Source of the DNA: Streptomyces sp. ISL-100
GTDB lineage: Bacteria > Actinomycetota > Actinomycetes > Streptomycetales > Streptomycetaceae
Assembly (NCBI RefSeq): GCF_018614615.1
Contig: NZ_JAGGOK010000012.1
Location: 62,001 to 126,000 of the forward strand
Direction: 5' to 3'
Length of the DNA stretch: 64,000 bases
The notes below the pieces were generated by a model that saw nothing but the letters and a program-made list of their open reading frames with translations, was not told the origin of the DNA and searched no databases. The stretch's first letter is position 1, and every line of letters begins with the position of its first letter. Of this stretch, positions 1 through 64,000 are shown one piece after another. The position numbers and the translations under genes were made by a program.

Positions 1-319
1 CCCGCCACGCCACCCCCAACTGCCGCGCCAGCTCCCGCGCCAGCTCCGCCCCCCGCTCGGCGAACGCCGCCTCTTCCCGGGGGTCCGGGAAGCCGGACGC
101 CATCGGGTCGTCACGGTTCAGCGTGGCGTCATACGCGTCGCCCCAGCGCTCCAAGTCCTCCGCGAGGCGCTGATCGACCGGCAGTTCGCCGGGCGCGACG
201 TTGTCGTTGACGCCGTCGCTGCCGCGAACCCACACCGGGTGGCAGTCGTAGTCCGCGGCCAGCCGCACCTGCCGTACGACTGCCCCTGCGCCTGCATTTT
301 CTCCTGCTCCTGCGCTCAC
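1..319 (-). CDS. Probable immunity protein of the adjacent HINT toxin (partial at window edge)
   Basis: About 106 codons are visible; the C-terminus lies beyond the left edge. The GTG used here is 20 bp after the toxin stop; an in-frame GTG at codon 18 is an alternative start. After a short Ala/Gly-rich lead come CHPVWVRG, NVAPGELP and GFPDPREEAAF, in a compact acidic protein without signal peptide or membrane segment. Small proteins of this look commonly follow polymorphic toxin genes in Streptomyces. The immunity role is inferred from position and composition, since the sequence shows no diagnostic fold. It should bind and neutralise the C-terminal nuclease-like domain of the preceding gene product in the cytoplasm. 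Confidence 0.6.
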   Translation of the reverse strand, partial: MSAGAGENAGAGAVVRQVRLAADYDCHPVWVRGSDGVNDNVAPGELPVDQRLAEDLERWGDAYDATLNRDDPMASGFPDPREEAAFAERGAELARELARQLGVAWR

Positions 320-339
320 ACCGTCACCTGTCCGTCCCG

Positions 340-2001
340 CTAACCCGCGCTCTTGGGGTTGGCGCCGACGACGAAGCCGTTGCCTCCGACCGTCACCGCC
401 ACCCTCCGCTTCTGGCCCTTGAACTCGACCTCGTAGATGGGCCGCCCGTCTCCCTTGCCCTGCGTGCCGACCTTCTTGCCCTTGGTCGCGGCCTGCATTA
501 CCAGGTCTGGGATGTCCTCCCGGGCGATTCCGCTCCGCTCAAAATCATCCGCGTGCTCTTCGATGATGTGCTTGAGGCCGGCCCGCGAGTTGCCTTCCTC
601 CAGGAACACAATCTTCCCATCGGCGTCGCGCTCGGCCCTGATGACCTTCTCGGGGTCGAACTTGACGCCCGTCTCCTTCATTTCGTCCAGGAGTTCCTTG
701 TCCACGCAGTCGTTGTTGTGGACGAGGACATTCTGGTCACCCACACCGACGTAATAGGTGTGGATTCCGTCGACGGTGAGGTCGTGGGTGGTCTGCCGCC
801 GGGTGTCGTGCGCGACTGCGGTGACGGGCAGAGCGGCGCCGTCGGGGGCTCGGAGCTGCGCGCCGGGCCTGATGTCGCCGGCGTCGGCCCAGCGGGGGTA
901 CGCGCCGCTGTCGCTGCCGCCGGTCAGCCAGAAGGGATGCGTGTCGGTGGCGGTCACGGCCCGGAGCCCGGCCGGCGTCCGGATGGTCAGGCGGGTGAAG
1001 TGCTTGTCGTCGTACGTGGTGATGGTGTTCGTGACGCGGCGCGTGGTCGTGGTCGTGGTCCCGCCGACGGGATCAGTCACAGTGACGCGGTCGCCGATGC
1101 GTACGGTCTCGATGGGGATGCGGGTGCCGTCGGCGAGAAGCACCAGGGTGCCGGGCAGGAAGCTGTGTGCGGCGGCGCAGGTGATGGGCCGGTTGTCGGG
1201 CTTCTCTGGTTTCTCGGGTTTCTTCTCGTCGAGCTTGCGCTGGGCGTCGTCGAGTTTGTCCTGGGCTTCCTTGACGCGCTTGCGGTTCTTCACCATGCCG
1301 GTGAGGCCGTCGTACAGGTCGTCGCCGTGCTTCTTCAGCTTGCGTACGAGCTCGACGGCCTTCTTCCACTTCCACGGCGCGCCGTACTTCGCCGCGAGCT
1401 TGCCGACGGCTCCGCCGATGAGGCTGGTCAGGACGTTGATGAGGGTGTCCGTGCAGGCTCCGGCGTCGCCCTTGGTGACGCAGTCGACGGCGTCGGTGAT
1501 GCCGAGTTCCTCGGCCAGGATCTTGCCGAGTTCCTTTGCCGCTTGCTTGGCCTTCTCGGTGTCGCTCTGCTCGGCGTTCTTGGCGTCCTGGAGTTCCTTG
1601 AGGGCCTTCTCGTACGCAAGTTGCTCGGGCGACTTGGTGCCGTCGCTGTCTGCGTCACCGTCGGACACTGGCTGCTCGTCGTCGCCCTGGCCGCCGCCGT
1701 CGTCCCGCGCCTGCGGGTTGCCGCCGCCACCGTCCCCGCAGTCGCCGCCGGTGACCCGGCACACCGCCGCGCCCACCTGCTCGGAGATCGTCTGCCCGAG
1801 CCCAGTGGCGACCAGCGCCCCGATGATGGCGGCGACGACCAGCACCAGCCCCGCGTACTCCAGCGTCGTCTGCCCCGACTGCGCCTTGCGCAGCCCCAAC
1901 AGGCGGGCGTCAGTGCGTGGTTGACGTCTGCGGGGCCGACCGAGGTGGAGTGCCATGCCCATGACCGTACGGATGACTCTGCTCACGGGGCATGGGCCCA
2001 C
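340..2001 (-). CDS. Polymorphic toxin: Flp-pilin-like leader, HINT domain, C-terminal putative BECR-type RNase
   Basis: 553 codons from the farthest GTG; ATGs at codons 14 and 16 (1962, 1956) are more likely starts because a promoter-like box overlaps the GTG. Residues 43-66 read GQTTLEYAGLVLVVAAI, a class III prepilin motif (G, then E at +5 and Y at +6) running into a membrane helix. Next come a Gly/Asp-rich linker and a Lys/Glu-rich helical region (about 125-265). An intein-like HINT domain spans about 275-430: first Cys in CAAAHSF, block-B His in TDTHPF, terminal VLVHN. The last 120 residues (GLKHIIEEHADDF ... GRPIYEVEF ... GFVVGANP) resemble phage and toxin nucleases of the Barnase/EndoU/ColicinE5-D/RelE group. 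HINT self-cleavage would release this domain. The fold assignment is by eye; a different nuclease family is possible. Confidence 0.85.
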   Translation of the reverse strand: MGPCPVSRVIRTVMGMALHLGRPRRRQPRTDARLLGLRKAQSGQTTLEYAGLVLVVAAIIGALVATGLGQTISEQVGAAVCRVTGGDCGDGGGGNPQARDDGGGQGDDEQPVSDGDADSDGTKSPEQLAYEKALKELQDAKNAEQSDTEKAKQAAKELGKILAEELGITDAVDCVTKGDAGACTDTLINVLTSLIGGAVGKLAAKYGAPWKWKKAVELVRKLKKHGDDLYDGLTGMVKNRKRVKEAQDKLDDAQRKLDEKKPEKPEKPDNRPITCAAAHSFLPGTLVLLADGTRIPIETVRIGDRVTVTDPVGGTTTTTTRRVTNTITTYDDKHFTRLTIRTPAGLRAVTATDTHPFWLTGGSDSGAYPRWADAGDIRPGAQLRAPDGAALPVTAVAHDTRRQTTHDLTVDGIHTYYVGVGDQNVLVHNNDCVDKELLDEMKETGVKFDPEKVIRAERDADGKIVFLEEGNSRAGLKHIIEEHADDFERSGIAREDIPDLVMQAATKGKKVGTQGKGDGRPIYEVEFKGQKRRVAVTVGGNGFVVGANPKSAG

Positions 2002-2007
2002 GGGCCC
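1994..2007. promoter_or_regulatory. GGGCCCACGGRCCC box, copy 1 (toxin promoter)
   Basis: The plus strand reads GGGCCCACGGGCCC. It differs by one base from two identical 14-mers at 2883-2896 and (on the minus strand) 11604-11617. It covers the farthest possible GTG of the toxin gene and lies about 30-45 bp before the two likelier ATGs, where a promoter or operator would sit. Confidence 0.5.
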
Positions 2008-2027
2008 AACGCGGGCTCAAATCCGGG

Positions 2028-2813
2028 TCATGGCAGCTTGGCTGCCTGCGCCGTGGCGAGCCCTGCGGGGATTTCGGGGGTCTTCGCGTCGATGAAGTTG
2101 GCGGTGTAGAAGATGACGACCGTCGATCCGGTGCGTACGAGCTGGAAGACGAGCGGCACCTTTGTGCCCTCGAAGGACCCGGTGACCTGGTAGGCGAGGG
2201 CTTCCTGTCCGGCCTTGGGCGCCGGAAGTTCCTTTACCTCGGTGTAGGTGGAGGAACCGTCGCCACCCGTGGTCTTGAAACCGCCGGCGCATGCTCCGAC
2301 GGCGTTCTTGACGCCTCGGAGCACCTGCATCGCGCGCCCCTCGGGGTACGAGGTGAGGATCTCGGTGACGACCGTCTGGTCGTCGTTGCCCTCCTCCGAC
2401 TCGTCCATGAGCGTGTGGTGGACGGCGGCGGACGGGGTGGGCTCGGGGGCTCCGTTGATGACGGCGGCGAGCGGCTGGCACTCGGGCTGCTCGGCGCGCT
2501 CGGTACCGGTCTCGTCGCCGCCCTGTAGGGGCGTAACGGCGAAGTCCGGTACGTCGCCACTCACCAGGGCGGCCTTCTTCAACTCGCCTTCGCCGAGAGT
2601 CTCGCCGGTGCTGCTGACGGGCTTGTCGGCGTCGGCCGAGGCGGTACCCGAGGCGGAGGCGGCAGGTTTCGCCCCGGCGGGACCACCGCTCTTGTCGCCG
2701 GCATCGGACGATGCCCCGCCGCACGCCGCCGTGAGGCAGAGAACTGCCGTTGCGGCGGCCGCCGTAGCCGCCTGCCGTGGCGAACGTATCGAACGTACTG
2801 AACGTGCCTTCAC
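2028..2813 (-). CDS. Secreted lipoprotein of unknown function
   Basis: 261 residues. Lys/Arg-rich start, Ala-rich hydrophobic core and the lipobox LTAAC give a predicted lipid-anchored extracellular protein. A Ser/Ala/Asp-rich linker (about 35-75) precedes a globular region with paired cysteines (EQPECQPL, VGACAGGF) and a basic/hydrophobic end (VPLVFQLVRTGSTVV). The layout resembles actinomycete lipoproteins related to extracellular sensor domains such as that of PknH, but I cannot assign a ligand. It lies 26 bp upstream of the toxin gene on the same strand, and its promoter carries the box shared with the toxin and Flp pilin genes, so co-expression with the pilus locus is plausible. Confidence 0.8.
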   Translation of the reverse strand: MKARSVRSIRSPRQAATAAAATAVLCLTAACGGASSDAGDKSGGPAGAKPAASASGTASADADKPVSSTGETLGEGELKKAALVSGDVPDFAVTPLQGGDETGTERAEQPECQPLAAVINGAPEPTPSAAVHHTLMDESEEGNDDQTVVTEILTSYPEGRAMQVLRGVKNAVGACAGGFKTTGGDGSSTYTEVKELPAPKAGQEALAYQVTGSFEGTKVPLVFQLVRTGSTVVIFYTANFIDAKTPEIPAGLATAQAAKLP

Positions 2814-2882
2814 GCCTCACCGCTCCCCGTGCGTACACCACTGAACGCACGCACGGTAACAACGAAAAGGCCACACGCGCCC

Positions 2883-2896
2883 GGGCCCACGGACCC
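2883..2896. promoter_or_regulatory. GGGCCCACGGRCCC box, copy 2 (lipoprotein promoter)
   Basis: GGGCCCACGGACCC on the plus strand, 70 bp upstream of the lipoprotein ATG and just after the 3' end of the TetR gene. The same 14-mer occurs on the opposite strand before the Flp pilin gene. Confidence 0.5.
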
Positions 2897-2905
2897 AAAT
2901 TGCCG

Positions 2906-3565
2906 CTAGTCGGCGGTGCGACGCAGCCCCGCCGTGAGCGTGAGGCTGCCGGGCAGCGCCGCGCAGGCGTCGCGCACGTGGGTGGCCAGTTCGCCTCGTA
3001 CGGGCATACCTGGCTCCGGCACCCACGCCTCCAACGCGCAATGGAAGGCTGCGACCAGCATGTCCACAGCCAGCCGTGGCCGCAGGTCGGCCGGCGTGGC
3101 GTCGGCGAAGTCCAGCCGTCGATGCAGGATGTCCAGCGCCGCCCGGCTCGTGCGGTGGCAGAAGTGCAAGCCGTGCGCGTCCATCGACGGCGTCCTGTCT
3201 GCCAGTTGACGGCTCAGAACTACCCGACGCGTCCAGCCCTCCTCCGCAGCCATACTCCCCAGCGCCCCCAACAGCGCGTCCCGCAGCATCTCCAGCACCG
3301 GAAGATCTCCCCGATCGCCCGGCTCCCGCGTCTCCAAGTCGTCGAGAAACGCCAGCCACAGGTCCTGCGTGGGCGCCATGGCCACGTCTTCCTTGCTGGT
3401 GAAATACCGGAAGAACGTGCGCTTGGAGACCTCCACCGATTCGCAGAGCTCGTCGAGAGTCACCCCACCGAAACCCCTCTCGCTGAACAGCTCCAGGGCA
3501 CTGTCGATCAAGGCCTGCCTCGTACGCAGCTTCTTGCGCTCCCGCAGCGGCAGAACGTTCGTCAT
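2906..3565 (-). CDS. TetR/AcrR family transcriptional regulator
   Basis: 219 residues from the ATG at 3565 (an in-frame ATG lies four codons upstream). The N-terminal TetR helix-turn-helix is clear: ALELFSERGFGGVTLDEL followed by VEVSKRTFFRYFTSKEDV, about residues 18-60. The C-terminal ligand domain is helical and unassigned. TetR proteins repress by binding short palindromes. The gene diverges from a ruined MDR dehydrogenase gene with a TetR-like palindrome between them, so it probably once controlled that enzyme. With the target broken it may now regulate only itself or unlinked genes. Confidence 0.92.
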   Translation of the reverse strand: MTNVLPLRERKKLRTRQALIDSALELFSERGFGGVTLDELCESVEVSKRTFFRYFTSKEDVAMAPTQDLWLAFLDDLETREPGDRGDLPVLEMLRDALLGALGSMAAEEGWTRRVVLSRQLADRTPSMDAHGLHFCHRTSRAALDILHRRLDFADATPADLRPRLAVDMLVAAFHCALEAWVPEPGMPVRGELATHVRDACAALPGSLTLTAGLRRTAD

Positions 3566-3618
3566 GGGCGCAAGCATACCAAAGGGCGCCTGAGAGGTAA
3601 AAGCCACTTGCACGCTTG

Positions 3619-3633
3619 TGCCACTCAGCGGCA
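3619..3633. promoter_or_regulatory. Candidate TetR operator
   Basis: TGCCACT-C-AGCGGCA is a 7-bp inverted repeat with one mismatch. It lies in the 106-bp gap between the divergent TetR and dehydrogenase starts, next to the AT-rich stretch GCATAAATAT that could be a -10 region. Assignment to this regulator is by position. Confidence 0.4.
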
Positions 3634-3671
3634 TAAATATGGTTCCTCGACCGAAGGAAGGGTGCACACCC

Positions 3672-4177
3672 ATGCGTGCTCTGCTCGTCGACCGTTCAAG
3701 CTCCCTGCCCGCCGCGGCGGCGCGTACGTCATCGCATCCACCGGAAATCCGGAGCGGCACGGCGACAGCCTGCGCGCGCAGGGCGCGCACGAGGTGGTGA
3801 CCGGGCCCGGCGAACTCAAGGAACCGGTGCACGGCGTCCTCGACCTGGTGGGCGGGCAGCAACTCATCGACGCCTACGGCATGCTGGCCGAGCGCGGCAC
3901 GCTGGTCGCCGTAGGACACGCGGCGCACGAGGGCGAGACGTTCCCGTACGGCGCCCTCTTCGGCGACAACGGCCGCCACGACCGCACGATCGCCACCTTC
4001 TCCCTGCCCGCCTGCGCCGATCTCGCCCCGGACCTGACGTGGCTCGCGCACCGCGTCGCGGCAGGTGAGCTCGACCCGCAGATCTCGTGGCGCGGCGGCT
4101 GGGAGAAGGCCGCGGACGCCATCGGCGCCCTGCTCGAACGCCGGCTCCACGGCAAGGCGGTCCTGGACATCGTCTGA
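3672..4177 (+). pseudogene. MDR zinc-type alcohol dehydrogenase/quinone oxidoreductase, internally deleted and frameshifted
   Basis: The ATG at 3672 opens with MRALLVDRSS, a typical MDR start. After about a dozen codons the frame changes and the protein resumes in the C-terminal half of the nucleotide-binding domain: GGAYVIASTGNPERHG, then VHGVLDLVGGQQLIDAYG, ending GKAVLDIV. The whole catalytic domain and the first Rossmann strands, about 140 residues, are gone. The surviving half still shows conserved NADP-site neighbourhoods, so the loss is probably recent. It cannot make an active reductase. Confidence 0.78.
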
Positions 4178-4207
4178 CCCCACCCCGCCGCCGCCCACCC
4201 TGCGCTA

Positions 4208-5101
4208 TTACGTCGCTTCCCCGGCCGGCGGCCTCGGACGTACGGCTGGAGATTCCGGTGGACGCACCGGCGGACGCACCGGCGGGCGCACCGGCAGCCC
4301 CACCGCACCCACAGCCACCAGCTGCGGCCGCTTGGCCGTGCGCCCGTCGCCGGAGGAACGGCCGCGCAGGCGTCGGCCCAGCCAGGGGCCGAGGTGGGCG
4401 GCGACCCAGCGGAGTTCGGCCTTCGCCGCCCGCCACCCGGCGGGGGCGGCTTGCGGGGGCAGGGGGCGCGTCCACGCGTCGTCGGCGCCGGGGAGCAGGA
4501 CGGCGTGGGCTGCGGCGGCGAACCGTTCGTGGCCGAGCGAGCTCAGGTGGAGCCGGTCCGCCGTCCAGATGCGCGGGTCGACGGCGAAGGCGTGCGCGGC
4601 GGTTTCGACGACGGCGGCGCCGTGGCGGGCAGCCGCCGCGCGGATGCCCGCATTGAGGGCGTACACGCGGGGCCTCAGCGGCCGGGCCAGCGGCGCGATC
4701 ACCCCAATATCGGGGAAGGTGACCGTCACCACGCGGGCCCCGGTGGCGGCCAAGGCGGCGAACATCGCCTCCAGATGACCGACCACCTCGACGACGTCGA
4801 ACTTGGGCCGCATCAGGTCGTTGACCCCCGCGACGACCGTCACGAGGTCGGGACGCATGGCCAGTGCGGGCGCCAGCTGCTCGGCGCGGACCTGGCCTGC
4901 GAGGCGTCCGCGTACGGCCAGATTGGCGTACTCAAGGCGGGGGTTGGCCGCCGCGAGGTGTTCGGCGAGGCGGTCCGCCCAGCCTCGCAGGCCGGTGACG
5001 TCGTCGCCGTCGCCGAGGCCTTCGGTCTGGCTGTCGCCCAGGGCGACGTAACGCGCGTACGGCACCGACGTACCGGACGGCGCGGGCTCATCACCCGGCA
5101 T
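4208..5101 (-). CDS. SGNH/GDSL-type hydrolase
   Basis: 297 residues. Block I is YVALGDSQTEG with the nucleophilic serine, block III is VVAGVNDL, and block V is DRLHLSSLGH with the catalytic Asp and His, so the SGNH esterase/lipase set is complete. No signal peptide is visible, so the enzyme is probably cytoplasmic. The C-terminal 45 residues are a Pro/Arg/Val repeat (RPPVRPPVRPP) from a 12-bp tandem repeat, likely disordered. The ATG at 5101 overlaps the last codons of the preceding PadR gene by 11 bp, implying translational coupling and a shared promoter. Substrate is unknown; homologues act on acyl or acetyl esters. Confidence 0.9.
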   Translation of the reverse strand: MPGDEPAPSGTSVPYARYVALGDSQTEGLGDGDDVTGLRGWADRLAEHLAAANPRLEYANLAVRGRLAGQVRAEQLAPALAMRPDLVTVVAGVNDLMRPKFDVVEVVGHLEAMFAALAATGARVVTVTFPDIGVIAPLARPLRPRVYALNAGIRAAAARHGAAVVETAAHAFAVDPRIWTADRLHLSSLGHERFAAAAHAVLLPGADDAWTRPLPPQAAPAGWRAAKAELRWVAAHLGPWLGRRLRGRSSGDGRTAKRPQLVAVGAVGLPVRPPVRPPVRPPESPAVRPRPPAGEAT

Positions 5102-5684
5102 GAGACGCCCTCCTCTCCCGCAGGACGGCTGCGACGCGCAGACCCCACTCCCGGTTCTCCTGCTCCAGCGCCAGACCGCGCAAGCAGGTGAGGTACGGGC
5201 CGATCCGTTCACCCCGGCGCAGGAACTCCTCCTCGTCCAGCCCGCCGCGCATTTTGCGGAGCACCTTGCCGAAGAGCTCGACCTTGGCCTCGGCGGCAGC
5301 CGCCCGCTCCTCCAGCTGTTCGATCACCGGGCCGGTATCGACGGAGTCGGCGGCCTGGACCTTGACCAGCAGGTCGTCGCGGATGAAGGAGGGTTTCGAC
5401 GCGGCGGCGGCGAAGGCTTCGAGCTCGGCGAGACCGGCTTCGGTGACACGGAACAGCCGCTTGTTGGGCCGCGTCTCCTGGACCACTTGCCGGCCCTCGA
5501 CCAGGCCTTCCCCCTCCAGCTTGGCCAGCTCGGCGTACAGCTGCTGGGGCAGGGCATGCCAGAAGTTCGCAACGCCGATGTCGAACGCCTTGGCCAGCTG
5601 ATACCCGCTGTACTCGCCCCGGCCGTCACCGTCACTGCCGTCACCTTCCAGCAGCGCGGCCAGTACGGCATGTCGCAAGGCCAT
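5091..5684 (-). CDS. PadR family transcriptional regulator
   Basis: 197 residues from the ATG at 5684, chosen over an ATG six codons upstream because GGAAGGGG sits at ribosome-binding distance before it. The winged-helix PadR domain is recognisable (MALRHAVLAALLEG, SGYQLAKAFD, LYAELAKLEGEGLVEG, FRVTEAGLAELEAF), followed by the helical Vir_act_alpha_C-like dimerisation domain. A Gly/Asp-rich insert (GDGSDGDGRGEY) lies in the first wing. PadR proteins usually repress a neighbouring gene and themselves. Here the partners are the coupled GDSL hydrolase and the divergent SnoaL-like gene, with an inverted repeat between them. Confidence 0.9.
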   Translation of the reverse strand: MALRHAVLAALLEGDGSDGDGRGEYSGYQLAKAFDIGVANFWHALPQQLYAELAKLEGEGLVEGRQVVQETRPNKRLFRVTEAGLAELEAFAAAASKPSFIRDDLLVKVQAADSVDTGPVIEQLEERAAAAEAKVELFGKVLRKMRGGLDEEEFLRRGERIGPYLTCLRGLALEQENREWGLRVAAVLRERRASHAG

Positions 5685-5740
5685 CGATGCGACCCCTTCC
5701 ATTTCGTCACCCGTCCCCTCATCATACTCAAGAAAGTGAC

Positions 5741-5758
5741 TAGTCAGATTGATGACTA
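5741..5758. promoter_or_regulatory. Inverted repeat TAGTCA-N6-TGACTA, candidate PadR operator
   Basis: Perfect 6-bp inverted repeat with a 6-bp spacer in the gap between the divergent PadR and SnoaL-like genes. An overlapping palindrome TGACTAGTCA lies at 5737-5746. Size and position suit a dimeric winged-helix repressor controlling both directions. Confidence 0.6.
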
Positions 5759-5776
5759 TGAGGGAGTGAGCGACAC

Positions 5777-6271
5777 ATGCAGACCGAGACCGATACCGAG
5801 ACCGCTCCCGGTATCGCTACGGCTACCGGTACCGCTACCGCTACCGCTACCGCCGAACGCTTCCGCGCCGCCGTGGAGAGGGAGGACCTTGGCGCGCTGG
5901 AGGAGCTGTTCGCCGACGACATCCGCCTCTACAGCCCGGTGAAGTTCCAGCCGTTCGAGGGCAAGCCGATAGTGATGGGGCTCTTCGGCGTCCTGTTGCG
6001 CACCTTCGAGGACTTCCGTTACGTCGGCGAGTACGACGGCACGGCGGAGACGAGCGCGGACGGCGGCGAGGCCCCCTCGGCCGTCCTCCTCTTCCGTACG
6101 ACCGTGAACGGAAAGGCGATACACGGCATCGACCTACTCCACTTCGACGACGAGGGCCTGATCAAGGAGTTCACGGTGATGGTCCGCCCGCAGTCGGCGG
6201 TGCACGCCCTGGGCGAGGCGGTGCTTGCGGGGCTGGTCACCGACGGTCTCGTACCAGCGCCTCAGAGGTGA
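5777..6271 (+). CDS. SnoaL-like/NTF2-fold protein
   Basis: 164 residues. After a Thr/Ala-rich disordered start (residues 1-27) comes the NTF2-like pattern: AERFRAAVEREDLGALEELFADDIRLYSPV, a middle beta region with FEGKPIVMGLF and LRTFEDFRYVGEY, and the closing HGIDLLHFDDEGLIKEFTVMVRP. Members of this cone-shaped fold include polyketide cyclases, isomerases and ligand binders; the sequence does not say which. The N-terminal low-complexity stretch is encoded by a hexanucleotide repeat and may vary in length between strains. The gene diverges from the PadR regulator and is its likeliest target. Confidence 0.85.
   Translation: MQTETDTETAPGIATATGTATATATAERFRAAVEREDLGALEELFADDIRLYSPVKFQPFEGKPIVMGLFGVLLRTFEDFRYVGEYDGTAETSADGGEAPSAVLLFRTTVNGKAIHGIDLLHFDDEGLIKEFTVMVRPQSAVHALGEAVLAGLVTDGLVPAPQR
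5815..5853. repeat. Imperfect (CTACCG)n hexanucleotide repeat
   Basis: About six copies of CTACCG or variants inside the SnoaL-like gene encode its Ala/Thr-rich N-terminus. Copy-number change keeps the frame. Confidence 0.8.
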
Positions 6272-6383
6272 CGAGTTCGGACAAGACGTCGATACGCCTG
6301 GGGGTTTGGAATGTCCGAAAGCGTCACATCTTGGGTTTTCCACAGGGGGTGCGAGGGGCGGGGCGTTACGGGAGAGTTTGGGG

Positions 6384-7274
6384 ATGGGGGAACTTGAGGC
6401 ACTGGCGCGGGGTGGGGTGCTGTTGACGGCGTGGGCTCGGGGCGCGGGCTGGCCGCCACGGCTGCTCAACCGGCGGCTGCGAGCCGATGGGTGGACGCGG
6501 ATCATCAACGGAGCATGGTGCGCGCCAGGCAGGGCGGTCGATGAAGGGGTGAGACTCCTGGCCCTCCAGCTGACCGGTCCGGAGCGGGTGGTCAGCCATC
6601 GATCGGCGGCGGCCGTGCACGGCGTCGAACTGCTCCGGACCGACGTGGAGATGACCGCTTCGCGACGGGTGAGCCGACCCGCGTCCGCCCGCGTCCACCA
6701 CCTCCCGCTCCAGCCTCACGAGGTGGTTACGGTGCGGGGGCTGCGGGTGACGACCGTCGTCCGCACGCTCGGCGATCTGCTCCGGGACGGACCCCGGGAC
6801 GAAGCACTGGTCGCGGTGGACTCCGCGCTCACCCGGCGGACGGTCCGTGGCCGGCGCGTCCCGCCCCTGACGGACGAGGGCCGACTCGCCGTTGAGTTGC
6901 GGGGTTCGCGGACCGGGACGGCGCGGGGTCGTGGGTGGCTGGCGTTGGCCGATCGGCGCTGCGGGTCGCCGGCCGAGACCATCGCCCGGCTGCGGATGCA
7001 TGACGGGGGGCTGCACCCGGAGTCCCAGGTCGAACTGAGGACCCCGAGCGGGCGGCTGTGCCGTCCGGACTTCCTCTTCCGCCGGGAGGGGGTGGTCGTG
7101 GAGATCGAGGGGTACGCGTTCCACGGCACGCGTGATGCCCACCAGCGGGACATCCAGCGCTTCAACGACCTCGCCGCCTGCCCCGAGGTCCGTGTCATCC
7201 TCCGTTTCACTGCCGTCGAGGTCTTCCATCGGCCCGAGGGCATGCTGGCGACCATTCGTCAGCAGCTCATCTGA
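6384..7274 (+). CDS. AbiEi-like winged helix plus DUF559/Vsr-type endonuclease-fold protein
   Basis: 296 residues from the ATG at 6384. Residues 8-45 (LLTAWARGAGWPPRLLN, then INGAWCAPG) look like the N-terminal HTH of AbiEi antitoxins. The middle has HRSAAAVHG and RTLGDLLRDG, usual in this actinobacterial family. The C-terminus has a restriction-endonuclease-like core: CRPDFLFRREGVVVEIEGYAFHG, then RDAHQRDIQRFNDL, where D, E and the later basic residues match the DUF559/very-short-patch fold. No AbiEii nucleotidyltransferase partner is adjacent, so a type IV toxin-antitoxin role is not supported locally. Such orphan genes are frequent in Streptomyces; function unknown. Confidence 0.8.
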   Translation: MGELEALARGGVLLTAWARGAGWPPRLLNRRLRADGWTRIINGAWCAPGRAVDEGVRLLALQLTGPERVVSHRSAAAVHGVELLRTDVEMTASRRVSRPASARVHHLPLQPHEVVTVRGLRVTTVVRTLGDLLRDGPRDEALVAVDSALTRRTVRGRRVPPLTDEGRLAVELRGSRTGTARGRGWLALADRRCGSPAETIARLRMHDGGLHPESQVELRTPSGRLCRPDFLFRREGVVVEIEGYAFHGTRDAHQRDIQRFNDLAACPEVRVILRFTAVEVFHRPEGMLATIRQQLI

Positions 7275-7300
7275 CACCACCCCACCCCGACCGACCCGCC

Positions 7301-7327
7301 AGGCATCCCAGGCATCCCAGGCATCCC
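7301..7327. repeat. Three perfect copies of a 9-bp repeat (AGGCATCCC)
   Basis: Tandem repeat in the 96-bp gap between two convergent genes. No hairpin potential of its own. Confidence 0.85.
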
Positions 7328-7370
7328 GGCCAAGGGTGCGGTGCCTGGCGGGTCGCGGGGGGAGGGGCAT

Positions 7371-7910
7371 TCACCAGCGCGGTACGGGGGCTTCCAGCCC
7401 TCTGCACGGCAGTACGGCCCAGGACTTGGTGCCCCGGTGCGGCGGTTGGGCCTCGGCGGAGCCCCAGCCGCCGCCCCAGTCGCCGCCCCAGTCGCCGCCG
7501 CAGTCGTCGACGAGAGCCGCGAGCAGCCACAGGGAGCGCCTGCGGCGCTCTGCGCAAAGGGCGATCGCGTCCGGGTCCTTGTGCCGGGGGTGCTGGTCCC
7601 AGAGGACGAGGCGGAGGGCGGCGTTGCGGTAGCGGAGGGAGAGGTACAGATCCTCCGCCGGGGTCAACTCCGCTGCTGATGCGATGAGTTCACTGGCGGC
7701 GAGTACGGCGATGTCGACGTACGGGGCCAGGTGGTGCGCGCGCAGGGCGGACCGTACGGCGGTACGGGCGATGGCCGCGCAGTGCGGTTCGCCGGGGATG
7801 GTCAGGCTGTACGCGAGGCTGGAGGGCCGGGGCGGGCGCGGCGCACGGTGGAGCGCGGCGGTGGCTGATGGGGCGACGGGGCAGAGCGCGGTGCGAAGGG
7901 TCGGCGACAC
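7371..7910 (-). CDS. RsbW-like (GHKL) ATP-binding protein, diverged
   Basis: 179 residues. The core HCAAIARTAVRSALRAHHL and ASELIASAAELTPAED, with LSLRYRNAALRLVLWDQ, follow the order of the anti-sigma/HATPase_c proteins paired with XRE-DUF5753 regulators in Streptomyces. The usual N-box (E-L-x-x-N) is degraded to ELIASAA, so ATP binding is doubtful. A repeat-encoded GDWGGDWGGGWG stretch occurs near residue 142. It diverges from the XRE-DUF5753 gene at 8191, the usual arrangement for these modules. A regulatory protein-binding role is more likely than kinase activity. Confidence 0.68.
   Translation of the reverse strand: MSPTLRTALCPVAPSATAALHRAPRPPRPSSLAYSLTIPGEPHCAAIARTAVRSALRAHHLAPYVDIAVLAASELIASAAELTPAEDLYLSLRYRNAALRLVLWDQHPRHKDPDAIALCAERRRRSLWLLAALVDDCGGDWGGDWGGGWGSAEAQPPHRGTKSWAVLPCRGLEAPVPRW
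7464..7505. repeat. 12-bp in-frame tandem repeat (CAGTCGCCGCCC type)
   Basis: Three and a half copies within the RsbW-like gene encode its Trp/Gly-rich repeat. Unit length is a multiple of three. Confidence 0.75.
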
Positions 7911-8190
7911 TGTGGACTCCTTTGTCCAGACGGCGAGGCGCGCACGAGTGGCCCACGGGTGCGGTGAGCAGTGGCTTGTCTCCCTGACGCGGGACCGCCC
8001 CTCCCAGGGAAGGAGAGTGCGGGCAGGACCGCGTGATGCACTTCCAACTCATTTGCGTGAGCGGTGCGTTACTCAATGTAGAGCGCGCCAGGGTTAATTT
8101 GCCCCTTCGTCACGGAAAATGCGCCCTTTCGTGGCTCACTCGCACGCGCACGCGGCAGACTGCACACGACCGCACGCGGAAGGGAACGGC
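7911..8190. promoter_or_regulatory. Divergent promoter region of the first XRE/ATPase module
   Basis: A 280-bp gap between divergent genes. The stretch around 8060-8100 (GCGTTACTCAATGTAGAG, then GTTAATTTG) is clearly more AT-rich than its surroundings and is the likeliest promoter. AGGGAA at 8181-8186 is the ribosome-binding site of the XRE gene. No clean inverted repeat was seen. Confidence 0.4.
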
Positions 8191-9042
8191 ATGGCAGCGA
8201 GGACGTCCCCAACGGAACGCCAGAAGCGACTGGGTAGCGAGCTTCGCAAGATGCGCACGTCAGCGGACGTCTCAGCCGAGTTCGCAGCCGGACTGCTCGG
8301 CGTCGACCGGGGCAAGATCTCCAATATCGAGTCAGGCGTACGAGCCATCAGCGCCGACCGCCTGCGCACATTGGCTTGCAACTGTGACTGCACGGACGAG
8401 GCTCTTGTCGACGCCCTGGTCGAGATGGCCCAGCCCAGCAGGCGCGGCTGGTGGGAACGGTATCGAGGTTTGCTCCCACAAGGCCTCTTGGACATTGCCG
8501 AGTTGGAGGCGTACGCAGTAGGAATGCGAGCCGCATACTCGATGCACATCCCGGGGCTGCTCCAGACCTCGGACCACGCACTCGCCGTCTTCCGAGTTGT
8601 GATCCCTCATCTCCCCGAACACGAGATCGCCCTCCGGCTTGCCCATCGCGTGGAGCGCCAACAAGTCCTGGACGGCGAAAATCCGCCCGGGTTCGTGGCG
8701 ATCGTCCACGAGGCTGCCCTACGAATGCAGTTCGGCGGCCCGAGCGTGGCGCGGACCCAGCTCCACCACCTACTGCGGAGGTCGGAGCAGGAGAACGTAA
8801 CCCTGCTTGTCCTGCCGTTCGAGGCGGGCGCCTTCCCGGGCGCCGGGCAGACAGTGCTCTACGCGGAAGGGCCGGTGCCGCAACTCGACACCGTCCAGAT
8901 CGACAACTCGCACGGCCCGGATTTCCTATACGCCGAAGCTCAATTGGCGAAGTACCGGGCCCACCTGGACTGGATGGAGGGAATCGCGCTGTCGCCCGAG
9001 GGCTCGCGAGACTTCATCCACAACATCGCGCGCCAACTCTGA
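8191..9042 (+). CDS. XRE-family regulator with C-terminal DUF5753 domain
   Basis: 283 residues. N-terminal lambda-repressor-like HTH: LGSELRKMRTSADVSAEFAA, then LLGVDRGKISNIESGVRAIS. The DUF5753 domain follows from about residue 95, with hallmark stretches ELEAYAVGMRAAY, IPGLLQTSDHALAVFR, RVERQQVL, FVAIVHEAALR and LLVLPFEAGAFPG. Proteins of this type are encoded next to DUF397 proteins and RsbW-like ATPases throughout Streptomyces and take part in developmental and antibiotic control, sometimes described as toxin-antitoxin-like Scr1 systems. A small acidic partner gene follows 12 bp downstream. Confidence 0.92.
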   Translation: MAARTSPTERQKRLGSELRKMRTSADVSAEFAAGLLGVDRGKISNIESGVRAISADRLRTLACNCDCTDEALVDALVEMAQPSRRGWWERYRGLLPQGLLDIAELEAYAVGMRAAYSMHIPGLLQTSDHALAVFRVVIPHLPEHEIALRLAHRVERQQVLDGENPPGFVAIVHEAALRMQFGGPSVARTQLHHLLRRSEQENVTLLVLPFEAGAFPGAGQTVLYAEGPVPQLDTVQIDNSHGPDFLYAEAQLAKYRAHLDWMEGIALSPEGSRDFIHNIARQL

Positions 9043-9054
9043 GGGGATGAACCG

Positions 9055-9246
9055 ATGACTGAGATCAACTGGGAAGACGCGTTCTGCGGCGAAGGCAACT
9101 CCTGCTTCCGCATAGGAACCGACAACGAAGGAAATGCCTTCATCGCCGTCCTAGGCGAGGAGGACCGTTACCTCACCGACAGCCAAGACGCTCTGCGGAA
9201 CCTGATCCGGGACATCAAGGCCGGCAAGGCCGACCACCTGCTCTGA
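9055..9246 (+). CDS. Small acidic partner protein of the XRE regulator (DUF397-like)
   Basis: 63 residues in the position where DUF397 proteins usually follow XRE-DUF5753 genes, with GGGGATG before the start. INWEDAFCGEGNSCFRIG replaces the usual W-x-K-S-S-Y-S-N-G-x-G-G-x-C pattern, and the C-terminus RNLIRDIKAGKADHLL is clean. Partnership with the regulator is inferred from the 12-bp spacing and small acidic nature; the sequence is too diverged for a firm family call. Confidence 0.7.
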   Translation: MTEINWEDAFCGEGNSCFRIGTDNEGNAFIAVLGEEDRYLTDSQDALRNLIRDIKAGKADHLL

Positions 9247-9373
9247 TTCGACCGCGCCGGGGTGGTGGGTCGTGCCGCCGTCTGCGACTGGCGGCGGCTG
9301 AGCGGGGATGGTGTATGAGCGGAGGCCGGGCCGCAGGGGACTGAGCGCCCTGGGACCCGGCCGGCGACGGGCG

Positions 9374-10024
9374 TCAGCTCTGGCTGCCGGAGGCTTCGCC
9401 GCGCGGGAACGAGACCTCGACTCGGCGGTTCTTCTTGCGGCCCTCTTCGGAGTTGTTGTCCGCGATGGGATAGTCCTCGCTGTAGCCACGGATCTCGAAC
9501 GTGATGGTCGAATCGAGCGACTTGTTCAGCTCCTGCTGCACGGCGTCCGCGCGCTTCTTGGACAGCACCTTGCCGTGCTCGTACGAGCCGAGGTCGTCGG
9601 TGAATCCGAAGACCCGAATCTTGGTCGCCTTCTGGGCGATGATCTCGTCGGCGATGGCCTTGATACGGGACGCGGCCTCGGAGTTGAGCTTCGCACTGTC
9701 CTTGCCGAAGAGCACCTCGGCCTGAAGCGCGAACTTCACGTCGGAGTTCGTGTCCTCGCGCCGCTCCTCGCCGCCGAGGTCTTCGACTACGGACTTGATG
9801 TCGACCACGCGGGCGGGGGCCAGGGTGCCCCCGTCCGCCAGTTTGAGCCCGGGTGAGTTGCCGTCCACCTCTGGGGGCGGGGATGTCGTCATACTGCCGG
9901 GGGGCGCGCTGGGCGAGGGCTCGGCGTGGGCGCCGGTCACGGACAGGCCGGTGAACAGCACTGCCGTCGCGAGAGTGACCTTGGCGAAGTGCGCTGGGCG
10001 ACTTCGGGAGACTGTGAAGGACAT
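9374..10024 (-). CDS. Secreted OmpA/MotB-domain protein at the end of the Tad locus
   Basis: 216 residues from the ATG at 10024. A Sec signal ends in GAHA before EPSPSAPP, followed by a Pro/Ser/Gly linker. The C-terminal 110 residues are an OmpA-like peptidoglycan-binding domain: VLFGKDSAKLNSEAASRIKA, IRVFGFTDDLGSYEHG, LSKKRADAVQQEL, NRRVEVSF. The catalytically silent Asp and Arg that contact diaminopimelate (TDDLGS, LSKKRAD) are present. In Gram-negative Tad loci an OmpA-like protein anchors the machine to the envelope; here it could tether the pilus or its secretin-less exit site to the cell wall. It starts 4 bp after the upstream lipoprotein gene. Confidence 0.86.
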   Translation of the reverse strand: MSFTVSRSRPAHFAKVTLATAVLFTGLSVTGAHAEPSPSAPPGSMTTSPPPEVDGNSPGLKLADGGTLAPARVVDIKSVVEDLGGEERREDTNSDVKFALQAEVLFGKDSAKLNSEAASRIKAIADEIIAQKATKIRVFGFTDDLGSYEHGKVLSKKRADAVQQELNKSLDSTITFEIRGYSEDYPIADNNSEEGRKKNRRVEVSFPRGEASGSQS

Positions 10025-10028
10025 GGGG

Positions 10029-10634
10029 TCACTCGCCATCAGAGATCTCGATGGCGGCCACGGGCATGTCAGCAATCTGGAAGTCAACCCTCACTGTTTC
10101 GGCCGGAGGGGCAGGGAACTGGGCGAACCACGTCTTCTCCTCGTTCTCCTTGAAGCCGCCGGAGAACTGGGTGCACAGGCAGCGCCCATCGGTGTCGCGA
10201 AGAATGAGGTACTTCTTCTTGCCAATTCTGTCCACCAAGGAAGCACCAGCCATGGAGGCGGCGTTGTCGGAGAGCTCCTTCTCGCTTCCCCTCCAAGAAG
10301 TGGGGTTCCAGAACTTCCCGCTACCGTTCTTCATCTTCCCGCTGACTGTGAGGAAGCCCCCCTCGTCCCGTACAGCTGAGTTGACAATGAGAGTGGTGTT
10401 GTTGCCGCCGCCTGTCACCTCTGCAAGGACAGTCTCCTCAGCAGGGGGCTGAGGCTCCTCGTCCTTGGGCTTCTCCTCGCCCTTCTTGCCGTTGTCAGTG
10501 GGCGTCGAAGACGAGCTCGTATTGGGCTTGTCGCCCTCATCACCGCCGCAACCGGCCACCGTGAGGACCAAGCCAGTCGTGATCGCCACTGCGGTCAGTG
10601 CCCTTCGGGCCTTCATGGTGTGCCGCATGCTCAT
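10029..10634 (-). CDS. Lipoprotein of the Tad/Flp locus
   Basis: 201 residues; AAGGAAGAG before the ATG at 10634 supports this start. The lipobox LTVAGC ends a short signal. A Ser/Thr/Glu/Lys/Pro-rich linker reaches about residue 68. The folded part has LIVNSAVRDEGGFLTVSGKM and RDTDGRCLCTQFSGGF with a close Cys pair, suggesting an Ig-like beta-sandwich of the kind seen in many actinomycete surface lipoproteins. It lies 33 bp after the TadG-like gene and is tightly coupled to the OmpA-domain gene. A role as pilus accessory protein at the outer face of the membrane is inferred from context only. Confidence 0.8.
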   Translation of the reverse strand: MSMRHTMKARRALTAVAITTGLVLTVAGCGGDEGDKPNTSSSSTPTDNGKKGEEKPKDEEPQPPAEETVLAEVTGGGNNTTLIVNSAVRDEGGFLTVSGKMKNGSGKFWNPTSWRGSEKELSDNAASMAGASLVDRIGKKKYLILRDTDGRCLCTQFSGGFKENEEKTWFAQFPAPPAETVRVDFQIADMPVAAIEISDGE

Positions 10635-10667
10635 CAGTGACTCTTCCTTTTTCTTGTCGTTCGTTCG

Positions 10668-11288
10668 TCACTCGGCCAGATGGACTGAAAACAGGTCATG
10701 CGCCATGGGCAGGTCGACCAGCTCGTCGATGGGGGTCTTTGGGTCGATCTTCCAGCGCCCGCTGCCCTCACAGTCAATTTCAATGACCTTCGACGGATCG
10801 CTGTCGGGCGTGATCTCGCAGCGAGGCTCGATCACTGCGGTGGCATCGGCCTTGGCGTGCGTATTCTCCGTGTCCGGGATGACTGAGTCGCCCACTGTGA
10901 AGAGGGTCTCGATCCTCGCAGTAAAGGCGGGGTAATTATTGACTTCGGTCAGCTCTACCGAACCGAGGAGTTTCGAGTCGTTCTCATCAGCGAGCTGTGC
11001 CGCAGCAGCGTTATATCCGGCGCCGGCGAAATTCCCTTCAGCCATCAGCCACTGGGGCCACGCCTCTGGATCGCCCAGGTGCTCGAAGAAGCCGTCGGAC
11101 AGCTCGTCACGTACGTCTTGTGCTGCCGCAAGAGCAGCTGCATCAGCAGCAGACTGGCCCCCGTTACGGGCAGCCGCCGCCTGAGCGAAGGCAAAGTACG
11201 CGAACGCAAGAAAGAGCAGACCCCCCACCACCACGACGTACATGGGGAGAGTCTGCCCTCGGTCCTGCCGAAGCTTGCCAAGCGTCAG
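10668..11288 (-). CDS. TadG-like pilus assembly/pseudopilin protein, probable CTG start
   Basis: About 206 residues. The N-terminus DRGQTLPMYVVVVGGLLFLAF is the single membrane helix of TadE/TadG proteins, followed by NGGQSAADAAALAAAQDVRDEL, the stretch typical of TadG-like minor pilins. The rest is extracellular with one Cys pair (PRCEIT, IDCEGS). In this frame no ATG, GTG or TTG occurs close before the helix. The CTG at 11288 overlaps the Flp stop as CTGA, in the way ATGA junctions couple genes, so I take CTG as start; an internal ATG (the M of LPMY) would cut the motif in half. It probably caps or primes the Flp fibre. Confidence 0.72.
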   Translation of the reverse strand: MTLGKLRQDRGQTLPMYVVVVGGLLFLAFAYFAFAQAAAARNGGQSAADAAALAAAQDVRDELSDGFFEHLGDPEAWPQWLMAEGNFAGAGYNAAAAQLADENDSKLLGSVELTEVNNYPAFTARIETLFTVGDSVIPDTENTHAKADATAVIEPRCEITPDSDPSKVIEIDCEGSGRWKIDPKTPIDELVDLPMAHDLFSVHLAE

Positions 11289-11521
11289 TCGCCGGTGATG
11301 TCGTCCACCGCGTCGCCAATGGCCGTCGAGATCGTCTCGTCCAGATCCAGTTCCCGAACCGCCACCACGATCAGCGCGATCACCACGACCAAGCCCGCGT
11401 ACTCCACGACGCTCGCGCCCTCGTCCGCTCGCTTCTGCATGCGCGACACGACCGTGTTCCGCCAGTTGCTGATCGCGAGCTGGGCCTTCGTCGCGGTCTT
11501 GAGCGTGAGGTTCTTCGACAT
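11285..11521 (-). CDS. flp: Flp family type IVb pilin
   Basis: 78 residues, with a strong GGAGGGG ribosome-binding site before the ATG. The leader is longer than in proteobacterial Flp (about 35 residues) and ends in ADEG; processing before ASVVEY gives Glu at +5 and Tyr at +6, the exact Flp signature. A hydrophobic stretch (AGLVVVIALIVVAV) and a short acidic tail (ETISTAIGDAVDDITGD) follow. This is the main fibre subunit of the Tad pilus. The gene has its own upstream region with TGGGCCC boxes after the response-regulator gene, fitting separate high-level expression of pilin. The cleaving prepilin peptidase (TadV/CpaA) is not encoded in this window. Confidence 0.92.
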   Translation of the reverse strand: MSKNLTLKTATKAQLAISNWRNTVVSRMQKRADEGASVVEYAGLVVVIALIVVAVRELDLDETISTAIGDAVDDITGD

Positions 11522-11603
11522 GGGGTACCCCTCCGAGTTTGGCCGACGTGTGCGTCTCGCCTTCGACACGAGAAACGTACGTCGGAACAGGGTTCCCGCC
11601 AGA

Positions 11604-11647
11604 GGGTCCGTGGGCCCAACCCTGGGCCCAAAGGGCGACTTGGGCCC
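11604..11647. promoter_or_regulatory. GGGCCCACGGRCCC box, copy 3, plus TGGGCCC direct repeats (Flp promoter)
   Basis: The minus strand carries GGGCCCACGGACCC (11604-11617), identical to the box before the lipoprotein gene at 2883-2896. On the plus strand TGGGCCC also recurs at 11611, 11623 and 11641. The cluster lies 83-126 bp upstream of the Flp ATG in the 152-bp gap after the response-regulator gene, which is a good candidate for the DNA target. Confidence 0.55.
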
Positions 11648-11673
11648 TCGGCAGCGCAGCTGTCGTCGTGCGC

Positions 11674-12768
11674 TCAGCCATGACTCGTCGTCCCCCTCGC
11701 CGATCCCAGCCACAGCGCAATCGCTTCGCTCCTGCTCGCGCTGTGAAGTTTCGCGAAGATGCGGTTGATGTGGTTCTTGACGGTCTTCTCGCTGATGAAG
11801 CAGGTGGCGGCGATCTGCTGGTTGCTCATGCCTGAAGCGATCAGGTCCATGACCTCCACCTCCCTCGCACTCAGCCCGAAGTCCTGGACGCTGCGCGGCC
11901 GCTGGGTCCGCTGACCCTGCTGCCGGTCAGTTGAATACTGTGCCATGCCCGATTGCACCTGCGAAGAGTTTTCTCGTACTCGGACCGAATCCGAGACGTC
12001 TGGCCCATCATTGGCCTCTCGCGGAGCGTGTGCAGTCGCATCGTGTGCCGCCGCGTGGCCAGGGATCCGGCCCGCGCCCGTGTACGGCCGGCCCGTGGCG
12101 TACACCGTGCCGAGCCCCTCCGGGAGCTGTCCTGTCCCGGCCGGGGCAGCGCCGCCCCCGCCCCGCATATGGGCCAGCAGCGCGTCCTGGGCCGAGGCCG
12201 TGAAGTGGGCGCGGCCCTCCTTGATGTCGCGTACGGCGCCGACCAACTGCTCGGCGGTGAACTCGCCGTGCACCAGGTAGCCGCCCGCGCCCAGCCGCAA
12301 CGCCTCGCGCACAATCTCGCTCTCGCGGCTGTACGTCAGCATCATCACCGGCGCCACCTGGACCAGGTACGGCAGCGCTGAGATGCCGTCGACGCCCGGC
12401 ATCCGGACATCCAGCAGCACGACATCCGGCCGGTATTGCTGGGCTGCTGCCAGGGCCTGTCGGCCGTCGGCCGTCTCCGCGACGACCTCGACGTCGTCGC
12501 GGCTGCCGAGCAGGGCGGTGAGGCCTGCCCGTACGACCGGATTGTCGTCGGCGATGACTACGCGCAGGACGCCCGGCGGGCCGAAGGGGTCGGCACTGTC
12601 GAAGGGGGACGGATCGTGGAATGCCGCCGCCGGCGGGGGAACGCGGACCCCGGCGGGGGTGTGTTCCGAGCGGGGTTCGACCGTGTGCGACGACGTGTGC
12701 TGGGACACGTGGGACGGCGACGACACGGACTGACGGGGCCCGGAGCTGTACGAGCTTTCGTCCGGCAT
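11674..12768 (-). CDS. NarL/LuxR-type response regulator in the Tad operon
   Basis: 364 residues, well above the usual 210-230. A 65-residue disordered Ser/Pro lead precedes the receiver domain: VLRVVIADDNPVVRAGL with the acidic pair, PDVVLLDVRMPG with the phospho-acceptor Asp, LTYSRES with the switch Thr/Ser. A long low-complexity linker (about 200-295) joins it to the LuxR HTH, FGLSAREVEVMDLIASGMSN and EKTVKNHINRIFAKL. It follows its histidine kinase by 69 bp. Embedding both between tadC and flp suggests that pilus production responds to an envelope signal; the TGGGCCC boxes just downstream are the natural candidate targets. Confidence 0.93.
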   Translation of the reverse strand: MPDESSYSSGPRQSVSSPSHVSQHTSSHTVEPRSEHTPAGVRVPPPAAAFHDPSPFDSADPFGPPGVLRVVIADDNPVVRAGLTALLGSRDDVEVVAETADGRQALAAAQQYRPDVVLLDVRMPGVDGISALPYLVQVAPVMMLTYSRESEIVREALRLGAGGYLVHGEFTAEQLVGAVRDIKEGRAHFTASAQDALLAHMRGGGGAAPAGTGQLPEGLGTVYATGRPYTGAGRIPGHAAAHDATAHAPREANDGPDVSDSVRVRENSSQVQSGMAQYSTDRQQGQRTQRPRSVQDFGLSAREVEVMDLIASGMSNQQIAATCFISEKTVKNHINRIFAKLHSASRSEAIALWLGSARGTTSHG

Positions 12769-12837
12769 GGTGCGGCCTCCTCTCGGGAGAGTGAGCGGGA
12801 CGGGAGTCGGGGGACGGGGACGGGGGACGGTGGAGGT

Positions 12838-14307
12838 CTAGAGCCGCATCGGTGGTGGCAGCGGTGGCGTTGTCGGCAGGGGCGAAGGCGAGGGCGGGAG
12901 TGCGAGCGGTTGGGCGGTGGCGCCCGCAGGGGTCAGTGCCGCCGCCGGCAGTTCCAGGCGTACTTCCGTGCCCGCGCTGCGGCCCCGTCCGATGCTGATG
13001 CGAGCGCCGATACCGGCCGCTCGCTCGACCATCCCCACCAGGCCGAAGTGACCGGCCCTGCGGAGGTCGTCGAGGCTGATGCCGGCGGGCAGGCCCCGGC
13101 CGTCGTCGAGCACGCTGATGCGCAGCACCCCGCCGACCAGGCCGAACTCCACCGTGACGCGAGAGGCGTGGGCGTGGCGGTGGCTGTTCTCCATGGCCTC
13201 CGTGGCGATCGTCAGCAGGTGGCGCGCGACGGCGTGCGGAACGGTCGGAACTGTTGGAACAGTTGGAACTGTTGGAACAGGCAACGGCGGATACGACGAA
13301 GCGCCGCCCACGACCTGGAAGGCCGTCTCGATGCCCGTTCGCTGCCCGAAGTCCGCCAGCCGCGCCGCCAGTTCGTCGGCGACCACCACTCCCCCGGTGT
13401 CGTAGTCCGCCTGCCTGCGCAGGTCCGACAGGATCTCGCGGGACTCCGCCGCCGCCCGCCGCGCCGAGCGCGCGACCATGCCCGCCTGGTGCTTGACGGT
13501 CAGCGGGTCCATACGGTCGGCGGACTGCGCCAGTCCCTCCGCCGCCATCGCGACGCCGTGCAGGGTCTTGGCGACCGAGTCGTGCATCTCGCGGGCCAGG
13601 CGGGCACGCTCGCCTTCCACCGCGTCCGTGACCGCGAGCCGGGCGTTGGCCTCGGACAGGGCCTGGGTGGCGGCACCGAAACGGAACATCAAGTTGCGTA
13701 ACGTCACGCCGATAATTCCCGCCGCCACACAGAAACCGCTGATCAGCAGCGTGCTGGCCGGGCTCGCCATCCGTTCCGCCCACGCCGAGTAGGCCGCCGC
13801 CAGCAGGAGGATCTGGATCGCCGTGAAGATGCCCGCGCCCCGCCAGCCGTACAGCAGGCCCGCGAGGAGCGGCGTACACACGGTGGCGTAGCCGAGGGCC
13901 GAGTCGGGGGAGGCCGTCAGGAGCAGGACGGAGCCGAAGATCAGGTCTACGCCCATCAGCGTGCGGTACTTGATGAGCAGGGGGCCGAACACCTCCCAGT
14001 CCCGGAGCATCGCGTACGACCCCACGAAGCTGAAGACGACCGCACCCCCAACCAGCCAGCCGCCGAACTGCCCTCCGGCCCTCGCGAGCGCGAAGGGCGC
14101 GCCCAGCGCGATCATGGCGAGGCGGAAGCCGAAGACCTGGCGGCACAGCGCCTGGAGGGCGTTGATCTGGATCGGGATGCTTGGTGCCGGTACGTCATCG
14201 GCGAGGGCGGACGCGGGGGCCACCTCCGGAGCGGCCACGCCCCCGTGAACCGTCCCGCCACTGAGCCCGAGCCCGAGCCGGAGCCGGATCGTGGGAAGCG
14301 TCGCCAT
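12838..14307 (-). CDS. HisKA_3-type sensor histidine kinase in the Tad operon
   Basis: 489 residues from the ATG at 14307, 5 bp after tadC. After an N-terminal cytoplasmic lead, about five to six hydrophobic segments (roughly 55-215) form the membrane sensor. The dimerisation/phosphoacceptor box is ARLAREMHDSVAKTLHG with the phosphorylated His. The HATPase_c domain shows the N-box ATEAMENSHRHAHAS and the G-box DDGRGLPAG. An in-frame 9-bp repeat inserts TVPTVPTVPTVP between the phosphoacceptor and ATPase domains, and the tail is Pro-rich. It pairs with the downstream LuxR-type regulator. No separate promoter is evident, so it is expressed with the pilus assembly genes. Confidence 0.93.
   Translation of the reverse strand: MATLPTIRLRLGLGLSGGTVHGGVAAPEVAPASALADDVPAPSIPIQINALQALCRQVFGFRLAMIALGAPFALARAGGQFGGWLVGGAVVFSFVGSYAMLRDWEVFGPLLIKYRTLMGVDLIFGSVLLLTASPDSALGYATVCTPLLAGLLYGWRGAGIFTAIQILLLAAAYSAWAERMASPASTLLISGFCVAAGIIGVTLRNLMFRFGAATQALSEANARLAVTDAVEGERARLAREMHDSVAKTLHGVAMAAEGLAQSADRMDPLTVKHQAGMVARSARRAAAESREILSDLRRQADYDTGGVVVADELAARLADFGQRTGIETAFQVVGGASSYPPLPVPTVPTVPTVPTVPHAVARHLLTIATEAMENSHRHAHASRVTVEFGLVGGVLRISVLDDGRGLPAGISLDDLRRAGHFGLVGMVERAAGIGARISIGRGRSAGTEVRLELPAAALTPAGATAQPLALPPSPSPLPTTPPLPPPMRL
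13237..13281. repeat. Five copies of a 9-bp repeat (TGGAACWGT type) in the kinase gene
   Basis: Tandem 9-mers differing by one or two bases encode the Thr-Val-Pro repeat of the kinase linker. The unit preserves the frame. Confidence 0.9.
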
Positions 14308-14312
14308 GGCCG

Positions 14313-15200
14313 TCAGCCGCCGAAGACCGAGCCGAAGTCGGTCTCCGACCCCAGGAACATGTTGGTCACGATGAGCAGCAGCGTGGCCGGGACCATGAAG
14401 GCGAGCGTGACGACCGTCGTCTTGGGGATCGCTTTCGCGGCGCGGCGCCGGGAGTTCTGGGCGTCGGTGCGGCGCATGTCGTTGGCGATCTGGATCAGCG
14501 TGTCGGCGATCGGCGCGCCGAGTTCCTCGCCCTGTTGGAGCGCCGTAACGAACTGGGAGACCTGTTCGGATTCGTTGCGTCTGCGCAGCTCGTCGAAGGC
14601 CTGGCGCCTGCTCACTCCCATGTCCATCTGGCGGAGCGTGATGCGGAGTTCGTCGGCCCACGGGCCTTCGTACTTCTCCGAGACGCGGTCCAGCGCCTGC
14701 CGGAAGCCGAGGCCCGCGCTGACGACGACGGCGAGGACGTCGAGGAAGTCGGGCAGGGTCCGCTCGATGACGTCCTTGCGTTCGCGAATGGCCTGCCAGA
14801 TGGTGACGTCCGCCGCGAGCCACCCGTAGGCGATGCAGAAGACACCGAAGAGCGGCAGATCTTTTAGCAGGAGTACGAGGGCCGAGAAGCCGCCGAACAG
14901 GCCGTATACGGCTCGGCGCGCGGCGTACCGGTCAATGGTGAGACCGCCGGGATTTCCGGCCATGTCGATCTTGCGGCGCTTCTTGTCGACCAGGCTCGGC
15001 CCCATGATGCGGAGCACGCTCGGGGCGAAGCGCATGCCCAGGCGGTCGATGGCCGACTCCGTCCCCGAGACGCGCGAGGCGCCGATCTCCAGGGCGACGG
15101 CCAGGTCCCCGGGGATCTTGGCTTCGGCGCGGTACATCTTGATGCCCTGAAAAACGCCCGCGACGCTCAGACCGACCACCAGCGCGAGAAGCAGTCCCAT
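14313..15200 (-). CDS. tadC: TadC-like inner-membrane platform protein (T2SSF domain)
   Basis: 295 residues. Hydrophobic segments lie at the N-terminus (MGLLLALVVGLSVAGVF), mid-protein (GLFGGFSALVLLLKDLP and the following helix) and C-terminus (LAFMVPATLLLIVTNMFLG). The T2SSF/GspF cytoplasmic helical domain lies between about 140 and 260: LPDFLDVLAVVVSAGLGFRQ and LQQGEELGAPIADTL are family hallmarks. With TadB it forms the membrane base on which the TadA ATPase drives Flp assembly. Encoded after TadB with an 81-bp gap filled by a 9-bp tandem repeat, and followed at 5 bp by the histidine kinase. Confidence 0.92.
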   Translation of the reverse strand: MGLLLALVVGLSVAGVFQGIKMYRAEAKIPGDLAVALEIGASRVSGTESAIDRLGMRFAPSVLRIMGPSLVDKKRRKIDMAGNPGGLTIDRYAARRAVYGLFGGFSALVLLLKDLPLFGVFCIAYGWLAADVTIWQAIRERKDVIERTLPDFLDVLAVVVSAGLGFRQALDRVSEKYEGPWADELRITLRQMDMGVSRRQAFDELRRRNESEQVSQFVTALQQGEELGAPIADTLIQIANDMRRTDAQNSRRRAAKAIPKTTVVTLAFMVPATLLLIVTNMFLGSETDFGSVFGG

Positions 15201-15232
15201 GCCGGATACCTCCTGTTCCAGGCTGTTTCAGC

Positions 15233-15277
15233 TCATGCGAGTCATGCGAGTCATGCGAGTCATACGAGTCATACGGG
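15233..15277. repeat. Five copies of a 9-bp repeat (TCATGCGAG/TCATACGAG)
   Basis: It fills most of the 81-bp gap between tadB and tadC. On the coding strand it reads CTCGCATGA repeated, so every unit contains ATGA. Confidence 0.9.
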
Positions 15278-15281
15278 CGAT

Positions 15282-16217
15282 TCAGACGTCGATCTTGCCG
15301 AGGCGGCGCATCACTATGAAGCCGAGCGCGTAGAGACCTATGGCCACGACCACGATGATCTGGCCGACCGGGCTGCTGGTCATCCGGGCCATGGAACCCG
15401 GGGTGACCGAGTTGAGCATGATCATGGCGCCGAGGCCGAGAAGCGGGATCGTGTATGCCGTGGCATTGACCTCGGACAGCATGGTGCGGACCTCGCGTCG
15501 CGTCTCCTTGCGTTCCTCCAGCGTCTCGGTGAGGTTGCGGAGCGATCCGACGACCGTGCCGCCGGCCCGGTTGGAGAGCACCAGGGTCGTGACGAGGACG
15601 ACGAGCTCGCGCGACGGCAGGCGTTCGGCCAGCTCCCCCAGCGCGTCGTCGATGGACCGGCCGACGGCCAGTTGATTCGCTACGCCCGCCAGTTCCTCGC
15701 CCGCCGGAGCTTCCAGCTCCTCGGCCGCCATGCTCAGCGCCGTACGGAGGGCGAGTCCGGCGGCGGTCGCGTTGGCGAGTATCCGGGACAGGTCGGGGAG
15801 CTGGTTGATGAAGGCCTCAATGCGCTTCTGCCGCTGCCAGTTGAGGAACGCGCTGCCGCCCCACAGCGCGACGAGAGCGGCGACGGGGCCGAAGAAGGGG
15901 GCCAGCACCGAGGAGGCGATCAGCCACAGGGCGGCCACACCGACCATCAGGTAGACGAAGAACTCGCCTGCGGTCAGGTCGAGTCCGGTGGCCGAAAGCC
16001 GTACGTGGATCTTCTTGCCGAGAGCGGTCTTCCGCAGCCGCCGGTCGACCCCCATGAAGCGCCGCTGCCGGCCCACGGCGTGCGCACCCGTGATGGCCAG
16101 GCGATCGACGAGGGCGGCACGCTGGGCCTTGCCCGAGATGTAGGTGTGCAGCCCGGCGATACTGAGGGCGCCGCAGAGCAGAGTGCTGCCGATCGCCAGC
16201 ATTGCGGGATTGTTCAT
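15282..16217 (-). CDS. tadB: TadB-like inner-membrane platform protein (T2SSF domain)
   Basis: 311 residues. An N-terminal membrane helix (AMLAIGSTLLCGALSIAG) is followed by a basic cytoplasmic region, a helix pair around 88-130 (FFVYLMVGVAALWLIASSVL), and the T2SSF domain with LPDLSRILANATAAGLALRT, NQLAVGRSIDDALGELAERL and LSNRAGGTVVGSLRNLTETL. C-terminal helices end in RRLGKIDV. This is the first of the two GspF-like subunits of the Tad platform. It starts 8 bp after the tadA stop and is thus co-translated with the motor ATPase. Confidence 0.93.
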   Translation of the reverse strand: MNNPAMLAIGSTLLCGALSIAGLHTYISGKAQRAALVDRLAITGAHAVGRQRRFMGVDRRLRKTALGKKIHVRLSATGLDLTAGEFFVYLMVGVAALWLIASSVLAPFFGPVAALVALWGGSAFLNWQRQKRIEAFINQLPDLSRILANATAAGLALRTALSMAAEELEAPAGEELAGVANQLAVGRSIDDALGELAERLPSRELVVLVTTLVLSNRAGGTVVGSLRNLTETLEERKETRREVRTMLSEVNATAYTIPLLGLGAMIMLNSVTPGSMARMTSSPVGQIIVVVAIGLYALGFIVMRRLGKIDV

Positions 16218-16225
16218 GGCTGTAC

Positions 16226-17590
16226 CTACTGGACCTCTCGGACGTAAAGCGGACCAACCGAATTGAGCGGGTCATCGAGTTCCGATACGACGCCGACTCC
16301 GAAGCCGGGCGGGATCGGCTCGTTCGCGAGGTGGAGCCGGTCCGCGATGCGGCGGGGCAGACCGAGGTGTTCGAACCGGCCGTGGACGATACGGTCCGCG
16401 CTCATCGGCTGGGCGACGAAGCGCGAGACGGTGGCGATCTGGAACCGCTCCCGGCCGTGGGACACCAGGATCGCGATCTCACTGATCTTGCGCGAGCCGT
16501 CGGCCATGCGCGACAGCTGGACTATGACGTCGATGGCGCTGTTGATCTGGTCCCTCAGCGCTTCGAAGGGGATCTCGACCTCCGACATCGAGCCGAGAGT
16601 CTGCAGGCGCATCAGCGCGTCCTCGGCGCTGTTGGAGTGAACGGTGGCGAGCGAGCCGTCGTGGCCGGTCGACATCGCCTGGAGCATGTCGAGCGTCTCG
16701 CCGCCGCGCACCTCACCGACGATGATGCGGTCGGGGCGCATGCGCAGGGAGTTGCGTACGAGGTCGCGGATCGTGATCTGGCCCTTGCCCTCGACGTTGG
16801 GCGGGCGGGTCTCCAGGCGGATGACGTGCGCCTGCTGAAGCTGGAGCTCGGCCGCGTCCTCGACGGTGATGATGCGCTCGTGGTCCGGGATGAGGCCGGA
16901 GAGCGCGTTGAGAAGCGTGGTCTTTCCGGAGCCCGTACCGCCGGACACGATGACGTTGAAGCGGGCGCGGACCAGAGCCGACAGCAGCATCAGCATCTGC
17001 TCGTCGAGCGTCCCGAGGCTGATCAGCTCCTGGAGGCGGTACGCGCGCGGGAAGCGGCGGATCGTGAGGGTGGGGCCGGTCAGGGACAGCGGCGGGATGA
17101 TGACGTTGACACGCTCGCCGGACGGCAGGCGGGCGTCGACCATTGGATTCGACTCGTCGACGCGGCGGTTGACGGTCGAGACGATGCGCTCGATCGTCTG
17201 CATCAGCTGCTCGTTGGACGCGAAGCGCATGGGGAGCTGCTCGACCCGGCCGGCCCGCTCGACGAAGATCGAGTCGGGGCCGTTCACCATGATCTCGGTG
17301 ATGGACGCGTCTTCGAGGAGCGGTTCGAGTACGCCGAGTCCGAGCGCCTCGTCGACGACCCGGCGGATGAGCTGGGAGCGCTCGGCGGTGGAGAGGACGG
17401 GGCCCTCGCGGCTGATGATGTGGGCGAGTACGCGCTCCAGCCGGGCCCGCCGCTCGGCCGCCGCGAGGGAGGACATCTCCGCGAGGTCGATCTCTTCGAG
17501 CAGCTTGGTCCGGTAGGTGGCGACCAGGTGGCCGTCCTCCCGTCCGCCCGCGTGCTCGTCGGGGGCGGTGATGCGTGCCCGCAGACTCAT
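16226..17590 (-). CDS. tadA: TadA/CpaF secretion ATPase
   Basis: 454 residues. Walker A is [17 protein letters not shown], the Asp box/Walker B region is [12 protein letters not shown] and [12 protein letters not shown], and the His box is [15 protein letters not shown], so the type II/IV secretion ATPase core is complete. The N-terminal helical domain ([10 protein letters not shown] to about 110, with [18 protein letters not shown]) is typical of CpaF. As a cytoplasmic hexamer it powers pilin extrusion through TadB/TadC. No second retraction ATPase is present, as usual for Tad systems. Longer C-terminal tail than E. coli-type homologues (to [11 protein letters not shown]). Start ATG in MSLRARI; 89 bp after tadE. 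Confidence 0.96.
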
Positions 17591-17625
17591 GTGCGTAACT
17601 CCTCGCTCGTGCGGCTCGCTCCAGC

Positions 17626-17667
17626 GGATCTCGGCGTACGGATCTCCGTGTACGGATCTCGGTGTAC
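17626..17667. repeat. Three copies of a 14-bp repeat (GGATCTCSGYGTAC)
   Basis: Imperfect tandem repeat in the gap between the TadE gene and tadA. Each unit contains the GTAC palindrome. Function not evident. Confidence 0.85.
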
Positions 17668-17679
17668 GGGGCGGGGCTA

Positions 17680-18075
17680 CTACCGCTCCTCCTCGTCGGC
17701 CGGCATCGTCACTGAGCGCCGGACCTCGCCGAAGTTCTTGATGCCGGGGACGACCGAGGGGATCGGCACCGTGGCCGTCGCGGTGACGTTGCCCCCCAAT
17801 TCGATGTCTGTGCCCTCGGCCAGCCAGCCACTCATGGCCGCCTTGCCCGTGACTTCTCCCTGGCCCCGGAGCTCCTCCTGCGCCTCCGTACGGGCGGCCG
17901 CCCGCGCCGCGGTGCCCGCCTGGGAGGCGGCGTAACCGACGATGCCGAGCTGGATGCAGGCCATGGCGACCAGCAGCAGAATGGGCAGGAAGCCGGCGAA
18001 TTCGAGGATGGCTGCACCTCGGTCACGGTCGTGGCCGCTGATCCGGCCACTGATCCGGCGGCGTAAAGGTCTCAT
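17680..18075 (-). CDS. tadE: TadE-like pseudopilin
   Basis: 131 residues. A basic start (MRPLRRRISGRISGHDRDRG) leads into AAILEFAGFLPILLLVAMA, the TadE prepilin-like motif with Glu at +5 after Gly, then AASQAGTAARAAARTEAQ, the usual transition to the extracellular part. The C-terminal domain is beta-rich (GGNVTATATVPIPSVVPG) without cysteines. Minor pseudopilins of this kind are processed by the Tad prepilin peptidase and promote pilus biogenesis. It starts 3 bp after the TadZ-TadE fusion gene. Confidence 0.9.
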   Translation of the reverse strand: MRPLRRRISGRISGHDRDRGAAILEFAGFLPILLLVAMACIQLGIVGYAASQAGTAARAAARTEAQEELRGQGEVTGKAAMSGWLAEGTDIELGGNVTATATVPIPSVVPGIKNFGEVRRSVTMPADEEER

Positions 18076-18078
18076 TGG

Positions 18079-19698
18079 TTAGTCCCCCTCCAGCGCGGCG
18101 CCCGCGCTGCCGGTCACGTCCCACGGGAAGCTGCCGGCCCCCGGGAACAGGATGGGCGTATTGAGCTCGACGCGGGCCTTCCACAAGTTGCCTTCCTGCA
18201 CGCAGCTGATGTCCCCGGCATCGTCCTGCCAGGACGACGGCAGGTGTTCCGTGGCCGCGGCTTCGCATGCCGCCTGCGTGCCGCCACCGCTCGTCGCGGC
18301 CGCCGTGGCCGCCCGCGCGCCCTCGTCCGCCGCGTTGCCCGCCAGCGAGAAGGTGTAGCCGAACAGCACCGCCTGCCACATCGCGATCATCACGAAGAGA
18401 ATCAGTGGCGCCATGCCCGCGAGCTCGACGGTCACGGCTCCCCGGTCCTTGCCCCGCCCCCGGAAGCCGATCGCTCCCCGGTCGCTCCTCAGCAGCTTCC
18501 CGCCGCCCTTGCCGCCTGCGCCCGCCGCCGGCTTCACCAGCCCCAGTTCGCCGGCGAGCGCCCACAGTGCCTGCTTGACCGTGCTCCGGCTCTCCAGGTC
18601 CTGCATGCGGCCGGCGTCCGTCGCCGCCTGGAGTTCCTTGAAGTTGGCCGGAATCGCGGCCCGCGCCACCTTCGTGCCCGTGATCCGCTCGACCAACGGC
18701 GGCTGGATCTCCGTGTTCCGGTTGTGCCGGTTGACGACGGTGGTCGTCTCCTCCGCCTTGCGGATCTGCAGCCGGTCCCACATCCGCACCATGCGCTTGG
18801 CCGCCCGTACCGCCACCACGTCCGGCGTGACGACGAGCAGTGCCTGGTCGGCCATCTCGATGGCGGCCGCGTTCGCGCTGTTCATCTGCGTACCGCAGTC
18901 GACGACCACGACCTCGTAGCGGTTGCGCAGCGCGCTCACCACCTGCCGCGCCACCCGGTCGGTGACCTCCTCGCCCCGCTCGCCCTCGGCCGGTGCCAGC
19001 ACCAGGCTGACGCCCGTGGGGTGGGAGAAGACCGCGTCCTGGAGTACGCGCGGCGAGATGTCGGCGATGCCGGCCAGGTCGACGATGGAGCGACGGAACT
19101 GCACGTCCAGGTACGACGCCACGTCCCCGGACTGGAGGTCCAGGTCCACCAACGCGACCGTACGCCCCGACGCCTTTGCCGCCAGTGCCAGCTGTACGGC
19201 GACGACCGTGGCCCCGGTGCCGCCCTTCGCTCCGGTCACCGTCACCACCGTGCCGCCGGGCCCCGTGAAGACGTCGGGCCCCGTGCCCAGGTGGCGGCGT
19301 ACGCCCGTGGACCAGGAGGCGGCGCCCTGCACGCGGGCCGCCAACTCCTCATAACCGAGCGGCAGTCCGACCAGACCGCGCGCCCCGGAGTCCATGGCGG
19401 CCGTGAAGAGCGCGGGGCCGGTGTCGGCGGTGACGAGTACGACGCCGACCGCCGGGAAGCGGAGAGCGACTTCCCGGATCAGCTCCAGCGCGGGCACAGG
19501 ACCGATGCGCTCATGGACGAGGACCACTTCGGGCAGCTCGTCGAGCGATTCGCCCGCGAGCCGCGCGAGGGTGTCGAGGAGCGACGTCGAGTCGGTGACG
19601 GGAGGGGCCGGTTCCGCGTCGGGGAGCTGGCTGAGGAGGGTCGTGATGGCGCGGGCGGCATCAGGGTCGCCGACCGCCGGGAGGATACGAGTCGTCAT
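18079..19698 (-). CDS. TadZ/CpaE-like ATPase fused to a C-terminal TadE pseudopilin domain
   Basis: 539 residues. The N-terminal 125 residues form a degenerate receiver-like domain (VVLVHERIGPVPALELIREV). A MinD/ParA-type ATPase follows: deviant Walker A VTGAKGGTGATVVA, ALVDLDLQSGDVASYLD, VVVVDCGTQMNSAN. Around residue 420 the frame runs on through a basic linker into KDRGAVTVELAGMAPLILFV, a complete TadE prepilin motif with membrane helix, and an extracellular tail with two Cys (QAACEAA, DISCVQE). TadZ localises Tad machines at the cell pole or envelope; TadE is a secreted pseudopilin. Peptidase cleavage after KDRG could separate them. No stop or shift is visible between the parts. Confidence 0.9.
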   Translation of the reverse strand: MTTRILPAVGDPDAARAITTLLSQLPDAEPAPPVTDSTSLLDTLARLAGESLDELPEVVLVHERIGPVPALELIREVALRFPAVGVVLVTADTGPALFTAAMDSGARGLVGLPLGYEELAARVQGAASWSTGVRRHLGTGPDVFTGPGGTVVTVTGAKGGTGATVVAVQLALAAKASGRTVALVDLDLQSGDVASYLDVQFRRSIVDLAGIADISPRVLQDAVFSHPTGVSLVLAPAEGERGEEVTDRVARQVVSALRNRYEVVVVDCGTQMNSANAAAIEMADQALLVVTPDVVAVRAAKRMVRMWDRLQIRKAEETTTVVNRHNRNTEIQPPLVERITGTKVARAAIPANFKELQAATDAGRMQDLESRSTVKQALWALAGELGLVKPAAGAGGKGGGKLLRSDRGAIGFRGRGKDRGAVTVELAGMAPLILFVMIAMWQAVLFGYTFSLAGNAADEGARAATAAATSGGGTQAACEAAATEHLPSSWQDDAGDISCVQEGNLWKARVELNTPILFPGAGSFPWDVTGSAGAALEGD

Positions 19699-19708
19699 AC
19701 GCCGGTCC

Positions 19709-20416
19709 TCACTTGTCCCCGTCGAGGGTGTACTCACGGTCGCGCGGCGAAATCGTGGTGTCGCTGCCGTCGGCCACGAGGGCCAGGCGCACATGCTCGG
19801 CGAAGGACTCTGCGTACGCCACGCGCTGGGCATCGAGCGTGTTCAGCGCGAAAGTGATCGGTACGGCGTCGGTGGCCCGGCGGCTGCGGTCGTTCTTGCC
19901 CGGCTCAAGTGCCGTGATCTTGCCTACGTCGAGCACGCGGGCGCCGGAGACAATGACCTGGGACTTGTTCGGCTGCCCTTCATCCTCGCCCTCGAACGTG
20001 GCGTAGATATTCACGCTCGAACCAGGGTTGATCTTGCCCGCCACCCCGGTCGCCGCGTCAATCATGATCGCGATTTCCTGCTCCCCGGAGCCCAGTTCGG
20101 GCTTCTTCACGATCATGTCGCTCTGGAGGAGCGAACCCCTTTGGAGCTGGGTCACCGCGATCTTGCCGCGTACCTCGGAAATGTCGGTCACGGCATTGGC
20201 GGAAAGCCACCGCTTCGGCATCGAAATCTTCTCGAACTGGCCCGCGTCGAGCTGTTTGTACGGCGCCACGTCGCTCTTGAGCCGGTACGCCGCGACTTCC
20301 GGGCCAACCTTTGAGTTCACATCGCTGATCACGGAGAGCACGCCGGCGAACGCCCCGAAGGCGCAGAGAACCGACAGGAGCAGCAGAATGACGCCGCGGC
20401 GCTGACGTGAGTTCAT
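19709..20416 (-). CDS. cpaB: CpaB/RcpC-like Tad pilus assembly protein (SAF domain)
   Basis: 235 residues. The N-terminal membrane anchor RRGVILLLLSVLCAFGAFAG is followed by an SAF-type domain (YKQLDAGQFEKISMPKRWL, ISEVRGKIAVTQLQRGSLLQ) and the RcpC-like beta domain (EIAIMIDAATGVAGKINPGS, VNIYATFEGEDEG). In Gram-negative bacteria CpaB works with the outer-membrane secretin. Streptomyces has none, so this protein probably binds cell-wall glycan or shapes the exit path. It is the first recognisable tad gene of the operon, 10 bp before the TadZ-TadE fusion. Confidence 0.9.
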   Translation of the reverse strand: MNSRQRRGVILLLLSVLCAFGAFAGVLSVISDVNSKVGPEVAAYRLKSDVAPYKQLDAGQFEKISMPKRWLSANAVTDISEVRGKIAVTQLQRGSLLQSDMIVKKPELGSGEQEIAIMIDAATGVAGKINPGSSVNIYATFEGEDEGQPNKSQVIVSGARVLDVGKITALEPGKNDRSRRATDAVPITFALNTLDAQRVAYAESFAEHVRLALVADGSDTTISPRDREYTLDGDK

Positions 20417-20513
20417 GGAGACGGGCTACCTCGATCAGAACGTCGGATCAACGGACAGTGAGCAAGCCATGGAACAGTTGTGCTGCTTGAGGGATATGGT
20501 GCCCCGCCCGGTG

Positions 20514-21440
20514 CTAGGGCGACCCCTGGTTCAAGACACCGACCGCCCGGGATTGGTTCTCGGGTGGTGGTGTGAGTGGGGCCGAACAGAACCCGCAGCG
20601 GTCACCGATGAGTTCGATACCGCACCAGTGGCACTTCTCCCGCCGTACGGACGCCACCAGTTGGTAGAGCACGGAAATGTCCGGCAGAAAGGCGGCGAAC
20701 TCGATCATCTTCGCCGTGCCCCACCAGCGGGGGGAGTCGGCGGGCAGTCCGGTCTCCTGTACGCCGGAGACCTGCCAGGCGGGCGCGAGAGTCCCGGTGA
20801 CCCAGTCGGAGGCCAGGGTTCCTTTTCCGACGAGTAGCTGGGTGGCGAATTCGGGTCCGGTCAGCCCGGCGCCGGTTCCTGCGCTCGCGCCTGGGGCGGG
20901 GGTGGCCGTCGCAGTGCCAATTTTGATCAACTGCGAGTTCGGATTGGCCAGTACGCCGAACTGGGTGCCGGGCATCCACGACTTCGCGTGCGCTTTCAGA
21001 CTGACGGGAACCCGGTCGAGTTTCGTGACCGAGTTGAGCAGCGCGCCCGCGTAGATGTAGTGCGACAGCAGCCTGGCCGCCGACGCGACGACGCCCGCGC
21101 TGAAGTCGCAGATCGACAACTGCCGGAGCTGACGCACGAGTACGGCTACCGCGAGGGGCGGCAGGTCGAGCTTCAGCAGGGCAAGCCGGTCCGTTTCCAG
21201 CATCGAACGGATGGTGTGGAGACGGCGTTCGTGGGCGGCGGGAATCGAGGCGGGGTAGAGGGCGACGACGTACCCGTACCGTTCCAGCATGACGTTCATG
21301 TCGACGAGCGCGGCTTCGAGCGGCTGGGCGTCCGGGGCCTGGAGCAGGGCGGCGGTGGGAGTCTGCTGATCGGTGGGCGGCAACACCAAGTCGGCGCTGG
21401 TGACTGCGATCGCGGTCGGCACGTTGGTTTCCCCGTTCAC
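20514..21440 (-). CDS. Unknown protein with C-terminal zinc ribbon, first gene of the Tad operon
   Basis: 308 residues; I do not recognise the family. The N-terminal 30 residues are Thr/Pro-rich. A helical domain (about 40-150: VDMNVMLERYGYVVALYPAS, RRLHTIRSMLETDRLALLKL) precedes a hydrophilic middle containing a Pro/Ala/Thr/Gly stretch. The C-terminus has two Cys pairs, CHWCG and CGFC about 10 residues apart, a rubredoxin-like zinc knuckle. No signal peptide or clear membrane helix. It lies on the same strand as cpaB with a 97-bp gap and no competing gene, so it is probably co-transcribed. A cytoplasmic adaptor or regulator of pilus assembly is a guess. Confidence 0.78.
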   Translation of the reverse strand: MNGETNVPTAIAVTSADLVLPPTDQQTPTAALLQAPDAQPLEAALVDMNVMLERYGYVVALYPASIPAAHERRLHTIRSMLETDRLALLKLDLPPLAVAVLVRQLRQLSICDFSAGVVASAARLLSHYIYAGALLNSVTKLDRVPVSLKAHAKSWMPGTQFGVLANPNSQLIKIGTATATPAPGASAGTGAGLTGPEFATQLLVGKGTLASDWVTGTLAPAWQVSGVQETGLPADSPRWWGTAKMIEFAAFLPDISVLYQLVASVRREKCHWCGIELIGDRCGFCSAPLTPPPENQSRAVGVLNQGSP

Positions 21441-21487
21441 TCCGTACGCCGCTGCTCCCGGCGCCCGCAGATCGATACTGCTCCGTC

Positions 21488-21502
21488 GTGCTGCACCAGC
21501 AC
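21488..21502. promoter_or_regulatory. Perfect inverted repeat GTGCTG-CAC-CAGCAC upstream of the Tad operon
   Basis: A 6-bp perfect inverted repeat with 3-bp spacer, 48 bp upstream of the first gene of the operon. It is flanked by GGATAAA (minus strand), the most AT-rich part of the region and a possible -10/-35 environment. Confidence 0.45.
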
Positions 21503-21680
21503 TTTATCCACGGCCTACGTGGCGGAGAACACTTTTCCTTTTTCTTGTACGGGGCTGTTGGGGCTGTTGCGTGGCAGGGCCAGGTGAGTTGAGCGGGGGC
21601 GCGGCTGGGGAACCACTGTTTGCTTCTGGGGGTTTCGGGTCGTCCCGAGCGCTCCAGGGTCGGTGGGCCGGACCGGCGCG

Positions 21681-22107
21681 TCAAGGGCGCTCCTGCGTCG
21701 CGTCGCCTGCGGCGATTTCGCTGCGCTCCACCCTTGACCCGCCGCCCCGGCCCGCCGCTAACGCTTTCCACGGGGACGGCCCAAAGAAAAACGCCCTGCA
21801 CGCAAGCTGGGAGATGGGCGAAGGTCGGTTCGGTGGCTGTCGGCCCGGTGGGTGGGGCGCGGCGGGTTGAGCCGGTGGCCCGGCCCCAGACTCAGCGACT
21901 GCAGGAACGGCCGCTGGTGCGACACCCCCATTCCCACGCACACGACCACCCACGCCGGGCGGCCGACTGGCCTGCCCGGTCGACCTGCGGACTGTCCCGC
22001 CCGCGGGTGGGGCGCGACAGTTGAATGGGGTGACTCGGGCGAGCACAGCGTCCACCCCGTCCGGTGACCGGTTGGGCCTCAAGCACGTGGCTGGTGTGGG
22101 TGGGTGG
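21681..22107 (+). repeat. Left arm of a long imperfect inverted repeat
   Basis: It matches the reverse complement of 22997-23417 along most of its length. Shared blocks include GGAACGGCCGCTGGTGCGAC, ATTCCCACGCACAC, GCGGGTGGGGCGCG, CAGTTGAATGGGG and GCCTCAAGCACGT, in the same order, with small indels and a divergent stretch at about 21740-21850. Confidence 0.9.
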
Positions 22108-22550
22108 AGGGTTGCCCGGGAGCCAGTGGTCCTGCCGATGGTCCGGCCGGACGGACAACGCGGCCGCGCGGCCGCTCAGCCGCTGGGGTGGGCCCGACGT
22201 TCACGACGATCACGACGGGCTCGGCGGCACTCGGTGGGGCTCGAGGCGGCTCGGTGGTCCGAATCCACCACAGGACCAACCCGTATGCCCATTTCACCCC
22301 ACTTTCGGCGCATAGGGGTGGCTTGAGTGGGCGTGATGTGATGGATTCGGTCCACGCGATGCCCCGCCAGCCACGTCAGCCCCCACCGACACACGATTCG
22401 GCCGCCCAGGCGCGATACCTGCGGGCCGGGCTGACTCTCTGACGAGAAGAGGGACTCGGCGGCCCCGAGGCGGCCGAGTCTTCCATTTCGTTCCAGCCGG
22501 ATGAGGGGAACCGGCCGTAAGGCGAACCTGTACGCCCGCCAACGGCTCCG

Positions 22551-22587
22551 CATCGGTATCGGCATCGGCATCGGTATCGGTATCGGC
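22551..22587. repeat. (ATCGGY)n hexanucleotide repeat
   Basis: Six units alternating ATCGGT and ATCGGC in the centre of the island, outside any believable gene. Confidence 0.9.
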
Positions 22588-22699
22588 TCAGGGTTCACCA
22601 CACTCGGCACGAGGCGAGTTCTTGAGGCCGGCAGAGGGGCCCGTCGGGCCCCGCCGCCGTCTCGACGCTCATGCCGAGGGGGCTCCTTCTCCGGGGTGC

Positions 22700-22836
22700 G
22701 CCCACATGCGCTGCGCGCAGCCTTGTTGGTGGCTGCAGCGAGGACGGTCGCCTGGTAGCGGATACCTACTGCCCGGGTCCTTCTTGAGACGGCTGATCCC
22801 GCATTCGACCTCGCCGCGTGGCCGATTGGCGGGCGT
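22700..22836 (-). pseudogene. Transposase C-terminal remnant, probably IS5-like
   Basis: One frame reads PRGEVECGISRLKKDPG and a shifted frame continues RRTRAVGIRYQATVLAAATN. Together they recall the end of IS5-type DDE transposases (E-R-x-I-x-R-L-K followed by R-x-x-A-x-R-Y-x-x-x-V-L-x-A-A). Part of the motif between them is deleted and the frame is shifted, so the enzyme is dead. Nothing of the N-terminal catalytic part was found nearby. Confidence 0.6.
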
Positions 22837-22996
22837 GGGCGGTGTGAGCGGTGGGCTCGTGTGGCCGGAAGGCTGGGGGTGTGGTTGGCGTGCCGAGTTT
22901 CGGACTTGGTGCTCTGTGCTCGGTGCTCTGTGCGTGGCGTCGCCTGCTGGTTTCCGGGGGCGGCGCTCCGAGACCCACTGGCAGCGCGGCGCCCTG

Positions 22997-23417
22997 CCAC
23001 CCACCCACATCAGCAACGTGCTTGAGGCCTAACCGGCCGCCGGTCGGGGTGGACGCCGAACCGGCCCGAGTCCCCCCATTCAACTGCCGCGCCCCACCCG
23101 CAGGCGGGATGGTCCGCAGGTCGCCCCGGACGGCCGCCACCTGCCTACGTGGGTGAAGCGTGTGCGTGGGAATGGGGATGTCGCACCAGCGGCCGTTCCC
23201 GCAGCCGCTGAGCCTGGGGCCGCACCACCCCATAAGCCTGGTGCGCCCCACCCCCACACCCGTTGCCCGGCAGCGAGACAGCAGCCAATTGCCGGAGTTT
23301 CCCCGTGGGCTTCCCCCGGGGGGCCGCCCCCCAGAAGCATTGCGGCGGAGGTTCGGCGGTCAAGGGTGTAGCGGAGCGCAATCGCCGTAGGCGACGCGAC
23401 GCAGGAGCGCCCTTGAG
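22997..23417 (-). repeat. Right arm of the long imperfect inverted repeat
   Basis: Reverse-complement partner of 21681-22107, ending in the palindromic element GCGACGCAGGAGCGCCCTTG at the outer side. The two arms enclose about 890 bp. Confidence 0.9.
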
Positions 23418-23502
23418 GGGCGGGCCTCCGACGCCAACCTTGGTAAAGGCGGCCCCCACAGCAGACGCGATCAACGCCCCGGGCCCGCCAACGCCCCGGG
23501 TC

Positions 23503-23799
23503 TTAGGCGGTGAGCGTGCCCCGCCGGACCGCCGTGACGAAGCTCGCCCAGGCGTTCGCGCGGACGACCAGGGCGGGACCGTGGGGGGCGGTCTTGCTGT
23601 CGCGTACCGGCACGATGCCGGTGAGGCCGTCCGCGACCTCGACGCACTGCCCGCCGCTGGCGTTGCTGTAGCTGCTCGTGCGCCAGGTCGCGGCGCCGGG
23701 GAACCGCTCGGCTACCTCTACACAGTCGCCGCCGGTGGCGTTGCTGTAACTGCTCTTGCGCCAGTACGCGTCGCTCAAGTCAGTGCCGTTGCTTACCAT
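23503..23799 (-). CDS. Tandem DUF397 protein
   Basis: 98 residues carrying the DUF397 signature twice: YWRKSSYSNATGGDCVEVAE and TWRTSSYSNASGGQCVEVAD, then VPVRDSKTAPHGPALVVR and AWASFVTAVRRG, the usual C-terminal half. The first copy lacks its own second half, so this is an internal duplication of the N-terminal motif. DUF397 proteins are small partners of XRE-DUF5753 regulators. The start overlaps the 3' end of the regulator gene by 20 bp, so the two are co-translated. The upstream half of the cassette is an ATP-binding protein gene on the other strand. Confidence 0.92.
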   Translation of the reverse strand: MVSNGTDLSDAYWRKSSYSNATGGDCVEVAERFPGAATWRTSSYSNASGGQCVEVADGLTGIVPVRDSKTAPHGPALVVRANAWASFVTAVRRGTLTA

Positions 23800-24631
23800 T
23801 TCGGTAGTCCTCTGCCGCAGCTTCGATCATGGCCAGGGACGCCTCGGGTGGCAGTGCGGCGGCCCTTAGCAGATCGTACGACCTCCGATAGTTCTTCACG
23901 AGCGCCGGATAGTCGATGAGTTGGCCGCTGTGCTGGCTCTCGATGTAGACCACCGGTGGCGCATCCGGGAAGGCCATGACCTTGGTCGTGCCCATCATGA
24001 GGGGATGCGATACGGCCGTTTCCGGAAGGATCTGCAGAACGCCCTGTGTGGATCGAATCACCTTCAGGATGTGCTCCAGCTGCTCCGCCATCTGTTCCAG
24101 TGGCAGCAGCGGCTTGCAGATCAGCGATTCATGAACGATCGCCCAGAACTCAGGCCGGTCCTCACAGCCCCAGATCTCCGCACGTTCCGTACGCGCGCTG
24201 ACCTGCCTGTCGACGGTTTCCGGTGGCAGCCACGGCGCCCCAGTCCGTACGACCTTCCGCGCGTACACCGGGGTTTGCAGCAAGCCCGGCAGAAGCATCG
24301 GGGCCCACTCCTCAATAGCCTCCGCATGCCGCTCCATCTCCGCCACATCCGCGAAGTACTCCGCGTGCCCCGACTGCTTCGCCTTCCGCGCGTCTTCACA
24401 GCGGCGTACGAAAAAGCCGTCCGTCGCCAGCCGCTCGTCAACGTGCCGGGCCAGGTCCAGCGGCATTCGCCGCTCGCCACGCTCGATCTGACTCAGGAAC
24501 GGGACGCCACGGAAGCTGCCTTCCGCCAGCTGTTCGAGCGTGAGGCCCGCCGTCTCCCTCTTGAAGCGCAATTCGGCGCCGTAGAAGGACGGGACGTTCG
24601 CCGAAGCGTCGGGATCCTTACGAGGGGGCAC
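23780..24631 (-). CDS. XRE-family regulator with DUF5753 domain (second module)
   Basis: 283 residues. The HTH includes YGAELRFKRETAGLTLEQLA and VPFLSQIERGERRMPLD. The DUF5753 domain is marked by YFADVAEMERHAEAIEEWAP, LLPGLLQTPVYARKVVR, RTERAEIW, FWAIVHESLICKPL, VLQILPETAVSHPLM and VYIESQHSGQLID. It forms a pair with the overlapping DUF397 gene and diverges from the RsbW-like ATPase gene, the standard three-gene arrangement. The 116-bp divergent gap contains GGACCTTTTACGATAG, a plausible -10 area, but no clear palindrome. Confidence 0.93.
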   Translation of the reverse strand: MPPRKDPDASANVPSFYGAELRFKRETAGLTLEQLAEGSFRGVPFLSQIERGERRMPLDLARHVDERLATDGFFVRRCEDARKAKQSGHAEYFADVAEMERHAEAIEEWAPMLLPGLLQTPVYARKVVRTGAPWLPPETVDRQVSARTERAEIWGCEDRPEFWAIVHESLICKPLLPLEQMAEQLEHILKVIRSTQGVLQILPETAVSHPLMMGTTKVMAFPDAPPVVYIESQHSGQLIDYPALVKNYRRSYDLLRAAALPPEASLAMIEAAAEDYRNGKQRH

Positions 24632-24747
24632 AACCCACCACCGCCATTTGCCAGTTGATCAGCGCAACTCAGGGACCTTTTACGATAGGGCGGATCGCGC
24701 CACTGTGTGAGCAATTCGTCACTCAGAGCACTGAAAGGCGTACCGCC

Positions 24748-25149
24748 ATGGTCACCCCCGCGCTCCTCCTCCACCTCGAATTGCTCGCCCTCCCCAAGGC
24801 CGTTCCCGAAGCGCGTCGCGCCGTGCGCGAGCACCTCGGCGCGCCCTGTGCCGACGTGCAGCTCTGCGTCAGTGAGCTGCTCACCAACGTGATCACGCAC
24901 GTCGGCGAAGGCACTCCCGTAACCCTCCGTGTGAGCGAGACCCGCGACCGCCGCACCACCCGCGTCGAAGTCACCGACCCCGACCCCCGTGCCCTGCCCG
25001 TGCACCTCAAAGCCGCCGCCGACGCCGAGTCCGGGCGCGGAATGGCTCTGCTGGCCGCCGTTGCCCTTCGCTGGGGGATTCGGCAGGGGGCCGACAGCAA
25101 GACCGTCTGGTGTGAGTTGTCATCCGTTGGCGATCGCCCAGAGTGGTGA
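24748..25149 (+). CDS. RsbW-like ATP-binding anti-sigma/regulatory protein
   Basis: 133 residues from the ATG at 24748 preceded by GAAAGG. GHKL features are intact: ARRAVREHLGAPCADVQLCV, the N-box SELLTNVITHVGEG, G-boxes TDPDPRALPVH and SGRGMALLAAVALRWG, and the closing DSKTVWCEL. Such proteins bind ATP and partner proteins in Streptomyces regulatory modules. The last 30 bp overlap the convergent transferase gene at 25120. A truncated close copy lies at 34883-35125. Confidence 0.9.
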   Translation: MVTPALLLHLELLALPKAVPEARRAVREHLGAPCADVQLCVSELLTNVITHVGEGTPVTLRVSETRDRRTTRVEVTDPDPRALPVHLKAAADAESGRGMALLAAVALRWGIRQGADSKTVWCELSSVGDRPEW

Positions 25150-26127
25150 GACCTCGGCGCCACGCAGCGTCTTGGCGCGGATCGAGTCCATCCCCAGGTG
25201 CAGTTCCGTCTCACCGCTCCGGTAGGCGTGTTCGATGGGGAGGTAGTAGGCGAGGCTGAAGTACTCCTGGGCGCCGCGCAGCCGCGGGTAGTCGAAGCCG
25301 AGTGCGCGTACCCACACCGTGCCGCCGAAGCGGTAGAACAAGCTGAAGCCGACCATCGTGCCCCCCAGGAAGCAGCCGAGCACCGTCCCGGAGTCGCCCA
25401 TTCCGTCCGCCTGTTGGCGAAGAAGGCCGGCCATGGCCGCAGGTTCCGAGCCGTGGCCGTGCCGGTCCTGGAGTCCGGCCAGCAGTTCGCCCGCCCGGTC
25501 GGCGCACTCCGACAGCCTGAGCTCCCGGACCTCGTAACCCGCCTCCTGAAACGCGCGCCGCTCTCGCCGGATGACTACGCGGCGCTTCGAAGGCAGGGTG
25601 CCCAGGTAGTCGTCGAAGGACGAACCCGGCAGCGGGATGGCGGCATCCTGCTGGAGGTGTACGGGGTCCGTGCCGCAGACGTCCGCCAGTTCCTTGGCGG
25701 CGGAGTCCTTCACGTACAGCCACCAGGGTTGTGCCTCGTGGCGCGCTCCGAGCGTACGCGCGGCTTCCAGCAGGAGTTCCAGGCAGCGCCGCCGCTCACC
25801 CGCGGCGAGCGAGGGGTGCAGCAGTGGTGCGTTGAGGTATCCGCGCCGGGCGCCCGCCACCACAACCCGCCGCTCGGGTGCGGCGCCGGGGACGAGTTCG
25901 GCCACGCGGTAGAGGGCGTTGGGCTCGCAGTGGACGACGTACAGAGGTGTCGCCGCGACCAGGCGGCCCGCGTCGTCGTGAACGAGCGCGTAACGGGGCT
26001 GCGCGGTCGGGTCGCTCTCCTGCGCGGTGAGCCAACGGTGGCTGAGGTAGAGCCCCACCGAGCCGGCGAGGGCGTCCCACTCTTCGCGCGGCACAGCGGC
26101 AAGGCTGGGGGAAAAGGACAGTCTCAC
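25120..26127 (-). CDS. FemAB/GNAT-fold transferase of the peptidoglycan-recognition type (PF04339-like)
   Basis: 335 residues from a GTG overlapping the MFS stop as GTGA. EEWDALAGSVGLYLSHRWL, then VAATPLYVVHCEPNALYRV, form the N-terminal half. SSFDDYLGTLPSKRRVVIRR with ERRAFQEAGYEVRELR, then LGCFLGGTMVGFSLFYRFG, VWVRALGFDYPRL, YLPIEHAYRSG and ELHLGMDS form the acyltransferase half. The layout fits FemAB-like/GNAT proteins that move acyl or aminoacyl groups onto amines. As the last gene of a four-gene operon with two ATP-grasp ligases and an exporter, it probably adds or tailors a building block of the product. Donor (acyl-CoA or aminoacyl-tRNA) cannot be told from sequence. Confidence 0.8.
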   Translation of the reverse strand: MRLSFSPSLAAVPREEWDALAGSVGLYLSHRWLTAQESDPTAQPRYALVHDDAGRLVAATPLYVVHCEPNALYRVAELVPGAAPERRVVVAGARRGYLNAPLLHPSLAAGERRRCLELLLEAARTLGARHEAQPWWLYVKDSAAKELADVCGTDPVHLQQDAAIPLPGSSFDDYLGTLPSKRRVVIRRERRAFQEAGYEVRELRLSECADRAGELLAGLQDRHGHGSEPAAMAGLLRQQADGMGDSGTVLGCFLGGTMVGFSLFYRFGGTVWVRALGFDYPRLRGAQEYFSLAYYLPIEHAYRSGETELHLGMDSIRAKTLRGAEVSPLWAIANG

Positions 26128-27398
26128 GATGCGGGCTTCCTGCCTTTCAGGGTGACTGCGGCGGGTACGGCCAGCACGCTCACCAGCGCCAGGAACACCC
26201 ACGGCAGTGCCACGTGCCAGTCCAGCAGCGCGGTGAACAGGACCGGCGCCACGGCGCTCCCCGCCGACCAGGAGAACTGGAAGGCAGCCTGGTGGCGGCC
26301 CTGGAGGCGGGCAGGCGCCAGGGTGACGCTGAGTTCGTTCAGCGCGGGCGAGCACAGGATCTCGCCCAGGGTGAAGACCAGGACCGCCAGGAGGAGGCCG
26401 GCGGCCACCAGCCGCCCCGGTGCGCCCGTCAGCGCGGCGAACAGCACGAAGGACCCGCCGCTCAGCGCGAACGCCACGGCGATGACGCGGTGCGGCGCGT
26501 ACCGCTGCGCGCGCCTGGTGACCAGGGTGGACGTCAGGGCAACTGCGGCGGTGTTGACCACGAGCAGAGCGCCGGCGATCCACGCTCCTGCGTGCAGGCT
26601 CTCGGTGATGTAGACGGCCAGCAGTACGGACGGCACCATCTGCGCGAAGACGAAGGCGAGGTTGGTTGCCACCAGCAGCAGATAGCGGCGGTCCCGTAGT
26701 ACGTCGCGCCAGCTCCCGCCGGTGCTGGGAGAGTCCTTGGGCTCCGGCGCCCCCGCCTCCGCGTCCCCACCCCTCCCCGCCGGCCGCCACGTACCGAAGA
26801 GGAAGGCCGCGCACACGAACGTCACCGCGTTCACGGCGACGAGCACGCGGAGCCCTCCGCTCCCCGCCGCCGCCAGGACCACCGACGCGACCGCGGCCCC
26901 AGCGCCCAGCCCCACGTTGCGCAGCGCGCCGAGGAAGCCGAACCACAGACGCTGCTGATCGGGCGCGGCGGCCAGCGCCACGAGCGAACGGCTCGCCGTC
27001 CAGTACAGGTTGATGCCGGTCTGGATCGCCGCGTACACGGCGCCCACGTGCCACGCACTGTCCGCGAACAGGGCCCCGGCGAATCCGGCGGCCGAGACAA
27101 GATTCGCGGATACGACGACGGCGCGGGGCCCGTACCGGTCCATCAGTACGCCGGCCAGTGCCGGCGCGGGTAACGCCAGCAGATGGCCGGTCGTCAGCGC
27201 GGCGCCGATCACCGCCAGGGACAGTGGCGTGGTGCTGACGAAGTACACGACGGTGAAGGCGAGTACGAGCCCGGTGCCGAGGCTGTCCACGACGTTCGCG
27301 GCGACGAATCTTCCCGCGCCGGACACGTCGGGGAGCCCCCAGGCGTGTGCCGCCCTGCTGATACGGCTGCCCGGGCGCGTTTTCGTGGCGCCGGTCAC
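26124..27398 (-). CDS. MFS transporter, probable product exporter
   Basis: 424 residues with about twelve hydrophobic segments. The MFS A-like loop after TM2 reads LAGVLMDRYGPRAVV. A Glu/Pro-rich central loop (EAGAPEPKDSPSTGGS) divides two six-helix halves, and FTLGEILCSPALNELSVTLA resembles the gating segment in MdtH/YttB-like drug efflux carriers. The GTG start overlaps the stop of the first ATP-grasp gene as GTGA, and the stop overlaps the transferase start the same way, so it belongs to the biosynthetic operon. Self-resistance by export of the compound is the likely role. Confidence 0.9.
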   Translation of the reverse strand: MTGATKTRPGSRISRAAHAWGLPDVSGAGRFVAANVVDSLGTGLVLAFTVVYFVSTTPLSLAVIGAALTTGHLLALPAPALAGVLMDRYGPRAVVVSANLVSAAGFAGALFADSAWHVGAVYAAIQTGINLYWTASRSLVALAAAPDQQRLWFGFLGALRNVGLGAGAAVASVVLAAAGSGGLRVLVAVNAVTFVCAAFLFGTWRPAGRGGDAEAGAPEPKDSPSTGGSWRDVLRDRRYLLLVATNLAFVFAQMVPSVLLAVYITESLHAGAWIAGALLVVNTAAVALTSTLVTRRAQRYAPHRVIAVAFALSGGSFVLFAALTGAPGRLVAAGLLLAVLVFTLGEILCSPALNELSVTLAPARLQGRHQAAFQFSWSAGSAVAPVLFTALLDWHVALPWVFLALVSVLAVPAAVTLKGRKPAS

Positions 27399-28696
27399 CG
27401 GGCCGGCGGGGCTGTTGGGACTTCCAAGGCCGCCGACCCTGCCGGCGCGAGCAGATTGCGGATCTTCTCCAGCATCTCCGGAGCGATGAAGCCGGTAGCG
27501 GCGGCGAGTTCCCCCAGTTCCTTCGTCACGCGGGCCTCGTCACCACGCGGGCATGTGAAGGTCATGATGCCGCCGTGGTTCTCGCCGTCGATGATCAGGT
27601 CGTGCGCGGTCACCAGGTCGACCCGGGACCGAAGCTGCGACACGAGCTCCGGCGTGGGGTTGCTGATCAGGCACTCCAGCGCCCAGCGACCGGGGCGCTC
27701 ACCCACTGCGTCCGGCCGTGGCCACTCACCCAGAAGCATGTGCACCAGCGACTCGAACGTGTTGTGCCCCGAGGCCGCGACGGACAGTGTCGTTGCCCCG
27801 CCGATCCGTGGGTTGACCTCCAGCACGTGATAGACGCCGTCGCTGTAGATCATGTCGACGTTGACGGAGCCCTGCACACCCAGCGCCGCGCACATACTCT
27901 TCAGGCGCTCCGCCACCGGCCGGAAGTCGGCGTCGGGCCTTTCGCGCGGCCCGCAGTACCGCAGGTCGGCGAAGGTGAAGGCCGGCGGGCCGCCGGCCGT
28001 ACCCGTCCAGCACAGAGGCTGTACGCGGTACTCGCCCTCCGCGCCGACGATGTCCACCGTGCACAGCTCCCCGACAACGCACCGTTCGAGCAGCACGTTG
28101 CCGCTCGGCGCGTCGAGGAGGTGGTCGTCAAGAGCATCGGGGCTGCCGATGAAGCGGATGCCCATGCTGGTGCTGTCCCACAGCGGCTTCGACACGAGCG
28201 GATAGCCGACGTCCCGGGCGGCAAGGCGGATGCTGTCCGCGTACGCCGGGACCGGCAGGCCACGGCCGTTGAGCAGGTCCCCGTCGACCAGGACGCCTGG
28301 CGGGGTGGTCAGTCCGTGCTCCGTGAGGAGGCGCTTGGTCTCCCACTTGTCACACAGCACCCGCGTGGCAGCCGGTGGCGTCATCACCGTCGGAATGCCG
28401 TACGCCGCCAGCTTGTCCTTGATCACGGAGTCCCGGAGCGCGTTCTCGTCCGGCAGGGAGATGGAGATCGCGCCGTCGGCGCCCCAGCGGCGTAACCGCT
28501 CGACGATCTCGTCCGGCGTCGCCGAAGCGTCCACCTTCTCCGCGCTCCCCGGGAATTCCCCGGGGGCGCAGGTGCCGTGCGTGTAGAACAGTCTCGCCTC
28601 CGCGCCGTGGGCGCGCAGCACGCCGGCGATGCCGTGGATGTAGGGGTCGGCCCGCTGGATGTCCACGGACCGCAGAAAGGCGATGCGTCGCCGCAT
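27395..28696 (-). CDS. ATP-grasp ligase A
   Basis: 433 residues. An N-terminal pre-ATP-grasp domain (IAFLRSVDIQRADPYIHG) precedes the nucleotide-binding core, with DKWETKRLLTEHGLTTPPGV and YPLVSKPLWDSTSMGIRFI. The closing Mg-binding motif VYHVLEVNPRIGGATTLSV has the conserved Glu, Asn and Arg. ERCVVGELCTVDIVG is the typical lid strand. Family members form amide, peptide or thioester bonds through an acyl-phosphate. The C-terminal 110 residues (PTPELVSQLRSRVDLVTAHD, ENHGGIMTFTCPRGDEARV) are a further domain also seen in carbamoyl-phosphate-synthetase-like ligases. It starts 5 bp after ligase B. Confidence 0.9.
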   Translation of the reverse strand: MRRRIAFLRSVDIQRADPYIHGIAGVLRAHGAEARLFYTHGTCAPGEFPGSAEKVDASATPDEIVERLRRWGADGAISISLPDENALRDSVIKDKLAAYGIPTVMTPPAATRVLCDKWETKRLLTEHGLTTPPGVLVDGDLLNGRGLPVPAYADSIRLAARDVGYPLVSKPLWDSTSMGIRFIGSPDALDDHLLDAPSGNVLLERCVVGELCTVDIVGAEGEYRVQPLCWTGTAGGPPAFTFADLRYCGPRERPDADFRPVAERLKSMCAALGVQGSVNVDMIYSDGVYHVLEVNPRIGGATTLSVAASGHNTFESLVHMLLGEWPRPDAVGERPGRWALECLISNPTPELVSQLRSRVDLVTAHDLIIDGENHGGIMTFTCPRGDEARVTKELGELAAATGFIAPEMLEKIRNLLAPAGSAALEVPTAPPAR

Positions 28697-28701
28697 TGGT
28701 A

Positions 28702-29979
28702 TCAGCTCACTTCGGCTTCGACTTCGGGTTCTTCTTCGACTTCGACTTCAACTTCGACAGATGTGCCGGCGAGGGCGGTCGCGGCGGCGGCGTTCGCCTG
28801 TGCCGGAGTCTCGGCGGTGACGAGGAGATGTCCGACGCGGGCGGAGTTGTCGCGGGCGTCGCGCACGGGCGTACCCGGCTCCACGGAGATGTGGCGCTCC
28901 ACGCCTTCCTCCTGCGGGCCCCGGACCCGCACGCCCCGGAAGATTCCGGCGCGGGGAGGCGTCAGAAAGCGAATCGCGCACGCACGCTCACGGGTGGCCG
29001 TGGTGTCGGGGCGCTCGCCGAGCACGGCCTGGAGGTACGCGCGTGCCTCGTCGACGCCGCAGGCGTGGCGTACGACGTCGACGAGATTGTCGCCGGGCAG
29101 CCGGGCGCCGACCTCCAGCACCACCGGGTCGGATTCATGGGACGCGATCTTGACTTCGGTGTGCGCCACACCGTCGCGTATGCCCAGGGCGGTCAACGCC
29201 CGCTCGGTCACGGCATGGACACGTGGCAGCAGGTCACGGTGGAGGGGCGCCGGCGCGGTGTGCCCCAGTTCGGCGCGGAAGGACCCGCCCGTGGTGTGCT
29301 TCTCCACCACCGGCATGTGGAAGAAGCTGCCCTTCGAGGCGATGGTGTCGATGCTGTACTCGGCGCCGCTCACGTACTCCTGTACGACGACCCGCTGGTC
29401 GAGCTTCACCTGGTGCGGCTCGGCCGCCGGCCAGGCCTGGGCCTCCCGTACCGCCTCCGCCAGCCCGGCCGCCGAGCCGACCACCGAAACGCCCCAGGAG
29501 CCGCCCTGCTCCGCGGGCTTGACCACCAGTGGGTATCCCATGCCAGCCAACGCGATCCTGTCGACCGCCTCCGCCCACGTACGGGCGATCACCGTCGCCG
29601 GGGCGGGCACGCCGCCCGCGCGGAACGCCTCGGCCATGGCGGCCTTGTTCCGGCCGGCGGCCGCCAGCTCCGGTACGTTCCCGGGGAGCCCCAACCGCGC
29701 GGCCAACTGCGCGACCAGGGGAGTGAAGAACTCCCAGCACCCCGCCACACCGTTGATGCCCTCCGCGCGACAGAACGCCTCCATGTCCTTGAGCGCGCGC
29801 TGCGAGTCGGCGAGGTCGGTGAACACGGCGCCGCGCAATCCGCGCCGCAGCGCCTGCGGGTAAGTGCCGTAGACGTCCTCGTGCGTTGCGACGAACGCCT
29901 CGATCCCCAGACCGTTCGCGGCTTCGACCAAATACGAGCCGGAGTTGGCCAATGCCTCTATGAGCAGGACCTTTTTCAC
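28702..29979 (-). CDS. ATP-grasp ligase B, L-amino-acid-ligase-like
   Basis: 425 residues from a GTG at 29979 that opens KKVLLIEALANSGSYLVEAA. The core shows NKAAMAEAFRAGGVPAPATV, YPLVVKPAEQGGSWGVSVVG, VVVQEYVSGAEYSIDTIAS and the metal site VVLEVGARLPGDNLVDVV (Glu, Arg, Asn). This pattern resembles BacD/carnosine-synthase-type ligases joining two amino acids. Ligases A and B are different in sequence, so two successive condensations are likely. The C-terminus ends in an acidic (VE)n tail encoded by a hexanucleotide repeat. It is the first gene of the leftward operon; GGGGGCGG precedes the start. Confidence 0.9.
   Translation of the reverse strand: MKKVLLIEALANSGSYLVEAANGLGIEAFVATHEDVYGTYPQALRRGLRGAVFTDLADSQRALKDMEAFCRAEGINGVAGCWEFFTPLVAQLAARLGLPGNVPELAAAGRNKAAMAEAFRAGGVPAPATVIARTWAEAVDRIALAGMGYPLVVKPAEQGGSWGVSVVGSAAGLAEAVREAQAWPAAEPHQVKLDQRVVVQEYVSGAEYSIDTIASKGSFFHMPVVEKHTTGGSFRAELGHTAPAPLHRDLLPRVHAVTERALTALGIRDGVAHTEVKIASHESDPVVLEVGARLPGDNLVDVVRHACGVDEARAYLQAVLGERPDTTATRERACAIRFLTPPRAGIFRGVRVRGPQEEGVERHISVEPGTPVRDARDNSARVGHLLVTAETPAQANAAAATALAGTSVEVEVEVEEEPEVEAEVS
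28709..28757. repeat. (CTTCGA)n-type hexanucleotide repeat
   Basis: Imperfect repeat in the 3' end of ligase B encoding its acidic EVEVEVEEEPEVEAEV tail. Six-base units keep the frame. Confidence 0.85.
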
Positions 29980-30286
29980 GTGCTGCCGCCCCCGTTCAGT
30001 TAGTGGCGAACAGTAGACAGCACGCTCGTCGGTGAGGCCATCAGCGCGAAGTCCAAAGCGCGGCCCGATCAGCCCAGTTGTTTTGTAGCTACGCCCAAGT
30101 GGGGGGGGAGGCGGCGGAACATAGTGGATAGGGCCGCCCGGTGTTCGCGGTTTGCCGCAATTTCGGAGGTCCGCACAGGGTTGCGCGCCGACAAGAGTGG
30201 AGAATTGGTGGTTCCCGACCCTCTGGTACTCGCCGGTACGCGGATTCACTGACGTGGTCCACTCAGGCACCGACGAGGGGAACTAC
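29980..30286. promoter_or_regulatory. Divergent promoter region of the ligase and radical SAM operons
   Basis: A 307-bp gap between the GTG of ligase B and the GTG of the radical SAM gene. It contains a run of nine G (about 30101-30109), an AT-richer stretch around 30075-30085 (GTTTTGTAGCTAC), a small palindrome GTGGTCCAC at 30254-30262, and GAGGGG as ribosome-binding site of the rightward gene. No regulator gene is adjacent. Confidence 0.45.
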
Positions 30287-31732
30287 GTGAACGACATCAC
30301 CAATGTGCTCAGCAGCTACATCGAGCAGGGTGTCATTCCGCCATTCAACTATTCCTATCCGTCACGTTCGACCTACCGCCCTCTGGACAGTTCGTGGAAC
30401 GTCGACGACATCTGGGCGAGGGATCTCGAGAACCACCAGACACCGGAACTCAACCTCTATCTGCACGTCCCCTTCTGTCGCTACAAATGCGGGTTCTGCA
30501 ACCTCTACACCGTCATATCCGAGGACCAGGACGTCTACGACGCCTACATGGACGCCCTGTGCACGCAGTTACGCGACCACACAGAGGTCATCCAGGCCCG
30601 CAGGCTGCGGACCATCTACATCGGCGGCGGCACTCCGAGCCTGCTCTCACTGCGCCACTTCGAGCAGCTCTTCTCCACCATCACCGAGATTTACCCGAAC
30701 TGGCGGAGCACCGTCGAGGATGTGGCGATCGAGGCCACCCCCGACTCCATCGTCAATGAGCCCGACACCCTCGAAGGGCTCATTCGCATGGGCCTGACCC
30801 GCGCGAACGTCGGTATTCAGTCGCTCGTACCCCAGGAGATCCGCGAAGCCGGCCGCGGCCAGGCGAACGAGCAGGTCATCCGGCGCGCCATCGAGATCAC
30901 CCGGGAGAAGAATCTCCCGGACCTGAGTACCGACCTCATCATGGGCTTCGCCGGGCAGACCGACAAAAGCTGGTGCCAGTCCGTCGACGAACTCGCGGCA
31001 CTGAGCCCGGAAACGATCAGTACGTACTTCCTGACGGTCCGGCCGGACGCCTGGTTCTCCAAGACCGGCGCCTACCAGTACATGTGGAATCCCGACCTCT
31101 ACAAGCGGTACGACTACGCGAACCAGGTATTCCGCGAGGCCGGTTACGTCCAGGAGTCCAACGTCCGCTACAAGAAACTCGGGCGGGGCGGATACGCGCA
31201 GAAGGTCCTCACCTTCCACGGGGTACCGCTGCTCGGCCTGGGCGTCGGCGCCCGCAGCTACTCCAGCGTGCTGGACTACATGGTGGGCAGCGTCAAGCCG
31301 AGCATGGCCGAGATCGGCAACTACATCGACAAGGCGCGCAGTCACCGGCTGACCCCGCAGACCGGCTTCGTCCTCACCCCCGAGGAGAACATCCGCAAGC
31401 GGCTGGTCCTGGACCTGTTCGACCTCAATCTGCGCGAGCTCGACCGATTCGGGTACCGGGAGAAGGCCCACCTCTTCGAGCCCGTCATCTCCGCGAGCGA
31501 GGAGACGGGGCTGCTGCGGCGCCTGCCCGGCGGACGCGTCCAGCTCACGCCGGACGGCTTCAAGTACCGGGACATTCTGTCGTGGATGTTCTTCTCCGAC
31601 GACGTCGTCGACCTCGACCGTGAGTACTACGAGAACCTGCACCAGCAGAACAAGCGAGCCCAGAAGGTCATGGGCGAGCCGCTGCGCATCTCCGGCATCA
31701 CGAGCCGCGCCACGGCTGACAAGCCGGCCTGA
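30287..31732 (+). CDS. HemN/HemW-like radical SAM enzyme
   Basis: 481 residues from a GTG with GAGGGG upstream. The cluster-binding motif is YLHVPFCRYKCGFCNLYT (C-x3-C-x2-C, with Tyr and His as in HemN). It is followed by RTIYIGGGTPSLLS (the GGE-equivalent), VAIEATPDSI, MGLTRANVGIQSL and DLSTDLIMGFAGQT, the standard barrel strands. A HemN-type C-terminal winged region follows (LGLGVGARSYSS, TPEENIRKRLVLDLFDLNL). It lacks a B12 domain. True HemN makes haem precursors, but related class C enzymes in biosynthetic clusters methylate, cyclopropanate or otherwise alter unactivated carbons. Next to two ligase genes, a tailoring role is the better reading. Confidence 0.92.
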   Translation: MNDITNVLSSYIEQGVIPPFNYSYPSRSTYRPLDSSWNVDDIWARDLENHQTPELNLYLHVPFCRYKCGFCNLYTVISEDQDVYDAYMDALCTQLRDHTEVIQARRLRTIYIGGGTPSLLSLRHFEQLFSTITEIYPNWRSTVEDVAIEATPDSIVNEPDTLEGLIRMGLTRANVGIQSLVPQEIREAGRGQANEQVIRRAIEITREKNLPDLSTDLIMGFAGQTDKSWCQSVDELAALSPETISTYFLTVRPDAWFSKTGAYQYMWNPDLYKRYDYANQVFREAGYVQESNVRYKKLGRGGYAQKVLTFHGVPLLGLGVGARSYSSVLDYMVGSVKPSMAEIGNYIDKARSHRLTPQTGFVLTPEENIRKRLVLDLFDLNLRELDRFGYREKAHLFEPVISASEETGLLRRLPGGRVQLTPDGFKYRDILSWMFFSDDVVDLDREYYENLHQQNKRAQKVMGEPLRISGITSRATADKPA

Positions 31733-31771
31733 GCCGGCCTGAGTTCGTTTGAGTCCTTCACTTCCGTGCGT

Positions 31772-31799
31772 CGCGCCCCGGCCTGCGGGCCGGGGCGCG
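31772..31799. terminator. Strong hairpin between the radical SAM and DUF1152 genes
   Basis: CGCGCCCCGGCC-TGCG-GGCCGGGGCGCG is a perfect 12-bp stem with a 4-base loop, 39 bp after the radical SAM stop and 35 bp before the DUF1152 start. No U-tract follows. It could terminate or attenuate transcription, lowering downstream expression. Confidence 0.7.
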
Positions 31800-31833
31800 T
31801 CGCTGACCCGTCACGAAAGGAAACACCACCCCG

Positions 31834-32976
31834 GTGACCCGACTGCTCATAGCCGCCGGAGGGGGAGGCGACCCCATCGGCACCGCACTCGTCCACAAGG
31901 CCATAGCGCCGCACGAGGACGCTGTCGTCCTCACCTACGCCTGGGAGCGGCTGACCGTCGATCCCACGCCCGGCCCCCTGGGGCCCGTCCACTTCACGGG
32001 ACTGCGCGGACTCACCCCGCACGTGTACGTCGTCGAGCCGGACTCGGCGCCCGTCCCGCCCGCCGGATCGACCCTGCCGCGGCTCGCCGGGCAGCTTCCC
32101 GTACGGCTGTGGCTGCTCGACCCGTACGCGGGCATCCCCGGCCTGGCCCTGCAGATTGCCGAGGCGGCCGATTTCTGCGGCGCCGACGAGGTCCGGGTCG
32201 TGGACGTGGGCGGTGACATCGTTGCCCGGGGTGACGAGCCCACCCTCGCCAGTCCGCTCCCGGACGCCATGGCCGTCGCCGCATGCCGCGCCGCCGGAGT
32301 GCCGGCCACCGTGTACCTGGCCGGCCCCGGCCTCGACGGCGAAGTGCCCGAGGAGCAGCTGCTGCCGCGCCTGGGCGACGACTGCTTCACCCTCGGCCCG
32401 GGGGACACCGTATGGGCCGAGGGTCTCTTCGACTGGCATCCCTCCGAGGCCGGCGCCCTGCTGGCGGCGGCGGCCCGGGGACTGCGGGGCGCCTGCGTGA
32501 CCAGGGATACCGGGGCATCGGTTCCGCTGACCGGGGCGAGTGCTCGCGTGTACCGGATCGCCCTGGACCGGGTCCTGGAGCTCAGCCCCCTCGCCCGCGC
32601 GCTGTACGACGCCTCGCCTGACACCCTCGACGCTGCCGAAAAGGTCAGCATTGCCACGTACGGCTTCTCCGAGGTCGAGCGCGAGCGTGAGCGGGCCCGG
32701 CTCAGCAAGCGGGAGATCCCGGTCACGGAACGGATCGAAGACGCCCTGCCCCACCTCGACACCTGGCTCGCCGAGGTCCGGGCCCGGAACCACCCACCCG
32801 GCCTGGAGTACGTCACCTTCCGCTGCGCCACCGAGGCGCTGGGCTTCCACTGGTCGCAGAGCTCGCGACTGCGGGCGGTCGTCGCCGAGCACCGTCCGGA
32901 GCTGTACGACTTCCCGCTGCTTGCCGCCCGCCAATCCCCTTCTGTACCAGAGGTCTTGACAACTCAATTGGTCTGA
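31834..32976 (+). CDS. DUF1152 protein
   Basis: 380 residues from a GTG preceded by GAAAGGAAA. The N-terminus LLIAAGGGGDPIGTALVHKA is a Rossmann-like glycine-rich loop. Characteristic family stretches follow in order: YAWERLTVDPTPGP, PPAGSTLPRLAGQLPVRLWL, LLDPYAGIPGLALQIAEAA, VVDVGGDIVARGDEPTLASP, PDAMAVAACRAAGVPATVYL and LAGPGLDGEVP. The reaction of DUF1152 proteins is not established to my knowledge. They occur near biosynthetic genes and look like nucleotide- or sugar-binding enzymes. It follows the radical SAM gene, separated by a strong hairpin; its stop codon lies within a DasR-like site of the chitinase promoter. Confidence 0.9.
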   Translation: MTRLLIAAGGGGDPIGTALVHKAIAPHEDAVVLTYAWERLTVDPTPGPLGPVHFTGLRGLTPHVYVVEPDSAPVPPAGSTLPRLAGQLPVRLWLLDPYAGIPGLALQIAEAADFCGADEVRVVDVGGDIVARGDEPTLASPLPDAMAVAACRAAGVPATVYLAGPGLDGEVPEEQLLPRLGDDCFTLGPGDTVWAEGLFDWHPSEAGALLAAAARGLRGACVTRDTGASVPLTGASARVYRIALDRVLELSPLARALYDASPDTLDAAEKVSIATYGFSEVERERERARLSKREIPVTERIEDALPHLDTWLAEVRARNHPPGLEYVTFRCATEALGFHWSQSSRLRAVVAEHRPELYDFPLLAARQSPSVPEVLTTQLV

Positions 32977-32980
32977 ACCA
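32969..32980. promoter_or_regulatory. DasR-type (dre-like) site at the chitinase promoter
   Basis: TGGTCTGAACCA, in the context ATTGGTCTGAACCATT, closely matches the known DasR consensus (TGGTCTAGACCA core). TTGACA at 32956-32961 and TTTTAAC at 32981-32987 are plausible -35 and -10 elements around it. The site overlaps the stop codon of the DUF1152 gene. Chitinase repression by DasR, relieved by N-acetylglucosamine derivatives, is established in Streptomyces. Confidence 0.72.
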
Positions 32981-33055
32981 TTTTAACGACCAACAAGAAA
33001 CGGTGGCCACCGTCCCAGCGTCTCCTCCCCCAAACTCCCCCACCGGAGGCAGCAA

Positions 33056-34747
33056 GTGGACCGCCCATCACTCCCCGCCCTCACGGCCGCCCTGACCACG
33101 GCCGTTGTCGTCACCGCAGGTCTGGCCGCACCCGCCGCCCAGGCGGCCGACCTGAACGTCGCCAAGAACGCCGGCTTCGAGTCCGGGCTCAGCAACTGGG
33201 CCTGTTCCGCAGGCAGCGGCGCCACCGTCTCTTCCCCCGTCCACGGTGGCGCCGCTGCCCTCAAAGCCACCCCTGCCGGGCAGGACAACGCCCGCTGCTC
33301 GCAGACCGTCACGGTGAAGCCGGGTGCGACGTACACGCTCAGCGCCTGGGTGCAGGGCGGGTACGCCTACCTCGGCGCGAGCGGCACCGGCACGACCGAC
33401 GTCTCCACCTGGACGCCGGACTCCTCCGGGTGGAAGCAGCTCACCACGAGCTTCAAGGCGGGGCCGTCCACGACGTCCGTGACGGTCTACACCCACGGCT
33501 GGTACGGCCAGAGCGCCTATTACGTCGACGACCTCTCGGTCTTCGGCCCCGACGGCGGCGGTGGCACCGACCCCGAGCCGGGCATCCCGGCAGCCCCCGC
33601 CGGGCTCACGGTCGGGGCGACGACGTCGTCGTCCGTCGCGCTCTCCTGGTCCGGCGTCAGTGGCGCCACCGGTTACAACGTCTACCGCAGCGGTACGAAG
33701 GTCCAGTCCGTCACCGGTACCTCGGCGACCGTCTCGGGGCTGGCCGCGGACACGGCGTACGACTTCCAGGTCGCCGCGACCAACTCGGCGGGCGAGTCCC
33801 CGAAGTCCGCGACCGTCAGCGGCAGGACGGCACCCGGCAGCGGCGACCCCGGCCCGGGCCCCGGCGTACCCAAGCACGCGCTGACCGGCTACTGGCAGAA
33901 CTTCAACAACGGCGCGACGGTGCAGAAACTGCACGACGTACAAGCGCAGTACGACATCATCGCCGTCTCGTTCGCCGACTCGACCGCCACGCCCGGCCAG
34001 ATCGTATTCAACCTCGACCCGGCCGTCGGGTACGCCGACGCCGCCGACTTCAAGGCCGACATAGCGGCCAAGAAGGCGGCCGGGAAGTCCGTGATCATTT
34101 CGGTGGGTGGCGAGAAGGGCAACGTCACGATCAACAGTGACGCCTCCGCGACGGCCTTCGCCAACAGCGCGTACGCCCTGATGCAGGAGTACGGCTTCAG
34201 CGGCGTGGACATCGACCTGGAACACGGCATCAACTCGACGTACCTGACGAAGGCGCTGCGACAGCTGTCCGCGAAGGCCGGCTCCGGGCTCGTCCTCACG
34301 ATGGCGCCGCAGACCATCGACATGCAGTCCACCGGCACCGAGTACTTCAAGACGGCGCTCGCGGTGAAGGACATCCTGACCGTGGTCAACATGCAGTACT
34401 ACAACAGCGGTTCCATGCTGGGCTGCGACGGCAAGGTGTACTCGCAGGGGTCCGTCGACTTCCTCACCGCGCTCGCCTGCATCCAGCTGGAGGGCGGCCT
34501 GGCCCCGAGCCAGGTCGGCATCGGCGTACCGGCGTCCACACGGGGCGCGGGCAGTGGGTACGTCTCCCCGTCCATCGTGAACAACGCCCTTGACTGCCTG
34601 ACGCGCGGGACCGGCTGCGGATCGTTCAAGCCCGCGAAGACCTACCCCGGCCTGCGCGGCGCCATGACGTGGTCCACGAACTGGGACGCGACGGCGGGCA
34701 ACGCCTGGTCGAACGCGGTGGGCCCGCACGTACACAACCTGCCGTAA
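33056..34747 (+). CDS. Secreted multidomain GH18 chitinase
   Basis: 563 residues; GTG start with GGAGG at the right distance. Signal peptide of about 31 residues ending AAQA. A carbohydrate-binding beta-sandwich (NAGFESGLSNWACSAGSG, then SAYYVDDLSVFG, about 35-165) is followed by a fibronectin type III domain (PAAPAGLTVGATTSSSVALS to about 262) and a Gly/Pro linker. The GH18 catalytic domain runs from HALTGYWQNFNNG to the end. The signature FSGVDIDLEHG near residue 381 holds the acidic D-x-D-x-E set with the catalytic Glu. Product is extracellular chitin hydrolase. A dre-like site lies upstream and a terminator hairpin follows. Confidence 0.95.
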   Translation: MDRPSLPALTAALTTAVVVTAGLAAPAAQAADLNVAKNAGFESGLSNWACSAGSGATVSSPVHGGAAALKATPAGQDNARCSQTVTVKPGATYTLSAWVQGGYAYLGASGTGTTDVSTWTPDSSGWKQLTTSFKAGPSTTSVTVYTHGWYGQSAYYVDDLSVFGPDGGGGTDPEPGIPAAPAGLTVGATTSSSVALSWSGVSGATGYNVYRSGTKVQSVTGTSATVSGLAADTAYDFQVAATNSAGESPKSATVSGRTAPGSGDPGPGPGVPKHALTGYWQNFNNGATVQKLHDVQAQYDIIAVSFADSTATPGQIVFNLDPAVGYADAADFKADIAAKKAAGKSVIISVGGEKGNVTINSDASATAFANSAYALMQEYGFSGVDIDLEHGINSTYLTKALRQLSAKAGSGLVLTMAPQTIDMQSTGTEYFKTALAVKDILTVVNMQYYNSGSMLGCDGKVYSQGSVDFLTALACIQLEGGLAPSQVGIGVPASTRGAGSGYVSPSIVNNALDCLTRGTGCGSFKPAKTYPGLRGAMTWSTNWDATAGNAWSNAVGPHVHNLP

Positions 34748-34762
34748 CGGGCGAGTCCCCGT

Positions 34763-34792
34763 GCAGCGCCGCTGCTCCCCCGGCGGCGCTGC
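34763..34792. terminator. Terminator hairpin after the chitinase gene
   Basis: GCAGCGCCGC-N10-GCGGCGCTGC is a perfect 10-bp stem starting 16 bp after the chitinase stop. Confidence 0.75.
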
Positions 34793-34882
34793 CGTAGACC
34801 ATCGCGCAGAGCGGCCTTGGTGACGCTTCGCCCTCGCGCGACGATTCCCTTCGGGCCCGGATGGGCCCCCACCGTCGTTTGC

Positions 34883-35125
34883 GTGATCGCGCACGTCGGC
34901 GAAGGCGCTCCCGTCACGCTCCGCGTGAGCGGAACCCACGACCGCTCCCGCCTCCGCGTCGAAGTCACCGACCCCGATCCGCGTGCGCTACCCGTGCACC
35001 TGCGGGCCGCCGAGGACGCAGAGTCCGGGCGTGGGATGGCGCTGCTGGCGGCGCTCACCCTGCGCTGGGGCATTCAGCAGGGGGCCGACAGCAAGACCGT
35101 CTGGTGTGAGCTGCGCGCCCAGTAG
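34883..35125 (+). pseudogene. Truncated RsbW-like ATPase gene, copy of 24748-25149
   Basis: The 81-codon stretch VIAHVGEGAPVTLRVSGTHD to DSKTVWCELRAQ is closely similar to the C-terminal 60% of the protein at 24748, including TDPDPRALPVH and ESGRGMALLAA. The N-terminal 50 residues and the essential N-box (SELLTN) are absent. A GTG at 34817 could start an open frame, but the 22 residues it adds are unrelated. No XRE or DUF397 partner is adjacent. A pseudogene left by partial duplication or decay is the simplest reading. Confidence 0.75.
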
Positions 35126-35190
35126 CAGACAGGTCGCGCCGGCCGGGACGACAGGCAGTCAGAGCAAGCATGCAGCCCAGGGCGTGGTCT

Positions 35191-35231
35191 GCCCTGCCCC
35201 TGCCCCTGCCCCTGCCCCTGCCCCTGCCCCG
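35191..35231. repeat. (CCCTGC)n hexanucleotide repeat
   Basis: Six to seven near-perfect CCCTGC units just downstream of a small membrane-protein gene read from the other strand. Confidence 0.9.
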
Positions 35232-35237
35232 CGAGGA

Positions 35238-35447
35238 TCAAGCGGGCTCCGGCGACTCGGGGCCGATACGGATCAAGGCGCTGGCCCATCCCATGCCCAC
35301 CCCGACGACGATGATGCCCGCCACCCACAGAGCGTGGTGCCAGAGCGGGCCGGGCCGCACTGTCTCAACGTCGTCGGGGCCGACGGGGTCGGAAGGGTCG
35401 ACAGGGTCGAGGAGTTCCATCACGCCCAGAAAGACGCGCTCTGGCAT
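35238..35447 (-). CDS. Small single-span membrane protein
   Basis: 69 residues from the ATG in MPERVFLG (an earlier in-frame ATG at 35471 and a later one at 35420 are alternatives). The N-terminal half is acidic and Asp/Pro-rich (LDPVDPSDPVGPDDVE), followed by one membrane helix (ALWVAGIIVVGVGMGWASAL) and a short tail. No family recognised. It is bounded by a hexanucleotide repeat on the 3' side and lies convergent to the pseudogene at 34883. Coding status rests on third-position G/C bias and the clean helix. Confidence 0.55.
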   Translation of the reverse strand: MPERVFLGVMELLDPVDPSDPVGPDDVETVRPGPLWHHALWVAGIIVVGVGMGWASALIRIGPESPEPA

Positions 35448-35579
35448 CCGCACGTTCCCTCGAAGGGGCAATCACGTGATCGCGTCAGCCCCTCGTCTGT
35501 CCTGCCACGTCGGCTACTCACTCCGGTCTGAGTAGCCCTCCTCACGCGGCGTGCCGCGGCGCCACCTAGCCTCTTGGTC

Positions 35580-35894
35580 ATGAGTTCCGCTGCGCAGACG
35601 ACCAGAATGTTCCGGCACACCCCGTGGGTGGAGGGGCTGTCCACGAAGGCGTTGGCTGTGGGTGCCGTCTCGCTTGTCGTTCCCCTGCTGGGCATCGCCG
35701 CCGTTGGATACGGTGTGTACACCCTGCGGCAGGTACGGCGTGCGGAGCGGTTCAGCGGCCCTGGCGACTGTGCTCCGTCGCGTGCCAGGACGCGGGCCGT
35801 GGCCGGTATCGCGCTCGGTACGGTGACGCTCGTGGCGCAGCTGGCGTTCGCCATGTGGTTGCGTTGGGCACTCGTGACGATGGGGCCGTTTTAG
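35580..35894 (+). CDS. Two-span membrane protein, DUF4190-like
   Basis: 104 residues with two hydrophobic segments: LAVGAVSLVVPLLGIAAVGY and VAGIALGTVTLVAQLAFAMW, separated by a basic loop (TLRQVRRAERF) and a short stretch SRARTRAVAG. That pattern (helix, basic loop, R-A-x-A-G-I-A-L-G, helix) is the DUF4190 layout, common and uncharacterised in actinomycetes. The gene stands alone between two minus-strand transcription units. No specific partner is suggested. Confidence 0.7.
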   Translation: MSSAAQTTRMFRHTPWVEGLSTKALAVGAVSLVVPLLGIAAVGYGVYTLRQVRRAERFSGPGDCAPSRARTRAVAGIALGTVTLVAQLAFAMWLRWALVTMGPF

Positions 35895-36028
35895 TACTGC
35901 AACGGCCATCCAGTAACGACATCGACGATGACGCATCGGCAGGTACCGTCTTCCACACACATCACGGTGCGTCGAAAACCATGACCTGAGATGCCCGCGC
36001 CTAACTCGCCGCAGGGCACCGGCACGGG

Positions 36029-37324
36029 TCAACTGCGTCGGTGCCGCTTGCGGGCTACGGCAAAGGCGCCGCCCGCGAGGATCGCCGCTGCCGCTCCGAT
36101 GATCAGGCCCAACTGACCTACGCCCTCGGCCTTCTCGCCGGACCCTGCCACGACGGCATTGCCTCCGGGCTTTGCCTTCGGGGCTTGGGACGCGGCCGAC
36201 GCGGAGGGGGTGGGCGGGCTCGAAGGGCTGGGCATCACCTCGTCGGGGAGTAGCTTGGCGTCCGGGGCACCTGGGTTGCCCTTGCCGTCGAGGACGTTCA
36301 TCCCCGGGCGGATCCCACCATGGCCCGAGTAATAGCTATGGGTGCCTTCCACCCAGCCTTCCCGGTCGGCCGTGTCGAAGAGGACACGGAGGACCTGGTT
36401 CGCAGTCCATTCCGGGTGGACGGACCAGACCAGAGCGGCAGAGGCGGAAGCGAGTGCGGTGGCGGCCACAGCTCCACCGCCATCGTCGCAATAGCTCTGG
36501 AACTCAGCGTCGCACCAGCGCGGGATGTCCTCGCCGGGAGCCGAAATATCCACATACTTCCCGTGTTGGGATTGCCGGGTCGCCCGGCCCCCACGATCGC
36601 TCGAAGCAACACCGACGACTTCCGGGAACCGGGCCGGGTACTGCGCCTTGTTCCCCTTCTCAGCGGTGTCGCCCACACCCGCAATCAGCAGCTTGCCCTT
36701 GTGCACCGCGTATTCCAATGCTGAGTGCTGCCCGAACGTGTCCAAGCCAATGGTGTGTTCGTTCCCGACTGAAATATTGATGATCTGGGCGTCACTGTCC
36801 GCCGCCGCCCGGATTGCACGGGCCATGGGATCGTTGATTCGCGGCACGTCATCGTGCTTGAGGAGCGGTATCCGTACAGGGATGATCTTTACGCCTGGTG
36901 CCAGACCTCGCAGGCCACCGCCTTTCCCCGTACCGGCGATCAACTCGGCAGTGGTGGTCCCTTGCCCATGGTAATCGTTCGTCGATCCACCCGCTGCTTC
37001 CTCAGTGGCATTCACGCCCTTCAGGACCTGCCCCTTCAGCGAAGGCGTGGACGGATTGACGCCGGAATCGATAACGGCGACCTTGATGCCTTCGCCAATG
37101 GTGACCTTCCACATCTCCTCGGCGCGCATCGCGTCCAGATACCACTGGTTCGACTGCGCGTCCGCGGCGACGGCGGTTGGGGCCATACCGCCGACGACCA
37201 TCGCCCAAGCGCCGGCCACAGCCATCGCGCAGAACATGCCTCGCGGCAAGCCGTGCGGCGCACGGCCTTTCCTGACCTGGCTCATTCCTGCCGTACCGAC
37301 GCAATCCATTGCTGTAGGACTCAT
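36029..37324 (-). CDS. Mycosin-like subtilase (S8) with the catalytic serine replaced by valine
   Basis: 431 residues: signal peptide to AVAADAQ (about residue 55), subtilase domain, a Ser/Pro/Ala linker and a C-terminal membrane helix (LGLIIGAAAAILAGGAFAVA) with basic tail, exactly the mycosin layout. Asp86 (VAVIDSGVN) and His119 (NDYHGQGTTTAEL) of the triad are present. At the GTSxA position the sequence is GGGAVAATALASASAALVW: codon 286 is GTG (Val) where Ser is required. Neighbouring residues still align (ATALASASAALVW), so this is a substitution and not a misread region. The protein should be proteolytically inactive but could still bind substrates. It ends a five-gene envelope operon. 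Confidence 0.9.
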   Translation of the reverse strand: MSPTAMDCVGTAGMSQVRKGRAPHGLPRGMFCAMAVAGAWAMVVGGMAPTAVAADAQSNQWYLDAMRAEEMWKVTIGEGIKVAVIDSGVNPSTPSLKGQVLKGVNATEEAAGGSTNDYHGQGTTTAELIAGTGKGGGLRGLAPGVKIIPVRIPLLKHDDVPRINDPMARAIRAAADSDAQIINISVGNEHTIGLDTFGQHSALEYAVHKGKLLIAGVGDTAEKGNKAQYPARFPEVVGVASSDRGGRATRQSQHGKYVDISAPGEDIPRWCDAEFQSYCDDGGGAVAATALASASAALVWSVHPEWTANQVLRVLFDTADREGWVEGTHSYYSGHGGIRPGMNVLDGKGNPGAPDAKLLPDEVMPSPSSPPTPSASAASQAPKAKPGGNAVVAGSGEKAEGVGQLGLIIGAAAAILAGGAFAVARKRHRRS

Positions 37325-37327
37325 CAG

Positions 37328-37762
37328 TTATCGCCCCAGGCCCTTCGTAGCAGGCGCGTCGTCGTTACCCGACTGCTTGGGTTCGCCGCTCTTCGCACGC
37401 TCCTGCTGCGCCGCGTGCTCCTGGTCGATACGGTCCCGGATCACCGCGTACCGTCGCCGCACGTCCTCCTCCACGTTGTCGAAGCCGACCTCCGCAGCGT
37501 GCACGCCGATACTCAACGCCTCAATCTGGGCGCCAAGGTTCTTGGAAAGTGAAACAAGCTCCTGGTGAACACGGTCGTACTGGCCGAAGAGCGACTCGGC
37601 CTCGTCGAATTTCGCGTTCAGGCCGCTGAAGGAGGCCCGAGCAACCCGCTGCTCACCCACCTTGGTGCTACTGCCGGCCCCGCCCTCGAAATCTGCCAGC
37701 AACGCGCTCACCCGCGTCTGGAATCGCTTCAGCGCACCGACGCCACGCTCAAGGTCGCTCAC
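37328..37762 (-). CDS. Coiled-coil protein of the mycosin-like operon
   Basis: 144 residues from a GTG at 37762. Almost entirely helical heptad-rich sequence: ERGVGALKRFQTRVSALLAD, FDEAESLFGQYDRVHQELVS, LGAQIEALSIGVHAAEVGFD, EEDVRRRYAVIRDRIDQEHA, with a charged tail. No signal peptide or WxG motif. The helical, acidic nature and its place 3 bp before a mycosin-like gene recall type VII secretion (ESX) substrates or chaperones, but no ESX core gene (EccC, EccD) is in the window. Function unknown. Confidence 0.75.
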   Translation of the reverse strand: MSDLERGVGALKRFQTRVSALLADFEGGAGSSTKVGEQRVARASFSGLNAKFDEAESLFGQYDRVHQELVSLSKNLGAQIEALSIGVHAAEVGFDNVEEDVRRRYAVIRDRIDQEHAAQQERAKSGEPKQSGNDDAPATKGLGR

Positions 37763-37823
37763 GACCGCTCCCCTCGCCGTTGAACCGCCCGGCCAACGCC
37801 TACATAGCGCACGATACCCGTCA

Positions 37824-38405
37824 TCAGCCGGCACTCGGGGAGCGCGGCGGAGCTGGGGTCTCGGCGGACCAGAAATCGGAGCGCACATTGGGGCGAGGGA
37901 TTGGAACGCCCGCATAGTCGGGACCGTTCGGCTTGGCTGTGGGAGCGGCGACCTTGGACTTCTTCACGCACGGGGTGTTGACCTCGAAGTACGCCTGTCC
38001 CTTGTCGCCAATCGTCAGGTCGATCCCGAACCCGTCAGGTGTCTCGGCGAAGATGTCGGGATAGTCCGCGTCACTATTCACAGCAGTGATCACGTAGCCG
38101 CTCTTCTTCCAGAACCGCTCAATCACACCGAGGAAACTCCCACGCCGCTGCTCGGAAATGACCGTCATTACGGTCCGGCGGCGCGTCAGGTCGCAGCTGC
38201 CGGCCGTTGTGTCGTCGTGGGCCCACTGGACTTCCGGCACGATGGCATCAAGTGTCGCATCCAGCATGGAATCTGCACGCTCCGCCGCTTCTTGCATATC
38301 CATCGCCGTCGAGGCTCCTCTGTCCGTATCATTCAGAACTCCACATCCAGCGAGCAACGCACCAGCCAGAACAAGGGGCAGTGCCCTCTCCATCTTCCGC
38401 TTCAC
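37824..38405 (-). CDS. Lipoprotein of the mycosin-like operon
   Basis: 193 residues. MKRKMERALPLVLAGALLAGC gives a short signal with lipobox LLAGC. The mature part has AERADSMLDATLDAIVPEVQ, a cysteine pair (AGSCDLTRRR and NTPCVKK) and DGFGIDLTIGDKGQAYFEVN, suggesting a small alpha/beta fold on the outer membrane face. The ATG overlaps the stop of the hydrolase gene as ATGA. Homologues of this type accompany DUF1023 hydrolases in Streptomyces; the function is not known to me. Confidence 0.82.
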   Translation of the reverse strand: MKRKMERALPLVLAGALLAGCGVLNDTDRGASTAMDMQEAAERADSMLDATLDAIVPEVQWAHDDTTAGSCDLTRRRTVMTVISEQRRGSFLGVIERFWKKSGYVITAVNSDADYPDIFAETPDGFGIDLTIGDKGQAYFEVNTPCVKKSKVAAPTAKPNGPDYAGVPIPRPNVRSDFWSAETPAPPRSPSAG

Positions 38406-40195
38406 CGCCGCTCCGCCGTAAGAATTGATTCCGGCGCACCTGCAACGATCTTGGCAATGTTCCTTGCGGACACCGCATCCCTCTCTGGGCTGAAATAATT
38501 GGAGTGAGCGTCAAATCCGCCCAATTCAAGGATGGGGCGGGGTCCGTCGTCCACCTCGAAACGTCGGGCGCCAAAGGCCACGCTGGCTGGGTCCTTGCCA
38601 AAGTAGAGGTCATCGTCACCCTGGTCAGCGATATCGCCGGCGATATAACCGCCCAGTGGCCACGCAGCCACCAACCCAACGCCACTTTGTTGTCCTGAGG
38701 GGAGCTTGGTCACCGGATCGTTGTCGGCCGCTCCGACGAAGACGTGGTCCTTGCCGACGCCGAGGTCCTCTGCCCTGTCAACGCCAGTGCCGGGACTACC
38801 GAGCAGGATGATGTCGTCAGCTCCCGGAATGCCGCCGTCCTGCTGGGCAGCCGTACCGACCGCGAGCGATCCGTAAGAGTGGCCGATCGCTGTCAGGTGC
38901 GGGTCCTTGTGCTCGTTGGTGGCGCCCAGTCCGGCCATGAACTGGTTGTAGGCCGGGGCACCTTCCTCGGCGTTGCTCGTGCTTACGACCGTCGCGAAAT
39001 TCGGAGCGTCGTAGCCGAGCCAGACAATCGCCGCACTGGACTCGTCGTACTTTTGTGCACCCTTCGCGGTGTCCAGACCCCGCTTCAAGGTGTCATCGAC
39101 GAATTCCCCGTCCAGCTTGGTCCCCAGCCCCGGCACATACGCCGATACGTTCCGCGAGGTGTCCGGATTGCCGTACGCCACAATGGCGCGACCATTGCCC
39201 TCGTCCCCGATGCCCAGCAAGTACATCGGCACCTTGGAGGGCTCGTTCAGCTTCGCTTCGATGCCACGCAGTGCGGCCAGCTTGGTCTGGGCGTCGTCGC
39301 CGCCCTGGCTCTCCAGTTTGTCGATGAGCACCGGCAGGTGGTTCCGGTTCGCTTCGTCCCGTACCGCGGACGGAATTCCGTCGAGGCCGCCGACGAGGTC
39401 CGGGACAACCGTCACGTATTCCTGCCGCTGTTCGTCGGTCAGGCCGTCCCACCACTTCTTGCGCTCGGCGGGGGACTTGTCCTCCGGGATGCCGTCGCCC
39501 AGGTACCGGCCCGCGACTGTGCGTACCGCATCCGTGTCGCGGAAGACGTCTTCCAACGTCGCCCTGGTGACATCGAGTCCGCCGGCTGCCTTGAGCTTGC
39601 TCAGCGCCTGCGCGTACCGGCCGTCGATGTCGGCGGCGGACCGCACCGCCCGCGCGATCCGGTCCGCGATGGCCTGTGCCTTGGCCGCGTTCGGGTTGGG
39701 GTTGAAGCCGCCGCCGGGAAGACCGGGTTTCTCGGTCAGCGGTGGTGCCTCCAGGGGGAGCCGTGCGCTTCCCGGGGCCGTGCCGCCCGGCTCCTCCTTC
39801 TTCCCCAGCAGGGTCTCGCCGGCCGCGGCCGGGTAGCTGACCGAGCCATCCTCGTGAACGGTGAACTTCAGGTTCCGCGCGTCTTCCAGGGCTTGCCTCA
39901 GCTGCTGCTGAGGGCCCGCCAGTTCGGAGGCGAGGCCGTTCAGGGCCGTACGGATCAGTCCGGCCTCGGTGTGGACGTACTGGAAATTGCGGCTCAGCCG
40001 CTCCAGCCTTTTGAGGGCTGCCTCGGCAGCATCGCTCTTCTGGGTCTCGCGCAGCTTCGCCGTCATGGCCCTGTCGACCTTGCCACGGTCGGCATCGGCC
40101 CTGCCGGAGACCTCGTGCCAGCCGTCACCGGCGTCTTCGAACTCCGACCGTTTCAAGTCGCGCAGCCGCTGCCACGTCAGCGTCATTCCGGTCAC
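38402..40195 (-). CDS. DUF1023-type alpha/beta hydrolase with N-terminal coiled-coil region
   Basis: 597 residues; GTG start overlapping the upstream stop as GTGA. Residues 1-150 are helical (TWQRLRDLKRSEFEDAGDGW, AALKRLERLSRNFQYVHTEA), like the WXG100-type leaders of secreted actinobacterial proteins. The hydrolase domain has the nucleophile elbow AIGHSYGSLAVG (Ser440), an oxyanion-side stretch VSAYVPGLGTKLDG and VWLGYDAPN, and ends with FDAHSNYFSPERD, where a catalytic His is expected. Substrate is unknown; DUF1023 (PF06259) proteins are predicted lipases/esterases. No Sec signal is visible, so export would have to use the helical leader, as in type VII systems. Confidence 0.88.
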   Translation of the reverse strand: MTGMTLTWQRLRDLKRSEFEDAGDGWHEVSGRADADRGKVDRAMTAKLRETQKSDAAEAALKRLERLSRNFQYVHTEAGLIRTALNGLASELAGPQQQLRQALEDARNLKFTVHEDGSVSYPAAAGETLLGKKEEPGGTAPGSARLPLEAPPLTEKPGLPGGGFNPNPNAAKAQAIADRIARAVRSAADIDGRYAQALSKLKAAGGLDVTRATLEDVFRDTDAVRTVAGRYLGDGIPEDKSPAERKKWWDGLTDEQRQEYVTVVPDLVGGLDGIPSAVRDEANRNHLPVLIDKLESQGGDDAQTKLAALRGIEAKLNEPSKVPMYLLGIGDEGNGRAIVAYGNPDTSRNVSAYVPGLGTKLDGEFVDDTLKRGLDTAKGAQKYDESSAAIVWLGYDAPNFATVVSTSNAEEGAPAYNQFMAGLGATNEHKDPHLTAIGHSYGSLAVGTAAQQDGGIPGADDIILLGSPGTGVDRAEDLGVGKDHVFVGAADNDPVTKLPSGQQSGVGLVAAWPLGGYIAGDIADQGDDDLYFGKDPASVAFGARRFEVDDGPRPILELGGFDAHSNYFSPERDAVSARNIAKIVAGAPESILTAERR

Positions 40196-40614
40196 GGGCG
40201 CTCACCCGCAATGGCCGTCTTCACGGCATTCAAGGAACTCTTCACCGCAGTCTCGGACTCGCCCATCTCCTTGGCGACCTTCAGCAGCGCACCCTCCAGG
40301 TAGTCGCACTCACCCCGCACCGCAGTCAGTCGCTTCTCCCACGACTCCATTACCGCGTTCAGTATCGCCACGGACGAGAGCCCCGCCGCGCCGGACGCGA
40401 CACCCTCGTGCGCGGGGCGAAGGCGGCTGCGGCTCGTCTGTGTGCTGGTTCGGAGCCCGCCCGCAGCACCGGATGCGCTGGTCCACGGCCCACCGCTGTG
40501 CTTCAGCTTCCCCTCACCGCCCGTACCGCCCGGTGCAGCCGAGGCCAGCGACATGCGCGCCTCCGCCCGTCCGGCCGCCTCGGCCTTGAGCTGCTCCCAC
40601 TCGTCCCATGGCAT
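40192..40614 (-). CDS. Small helical protein, first gene of the mycosin-like operon
   Basis: 140 residues. The N-terminus MPWDEWEQLKAEAAGRAEAR is helical with an early Trp; a Gly/Ser-rich middle follows; the C-terminal 60 residues (VAILNAVMESWEKRLTAVRG, YLEGALLKVAKEMGESETAV) form a helical hairpin resembling a WXG100/ESX-like fold without a canonical WxG turn. The stop overlaps the next start as GTGA. I read it as partner of the downstream DUF1023 hydrolase, perhaps its co-secretion factor. Confidence 0.75.
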   Translation of the reverse strand: MPWDEWEQLKAEAAGRAEARMSLASAAPGGTGGEGKLKHSGGPWTSASGAAGGLRTSTQTSRSRLRPAHEGVASGAAGLSSVAILNAVMESWEKRLTAVRGECDYLEGALLKVAKEMGESETAVKSSLNAVKTAIAGERP

Positions 40615-40745
40615 GGGCTGCGCCCCCCGTGTATCTCCCCAACGCGGATGCGCCGCGTCACCCGAGCGACGCTAGCGCACCGCCGCGCCTCGTACGCAAC
40701 TGCGAAGAGGATCAGCCTCGGGATGAGCTTCCCGGCCGTAGCAGC

Positions 40746-40770
40746 CCAATCGCCGGGCACACAAGGGCGA
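40746..40770. terminator. Hairpin downstream of the Nramp-like gene
   Basis: AATCGCC-N11-GGCGATT, a perfect 7-bp stem about 50 bp after the Nramp-like stop. The rest of the 204-bp gap (40615-40818) shows no other feature; it must also hold the promoter of the mycosin-like operon. Confidence 0.45.
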
Positions 40771-40818
40771 TTAGCCTCACCTCTCCTCTCGATGAATGAG
40801 TACGTGCATCAACGGCCT

Positions 40819-42126
40819 CTACCAGGGCAGCTCCCGCAGCTGCTGCACGCACAGCACGATGAACAGCAGGCCCGCCGCCACCAGCATCACGTTGCTCAGC
40901 ATGCCGTTGCGCCATTCCGCCGGCGTACGGGAGGAGTTGAGCAGCCACACCAGCGTCAGCGCCAGGAACGGCATGAAGAACGCGCCGAGTACGCCGTACA
41001 CCACGACCAGGCCGAACGGCTGGTCCAGCCACAGCAGCGCCATCGGCGGGAACGTCAGCCACAGCAGGTACGCCCGGAAGGGCAGCGAGCGCTCCTTCAC
41101 TCCGGCCGCGACCTCCTCCACCGTGCCGACGTCGACCGGCGCGCCCTTGCGGTCGCGCTGGAGGCGCTCGACGAAGTCGGCGAACATCAGGCTCACGCCG
41201 TGCCACACCCCGATGAGGGACGAGAAGGACGTCGCGAAGAAGCCGACGAGGAAGAGCTTGGCGGTGACAGCGCCGTACCGGTCCTCCAGGATCTTGCCGA
41301 GGTCGATCAGGCCGCGGTCGCCCTTGGTGAGGGCGAGCTGGGAGGAGTGCAGCAGCTCGGCGCCGACGATCAGCATCGCGACGACGAAGATGCCGGTGGT
41401 GATGTACGCGACCCGGTTGTCGAGGCGCATCACCTTCATCCAGCCGGAGTTGGTCCAGCCCTTGGCGTTCACCCAGTAGCCGTACGCCGCCATGGTGATC
41501 GTGCCGCCGACGCCGCCGATCAGGCCGAGGGTGTAGAGGAGCGAGCCGTCGGGGAGGACCGGGACCAGGCCGGCGAAGGAGGCGCCGACGTCCGGGCCGA
41601 CGCGGGCCGCGACGTACACGACGACCACGAACATCACGCCGACCAGCACCGTCATGACTTTCTCGAAGACGGCGTACTGGTTGAACCAGACGAAGGCCAG
41701 ACCGATCAGGCCCGTGACGATCGCCCAGGTCTTGAGGCCCGGCCCGTCGGGGAAGAGCGCGACGATGGGCAGGGCGGAGGACGACATGGCCGTCGCGCCG
41801 TAGATGAAGCCCCAGATGACGACGTAGATCGCGAAGTAGACGGTGGTCCACTGGCCGAGGCTGCGCCAGCCCTCGAACAGGGTGCGGCCGGTGGCGAGGT
41901 GCCAACGGCCGGCGGCTTCGGCGAGGGAGATCTTGACGACGCAGCCGATGACGGCGGCCCACATGAGCGTGTAGCCGAACTTGCTGCCCGCGATCAGCGT
42001 CGCGACGAGGTCACCGGCTCCGACACCGGTCGCGGCGACGACGATGCCGGGGCCGATGTACTTCCAACTGGACTTGCGCGGCTGGGAGATGGCCTCTCCC
42101 GTGCCGCTCTCTGTCGTGCCTGTCAT
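40819..42126 (-). CDS. Nramp-family transporter with altered metal-site motifs
   Basis: 435 residues and about eleven hydrophobic segments. TM1 aligns with Nramp ([19 protein letters not shown]), but the metal-binding DPGN is GAGD here. In TM6 the MPH motif is replaced: [12 protein letters not shown], with Met kept and Pro-His changed to Ala-Ala. Remaining Nramp landmarks include the long amphipathic TM4-5 region ([20 protein letters not shown]) and [13 protein letters not shown]-like loop between TM7 and TM8. It is probably a divalent cation carrier of a divergent branch, with Mg or another ion as candidate in place of Mn/Fe. Expressed alone, divergent from the carboxypeptidase gene. Confidence 0.85.
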
Positions 42127-42344
42127 CTCCGGCGTCCTCCCGCTTGTCCCCGATGGTGATCCAGATCACCAAAGCGGGGCGGGGGGTGCTCGCGCAAGGG
42201 GTAACGCGAAGCCAGCCGTATGGCCGAACCTCACTCTTGACCAGTTCATGCCATGCGCCCACGATGTGCCCCAGCACTCCAGCACTCCAGCACCGCCGCA
42301 CGACATGCGTCGCACACCCCCACACTCCCCACCCAGGAGACAGC

Positions 42345-43685
42345 ATGCGACTTCGCATACGCGGAAGAGGGTCAGCCACCCTCGCGACCCTCGTGGCACT
42401 CGCCCTGGCGGCGCCACTCACCGCGAGCGCGACCACGAACGGGTCGGACAACGCCCCGGTCGCCGCAGCGGAAGAAGTGATCAGGCAGTACGAGATCCAC
42501 GGTCCGGCCACCGCCGCCGCCCGTACCGCCGTCGCGGCCACCGGAGTCTCGGTGGACGAGGCCGACGACCACTCGGTCGTCGTCAGCGCCAACGCGGCGC
42601 AGCTGGGGCGGCTCAAGGCGCTCGGATACGCGCCGAAGGCGCTGCCGGGGCCGCCCGCCCGTACCAACGGCACGGCCGTCGAGCCGTTCGACTTCCCGCC
42701 CGCCGACTCGCGCTATCACAACTACGCCGAGATGAACGCGGAGATCAACCAGCGCCTCCAGCAGTACCCGAACCTCATGAGCAAGCGCGTCATCGGCAAG
42801 TCGTACCAGGGCCGCGATCTCATCGCCATCAAGATCAGCGACAACGTCGCGACCGACGAGAACGAGCCCGAGGTCCTCTTCACCCACCACCAGCACGCCC
42901 GCGAGCACCTGACCGTCGAGATGGCGCTCTACCTGCTGCGCGAGCTGGGCGCGGGCTACGGCTCGGACTCCCGGGTCACCAACATCCTGAACAACCGCGA
43001 GATCTGGATCGTGCCGGACCTCAACCCGGACGGTGGCGAGTACGACATCGCCTCCGGCTCGTACCGCAGCTGGCGCAAGAACCGGCAGCCCAACTCCGGT
43101 TCCTCGTACGTCGGTACGGACATGAACCGCAACTGGAACTACAAGTGGGGCTGCTGCGGCGGCTCTTCGGGATCGTTCAGTTCCGAGACGTACCGGGGCC
43201 GTGCCGCCGAGTCCGCCCCCGAGGTGAAGGTCGTCGCCGACTTCGTCCGCTCGCGGATCGTCGGCGGGAAGCAGCAGATCAAGGCCGGCATCGACTTCCA
43301 CACGTACAGCGAGCTGGTGCTCTGGCCGTTCGGCTACACCAACGCGGACACGGCGCCCGGCATGACCCAGGACGACCGCGACGCCTTCGCCACCGTCGGA
43401 CAGAAGATGGCCGCGAGCAACGGCTACACCCCGGAACAGTCGAGCGACCTCTACATCACGGACGGGTCGATCGACGACTATCTCTGGGGCAGCCAGAAGA
43501 TCTTCGGCTACACCTTCGAGATGTACCCGCGCAGTTCCTCCGGCGGCGGCTTCTACCCACCCGACGAGGTGATCGAGCGCGAGACCAGCCGCAACCGGGA
43601 CGCGGTGCTGCAACTGCTGGAGAACTCGGACTGTATGTACCGGTCCATTGGCAAGGAGCAGCAGTACTGCGGCGCCGGTAGCTGA
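42345..43685 (+). CDS. Secreted M14 zinc carboxypeptidase
   Basis: 446 residues; CAGGAGAC precedes the ATG at 42345. Signal peptide of about 30 residues ([19 protein letters not shown]), then a propeptide ([20 protein letters not shown] to about 115). The catalytic domain shows the Zn ligands [13 protein letters not shown] (H-x2-E) and the later His in [17 protein letters not shown]; substrate-binding [15 protein letters not shown] holds the Asn-Arg pair; [10 protein letters not shown] holds the catalytic Glu. This is the carboxypeptidase T/A family. The zymogen would be activated outside the cell to trim C-terminal residues of peptides for nutrition. Followed by a hairpin. Confidence 0.95.
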
Positions 43686-43704
43686 GCCGCAGTCCCCCAC
43701 GGGG

Positions 43705-43758
43705 CTGTTCCCCCACCCCGCAAACTGTCACTACGGCAAGGGGCGGGTAGGGGAACAG
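43705..43758. terminator. Long hairpin after the carboxypeptidase gene
   Basis: CTGTTCCCC ... GGGGAACAG form a perfect 9-bp outer stem, extended inward by CACCC/GGGT pairs, around an unpaired centre of about 18 bases. It begins 19 bp after the stop. Confidence 0.6.
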
Positions 43759-43764
43759 CTCCGC

Positions 43765-43920
43765 AGGATCGTCGCAGCCCTCGCCGTCACCCTCGGCGCA
43801 GTGGGCATCCACCACGCCCGCCAGGGCACCGGCCGCCTGTGGGCCGCCATCGCCGGCACCACCCTGGGCACCGTCGGACTCCTCATCGCCATCAACGTCA
43901 TGTGGGCGCTCAGGTCCTAG
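43765..43920 (+). pseudogene. DUF4190-like C-terminal fragment
   Basis: The frame ending at 43920 reads RIVAALAVTLGAVGIHHARQ, then GTGRLWAAIAGTTLGTVG and a second hydrophobic stretch, the pattern of the second half of DUF4190 proteins. The only nearby start is a GTG at 43801, which would give 39 residues. It may be a broken gene or a very short membrane protein. Confidence 0.35.
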
Positions 43921-44342
43921 TGGCCTCGGCCCGCGAGGTAGAAGCCCAGCACCGGGGCGAGTTCCGCGAACCACTCCTGGAGCTTCGCCTGGTTGCGGGC
44001 AGCGACCACGCCCTCGAAGAACCGTCCGTCGGGCAGCACCACGGCCACCATGAGGACCTCACCCCCGGGGCCGGCCTTGTAGTGCACGGTCTGGATGTCG
44101 CGCCAGGGGAAGTCCAGACTGGCGCCGTTGCATTCCAGCGACACGCCTTCGGCGTCGACCACGACAGCGTTACGCCGATCCGCAGCCAGAAAGTCGGGGC
44201 CGGCGGGCACCGGCACGGGCGCGGGCGCGGGGAAGGGCATGGGCGGCGCTTGCACAGGCGCGGGAGCGAAAGCTGGGGGCGGCGGGCCGAAGCCTTGCTG
44301 CGGCTGAGGGTGGTACTGCGGCTGCGGCTGCTGGGGGTCCAC
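43917..44342 (-). CDS. Uncharacterised protein with Pro/Gln-rich lead and PH-like domain
   Basis: 141 residues from a GTG at 44342. The first 50 residues are Pro/Gln/Ala-rich and disordered (QQPQPQYHPQPQQGFGPPPP). The rest, RNAVVVDAEGVSLECNGASL, FPWRDIQTVHYKAGPGG, VVLPDGRFFEGVVAARNQAK and LQEWFAELAPVLGFY, reads as a small beta-barrel with a C-terminal helix like bacterial PH-type domains. No signal peptide or membrane span. Common in Streptomyces, function unknown. Confidence 0.78.
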   Translation of the reverse strand: MDPQQPQPQYHPQPQQGFGPPPPAFAPAPVQAPPMPFPAPAPVPVPAGPDFLAADRRNAVVVDAEGVSLECNGASLDFPWRDIQTVHYKAGPGGEVLMVAVVLPDGRFFEGVVAARNQAKLQEWFAELAPVLGFYLAGRGH

Positions 44343-44400
44343 TGAGGTCGGCCTCCTCGGCTCTCGTTTTCCGGGGCCCAGTATCGCCGACAGGCGAGAA

Positions 44401-44432
44401 GGCGCCCCGGGACGGACGGGTCCCGGGACGCC
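44401..44432. terminator. Terminator hairpin of the former permease operon
   Basis: GGCGCCCCGGGAC and GTCCCGGGACGCC pair in a 12-13 bp stem with one mismatch and a loop of six bases, 21 bp after the permease stop. Confidence 0.65.
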
Positions 44433-44453
44433 CTCTGCACTCGTACCGTACGG

Positions 44454-44637
44454 CTAGATCACCAGGCTCAGGACCGCCGCGACCGCGAAGCCCGCGACCG
44501 AGAGGACCGACTCCAGGACCGTCCAGGACTTCAGCGTGTCCCGCTCGGAGATCCCGAAGCACTTCGCCGCGATCCAGAACCCGCCGTCGTTGACGTGCGA
44601 GGCGAAGATCGAACCGGCCGAGATGGCCATGACTACC
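44454..44637 (-). pseudogene. GntP-family gluconate permease, C-terminal remnant
   Basis: About 60 codons remain: VVMAISAGSIFASHVNDGGF, then FWIAAKCFGISERDTLKSWT and VLESVLSVAGFAVAAVLSLV. SHVND-GFW and L-K-S-W-T-V-x-E are conserved C-terminal features of GntP carriers, which import gluconate or related acids with protons. Everything upstream is replaced by the TnpB element, and the missing 5' part is not found on its far side, where ridA follows. The locus has therefore lost its transporter. Confidence 0.88.
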
Positions 44638-44639
44638 CC

Positions 44640-44760
44640 TGTGCCCCATGCGCCAGAAGGGCCTCGAAGTACGCGTTTTGGAGCTCTCTCCCGCCGGTGA
44701 GCGGGAGACTCTCCCCTGGATCGCTCCGGGGAGTTCGACAGCACTCAGGTCTGCCTGACG
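44640..44760 (-). ncRNA. Candidate omega (reRNA) guide scaffold of the TnpB element
   Basis: The minus strand from the TnpB 3' end to the element edge folds into two hairpins: CTCCCC-N11-GGGGAG and TCTCCCG-N8-CGGGAGA. TnpB guide RNAs are established to come from this place and to take their guide from the DNA just outside the right end, here permease remnant sequence. Assignment rests on position and hairpins. Confidence 0.5.
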
Positions 44761-45989
44761 ACTGCCCTCCCGGCAGCCGAGGCGAGTGCGAAACCCGCCC
44801 GGTCGATGTTCCGGCCTGCGTTGTGGTCGGCATTGCCAGACCAGCCGCACCGCGAGTTCTTGCACACGAACTCCGCCTGCGACTCCCGATTACCAGGGGT
44901 GGCAATTTCGCACATGGAGCAACGCAGGGAGGTACCCGGCGCTGGCACATGAACCAGGAGCCCACCGCGATCGAGGACCTTGTAGGCCAGCAACTGGACG
45001 GTGCGCCCCCATGCCTCCCCTGCGATCTTGCGGTTAAGCCCGGATTTCTGAGCCACGTTGACGCCCGGCTCGGCAATGTTCCCCTTCGCGGACTTGAGCA
45101 TGTTCGTGATGTCGAGCTGTTCCACTGACACCAGCGCGTAGGCGTCAGCGATGGCAGTGGTTGTCTTGTGCTGCCAGTCCAGTACCCGCCGCTTGGCTCT
45201 CGCGCGCAGGTCCTTGATCTGGTCGTACAGGGCGCACAGCCTCTTTGAGGTCCGCTCGCCTGCCTTGCGGTACCGCTTACGGTGTGCGGCCCGCTGCTCA
45301 GCCCGAAGCAGCCGGGCTTCTTCCTCATCATCCAGCCACGAGGCGTGGTCGTGGGTACTCCCGTCGGACAGCGCGAGCGGCACAGTGATCCCTCGGTCAA
45401 TGCCGACGTGTGAATCGGTCCAGTCCCGTGGCTCTGCTGCCTGCACCAAGTGCTCGATGCGGAAGGCGATGTGCCAGCCGAGCGCGTCCTTGACCAAACG
45501 CGCCCCGGTGATCCGCCCCGCAGGGCTCCCCTTGGTCAACCCCGGCAGATCTTTCGTCCACCGGAACCGCACCCGCCCCACCTTCGGGATGCTCACCATC
45601 CCCCACCGGCGATGCACCCGCGCCACTTGCAGATCGCGCCCCTGTGGGATGTCCACTGCGAGCGGTGCCCGGGCGCGGGACTTGTAGATGGGTTGGTCGG
45701 CCCTGCCCTCCCAGCAGTTCACCCATGCTCTGTGATACGTCTTCAGCACAGCTTGGGCGGCTTGCGCCGGAAGCATGCCGAGCCAGTCGACATTAGCGCG
45801 TGCCCATCGGATCTCACCGTCCATGTACGCCAGGGGTGGCCGCCGGGATCTGCATGCCGTGAACAGCTCATGCAACAGGTTCCACAACGCCCGTGCCGCA
45901 TGAGCCTGTTGGTCAAGTTGCGCTGCTTGGTCACACGTCAAGGCAAGCCGAGCACGGTACCCACGCCGTTGCCTCATCGTCTCGCCCAT
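44745..45989 (-). CDS. tnpB: TnpB RNA-guided endonuclease (IS605 OrfB family)
   Basis: 414 residues with a GGAGG ribosome-binding site. An N-terminal OrfB HTH/wedge region (TCDQAAQLDQQAHAARALWN) precedes the split RuvC nuclease: Asp198 in SHVGIDRGITVPLALSDG, Glu290 in YALVSVEQLDITNM, Asp388 in GNADHNAGRNI. The zinc ribbon has CSMC (357, 360) and C-x4-C (376, 381), so all catalytic and metal residues are present. TnpB, ancestor of Cas12, cuts DNA under guidance of an RNA from the element end and helps retain the element. The gene appears intact and possibly active. Confidence 0.95.
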   Translation of the reverse strand: MGETMRQRRGYRARLALTCDQAAQLDQQAHAARALWNLLHELFTACRSRRPPLAYMDGEIRWARANVDWLGMLPAQAAQAVLKTYHRAWVNCWEGRADQPIYKSRARAPLAVDIPQGRDLQVARVHRRWGMVSIPKVGRVRFRWTKDLPGLTKGSPAGRITGARLVKDALGWHIAFRIEHLVQAAEPRDWTDSHVGIDRGITVPLALSDGSTHDHASWLDDEEEARLLRAEQRAAHRKRYRKAGERTSKRLCALYDQIKDLRARAKRRVLDWQHKTTTAIADAYALVSVEQLDITNMLKSAKGNIAEPGVNVAQKSGLNRKIAGEAWGRTVQLLAYKVLDRGGLLVHVPAPGTSLRCSMCEIATPGNRESQAEFVCKNSRCGWSGNADHNAGRNIDRAGFALASAAGRAVVRQT

Positions 45990-46071
45990 GTCAGCCTCCT
46001 GCGGCCATCACCTCGTTGATCAGATCAACGACACCGCCGGGGAAAGGTCACAGGTTCGATTCCCCTACCGG

Positions 46072-46486
46072 TCAACCGAGGACCGCCAGCGCATCGATCT
46101 CGATCAGAAGGCCCTTGGGTAGTCCGACGTAGACGGTCGTACGGGCGGCGGGCACCGCCTTCAGGCCCGAGAAGCACTCGTTGTAGATCGCGTTAATCTC
46201 GGCGAAGTGGTCGGTGTCGGTGAGGTAGACGCGCATCATCATCACGTCGTCCCAGCTCGCGCCGCCCTCCTCCAGGATCGCCTTGGACGTTGGCGAAGGT
46301 CTGGAGGGTCTGCTCGCGCAGGGTCGGGCCGGCGGGGGTCGGCGCCTGACCCTCGACCGCCGGCAGGAAGCCGACCTGGCCCGCGACCTGGAGGATGTTG
46401 CCCTTGCGCACCCCGTGGGAGAACTTGGCGGGCGGGGCGGTGTGGGTGGACGGGGTGATCGCGGTCTTCTCGACGCTGCTGCTCAT
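46072..46486 (-). pseudogene. ridA: ridA-like enamine/imine deaminase gene with a 1-bp frameshift
   Basis: Reading starts at 46486 with KTAITPSTHTAPPAKFSHGV, typical of RidA, and is sound to TLREQTLQTFANVQ. An extra base near 46284 (CCAAGG where CCAGG would continue the frame) breaks it. In the shifted frame the protein continues AILEEGGASWDDVMMMRVYL, then AVPAARTTVYVGLPKGLLIE, ending ALAVLG at 46072, with the conserved Arg (PAARTTV) and Glu (LLIEIDA). RidA hydrolyses reactive enamines made by PLP enzymes such as the deaminase at 48443. Either a real loss or a sequencing error. The start overlaps the IclR stop as ATGA. Confidence 0.85.
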
Positions 46487-47250
46487 GCGCTTGCTGCTTC
46501 CTTCGGGGGTGTATTTCCTGAGTACTCCCTGCTGATGGCGTCGGCGGTGCGGCGCACCAGCGGCAGGAGGGTGAGGAGCTCCTCGGCGGTCACGACGACG
46601 TTCGGCGCGGACACCGACATGGCGGCGACGACCCGGCCGTCCGCACCGCGGATGGGGGCCCCGATGCAGTTGATGGACTCCTCGTGGCCGCCGAGGTCGG
46701 TGGCCCAGCCCTGTTCGCGTACGAGCGCCAGTTCCTTGAGGAAGGCTGCGGCGTTCGGCGTCGAACGGGACGTGTAGGTGGGGTAGTCGAGCTTTTCCGC
46801 GATGGTGCGGCGCTCGGCTTCGGGGAGGTCGGCGAGCAGCAGTTTCGCGACGGCGGCGACGGTGATCGCGACGGGCTTGCCGATGCGCGAGTACATGCGT
46901 ACCGGGTAGCGGCTCTCGACCTTGTCGATGTAGAGGACCTCGTTCTCCTCGTACACCGCGAGGTGCACGGTGTGCCCGCACTCGTGGTTGAGGGCGGCGA
47001 GGTGCGGGTGCGCGATCTCGCGTACGTCGAGGTTCTCGACGGCCTCCTGGGCGAGCGCGAAGAGGCGCGCCCCGAGGCGGTAGCGCTGGTCCTGCTGCCG
47101 GTAGACGAGGCCGTGCTCGTGGAGGGTACGCAGGAGACGCAGCGCGGTGGACTTGTGCACGCCGAGGCGTTCGGCGACCTGGCCGAGGTCGGCGGGTCCC
47201 TGGGCGAGCAGCGGCAGGATGCTCAGCGCGCGGTCGACGGTCTGGCTCAT
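46483..47250 (-). CDS. IclR-family transcriptional regulator
   Basis: 255 residues. The winged HTH (VDRALSILPLLAQGPADLGQ, ERLGVHKSTALRLLRTLHEH) is followed by the IclR effector domain: FALAQEAVENLDVREIAHPH, HTVHLAVYEENEVLYIDKVE, GKPVAITVAAVAKLLLADLP, GWATDLGGHEESINCIGAPI and GRVVAAMSVSAPN. The effector is probably a sugar acid or amino-acid catabolite. It is encoded between the PfkB kinase and ridA with ATGA overlaps on both sides, and should bind the palindromes in the divergent promoter at 48390-48420, controlling both directions. Confidence 0.94.
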   Translation of the reverse strand: MSQTVDRALSILPLLAQGPADLGQVAERLGVHKSTALRLLRTLHEHGLVYRQQDQRYRLGARLFALAQEAVENLDVREIAHPHLAALNHECGHTVHLAVYEENEVLYIDKVESRYPVRMYSRIGKPVAITVAAVAKLLLADLPEAERRTIAEKLDYPTYTSRSTPNAAAFLKELALVREQGWATDLGGHEESINCIGAPIRGADGRVVAAMSVSAPNVVVTAEELLTLLPLVRRTADAISREYSGNTPPKEAASA

Positions 47251-48311
47251 GGCGTACGTACCTCCTGGTCGGCGGCGCCCTTCGGCTGCGTTACGTCGGT
47301 CCAGCCGGGGCCGAGACGAAGTGTCCCCCAGGCGTCCGCGTCCAGGGCGGCGAGGCGGTCGGCGTGGGCGCGGGGCGGCGGCGTACCGAGGTCGCCGGGG
47401 ACGGTGAGGGCGGCGGCGGCCATGAGGTGACCGTGCCGGATCCGTTCGCGTACGGGCAGACCGCGCAGGGTCGCGGAGAGGAACCCGGCGGCGAAGGCGT
47501 CCCCGGCGCCGACGGGGGCGACGACGTCGACGCGGAGGGCGGGGACGGTGGTGACGGTGTCGGTTGCTGTCGGTTCCCGGGTGAAGGCTGTCGCGCCTGC
47601 CGCGCCCTGCTTGACGACCAGGACGTCCGGCTCGGGCAGGGCCCGGCGGATCTCGGCCGCGCCCCGCACACCCCAGGCCGCCTGCGCCTCGTCCTCGCCG
47701 ACGAAGACCAGGTCCGCGCCGCGCGCGAGGTCGAGCAGGACGCGGGGGCCTTCGGCCTCGTGCCACAGGTGCGCGCGGTGGTTGACGTCGAAGGAGACCA
47801 GGGGGCGGCCGGGGCGGCGCGCGGTGAGCGTACGCATCAGGGCCAGGCAGTCGGCGGACAGCGCGGCCGTGATCCCGGACAGGTGCAGTACACGGCCGGC
47901 GGCCAGCTCGTCGAGCGGCATGTTCCTGTGGGACATCGCGGAGGCCGCCGACCCGGCGCGGTAGTAGACGACCTCGAAGCCGTCGGCGTCGCGGTCGGTG
48001 GCCGTACGGAAGTAGATGCCGGTGGGGCGGTGCGGGTCGCGCTGGACGGCGGAGGTGTCGACGCCGTACGCGGCGACGGCCTCGACGAGGTGGTCCCCGA
48101 AACCGTCGGCGCCGACCCTGCCGACCCACCGCGCGCGGTGCCCGGCGGCGGCGAGGGCGCAGGCGACGTTGGACTCGGCGCCGCCGATGCCGCGGCCGAA
48201 GGAGGGTACGTCGGCGAGGCGGCCGGGCCGGGAGGGCAGGAACGTCACCATGGACTCACCGAGGCAGACCACATCCACCACTGCTGCTGCTTCGTCCGGG
48301 GGCGCGGTCAC
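47247..48311 (-). CDS. PfkB-family sugar kinase, KDG-kinase-like
   Basis: 354 residues from the GTG at 48311, chosen because GAGGAG sits eight bases before it (an ATG at 48350 also exists). PfkB signatures: VVDVVCLGESMVTFLPSRPG, FGRGIGGAESNVACALAAAG, DFGDHL-like GADGFGDHLVEAV, and the catalytic anion hole DVVAPVGAGDAFAAGFL with the base Asp. The order resembles 2-keto-3-deoxygluconate kinases, which phosphorylate KDG for cleavage to pyruvate and glyceraldehyde phosphate. Its operon mates are the IclR regulator, ridA and the former GntP permease, fitting sugar-acid use, although the divergent genes act on D-amino acids. Confidence 0.9.
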   Translation of the reverse strand: MTAPPDEAAAVVDVVCLGESMVTFLPSRPGRLADVPSFGRGIGGAESNVACALAAAGHRARWVGRVGADGFGDHLVEAVAAYGVDTSAVQRDPHRPTGIYFRTATDRDADGFEVVYYRAGSAASAMSHRNMPLDELAAGRVLHLSGITAALSADCLALMRTLTARRPGRPLVSFDVNHRAHLWHEAEGPRVLLDLARGADLVFVGEDEAQAAWGVRGAAEIRRALPEPDVLVVKQGAAGATAFTREPTATDTVTTVPALRVDVVAPVGAGDAFAAGFLSATLRGLPVRERIRHGHLMAAAALTVPGDLGTPPPRAHADRLAALDADAWGTLRLGPGWTDVTQPKGAADQEVRTP

Positions 48312-48389
48312 GATCGGGCTCCTCACCACTGACTCACACTGACTCACCATTGACCCTGCATCGGCTCGGATGTTAGACAGCGTTCAGCG

Positions 48390-48420
48390 ATATGCGCAAT
48401 GCACGTTGCATATGCTGCAA
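48390..48420. promoter_or_regulatory. Nested palindromes in the kinase/deaminase divergent promoter, candidate IclR operator
   Basis: ATATGC (48390-48395) and GCATAT (48408-48413) form an inverted repeat with a 12-bp spacer. Overlapping it, TTGCA-TATGC-TGCAA (48406-48420) is a second perfect inverted repeat. They lie 23-53 bp before the deaminase start in an unusually AT-rich gap. Confidence 0.6.
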
Positions 48421-48442
48421 CAGGATTTAAGAGGAGGCTCCC

Positions 48443-49738
48443 ATGGCCGCAGGCAACCCGGTCGGACGACTCGCGGCACTCGCGGCACTCGCGGACGAGC
48501 GCGTGGACCACCGCTTCAAGGCGCTCCCGCCGGACGCCGAAGGCCTGACGGTCGGCGAGCTCGCGGCCGAGCGCCGCAATCTCTTCACGGGCGGGTTCAC
48601 CACCCCCGTGCTCGCGCTCTCCGCCGAGTCGGTGGAGCACAACCTCACGCTCCTGGAGACGTACGCCGAGCGCCACGGCCTCGCGTTCGCCCCGCACGGC
48701 AAGACGTCCATGTCGCCCCAGCTCTTCGCACGCCAGCTTGAGCGCGGGGCATGGGGCATCACCGCCGCCATGCCGCACCAGGCGCGCGTGTACCGGGCGC
48801 ACGGCATCCAGCGGATCTTCCTCGCCAACGAGGTCGTCGACGCGGCCGCACTGCGCTGGCTGGCCGCCGAACTGGACGCCGACCCTCACTTCCGCTTCAT
48901 CTGTTACGTCGACTCGGTACGCGGCGTAGAGCTGATGGACGAGGCCCTTCGGGGGGTCTCGCGCCCGCTGGACGTGGTCGTCGAGCTCGGCGCGGGCGAG
49001 GGGGCCCGTACCGGCGCCCGGACGGCCGCCGACTGCGCGGCCGTCGCGGACGCGGTGGCGGCCACGGGCGGGACACTGCGGCTGGTCGGCGTGGCCGGGT
49101 ACGAGGGCGAAGTCCCGCAGGCGGACGGCGACAAGGTCCGCGCGTGGCTGCGCGAACTGGTTTCCCTGGCCGAGGACTTCGACGGGGCGGGCCGGTTCTC
49201 CGACTCGTCGGAGGTCGTGATCAGCGCGGGTGGCAGCGCGTGGTTCGACGCGGTGGCGGAGGTGTTCGCGGAGATCCCCGAGCTTTCGCTGCCGGTGCTC
49301 AAACTGCTGCGGTCCGGTGCGTACGTCTCGCACGACGACGGCCACTACCGCCACCTCACCCCGTTCAACCGGGTCCCGGACGAGGGCACGCTCCAGCCCG
49401 CGTTCCGCCTCTGGACGCAGGTCGTCTCCCGGCCCAGCCCGGAGCAGGCCTTCCTCAACGCGGGCAAGCGGGATGCGGCGTACGACCTCGACCTGCCGGT
49501 GGCGCAGGCGGTACGGGACGCCGGGACGGGCGAGTTCCGCCCGGCGGCCGGTATCACGGTCACCGGGCTGTCGGACCAGCACGGCTGGGTACGTACTGGC
49601 CCGGAGGCGGACCTGGAGGTGGGTGACTGGCTCGGGCTTGGGCTGTCCCATCCGTGCACGTCGTTCGACAAGTGGCAGCTGATCCCTCTGGTCGAGGCGG
49701 ACGGCACGGTGACGGACTACATCCGGACGTTCTTCTGA
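48443..49738 (+). CDS. PLP-dependent amino-acid deaminase (D-serine dehydratase/DSD1-like)
   Basis: 431 residues; AGAGGAGG precedes the ATG. Fold-type III alanine-racemase-like barrel: VLALSAESVEHNLTLLETYA, then FAPHGKTSMSPQLFARQLER with the PLP lysine; GAWGITAAMPHQARVYRAHG; VDVVVELGAGEGARTGARTA. The C-terminal beta domain holds the probable Zn pair, ITVTGLSDQHGWV and GLSHPCTSFDKW (His and Cys), as in D-threonine aldolase and D-serine dehydratase. It should convert a D-amino acid to a keto acid and ammonia via an enamine, which RidA would clear. It pairs with the downstream D-aminoacylase. Confidence 0.88.
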   Translation: MAAGNPVGRLAALAALADERVDHRFKALPPDAEGLTVGELAAERRNLFTGGFTTPVLALSAESVEHNLTLLETYAERHGLAFAPHGKTSMSPQLFARQLERGAWGITAAMPHQARVYRAHGIQRIFLANEVVDAAALRWLAAELDADPHFRFICYVDSVRGVELMDEALRGVSRPLDVVVELGAGEGARTGARTAADCAAVADAVAATGGTLRLVGVAGYEGEVPQADGDKVRAWLRELVSLAEDFDGAGRFSDSSEVVISAGGSAWFDAVAEVFAEIPELSLPVLKLLRSGAYVSHDDGHYRHLTPFNRVPDEGTLQPAFRLWTQVVSRPSPEQAFLNAGKRDAAYDLDLPVAQAVRDAGTGEFRPAAGITVTGLSDQHGWVRTGPEADLEVGDWLGLGLSHPCTSFDKWQLIPLVEADGTVTDYIRTFF

Positions 49739-49751
49739 CCCCCTGACTTTC

Positions 49752-50012
49752 TGCGGCTCCGCCGCGTGAGGGGCGCTGCCCCAGACCCCGCTCTTCAAGC
49801 GCCGGAGGGGCTGAGAGGTACCGCGTGGCGCGAGGGTGCCGCGTGGCGCGAAAGGTGCCGGACCGCGGGAAAGGTGCCGCGCGTGGCAGATCCAGTTCAG
49901 CGCACTCCAGCCCGTCCGGCGTTTGAGGACACGCCCGCAGGGCGTCCCGGGGGCTGGGGCTTGCCCCAGTTCGGGAAGGGGCGGGGTGGGGAAAGGCCCC
50001 GCGCAGCGGCCC
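49752..50012. repeat. Dispersed Streptomyces repeat, copy 1
   Basis: It fills most of the gap between the deaminase and D-aminoacylase genes. Two parts face each other: GCCCCAGACCCCGCTCTTCA (with AAGCGCCGGAGGGGCTG after it) and CCAGCCCGTCCGGCGTTTGA, so the unit folds back on itself. GGGAAGGGGCGGGGTGGGG and AAAGGCCCCGC close it. A second copy lies at 62137-62322 with its inner part inverted. Short boxes GGTACCGCGTGGCGCGA recur inside this copy. Confidence 0.85.
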
Positions 50013-50080
50013 ACCAGACCCCCACCCGCCACCAGCCCCCACCGCCACCAGCCATCAGCCACTCAGAGAGGCGAACAGCC

Positions 50081-51691
50081 ATGGACCTCGTCATTCGTGA
50101 CGTACGCGTCATCGACGGCACCGGCGGTGCCTCCTACCAAGCCGACGTCGGCCTCGACCAGGGCCGCATCACCGAGATCCACCGCGAAGGCGACGCCGGC
50201 CCGCGCCCCGGCGCCCCCCGCACGCTGCAAGCGACCGGCCTCGCCCTCTCCCCCGGCTTCATCGACATGCACGCGCACAGCGACCTCGCGCTGCTCCGCG
50301 ACCCGGACCACTCCGCGAAGGCCGCGCAGGGCGTGACCCTCGAAGTCCTCGGCCAGGACGGATTGTCGTACGCCCCGGTCGACGACCGCACGCTCGCCGA
50401 GGTGCGGAGGGCGATCACGGGCTGGAACGGCGGTGCGCCCGGGGACACGACCATCGACTTCGACTGGCGGACCGTGGGCGAGTACCTCGACCGGCTCGAC
50501 CGCCAGGGCATCGCCGTCAACGCCGCGTATCTCGTCCCGCAAGGCACGGTCCGCATGTACGCGACCGGCTGGGACGACCGCCCCGCCACCCCCGCCGAGC
50601 TCACCCGCATGAAGCAGCTCGTCGCCGAGGGCATGGAGCAGGGCGCCGTCGGCATGTCGTCGGGGCTGACCTACACCCCCGGCATGTACGCCGACGACGC
50701 CGAACTCACCGAACTGTGCCGCGTGGTGGCGCGGTACGACGGCTACTACTGCCCCCACCACCGCTCGTACGGCGCCGGCGCCCTCGCGGCGTACGAGGAG
50801 ATGGTGACCCTCACCCGCAACGCCGGCTGCGCGCTCCACCTCGCCCACGCCACCATGAACTTCGGTGTGAACAAGGGCAAGGCGCCCGACCTCCTGAGCC
50901 TCCTCGACAAGGCACTCGACGGCGGCGCCGACATCTCCCTCGACACCTACCCCTACACCCCCGGCTGCACGACACTCGTCGCGATGCTGCCCAGCTGGGC
51001 GAGCGAGGGCGGCCCCGAGGCGATCCTCGCCCGCCTCCGGGACGACGAGATCGCCGAGGAGATCCGTCACCACCTCGAAGTCATCGGTGCGGACGGCTGC
51101 CACGGAGTCCCCATCGAGTGGGACACGATCGAAATCTCAGGGGTCAGTGACCCCGGCCTGGCGAGCTTCGTGGGCAAGACGATCGCCGAGTCCGCCGCGC
51201 AGCGCGCCGAGGCTCCCTGGGTCACCGCCCGCCGCCTGCTGATCAACGACAGCCTCGGCTCGACGATCCTCCAGCACGTCGGCCACGAGGGGAACGTCCG
51301 CGCGATCATGCGCCACCGCGTCCACACCGGTGGCAGCGACGGCATCCTCCAGGGCTGCAAGCCGCATCCGCGCGCGTACGGCACCTTCCCCCACTACCTG
51401 GGCCACTACGCCCGCGACCTGGGCGTCCTCGCCCTGGAGGAGTGCGTCGCGCACCTCACGTCGCGCCCGGCGGCCCGGCTGCGCCTCCCCGACCGGGGTC
51501 TCGTACGGGAGGGCTACCGCGCCGACCTCGTCCTCTTCGACCCCGACACGGTCGCGGCGGGCTCCACCTTCGAGTCGCCGCGCACGCTCCCGACCGGCAT
51601 CCCGCACGTGCTCATCGACGGCAAGTTCGTGATCGAGGACGGAAAGCGGACGGACGTCCTCGCGGGCCGGTCGGTACGGCGTACGGCCTGA
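50081..51691 (+). CDS. D-aminoacylase (N-acyl-D-amino-acid deacylase)
   Basis: 536 residues. Amidohydrolase superfamily: VIRDVRVIDGTGGASYQADV and ALSPGFIDMHAHSDLALL with the H-x-H metal pair; VTLEVLGQDGLSYAP with the bridging-residue region; GAVGMSSGLTYTPGMYADD and YYCPHHRSYGAGALAAYEEM; CALHLAHATMNF; VHTGGSDGILQGCKPHPRAY with the catalytic Asp. The C-terminal beta part includes GLVREGYRADLVLFDPDTVA. The enzyme removes acyl groups from N-acyl-D-amino acids, supplying D-amino acids to the deaminase encoded upstream. The 342-bp gap is mostly a dispersed repeat, so the two may be on one transcript. Confidence 0.93.
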   Translation: MDLVIRDVRVIDGTGGASYQADVGLDQGRITEIHREGDAGPRPGAPRTLQATGLALSPGFIDMHAHSDLALLRDPDHSAKAAQGVTLEVLGQDGLSYAPVDDRTLAEVRRAITGWNGGAPGDTTIDFDWRTVGEYLDRLDRQGIAVNAAYLVPQGTVRMYATGWDDRPATPAELTRMKQLVAEGMEQGAVGMSSGLTYTPGMYADDAELTELCRVVARYDGYYCPHHRSYGAGALAAYEEMVTLTRNAGCALHLAHATMNFGVNKGKAPDLLSLLDKALDGGADISLDTYPYTPGCTTLVAMLPSWASEGGPEAILARLRDDEIAEEIRHHLEVIGADGCHGVPIEWDTIEISGVSDPGLASFVGKTIAESAAQRAEAPWVTARRLLINDSLGSTILQHVGHEGNVRAIMRHRVHTGGSDGILQGCKPHPRAYGTFPHYLGHYARDLGVLALEECVAHLTSRPAARLRLPDRGLVREGYRADLVLFDPDTVAAGSTFESPRTLPTGIPHVLIDGKFVIEDGKRTDVLAGRSVRRTA

Positions 51692-51706
51692 GCAGACAGT
51701 CCGGAC

Positions 51707-51845
51707 CAGCTATCGCGCCGACGTGGTCGTCTTGGACACGTCGCTCGACACGTCGTTCGCCCCGGCGTTCCCGTACCTCCTCATCGACGGCAGGCTGAGT
51801 GCCGGGGAAGGGCGGCGTACGGACGTGCTCGCGGGCTGCCTGCGC
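51707..51845 (+). pseudogene. C-terminal fragment of a second D-aminoacylase-like gene
   Basis: Immediately after the D-aminoacylase stop the plus strand reads SYRADVVVLDTSLDTSFAPA, then FPYLLIDGRLSAGEGRRTDV and LAGCLR. It parallels the true C-terminus (GYRADLVLFDPDTVAAGSTF ... HVLIDGKFVIEDGKRTDVLA). No upstream part or start exists. It is a partial tandem duplicate in decay, and lies antisense to the last 45 codons of the mannosyltransferase gene. Confidence 0.7.
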
Positions 51846-53260
51846 AGCAGCACCGCTCCCAGCACGCACACGGTGGCCGCGATGGCGAAGCCGTACGCAG
51901 GGGTGCTGCCCGTCGGGTGGGTCTCGTAGACCAGGGCGGCGGACAGCACCGTGACGATGCGGCCGAGCCTGCCGTCCCAGGCGGTGGCGGAGATCGCCGT
52001 CAAGCCCCAGAGCAGGTACCACGGCTGGACCATGGGCGAGAGCGCGACCAGGGCCAGCAGGGCCACGCCCAGGGCGTGGACCGGGTGCAGGGGCGCCGCG
52101 CCGCGCCACGGGCGCACACTGCGGAAGGTCGCCAGCGCGGCGTAACCGATCACGGCGAGCGCCAGCGCCAGGCCGAGCATCTGGAACGCGCTCTTGACCG
52201 GGTCCGGGTCCCAGCCGAACAGCAGGCGGGTCAGCTCGCCGATGCCCAGGCCGATGTCGCTGGAGGCGGACAGGGCGGTGTGGATGGTCCCGGCGACGCC
52301 CTGTGTCCGCAGCCATCCGAAACCGGTGCCGCTGAGCAGGGTGGTGACGACGGCGACCGCCCCCGCCACCAGGCCGGGCACGGCGAACGCCTTGACGACG
52401 CGCCACGGGAGCGGGCCGGAGGTCCGGCGTACGACAAGCGCGCCGATGAAGAGCAGGGCTACGGCAGCCGGTGATTTGACCATCATCGCGAGTGCGACGA
52501 GCGCGCTGCCGAGCACCCAGCGGCCGTGCAGCGCGCACACCACGCCCGCCAGCATGAGGGCGATCATCAGGCCGTCGTTGTGCATGCCGCCCACGACATG
52601 GATCAGCAGCAGCGGGTTGAGGGCTCCCAGCCAGAGCGCGCCGGTCTCATTGGCGCCGCGGGCGCGGGCGATGCGCAGTGCCGCCCAGACGATCAGGGCG
52701 AGTGCGGCCAGGGCGACGATCCGCATCCCGAAGACGGCGGGGACGATCTGACCGCCGGTGGCCAGCACGACCCACTTCGCCAGGACGAGGAATACGGGCC
52801 CGTACGGGGCCGGGGTGTCGGTCCAGTGCGCGCCGCTGCTCGCCGCGGCGTCGGCGCCGAGTTCGTCCGGGCCGAGCACCGAAGGGCCGGACGTATAGAC
52901 GTCGTGGCCTTCGACGACCATCGCGCCCTGGGCTATGTAGCTGTAGACGTCGGCGCTGTGGAGCGGCGGGGCCACGACGAGCGGCGCCGCCCACCAGAGC
53001 AGCGTGACGACGGTTTCACGCACCCCGCCCGCCGCTCCCCGGCCGACGAGACGCCCGTACCGCCACCAGGACACCACCAGCAGCGTCAGGCCCAGGTAGG
53101 CCAGGACGGCGGCCGCCACGGTCGTCGCGGACCCGTGCGGGACCCAGATGCCCCACGGGTCGCGCGCCGGCAGCCGCCCGGCGGCGATGCCGCCCACGGC
53201 CACCCCGGCCGACCCGATGGCACCCAGCCGGCGGTACCCGACAGCACTCAGCGTCCCCAT
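51710..53260 (-). CDS. MptB-type polyprenol-phosphate-mannose alpha-1,6-mannosyltransferase
   Basis: 516 residues with about a dozen membrane helices and the GT-C landmark LVVAPPLHSADVYSYIAQGA, whose Asp is the predicted catalytic residue. WTDTPAPYGPVFLVLAKWVV, LLLIHVVGGMHNDGLMIALM and LSPMVQPWYLLWGLTAI are typical of MptA/MptB. The mycobacterial relatives extend the mannan core of lipomannan; Streptomyces homologues probably mannosylate lipoglycan or protein. The last 45 residues (ASTSVRRPSPALSLPSMRRY to TTTSAR) are hydrophilic, poorly structured and lie antisense to the D-aminoacylase fragment, so the original C-terminus was probably lost and replaced by chance sequence. Confidence 0.88.
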   Translation of the reverse strand: MGTLSAVGYRRLGAIGSAGVAVGGIAAGRLPARDPWGIWVPHGSATTVAAAVLAYLGLTLLVVSWWRYGRLVGRGAAGGVRETVVTLLWWAAPLVVAPPLHSADVYSYIAQGAMVVEGHDVYTSGPSVLGPDELGADAAASSGAHWTDTPAPYGPVFLVLAKWVVLATGGQIVPAVFGMRIVALAALALIVWAALRIARARGANETGALWLGALNPLLLIHVVGGMHNDGLMIALMLAGVVCALHGRWVLGSALVALAMMVKSPAAVALLFIGALVVRRTSGPLPWRVVKAFAVPGLVAGAVAVVTTLLSGTGFGWLRTQGVAGTIHTALSASSDIGLGIGELTRLLFGWDPDPVKSAFQMLGLALALAVIGYAALATFRSVRPWRGAAPLHPVHALGVALLALVALSPMVQPWYLLWGLTAISATAWDGRLGRIVTVLSAALVYETHPTGSTPAYGFAIAATVCVLGAVLLRRQPASTSVRRPSPALSLPSMRRYGNAGANDVSSDVSKTTTSAR

Positions 53261-53309
53261 GACCGATCAACTTATCCGAGTTGCCCGAACCGTCGGGTGG
53301 CTCACCGGA

Positions 53310-54704
53310 CTAGCGCGGGGCCAGGGTTGCGAACAAGGCGTCGAGTGCGGCTGGGTAAGCGCGATCGGACGGGGCGCCGAAGCCGATCAGCAGGCCTTGA
53401 GGGTGGTCCGCCGGGTGGTGATGAAGTTCGGTGAGGCCGCGCAGGGCCAGGCCGCGTCGGGCACATCTGGTCAGAAGCTGCTGTTCGGTGGGGCCGTCCG
53501 GAGGGAGAGTGACGAGGGCGTGCAGGCCGGCGGGGACTCCGTGCGGGGTGAGGCCGGGGACGGCGGCTACGCGGTCGAGGAGCAGTTCGCGGCGGCGGCG
53601 GTAGCGCAGGCGGGAGGCGCGGATGTGGCGGTCATAGGCGTGTGTGGTGATCAGGTCCGCCAGAACGAGTTGGCCCAGGGTCTCGGTGTACAGGTCGGCT
53701 TCCTGTTTGGCCCGCGCCATCGGTTGAACCAGGTGGGGCGGTAGGACCATCCAGGCCAGTCGGACGGCGGGGCCGAGGGTCTTGGACACGGTGCCGCAGT
53801 AGACGACCTGGTCGGGAGCGATGCCCTGGAGAGCGCCGACAGGCTGGCGGTCGTAGCGGTATTCGCCGTCGTAGTCGTCCTCGACGATCAGGCCGCCCGT
53901 ACGGCGCGCCCATGCGCGCAGGGCCCGGCGGCGGCCGGGATGCAGCGGAACGCCGGTCGGGTACTGGTGCGAGGGGGTGAGGAACACAGCTCCCGTGCGC
54001 TGCGTCAGCGCTTCCACACGAGCGCCGCGGGCGTCGACGGGCAGGGCGAGGACAGTGAGCCCGGCACGCCGGACGACTTCCCGGAAGAGGTTGTGTCCCG
54101 GGTCCTCCAGGGCCGCGACCCCGGTGCCGCCCGCGACCAGCACGTTGCTGAGCAGACCCAGGCCCTGGTAGTAGCCGGACGTGATCACGATGCGGTCGGG
54201 CGTGGTGACAACGCCGCGAGTGCGGCCCAGGTAGTCGGCGAGCGCGTTGCGCAGCTCGATCCGGCCTTGCGCCTCTCCCGCGCCGAAGACCTCGGGGCGA
54301 GCGCCGGTGAGTACGCGGCGGGTGGAGGCGAGCCAGGCTCGGGCAGGGAAGGCGCTGATGTCGGGCAGTCCCGGGCGAAGGTCGTGGAGCGGAGTCGCCG
54401 GCGCGTTTGCGGCACATGCGGGGGCCGGGGCGGTTTGCGCCACCTCGGCCACGACGGTGCCCGATCCCGGTCGCGTCGACAGGTGGCCCTCCGCTACCAG
54501 TTGGTCGTAGGCGGCGCTGACGGTGCCGCGGGAGAAGCCGAGTTCCTGAGCCAGCCCGCGGGTGGACGGCAGGAGGGTCCCGGCGGGCAGGCGCCCTTGG
54601 CGAATCGCCGTACGGAGCGCGGACTCCAGGCCGGAGCGCCGCCCACCTGTGGTGTCGAGGTCGATGTGCAGGTCGAGCCGGGAACTGGACCAGTCATTTG
54701 ACAT
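53310..54704 (-). CDS. MocR/PdxR-type regulator (GntR HTH plus aminotransferase domain)
   Basis: 464 residues. N-terminal GntR winged helix: LESALRTAIRQGRLPAGTLL, LAQELGFSRGTVSAAYDQLV, GHLSTRPGSGTVVAEV. From about residue 110 a fold-type I aminotransferase domain follows: FPARAWLASTRRVLTG, DRIVITSGYYQGLGLLSNVL, EDPGHNLFREVVRRAG, GLIVEDDYDGEYRYDRQPVG, and the PLP lysine in VYCGTVSKTLGPAVRLAW. MocR proteins sense PLP or amino-acid adducts and activate a divergent gene. The divergent gene encodes a calcineurin-like phosphodiesterase, an unusual partner. An inverted repeat in the 91-bp gap may be the operator. Confidence 0.93.
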   Translation of the reverse strand: MSNDWSSSRLDLHIDLDTTGGRRSGLESALRTAIRQGRLPAGTLLPSTRGLAQELGFSRGTVSAAYDQLVAEGHLSTRPGSGTVVAEVAQTAPAPACAANAPATPLHDLRPGLPDISAFPARAWLASTRRVLTGARPEVFGAGEAQGRIELRNALADYLGRTRGVVTTPDRIVITSGYYQGLGLLSNVLVAGGTGVAALEDPGHNLFREVVRRAGLTVLALPVDARGARVEALTQRTGAVFLTPSHQYPTGVPLHPGRRRALRAWARRTGGLIVEDDYDGEYRYDRQPVGALQGIAPDQVVYCGTVSKTLGPAVRLAWMVLPPHLVQPMARAKQEADLYTETLGQLVLADLITTHAYDRHIRASRLRYRRRRELLLDRVAAVPGLTPHGVPAGLHALVTLPPDGPTEQQLLTRCARRGLALRGLTELHHHPADHPQGLLIGFGAPSDRAYPAALDALFATLAPR

Positions 54705-54707
54705 GCA

Positions 54708-54731
54708 ACTGGATCTTATTTCTGATCCGGT
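54708..54731. promoter_or_regulatory. Inverted repeat ACTGGATC-N8-GATCCGGT, candidate MocR operator
   Basis: Eight-bp arms with one mismatch, starting 3 bp upstream of the MocR ATG and 65 bp before the phosphodiesterase start. The centre TTATTTCT is AT-rich and may overlap the promoters of both genes. Confidence 0.5.
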
Positions 54732-54795
54732 GGCCCTCTACGTTCGAGATCACTTGAGCCTGGACCGACTTGTCCACGACGAAGGGACCACGACA

Positions 54796-55584
54796 ATGAC
54801 CGTGATCGCTCACCTCAGTGACATCCACATCGACGGCGGACAGCGCAGCGTCGAGCGCACCCGGGCCGTCATGGACTATCTCGAAGACCTCCCGCACGAC
54901 CTCGACGCCGTGCTGGTCACCGGAGACATCGCCGACCACGGCCTGCCGTCCGAGTACGAGCAGGCCCGCGCTCTGCTGAAGTCCCGGCATCCCGTGCTGA
55001 TATGCCCCGGCAACCACGACGATCGCGCCGCGTTCCGCCAGATCCTGCTCGGCCGGCCGAAGCCGGCGACGGCACCGGCGACGGCGACGACGACGACGCC
55101 GGTCAACCAGGTGCTCCGCGGCGACGGGTTCGTCATCGCGCTGTGCGACTCGTCGGTTCCGGGCAAGGGCGAGGGCTTCATCGAGGACGAGACGCTGGGG
55201 TGGCTGGACCATGTGCTCGTCCTGACTCCGGTCGAGGTGCCCGTGCTGGTCGGCTTCCACCATCCACCGGTCCCCCTGCACACCCCTTACGTCGATGGCA
55301 TCCGCCAGTTCGGCGAGGAGCGGCTTGCCGCGCTCGCGGACCGTCACCCCCATCTCGCCGCGTTCCTGTGCGGGCATGCCCACACGCCCGCGGCGACCAC
55401 CTTCGCCGGGCGGCCGCTCCTGGTGGCTCCCGGCGTCGTCTCCACGCTCCGGCTGCCCTGGGAGCACCCTGCCCACCCGGAGGGCCATGTCCATCTCGAC
55501 CAGCCACCCGCCCTCGCCTTTCACGTCCTGGATGACGACGGGCGGCTGACTACGCATTACCGGTACGTCGGCAACCGGTCATGA
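54796..55584 (+). CDS. CpdA-like metallophosphoesterase
   Basis: 262 residues. Calcineurin-like motifs are complete: TVIAHLSDIHIDGG (D-x-H), DAVLVTGDIADHG (GDxxD), LICPGNHDDRAAF (GNHD), VLVGFHHPPVP (H) and AAFLCGHAHTPAATTF (GHxH). Members of this class III branch hydrolyse cyclic 3',5'-nucleotides such as cAMP or phosphodiesters of lipids. An Ala/Thr-rich insert (PATAPATATTTTPVNQ) is present between motifs. No signal peptide, hence cytoplasmic. It diverges from the MocR regulator and ends just before a bidirectional terminator. Confidence 0.92.
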   Translation: MTVIAHLSDIHIDGGQRSVERTRAVMDYLEDLPHDLDAVLVTGDIADHGLPSEYEQARALLKSRHPVLICPGNHDDRAAFRQILLGRPKPATAPATATTTTPVNQVLRGDGFVIALCDSSVPGKGEGFIEDETLGWLDHVLVLTPVEVPVLVGFHHPPVPLHTPYVDGIRQFGEERLAALADRHPHLAAFLCGHAHTPAATTFAGRPLLVAPGVVSTLRLPWEHPAHPEGHVHLDQPPALAFHVLDDDGRLTTHYRYVGNRS

Positions 55585-55588
55585 AGTC

Positions 55589-55619
55589 CGCCCCGGGGCG
55601 GCCGGTCCACCCCGGGGCG
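55589..55619. terminator. Bidirectional terminator hairpin
   Basis: CGCCCCGGGG-N11-CCCCGGGGCG, a perfect 10-bp stem in the 45-bp gap between two convergent genes. Confidence 0.85.
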
Positions 55620-55629
55620 TACCGCACGC

Positions 55630-56475
55630 TTACGGCTTGGGGAGGGTGCAGCCGGAGCGGGTCAGGTCGATCTTGTTTCCGATGCCTATGCAGGCGACGA
55701 AGCCGTACGTCTGCTGGCCGTAGTTGATGCCCTTGCGCACGGTCACGTTGCCGCTCTCGTCGACCTCGCACGGGTTGTTGTCCGTGCAGCGAGCGCCGTC
55801 CTCGTTACCGGTGTTGTTCACGGCCACGACCTTGCCGGTGACCGTGTCGATCACGGGCGAGCCCGAAGTGCCGCCGATGGTCTTGCACGCGGAGGTGTAG
55901 CGGACGGAGTCCTTCCAGGTCCACGCGCCCTCCTTCAGGCGGTAGGCGAAGCCGTCGATGTTGCAGCTGTAGATCCGCTTCCAGTAGCCGGAGACGACCT
56001 TGATGGCCGTGCCCTGCACGGGGTGCGTGGCGCTGAGCTCCAGGGCCTTGATGCCGTAGTTGGTCTGTATCTGGGCGTAGGTGCTGGTGAGTTCGTACAG
56101 CGAGGCATCGGTGTCGGTCATCGTCGCGTACGCGATCTTGCTCGCCCGGAGCGTCGCGACCTTGGCGCCCGTGGAGTTGAGCAGGCTGAACGTACGGGTG
56201 GACGGCTTGTCGACTATGACCTGGCCCGGGGCCGGGAAGCCGGTCTCCAGGCAGTGGCCGTTGGACAGGACGAGGGCCGGATCGCCCGGCTGCGAGTCGG
56301 GCGTACGCACAACAGAGCCGGAACAGTTGCTGAGCGCCACCGTTCCGGCGAAGTCGACTGCTTTGACGGCCGGTTGGACCGGCCGTTGGCTGTCGCGAGT
56401 CTCCGCGGCCGCCGGCGCCGCTGCCGCTCCGAAGAGCAGCAGGGCGAAGAGCGCGCCGACGAGAGGCTTCTTCAT
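55630..56475 (-). CDS. Secreted trypsin/V8-like serine protease
   Basis: 281 residues; GAGGGG ribosome-binding site. Signal peptide of about 24 residues (LFALLLFGAAAAPAAAE). The chymotrypsin-fold triad is His74 (LVLSNGHCLE), Asp123 (ATMTDTDASLYEL) and Ser204 (IGGTSGSPVIDT). Six or more cysteines suggest stabilising disulfides (NCSG, GHC, YSCN, TSACK, RCTDNNPCE, FVACIG). No propeptide of the streptogrisin type is apparent. Probably an extracellular degradative protease; preceded by no regulator and convergent with the phosphodiesterase gene. Confidence 0.9.
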   Translation of the reverse strand: MKKPLVGALFALLLFGAAAAPAAAETRDSQRPVQPAVKAVDFAGTVALSNCSGSVVRTPDSQPGDPALVLSNGHCLETGFPAPGQVIVDKPSTRTFSLLNSTGAKVATLRASKIAYATMTDTDASLYELTSTYAQIQTNYGIKALELSATHPVQGTAIKVVSGYWKRIYSCNIDGFAYRLKEGAWTWKDSVRYTSACKTIGGTSGSPVIDTVTGKVVAVNNTGNEDGARCTDNNPCEVDESGNVTVRKGINYGQQTYGFVACIGIGNKIDLTRSGCTLPKP

Positions 56476-56588
56476 GTGGGGGGTCCCCTCTTGAACGACA
56501 TGGGTGACCGAAGCTGGACCACCTCGGTTTTGTCATGTGCATTGTTGGGGGATTCCACGCACCGAACAAGAGCGCGATCAGGACCCGG

Positions 56589-57800
56589 TCATGTGCGCCG
56601 CGCCGCCTGCCGTCCGCCCACGTCCGCCGAGCGGCCGTGCAGCACCACCAGTGCCGTCACCGCCGCCGCCAGCAGCGCCACGGCGACCAGCGCCGGGATC
56701 AGGGCGACCGCGGCGCCCGCCAGGAGGCAGCCCAGGCCGCCCGCGATCAGGGTGACCGGCCGCCGGCCGCCGGTGCGCAGCAGGATCGCCGCGGCCCCGA
56801 GCAGGAATACGCCGACGCCGCCGGTCAGCGCCCAGGCCGCCACCCCGTGCAGGGGCTCGGCGAGGGCGTAGTGCTTGGTGTCGGCGACCTGGTGGAGGGC
56901 CTTCTTCATGCCCAGCGCGGCCAGTACCACTCCGGCCACGAGCGGCAGGTGCAGGAACGTGTAGACATCGCGGGCCAGGCGGGTGCGGGCATCACCCTCC
57001 AACGGGGCCAGCCGGTGCTCCGCGGCCTCGCTGACCTGCCGGAAGTACAGACGCCACAACCCGGCGACGACCAGCAGGCCGGCGACGGCGGCGGTCAGCA
57101 CCACGGCGGTGACGGGGTAGCCGGACACCCCTACGCCGATCGCGACGATCGACTCCCCGAGGGCGATGATCACGATCAGGCCGTGCCGCTCGGCGAAATG
57201 CCCCGGCGAGGTGACGCGCCAGCCCGACGCCCCGGTGACATAGATGCCGACGTAGTCGATCACCACCGCGCCGAGCCACACCAGTAGCTGCGTGACGCCC
57301 GTGAGAGCGCTGCCTATCAGCAGCAGCACGAACGGCGGCCCCACCGACAGCAGCGCGGTCCGGCGCAGGGTGGCGCGCAGTGCCAGGTCGTCGGGGTGTG
57401 CGATCCGGTACGAGACGAGGTGCAGCAGCCGGACCATGCCGTAGCAGAGTACGAACACCAGCGGCCCGGGCAAGCCGCCGGGCCGGTCGGAGAAGACCTC
57501 CGGGACGGTGAGCGAGACCACCAGCACCACCGCCATCACGGCGACCAGCACGGCGAACAGCGCTCCGGAGTCGGCCCGGACCACATTGCCCAGCCAGGCG
57601 AAGCAGCACCAGCACCACCACAGGAGAGCGAGCACGATCATTCCGCCGAGCACCCGCTGCGCAGTCGCGTCGGCGGCCATCAGTGCGGTGACCTGCGTGA
57701 TCGCGTACACGAACACCAAATCGAAGAAGAGCTCGGCAGGCGTCACCCTGTGCCCGTCCTCCGCGGCGATCATCCGGGAACGTTCACTGCCTGTGGCCAC
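56589..57800 (-). CDS. ltrA: LtrA family membrane protein
   Basis: 403 residues, GTG start behind GAGGAG. About ten to twelve hydrophobic segments. The family signature is at the start: HRVTPAELFFDLVFVYAITQ, with the conserved E-L-F-F-D-L-V-F, and later HFAERHGLIVIIALGESIVA, the second hallmark. Named for low-temperature requirement A of Listeria; the biochemical function is unsettled. Single gene, flanked by a 216-bp gap upstream that shows no further feature. Confidence 0.93.
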   Translation of the reverse strand: MATGSERSRMIAAEDGHRVTPAELFFDLVFVYAITQVTALMAADATAQRVLGGMIVLALLWWCWCCFAWLGNVVRADSGALFAVLVAVMAVVLVVSLTVPEVFSDRPGGLPGPLVFVLCYGMVRLLHLVSYRIAHPDDLALRATLRRTALLSVGPPFVLLLIGSALTGVTQLLVWLGAVVIDYVGIYVTGASGWRVTSPGHFAERHGLIVIIALGESIVAIGVGVSGYPVTAVVLTAAVAGLLVVAGLWRLYFRQVSEAAEHRLAPLEGDARTRLARDVYTFLHLPLVAGVVLAALGMKKALHQVADTKHYALAEPLHGVAAWALTGGVGVFLLGAAAILLRTGGRRPVTLIAGGLGCLLAGAAVALIPALVAVALLAAAVTALVVLHGRSADVGGRQAARRT

Positions 57801-58016
57801 GCGCTCTCCTCAAGAGTCCGGCTGGATGTCAACTGCGGGGCCATGGCTGCCGCTTGGTCGAAAATCGGACCATGCGCCGCGCGCAATACTTATCCGCCGA
57901 CCGGCCGCCGGTCCAGCGGTTGCGGCGTCGCATGCGTACGCCGCACCGGAAGGACCGACCCCCACGTGGCCAAAAACACCAAGCGTCTTCCGTTATGCGC
58001 CCGTAAGGTTGCCGTC

Positions 58017-59228
58017 ATGCAGGTGATCCAGTCGACGAAGCTCGCAAACGTCTGTTACGAAATCCGCGGCCCCGTGCTCGAGGAGGCGATGCGGCTCGAA
58101 GCGGCGGGTCACCGCATCCTCAAGCTCAACACCGGCAACCCGGCGGCGTTCGGTTTCGAGTGCCCGCCCGAGATCCTGGAGGACATCCTCCGTAATCTCG
58201 CGGGCGCGCACGGCTACGGCGACGCCAAGGGCCTGCTGGCGGCGCGCCGCGCGGTCATGCAGCACTACCAGACCAAGGGCATCGAGCTCGATGTAGAGGA
58301 CATCTACCTCGGCAACGGCGTCTCCGAGCTGATCCAGATGTCGATGCAGGCGCTGCTCGACGACGGCGACGAGGTGCTGGTCCCCGCGCCGGACTACCCG
58401 CTGTGGACCGCCTCCGTCTCCCTCGCCGGCGGCACGGCCGTGCACTACCGCTGCGACGAGCAGGCCGACTGGATGCCGGACCTCGCCGACATCGAGCGCA
58501 AGATCACCGACCGCACCAAGGCCATCGTCATCATCAACCCGAACAATCCGACGGGTGCGGTGTACGACGACGAGATGCTGCGCGGCCTGACCGAGATCGC
58601 CCGCCGCCACAACCTGATCGTCTGCTCCGACGAGATCTACGACCGGATCCTGTACGACGGCGCCACGCACACCCCGACCGCCGCCATCGCGCCCGACCTG
58701 CTCACCCTCACCTTCAACGGCCTCTCGAAGAACTACCGCGTCGCCGGTTACCGCAGCGGCTGGCTGGCGGTCTGCGGCCCGAAGGCGCACGCCTCCTCGT
58801 ACATCGAGGGGCTCACGATCCTCGCCAACATGCGCCTGTGCGCCAATATGCCGTCGCAGCACGCGGTGGCGACGGCGCTCGGCGGACGGCAGTCGATCGA
58901 GGACCTGGTGCTGCCGGGCGGCCGGATACTGGAGCAGCGGAACACGGCGTACGACCTGCTGACCCAGATCCCGGGCATCACCTGCGTGAAGCCGAAGGGC
59001 GCGCTGTACCTCTTCCCGCGTCTCGACCCCAAGGTCTACAAGATCAAGGACGACCGGGAGATGGTCCTCGACCTGCTGCGCGCCGAGAAGATCATGGTCG
59101 TGCAGGGTACGGGCTTCAACTGGCCCGAGCCCGATCACTTCCGCATCGTGACGCTCCCGGCGGCGGAGGAGCTGGCGGACGCGGTGACGCGGATCGGGAC
59201 CTTCCTGGACGGATACGGGCAGCCGTAG
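58017..59228 (+). CDS. AlaA-like PLP aminotransferase
   Basis: 403 residues. Fold-type I aminotransferase: ILKLNTGNPAAFGFECPPEI, HGYGDAKGLLAARRAVMQHY, DIYLGNGVSELIQMSMQALL, VPAPDYPLWTASVSLAGG, IVIINPNNPTGAVYDDEML, CSDEIYDRILYDG and the PLP lysine in TFNGLSKNYRVAGYRSGWL. The sequence is closest in feel to the glutamate-pyruvate/valine-pyruvate (AlaA) group. Likely role is alanine synthesis from pyruvate and glutamate in the cytoplasm. The gene stands alone. A GTG is not needed; the ATG at 58017 follows GTAAGGTTG, a modest ribosome-binding site. Confidence 0.94.
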   Translation: MQVIQSTKLANVCYEIRGPVLEEAMRLEAAGHRILKLNTGNPAAFGFECPPEILEDILRNLAGAHGYGDAKGLLAARRAVMQHYQTKGIELDVEDIYLGNGVSELIQMSMQALLDDGDEVLVPAPDYPLWTASVSLAGGTAVHYRCDEQADWMPDLADIERKITDRTKAIVIINPNNPTGAVYDDEMLRGLTEIARRHNLIVCSDEIYDRILYDGATHTPTAAIAPDLLTLTFNGLSKNYRVAGYRSGWLAVCGPKAHASSYIEGLTILANMRLCANMPSQHAVATALGGRQSIEDLVLPGGRILEQRNTAYDLLTQIPGITCVKPKGALYLFPRLDPKVYKIKDDREMVLDLLRAEKIMVVQGTGFNWPEPDHFRIVTLPAAEELADAVTRIGTFLDGYGQP

Positions 59229-59262
59229 GCGACAGCCCGCGCCGCCGCGACTCGACTCAACT

Positions 59263-59277
59263 TTAGACAGAATCTAA
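59263..59277. promoter_or_regulatory. Palindrome TTAGA-N5-TCTAA
   Basis: Perfect 5-bp inverted repeat with 5-bp spacer, 40 bp before a small gene and within the only AT-rich stretch of the gap. Typical size of a MarR- or Fur-family operator; no regulator gene is adjacent. Confidence 0.5.
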
Positions 59278-59316
59278 TGTAGGCTGGTCTCCTGACCCTG
59301 GCAGGAGGCCATCCCC

Positions 59317-59706
59317 ATGTACGAGCCGATCCGCAACAAGTCGGTCCACCGCATGGCCGTCGACCGGGCCGACTTCCCGCACCGTTCCCGCGAGGAAGAG
59401 CTGAACATCCAGCTCGCCGGACACCTGGCGGCGCTCCTCGCGGTCACCGACGAGCTCGGCCTCGCCGCGGCGGCCGACCGCATCGCCACCCAGATCGCCC
59501 GGCTGCGCGGCGCCCCGCCGGCCAGGCACGCCGGTCTCAGCCATGCGGCCCCGATGACCTTGCACCGCCGCGCCCACGAGCTCGCGGGCCGCGCGCTGGT
59601 CGTCGCCGCCTCGCGCGCCGACACGGCGGTCGCGATCCTCGCCGCCGAGCGCATGGACGCACACGCGGCCGCGCTCGAAGAACTCCGCCTCGTCGGAGCC
59701 CACTGA
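59317..59706 (+). CDS. Small helical protein of unknown function
   Basis: 129 residues; GCAGGAGG before the ATG. Almost wholly helical: EEELNIQLAGHLAALLAVTD, LGLAAAADRIATQIARLRGA, RAHELAGRALVVAASRADTA, AVAILAAERMDAHAAALEEL, without signal, membrane span or cysteines. I recognise it as a recurrent small Streptomyces protein but know no function. A palindrome overlaps its promoter, suggesting regulated expression, and a strong terminator follows, so it is monocistronic. Confidence 0.8.
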   Translation: MYEPIRNKSVHRMAVDRADFPHRSREEELNIQLAGHLAALLAVTDELGLAAAADRIATQIARLRGAPPARHAGLSHAAPMTLHRRAHELAGRALVVAASRADTAVAILAAERMDAHAAALEELRLVGAH

Positions 59707-59710
59707 CGGC

Positions 59711-59745
59711 CCCGGCCCGCGTGCCCCCGGGGCGCACGGGCCGGG
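59711..59745. terminator. Strong terminator hairpin
   Basis: CCCGGCCCG at 59711-59719 pairs with CGGGCCGGG at 59737-59745, extended inward by GTGC/GCAC and CCCC/GGGG pairs. It starts 5 bp after the stop of the preceding gene. Confidence 0.85.
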
Positions 59746-59831
59746 TGCCACTTTATGGTTGACGGTCCGTCATTCCGGTTGCGTACTGGGATGGTACGTA
59801 CACCGTCCGTTCACCCAACTCCGCCTGGAAT

Positions 59832-60956
59832 GTGGAGTTCCGCGAGCACGCTGCACCCGTGAGACGAATCCTCGGAATCGTCCTGGCAGTCCTGCTGATC
59901 GGCGGAGTAGCAGCAGCCGTCGTCGCGGGCAGGGAAAGCCAGGGCAAGGGCACGGCAACGAAGACCGTGCGTGGCGTGATCGGATCGGAGAAGGCGGAGT
60001 TCTTCGCCGATCCCAAAGTGGAGAAGGCCCTCGCTGCCAAGGGCTACACCGTGAAGACGGAGACGTCGGGCTCCTGGGCGATGGAAGAACTCCCGCTCAG
60101 GGGTTATGACTTCGCCTTCCCCGGCAGCAAGGCACCGGCCGACGAACTGCGCCGCAAGTCGTCCGTAACGGGCGGCCCGCTGCGGCCCTTCTACTCGCCG
60201 CTCGTCGTCGTCGCCCACAGCGGCGCCGCGCGCGTCCTGGCGGACAACGGCCTCGCCCGGCTGACCGGCAAGCACACCGGGACGCTGCTGATGGACCCGT
60301 ACCTCGACGCCGCGAAGCGCGATCGGACGTGGCAGCAGCTCAAGGGGGCGTCCCGGCACAGCAAGCTGACCGGCACGCTCTTCGTCAGCAGCACCGACCC
60401 GGTGGCGTCGAACTCCGGCGCGCTCTACCTCGCGGCGGCCTCGTACGTCGCCGAGGGCGGAAAGGTGGCGGCGGACCAGGCGGCCGTGGACCGTACGGCG
60501 CCGCTGCTGAAGAAGCTGATCTCCCTGCAGGGAGCACAGCAGACCAGCAGCGACGCACCCTTCAGGGACTTCATCAGCGGTGTCGGCAATCCGCTGGTGC
60601 TCGTGTACGAGTCACAGGTGGCCTCGCTGCTCCTGCAAGGCCAGGACGTGGGTGACGACCTGGTCGTCCTCTACCCGGACACGACCGTCTCCAGCGACCA
60701 CACGCTCGTACCGCTGACCCAGCAGGGACGCGCGGTCGGGGAACTGCTCGCCACCGACAAGCGGCTGCGCGAGCTGGCCGTACGGCACGGCTTTCGCCCG
60801 CAGGGCGCGCCGGCGGAGTTCACCGCCGCGACCGGCGCCCACACCGCCTACCTCAACCGGAAGCTGACCGGAGTCCGGCAGGCGCCCGCGCCCACCTCGA
60901 AGTGGCTGCACGCGATGGCGACCCGGGCCGCCGGACAGGAACAGGGGACCCCATGA
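59832..60956 (+). CDS. Membrane-anchored substrate-binding-like protein upstream of telA
   Basis: 374 residues from a GTG at 59832 (a GTG nine codons later is an alternative). An N-terminal membrane anchor (ILGIVLAVLLIGGVAAAVVA) is followed by an extracellular domain with the type II periplasmic-binding layout: VRGVIGSEKAEFFADPKVEK, EELPLRGYDFAFPGSKAPAD, FYSPLVVVAHSGAARVLADN, LFVSSTDPVASNSGALYLAA and VLVYESQVASLLLQ. It lacks an ABC permease partner. The stop overlaps the TelA start as ATGA, so it works with TelA and the VWA lipoprotein, which carries a similar binding domain. Confidence 0.85.
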   Translation: MEFREHAAPVRRILGIVLAVLLIGGVAAAVVAGRESQGKGTATKTVRGVIGSEKAEFFADPKVEKALAAKGYTVKTETSGSWAMEELPLRGYDFAFPGSKAPADELRRKSSVTGGPLRPFYSPLVVVAHSGAARVLADNGLARLTGKHTGTLLMDPYLDAAKRDRTWQQLKGASRHSKLTGTLFVSSTDPVASNSGALYLAAASYVAEGGKVAADQAAVDRTAPLLKKLISLQGAQQTSSDAPFRDFISGVGNPLVLVYESQVASLLLQGQDVGDDLVVLYPDTTVSSDHTLVPLTQQGRAVGELLATDKRLRELAVRHGFRPQGAPAEFTAATGAHTAYLNRKLTGVRQAPAPTSKWLHAMATRAAGQEQGTP

Positions 60957-62128
60957 CCGGATCCGCGGAAACGCCACTCGTCCTTACGCCGCCCGAGCCC
61001 GTCGCCGCAGTCCGCAAGGAACAGGCCGCCGGTCTGGTCCCGGTCGACGACTCCGTACGGGAGGAAATGGCCCGCCGGGCCGCCGAATACGTCGGTACGC
61101 TCGCCCAACTCGACGCCCGCTCCCCCGAATTCGCCACCCGCATCGGCGAGATCGCCGGCCTCGGCTCGGGCGAGATCCGGGGCGCGGCCCAGCAGTCCAA
61201 CCGGATGCTGGACCGGACGGTACGGGCGCTGTCGACCGGGGGCGGCGAGGACGCGCAGTCGCGCGTCGGCGCGTCACTCGTCGAACTCCGCCGTACGGTC
61301 GAGGACCTGGACCCGCGCGACACGCCGGGTCGCGGTGCGCGCCGGCTGCTCGCGAAGCTGCCCGGCGGGAACCGGCTGCGCGCCCACGTCGCGAAGTACG
61401 CCTCCGCGCAGGGCACCCTGAACAAGATCGTCGGCTCGCTGCGCGGCGGCCAGGACGAACTGCGCCGCGACAACGCGGCACTGCACACGGAGCGCACGCG
61501 CCTGTGGGAGACCATGGGCAAGCTCCAGGAGTACGCCGTCCTGACGGAGGCCCTCGACGCGGCCATCGAGCAGCGCCTCACGGCCGTCGAGGCGAGCGAC
61601 CCGGCGCAGGCGGACGCGCTGCGGGCGGACGTCCTGTTCCCGGTGCGCCAGAAGCACCAGGATCTGTTGACGCAGCTGGCGGTGTGCGCTCAGGGGTACC
61701 TCGCGATGGACGTCGTACGCCGAAACAATGAGGAACTCATCAAGGGCGTCGACCGGGCCGCGACAACGACGGTGACGGCGCTGCGGATCGCGGTCATGCT
61801 GGCATCTGCCCTCGAAAACCAGCGCAAGGTGACGGAGCAGGTCAACGCGCTGCGGGGTACCACGGAGGAGCTGATCCGCGGCAACGCGGAGATGCTCGCC
61901 ACCCAGAGCGGCGAGATCCAGCGCATCGCGGCGGTGGGCGCGGAGACGCTGCGCGCGGCGTTCCAGTCGATCTACCGGACGCTGGACGCGATCGATACGT
62001 ACAAGGTCCGGGCGACGGAGTCGATGGCGGCGACGGTGGAGTCGCTGGCGGGGGAGCTGGCGCTGGCGAGCGGCTATTTGCAGCGAACGCGGACGGCGGC
62101 GGCGCTGGAGGGGGACGGTCTGCTGTGA
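60953..62128 (+). CDS. telA: TelA-family toxic anion resistance protein
   Basis: 391 residues of mainly long helices. Family landmarks: TPPEPVAAVRKEQAAGLVPV at the start, IAGLGSGEIRGAAQQSNRML, LRRTVEDLDPRDTPGRGARR, KYASAQGTLNKIVGSLRGGQ, LFPVRQKHQDLLTQLAVCAQ, YLAMDVVRRNNEELIKGVDR and ATTTVTALRIAVMLASALEN. TelA proteins accompany tellurite-resistance and Ter-type stress genes; they probably act in the cytoplasm on membrane or envelope stress, by an unknown mechanism. Coupled to both neighbours by 4-bp overlaps (ATGA and GTGA). Confidence 0.93.
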   Translation: MTGSAETPLVLTPPEPVAAVRKEQAAGLVPVDDSVREEMARRAAEYVGTLAQLDARSPEFATRIGEIAGLGSGEIRGAAQQSNRMLDRTVRALSTGGGEDAQSRVGASLVELRRTVEDLDPRDTPGRGARRLLAKLPGGNRLRAHVAKYASAQGTLNKIVGSLRGGQDELRRDNAALHTERTRLWETMGKLQEYAVLTEALDAAIEQRLTAVEASDPAQADALRADVLFPVRQKHQDLLTQLAVCAQGYLAMDVVRRNNEELIKGVDRAATTTVTALRIAVMLASALENQRKVTEQVNALRGTTEELIRGNAEMLATQSGEIQRIAAVGAETLRAAFQSIYRTLDAIDTYKVRATESMAATVESLAGELALASGYLQRTRTAAALEGDGLL

Positions 62129-63876
62129 GGCACCTCTGGATGTTCCCCCGGACGCCCTCCGGGCGTGTCCTCAAGCGCCGGACGGGCGTGATTCGGCCGC
62201 ACTTTCAGCCCCTCCGGCGTTTGAGGAGCGGGGTCTGGGGCGGAGCCCCCACACGGCGGGGCCGTAAATGTCACAGCCGGGAAGGGGCGGGCAGGGGAAA
62301 GGCCCCGCAGGGCGCCACCGCCCTGGCCCTCGCGGTGCTGCTCCTCGGGAGCGCCGCTTGCAGCGGTGGCGACCAGGCCCCGGAGCAGGGGCCCCAGAAG
62401 TACCAAAAGGGCACCGTACGCATCCTCGCCTCCAGCGAACTCGCCGACATGGCGCCCGTACTGGAAGCCGCCCGCAAAGCCACCGGCATCACCGTCACCC
62501 CCACCTGGGCCGGCACCCGCGACGCCGTGGAACAGGTCGCATCCGGCAAGGCGGACGGCGCGTACGACGCCGTCTGGCTGGCCTCCAACGACTACCTCCG
62601 CCTGCGCCCCGGCGCCGCCCGCAAGATCACCTCCGAGACCTCGGTCATGACGTCCCCCGTGGCGATCGGCGTCAAGGAGGACACGGTCCGCCGGCTCGGC
62701 TGGGGGAAGCCGCAGGACGTGACCTGGGCCCAGGTCCACCGAGCAGTGGCCGACGGGAAACTGACGTACGGCATGACCGACCCCACCCGCTCCAACTCCG
62801 GCTTCGCCGCTCTGATTTCCGTCGCATCGGCCCTGTCCGGCGCCCAGTCCGCCCTCACCGACGCCGACGTACGCACCGCCTCGCCCAAGCTCAAGGAGTT
62901 CTTCGCGGGACAGCAGCTCACCTCGGGGTCCTCCGGCTGGCTCGCGTCGGCGTACACCCGGCGCGGCACCGTCGACGCGCTGATCAACTACGAGTCCGTA
63001 CTGCACTCCATGAACCGCGACAGCGGCAGCCGTAGCGGACTCACCGTGATCCGCCCCAAAGACGGCGTCGTCACCGCCGACTACCCGCTGACCCTCCTCA
63101 CCTCCGCCCCCGCCGGCGCCCGCGACGACGTACGGGCCCTGACCGAATACCTCCGCGGACCGGACGCCCAGCGCGCGCTGACCGAGCGCACCTTCCGCCG
63201 GCCCGTCGTCACCTCGGTACGCCCCGCCTCACCCCTCGCAACCGACGCGCGCCGCGAACTGCCCTTCCCCGGCAGCCGGTCCGTCGCCGACGGGCTCCTC
63301 TCCTCGTACGAGAACGAGCTGCGCCGCCCGTCGCGCACGGTGTACGTACTCGACACGTCGGGGTCGATGAAGGGTGAGCGCCTCGACCGGCTGAAGGACG
63401 CACTCGCCGAGCTGACGGGGGACTTCCGGGACCGGGAGGAGGTCACGCTGATGCCGTTCGGGTCGGACGTGAAGCAGGTCCGTACGCACACCGTCGATCC
63501 GGCCGATCCACGCTCCGGCCTCGACGCCATCCGCGCCGACGCCAAGTCACTGTCCGCGTCCGGCGACACGGCGATCTACAGCAGTCTGCGAGAGGCGTAC
63601 GAGCACCTCGGCGAGCGTAAGGGCGACGACGCGTTCACCTCCGTCGTGCTGATGACCGACGGCGAGAACACCGCCGGCGACGACGCCTCCGACTTCGACG
63701 CCTTCTACGCCGGCCTGCCGAAGGACCGGGACTCCACTCCCGTCTTCCCCATCGTGTTCGGCGACTCGGACCGCTCCGAGCTGGAGCACATCGCCGAACT
63801 CACCGGCGGGCGGCTCTTCGACGCGACGAAGGATTCACTGGACGGGGCATTCGAGGAGATCCGTGGCTACCAATAA
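62125..63876 (+). CDS. VWA-domain lipoprotein with N-terminal binding domain and repeat-encoded extension
   Basis: 583 residues from the GTG overlapping the TelA stop as GTGA. Residues 1-62 (PSGRVLKRRTGVIRPHFQPL and on) are translated from a dispersed repeat. A normal lipoprotein signal follows only then: ATALALAVLLLGSAAC, lipobox Cys at 79. Then a type II binding domain (GTVRILASSELADMAPVLEA, TWAGTRDAVEQVASGKADGA, VMTSPVAIGVKEDTVRRLGW, YGMTDPTRSNSGFAALISVA) and a VWA domain with an intact MIDAS: YVLDTSGSMKGERLDRLKDA, GDTAIYSSLREAY, VVLMTDGENTAGDDAS. It is probably a membrane-anchored adhesion or assembly factor. Real translation start uncertain. Confidence 0.85.
   Translation: MRHLWMFPRTPSGRVLKRRTGVIRPHFQPLRRLRSGVWGGAPTRRGRKCHSREGAGRGKAPQGATALALAVLLLGSAACSGGDQAPEQGPQKYQKGTVRILASSELADMAPVLEAARKATGITVTPTWAGTRDAVEQVASGKADGAYDAVWLASNDYLRLRPGAARKITSETSVMTSPVAIGVKEDTVRRLGWGKPQDVTWAQVHRAVADGKLTYGMTDPTRSNSGFAALISVASALSGAQSALTDADVRTASPKLKEFFAGQQLTSGSSGWLASAYTRRGTVDALINYESVLHSMNRDSGSRSGLTVIRPKDGVVTADYPLTLLTSAPAGARDDVRALTEYLRGPDAQRALTERTFRRPVVTSVRPASPLATDARRELPFPGSRSVADGLLSSYENELRRPSRTVYVLDTSGSMKGERLDRLKDALAELTGDFRDREEVTLMPFGSDVKQVRTHTVDPADPRSGLDAIRADAKSLSASGDTAIYSSLREAYEHLGERKGDDAFTSVVLMTDGENTAGDDASDFDAFYAGLPKDRDSTPVFPIVFGDSDRSELEHIAELTGGRLFDATKDSLDGAFEEIRGYQ
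62137..62322. repeat. Dispersed Streptomyces repeat, copy 2
   Basis: It contains CTCAAGCGCCGGACGGGCG and CAGCCCCTCCGGCGTTTGAG as inverted halves, then GAGCGGGGTCTGGGGCGGAG and GGGAAGGGGCGGGCAGGGG with AAAGGCCCCGC. The same blocks form copy 1 at 49752-50012, the inner part in opposite orientation. It lies in frame inside the 5' end of the VWA gene. Confidence 0.88.
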
Positions 63877-64000
63877 AGCCCTGAGGTACCTGGAGTCCCG
63901 CAAGAACCTCACCGGCAGCGCATGCGGCATCGTCGGCCTTGCCCTCACCTTCACCGGGCTCGCGGGCGCGTACTGGCCGGTCGTCGTCGCGGGCCTGTAC
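63863..64000 (+). CDS. Membrane protein following the VWA gene (partial at window edge)
   Basis: 46 codons are visible from a GTG that overlaps the end of the VWA gene by 14 bp. The sequence VATNKALRYLESRKNLTGSA leads into a hydrophobic stretch (CGIVGLALTFTGLAGAYWPV, then VVVAGLY), so it starts with a short cytoplasmic lead and at least one membrane helix. It continues the substrate-binding/TelA/VWA operon. Family not identifiable from this part. Confidence 0.75.
   Translation, partial: MATNKALRYLESRKNLTGSACGIVGLALTFTGLAGAYWPVVVAGLY

Follow-up and report, generated by a model that had tools for sequence, protein, structure and literature searches.

The locus studied here raises the question of whether a mycosin gene that has lost the codon for its catalytic serine still encodes a protein that is kept for something other than proteolysis. 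The gene lies in a 64,000-nucleotide stretch of Streptomyces sp. ISL-100 DNA (contig NZ_JAGGOK010000012.1, positions 62,001 to 126,000), which we call the window. A first-pass annotation had described the product as a mycosin-like protein with an intact frame, a retained Asp86 and His119, and valine in place of the nucleophile, and had proposed that it is a membrane-anchored pseudoprotease with a structural or substrate-binding role.

The frame is indeed open: the minus strand from 37324 to 36029 is an uninterrupted ORF of 431 codons, with an ATG at 37324 and a stop ending at 36029. The protein matches Pfam Peptidase_S8 (E 3.7e-33), and its best NCBIfam model is the T7SS mycosin TIGR03921, aligned over profile positions 1-350 of 353 at 235.3 bits against a cut-off of 278.75. 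Both of the intact mycP2 proteins tested also score under this cut-off (271.2 and 216.9), whereas the mycP1 protein tested passes it (324.4). In intact Streptomyces core loci (L080-L090) the gene order is eccB-mycP1-wxgA-PPE-like-mycP2-wxgB, wxgA and wxgB being labels of this analysis. The mycosin domain layout of signal peptide, subtilase domain and C-terminal membrane helix is present in the window protein, with hydropathy as the sole basis for its two hydrophobic ends, and this arrangement matches the published layout of an N-terminal hydrophobic stretch and a tail anchor (PMC10924467, in excerpt). Two conserved cysteines are also retained. The features are as follows.

36029..37324, minus strand: pseudo-mycosin of the mycP2 type, 431 amino acids (ORF, Pfam, NCBIfam, fold like MycP1/MycP3)
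37181..37237, minus strand: N-terminal hydrophobic stretch, signal-peptide-like, residues 30-48 (hydropathy)
36056..36112, minus strand: C-terminal hydrophobic stretch, transmembrane-like, residues 405-423 (hydropathy; modelled helix 409-429)

The fold was modelled with AlphaFold using 11 aligned sequences as input (mean pLDDT 66.3, pTM 0.67); this model replaced a single-sequence fold, which was dropped (pLDDT 39.9). Across residues ~50-350 it resembles subtilisins as well as MycP1 and MycP3 (VIA-align Z 33-35), the scores for MycP1 and MycP3 (33.3-33.5) being similar to those for other subtilisins.

Alignment to relatives and reading of the codons locate the active site.

37067..37069, minus strand: codon 86, GAT, catalytic Asp retained
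36962..36964, minus strand: codon 121, CAA, Gln at the catalytic His site
36668..36670, minus strand: codon 219, GAC, Asp at the oxyanion Asn site
36467..36469, minus strand: codon 286, GTG, Val at the catalytic Ser site

The reading of position 286 was right: the window protein has Gly-Ala-Val where aligned relatives have Gly-Thr-Ser. Asp86 likewise aligns with the catalytic aspartate. His119, in contrast, had been mistaken for the catalytic histidine. The histidine of the GHGT motif aligns to position 121, which is Gln in the window copy, and a phmmer alignment to a solved subtilisin gives the same placing; column 119 is variable among relatives (Arg, Asp, Asn, Ser and others). The replacement of the oxyanion Asn219 by Asp had been overlooked. 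Three of the four catalytic and oxyanion residues are therefore gone, which by the genetic code requires at least four base changes, and because only Asp86 remains of the Asp-His-Ser and oxyanion Asn set we class the protein as a pseudo-mycosin, presumably inactive, and not as an active mycosin protease. In the 11-sequence model Asp86 stands at the end of a strand, and positions 121 and 285 are each the first residue of a helix. The serines closest in sequence to the site are 277, 293, 295 and 301; since the last three lie within helix 285-302, the search by structure prediction for a displaced nucleophile, which the first-pass annotation had named as a possible objection, revealed no apparent candidate.

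To place the window copy among its relatives, we assembled a census. The first search covered 392 Streptomyces genomes and gave matches at E<=1e-45 in 261 of them; the best match of the window protein beyond itself had 61% identity, so there was no close orthologue among these genomes. Further, overlapping draws used the protein of genome G191 as query (372 genomes) or surveyed the family (380 genomes). Four candidates were scored per genome in each of the three draws, with many weaker hits falling outside the census, whose rows are mainly best hits to the window and G191 proteins after removal of near-identical ones. Altogether, 236 rows were aligned with the window protein, and the 206 at >=200 bits form the census. 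The complete Asp-His-Asn-Ser set is present in 199 of these 206 distinct relatives and broken in seven, a proportion of sampled rows and not a natural frequency. The thirty rows under 200 bits, kept apart, comprise 28 intact and two truncated sequences. The seven dead copies come from seven different Streptomyces genomes and carry the following residues at positions 86, 121, 219 and 286.

Window: D, Q, D, V
G284: D, Q, D, H
G608: G, A, D, A
G659: G, Q, D, V
G191: G, Q, D, V
G014: G, E, D, M
G715: G, E, D, S
G017: D, N, D, R

Not one of the 206 census rows has lost the serine alone, and Asp at 219 is found in all eight dead copies, the window's included, against 0 of 199 intact rows. In the family draw, which spanned 17 genera, no genus beyond Streptomyces gave a match at E<=1e-95. 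Among named plasmids, 11 records match the window protein (best 45%) and 42 match the G191 protein, none of the latter covering 80%.

Six of the seven other dead copies share with the window copy a signature, the motif [KR]HD at residues 156-158, which occurs in 0 of 199 intact rows.

36851..36859, minus strand: Lys-His-Asp loop, residues 156-158, signature of the pseudo-mycosin family (alignment)

We propose the group name "Streptomyces [KR]HD pseudo-mycosins" for proteins that have lost His121 and Asn219 and carry [KR]HD at 156-158; all seven copies that define the group, including that of the window, have these features. Pro153 is present in 7/7 members and in at most 13/199 intact rows, while Pro166, Gly178, Val186, Asn188 and Val211 are each found in 6/7 members and in no more than 13/199 intact rows, the window copy being without Gly178 and Val211. 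The first four members had four rare residues in common outside the active site, and none was shared in any of 300 control quartets of intact relatives of like divergence. Position 286, by comparison, is not fixed as Val, a point on which the first-pass annotation had asked for an alignment of orthologues: across the seven [KR]HD copies it is Val, Val, Val, His, Met, Ala and Ser. The 156-158 loop and residues 186-188 were placed by alignment to a solved subtilisin and presumably correspond to the lining of its S4-S1 subsites; in the 11-sequence model the loop region (residues 156-163) has a pLDDT under 50. The eighth dead copy, that of G017, has none of the loop residues and clusters with its intact neighbours, and therefore looks like a separate loss of the catalytic set. 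It is a D-N-D-R mycosin (L212 5101-6399) located downstream of an intact mycP2, and its oxyanion Asn, too, is replaced by Asp.

Beyond the active site, the dead copies have changed little at the positions that intact mycosins hold constant. Among intact relatives, fifty columns reach a constancy of at least 98%; six belong to the active site (86, 121, 219, 284-286) and 44 lie outside it. The window copy breaks five of the 50, namely 121, 219, 285 and 286 plus 358, the only one of the 44. The other dead copies each break between 4 and 7, with 0 to 3 of these among the 44, somewhat more than the average intact row; an intact row breaks a mean of 0.18 of the 50 and never more than 3. As the dead copies were picked by their broken site columns, the excess of breaks within the active site is partly circular, and the hypergeometric p values calculated for it (9e-3 to 2e-5) were set aside for this reason. 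The telling point is the scarcity of broken constant columns outside the active site, not their concentration within it. The pN/pS values of the window copy against the three family copies then known (0.53, 0.63 and 0.48) resemble those of similarly diverged intact pairs (median 0.55), but are weak evidence, because pS is near saturation.

The genes of this family are mosaic. In G715 a dead and an intact copy lie 1.2 kb apart, and from residue 301 to the end they share 99-100% protein and 95-99% DNA identity, whereas over residues 151-225 their protein identity is 32%; in that core the dead copy is 80% identical to the dead copy of G659. The tail of the G659 dead copy (residues 346-428), in turn, is 79% identical to that of its own intact neighbour and 53% to that of the G715 dead copy. 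The simplest reading is that gene conversion has acted on the C-terminal part and spared the core. The Ser286 of G715 sits in a stretch 85% identical to the intact neighbour and was probably acquired in the same manner. As an arrangement, the tandem pair of G715 (L305, L306) resembles conversion around a core kept apart.

Mosaicism is also the likely reason why full-length trees split the family while a tree of the core unites it. At full length, the window, G284, G608 and G014 copies form one group (97/91) and those of G715, G659 and G191 another (100/100), the latter adjoining the intact copy of G715; a single clade of all seven was rejected (AU p 0.04). An early quick tree of four dead copies had supported one clade at 98, and a careful tree without active-site columns left the matter unresolved (AU p 0.207). 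For the core tree, residues 116-230 were used with the columns around 121 and 219 left out, and it united the seven copies with an SH-aLRT of 93. These 103 columns suggest a single origin of the family core.

The genomic contexts of the dead copies differ. In G191, the dead copy occupies the place of mycP2 between the PPE-like gene and wxgB, surrounded by eccB, mycP1 and an eccC-like gene, the last recognised by a length and start like those of the L080 FtsK/SpoIIIE gene. At E<=1e-45, with the four best candidates scored per genome, G191 has no match besides this copy, its sole mycP2 match in that search; the dead copies of G014 and the window genome are likewise the single matches in theirs. 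In G659 an intact mycP2 is followed directly by the dead copy and then by wxgB; in G017 the order is intact mycP2, wxgB, another small gene and the dead copy. The copies of G608, G014 and G284 lie away from T7SS genes within the stretches read, and G608 and G284 have an intact mycP2 elsewhere. The G284 copy is located on a 27-kb contig, about 7 kb from a gene (L209 3677-8446) for a 1589-residue RHS protein with a WXG100-like N-terminus and an endonuclease C-terminus.

The window copy is not part of a T7SS locus with EccB and EccC: no eccB, PPE-like gene or wxgB adjoins it. It lies on an insertion, where four genes precede it on the same strand.

34797..40820, no strand assigned: insertion of ~6.0 kb between a GH18 chitinase gene and an Nramp-type gene (empty site in relatives)
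37328..37762, minus strand: wxgA homologue, a small protein like that encoded behind mycP1 in core T7SS loci (homology; no Pfam match, probable GTG start at 37762)
37824..38405, minus strand: lipoprotein-like gene of a small-abh-lipo trio (lipobox-like start, homologues)
38402..40195, minus strand: alpha/beta hydrolase with Abhydrolase_8 at residues 333-499 and the rest unmatched (Pfam, homologues)
40192..40614, minus strand: small gene of the trio, without a Pfam match (homologues)

The hydrolase, possibly a secreted effector, has matches at E<=1e-100 in 84 of the 392 genomes, and neither wxgA nor a mycosin was seen beside its best homologues in the 20 stretches read (0/20). In the core loci L089, L081 and L044, however, similar hydrolase genes are found a few kb or less from mycP2, which makes an old link between the module and the T7SS likely. 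Four of the eight relatives read (G118, G113, G173 and G128) lack the insertion and have a clean empty site, in which the chitinase and Nramp-type genes are joined with ~16-46 bases between them. At the same site G353 has a second chitinase copy and G057 has ~1.4 kb of other DNA; in G148 and G019 the chitinase was not found beside the Nramp gene. As read from the sequence, the insertion starts immediately behind the terminator-like hairpin of the chitinase gene. The 300-base stretches at its two edges share no 9-mers that would indicate terminal repeats, and no tRNA genes were found within the window. Elsewhere in the window, ~11 kb at 21553-32931 with radical SAM, DUF1152, ATP-grasp and MFS genes are variable, the positions 21552 and 32932 being just ~2.1 kb apart in G118 (L141), and a TnpB-like gene (OrfB_IS605, Cas12f1-like TNB domains) lies at 44745-45989, ~4 kb from the insertion. 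The genome, a draft of 154 contigs, has a T7SS core of its own, which lies on a different contig (C122) and encodes EccB, EccE, two WXG100 proteins and four mycosins, all four with their catalytic motifs kept. This EccB, the only one matched in the genome, is of another type (46% identity to the canonical EccB), which speaks against the reading favoured below.

On this evidence we think it probable that the window gene is a maintained pseudoprotease, that is, a structural and/or peptide-binding mycosin. It might instead be a decaying leftover, an orphan that has drifted since the insertion carried in a piece of a T7SS locus without the machinery. Its position away from any core would fit such an origin, as would the absence of the insertion from relatives, the location of the G284, G608 and G014 copies away from T7SS genes in the stretches read, and a GC3 of 0.75, the chitinase and Nramp genes on either side having 0.93 and 0.96. 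However, intact mycP2 genes of core loci also have a low GC3 (0.69-0.82), few constant positions are broken outside the active site, the core is common to dead copies in other genomes, and the dead copy of G191 sits at the mycP2 position within a core locus. We consider decay unlikely, if a serious alternative. Repeated independent losses, in which mycP2 catalysis is dispensable and unrelated copies converge on similar residues, appear improbable to us. The G017 copy, separate by tree and by signature, has nevertheless acquired Asn219Asp, the full-length tree rejects one clade, and active-site mutants of mycobacterial mycosins still secrete (PMC5082899, in excerpt). Against this stand [KR]HD in seven copies and 0/199 intact rows, further core residues common to 6-7 of the seven, the core tree (support 93), and the exchange in G715, which would scramble a full-length tree.

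Changed chemistry is a very remote prospect. Asp219 resembles the oxyanion Asp of sedolisins, and the replacements of Asn by Asp and His by Glu recall these Ser-Glu-Asp enzymes, so that some members might be acid peptidases; G715 has Glu121, Asp219 and Ser286, and G014 has Glu121 and Asp219. The Ser-Glu-Asp triad of sedolisins is mentioned in PMC9549277 (in excerpt). The window copy, however, combines Gln121 with Val286, other members have Ala or Gln at 121 and Val, His, Met or Ala at 286, and the Ser286 of G715 was probably converted from the intact neighbour. A sequencing or assembly error, for which the draft state of the genome could be cited, has next to no probability given three residues at separate codons, an open frame and matching features in six other genomes. 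The first-pass annotation had held that serine in nearly all orthologues would indicate a recent mutation or an error. The full catalytic set is indeed kept by 199 of 206 relatives, which agrees in part with that objection; but with several residues lost and non-catalytic residues shared with dead copies in six other genomes, a single recent mutation or a misread base is very unlikely. The observation of a dead mycosin holds with the His119 correction, and the reading as a pseudoprotease with a mycosin-like anchor is supported more strongly than it was put and extends to a family.

In the maintained pseudoprotease, a mycP2-type mycosin has lost its catalytic His, oxyanion Asn and Ser and retained the fold, the two cysteines and the hydrophobic ends, and its core carries residues peculiar to the dead-mycosin family. 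From this we infer a mechanism. The protein is most likely seated in the membrane and faces outwards, where it may join or dock on the cap that EccB and mycosins form in the type VII machine. There it would bind a peptide or partner but not cleave it, with the active mycosins of that cell alongside. The window copy might serve the neighbouring hydrolase/lipoprotein module. A more specific version is tentative: in some Streptomyces T7SS the mycosin cap could be mixed, an active mycosin having a dedicated dead partner. The remodelled core of that partner would hold, guide or shield a substrate tail; gene conversion would keep its C-terminal part matched to the active mycosin, and its core would stay apart.

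A structural or substrate-binding role is plausible and fits published work on mycobacteria. There, active-site mutants of MycP1 and MycP5 still secrete, MycP stabilises the secretion complex, and loss of the protein destabilises it (PMC5082899, in excerpt); a MycP5 trimer caps the EccB5 chamber with its active sites facing inwards (PMC8131196, in excerpt). A dead mycosin with an altered core would be suited to act in the cap, as a subunit or adaptor, and to hold its substrate or partner uncut. Why mycosins, and not their proteolysis, are essential for secretion is a question posed in the mycobacterial work (PMC5082899, in excerpt), and natural mycosins that lack the full catalytic set, including the one at the mycP2 position in the G191 core locus, offer a direct way of asking what mycosins do apart from proteolysis. 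A 2012 survey reported that a mycosin-like protease occurs near one toxin family and suggested that inactive peptidase domains may serve toxin systems as modules that bind peptides (PMC3482391, in excerpt). Our literature search, from which subscription journals were mostly absent, returned no paper combining "mycosin" and "pseudoprotease", and the titles and abstract openings among the matches listed did not name the dead-mycosin family.

Among the closest known proteins are the mycP2 products of Streptomyces core loci (e.g. L041, L080-L090), which lie on the same branch with ~49-61% identity over most of the length but have intact D-H-N-S and are encoded behind the PPE-like gene and before wxgB. 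MycP1, MycP3 and MycP5 of the mycobacterial ESX systems share the subtilase fold, both hydrophobic ends and T7SS-type neighbours, but keep the catalytic features of which the window copy has lost His, oxyanion Asn and Ser. The laboratory active-site mutants of MycP1 and MycP5 are also mycosins without catalysis, yet they were engineered (PMC5082899, in excerpt), whereas the window copy lost several residues naturally and has a different core. The nearest known parallel is the pair CspC and CspA of Clostridioides difficile, for which we know of no link to the T7SS. These are dead subtilases found beside an active paralogue, CspB, and CspC, like the window copy, retains only the Asp of the triad; unlike the window protein, they are soluble, have a jelly roll domain and act in spore germination (PMC6636752, in excerpt). 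The [KR]HD pseudo-mycosins add a bacterial pseudoprotease family comparable to CspA and CspC.
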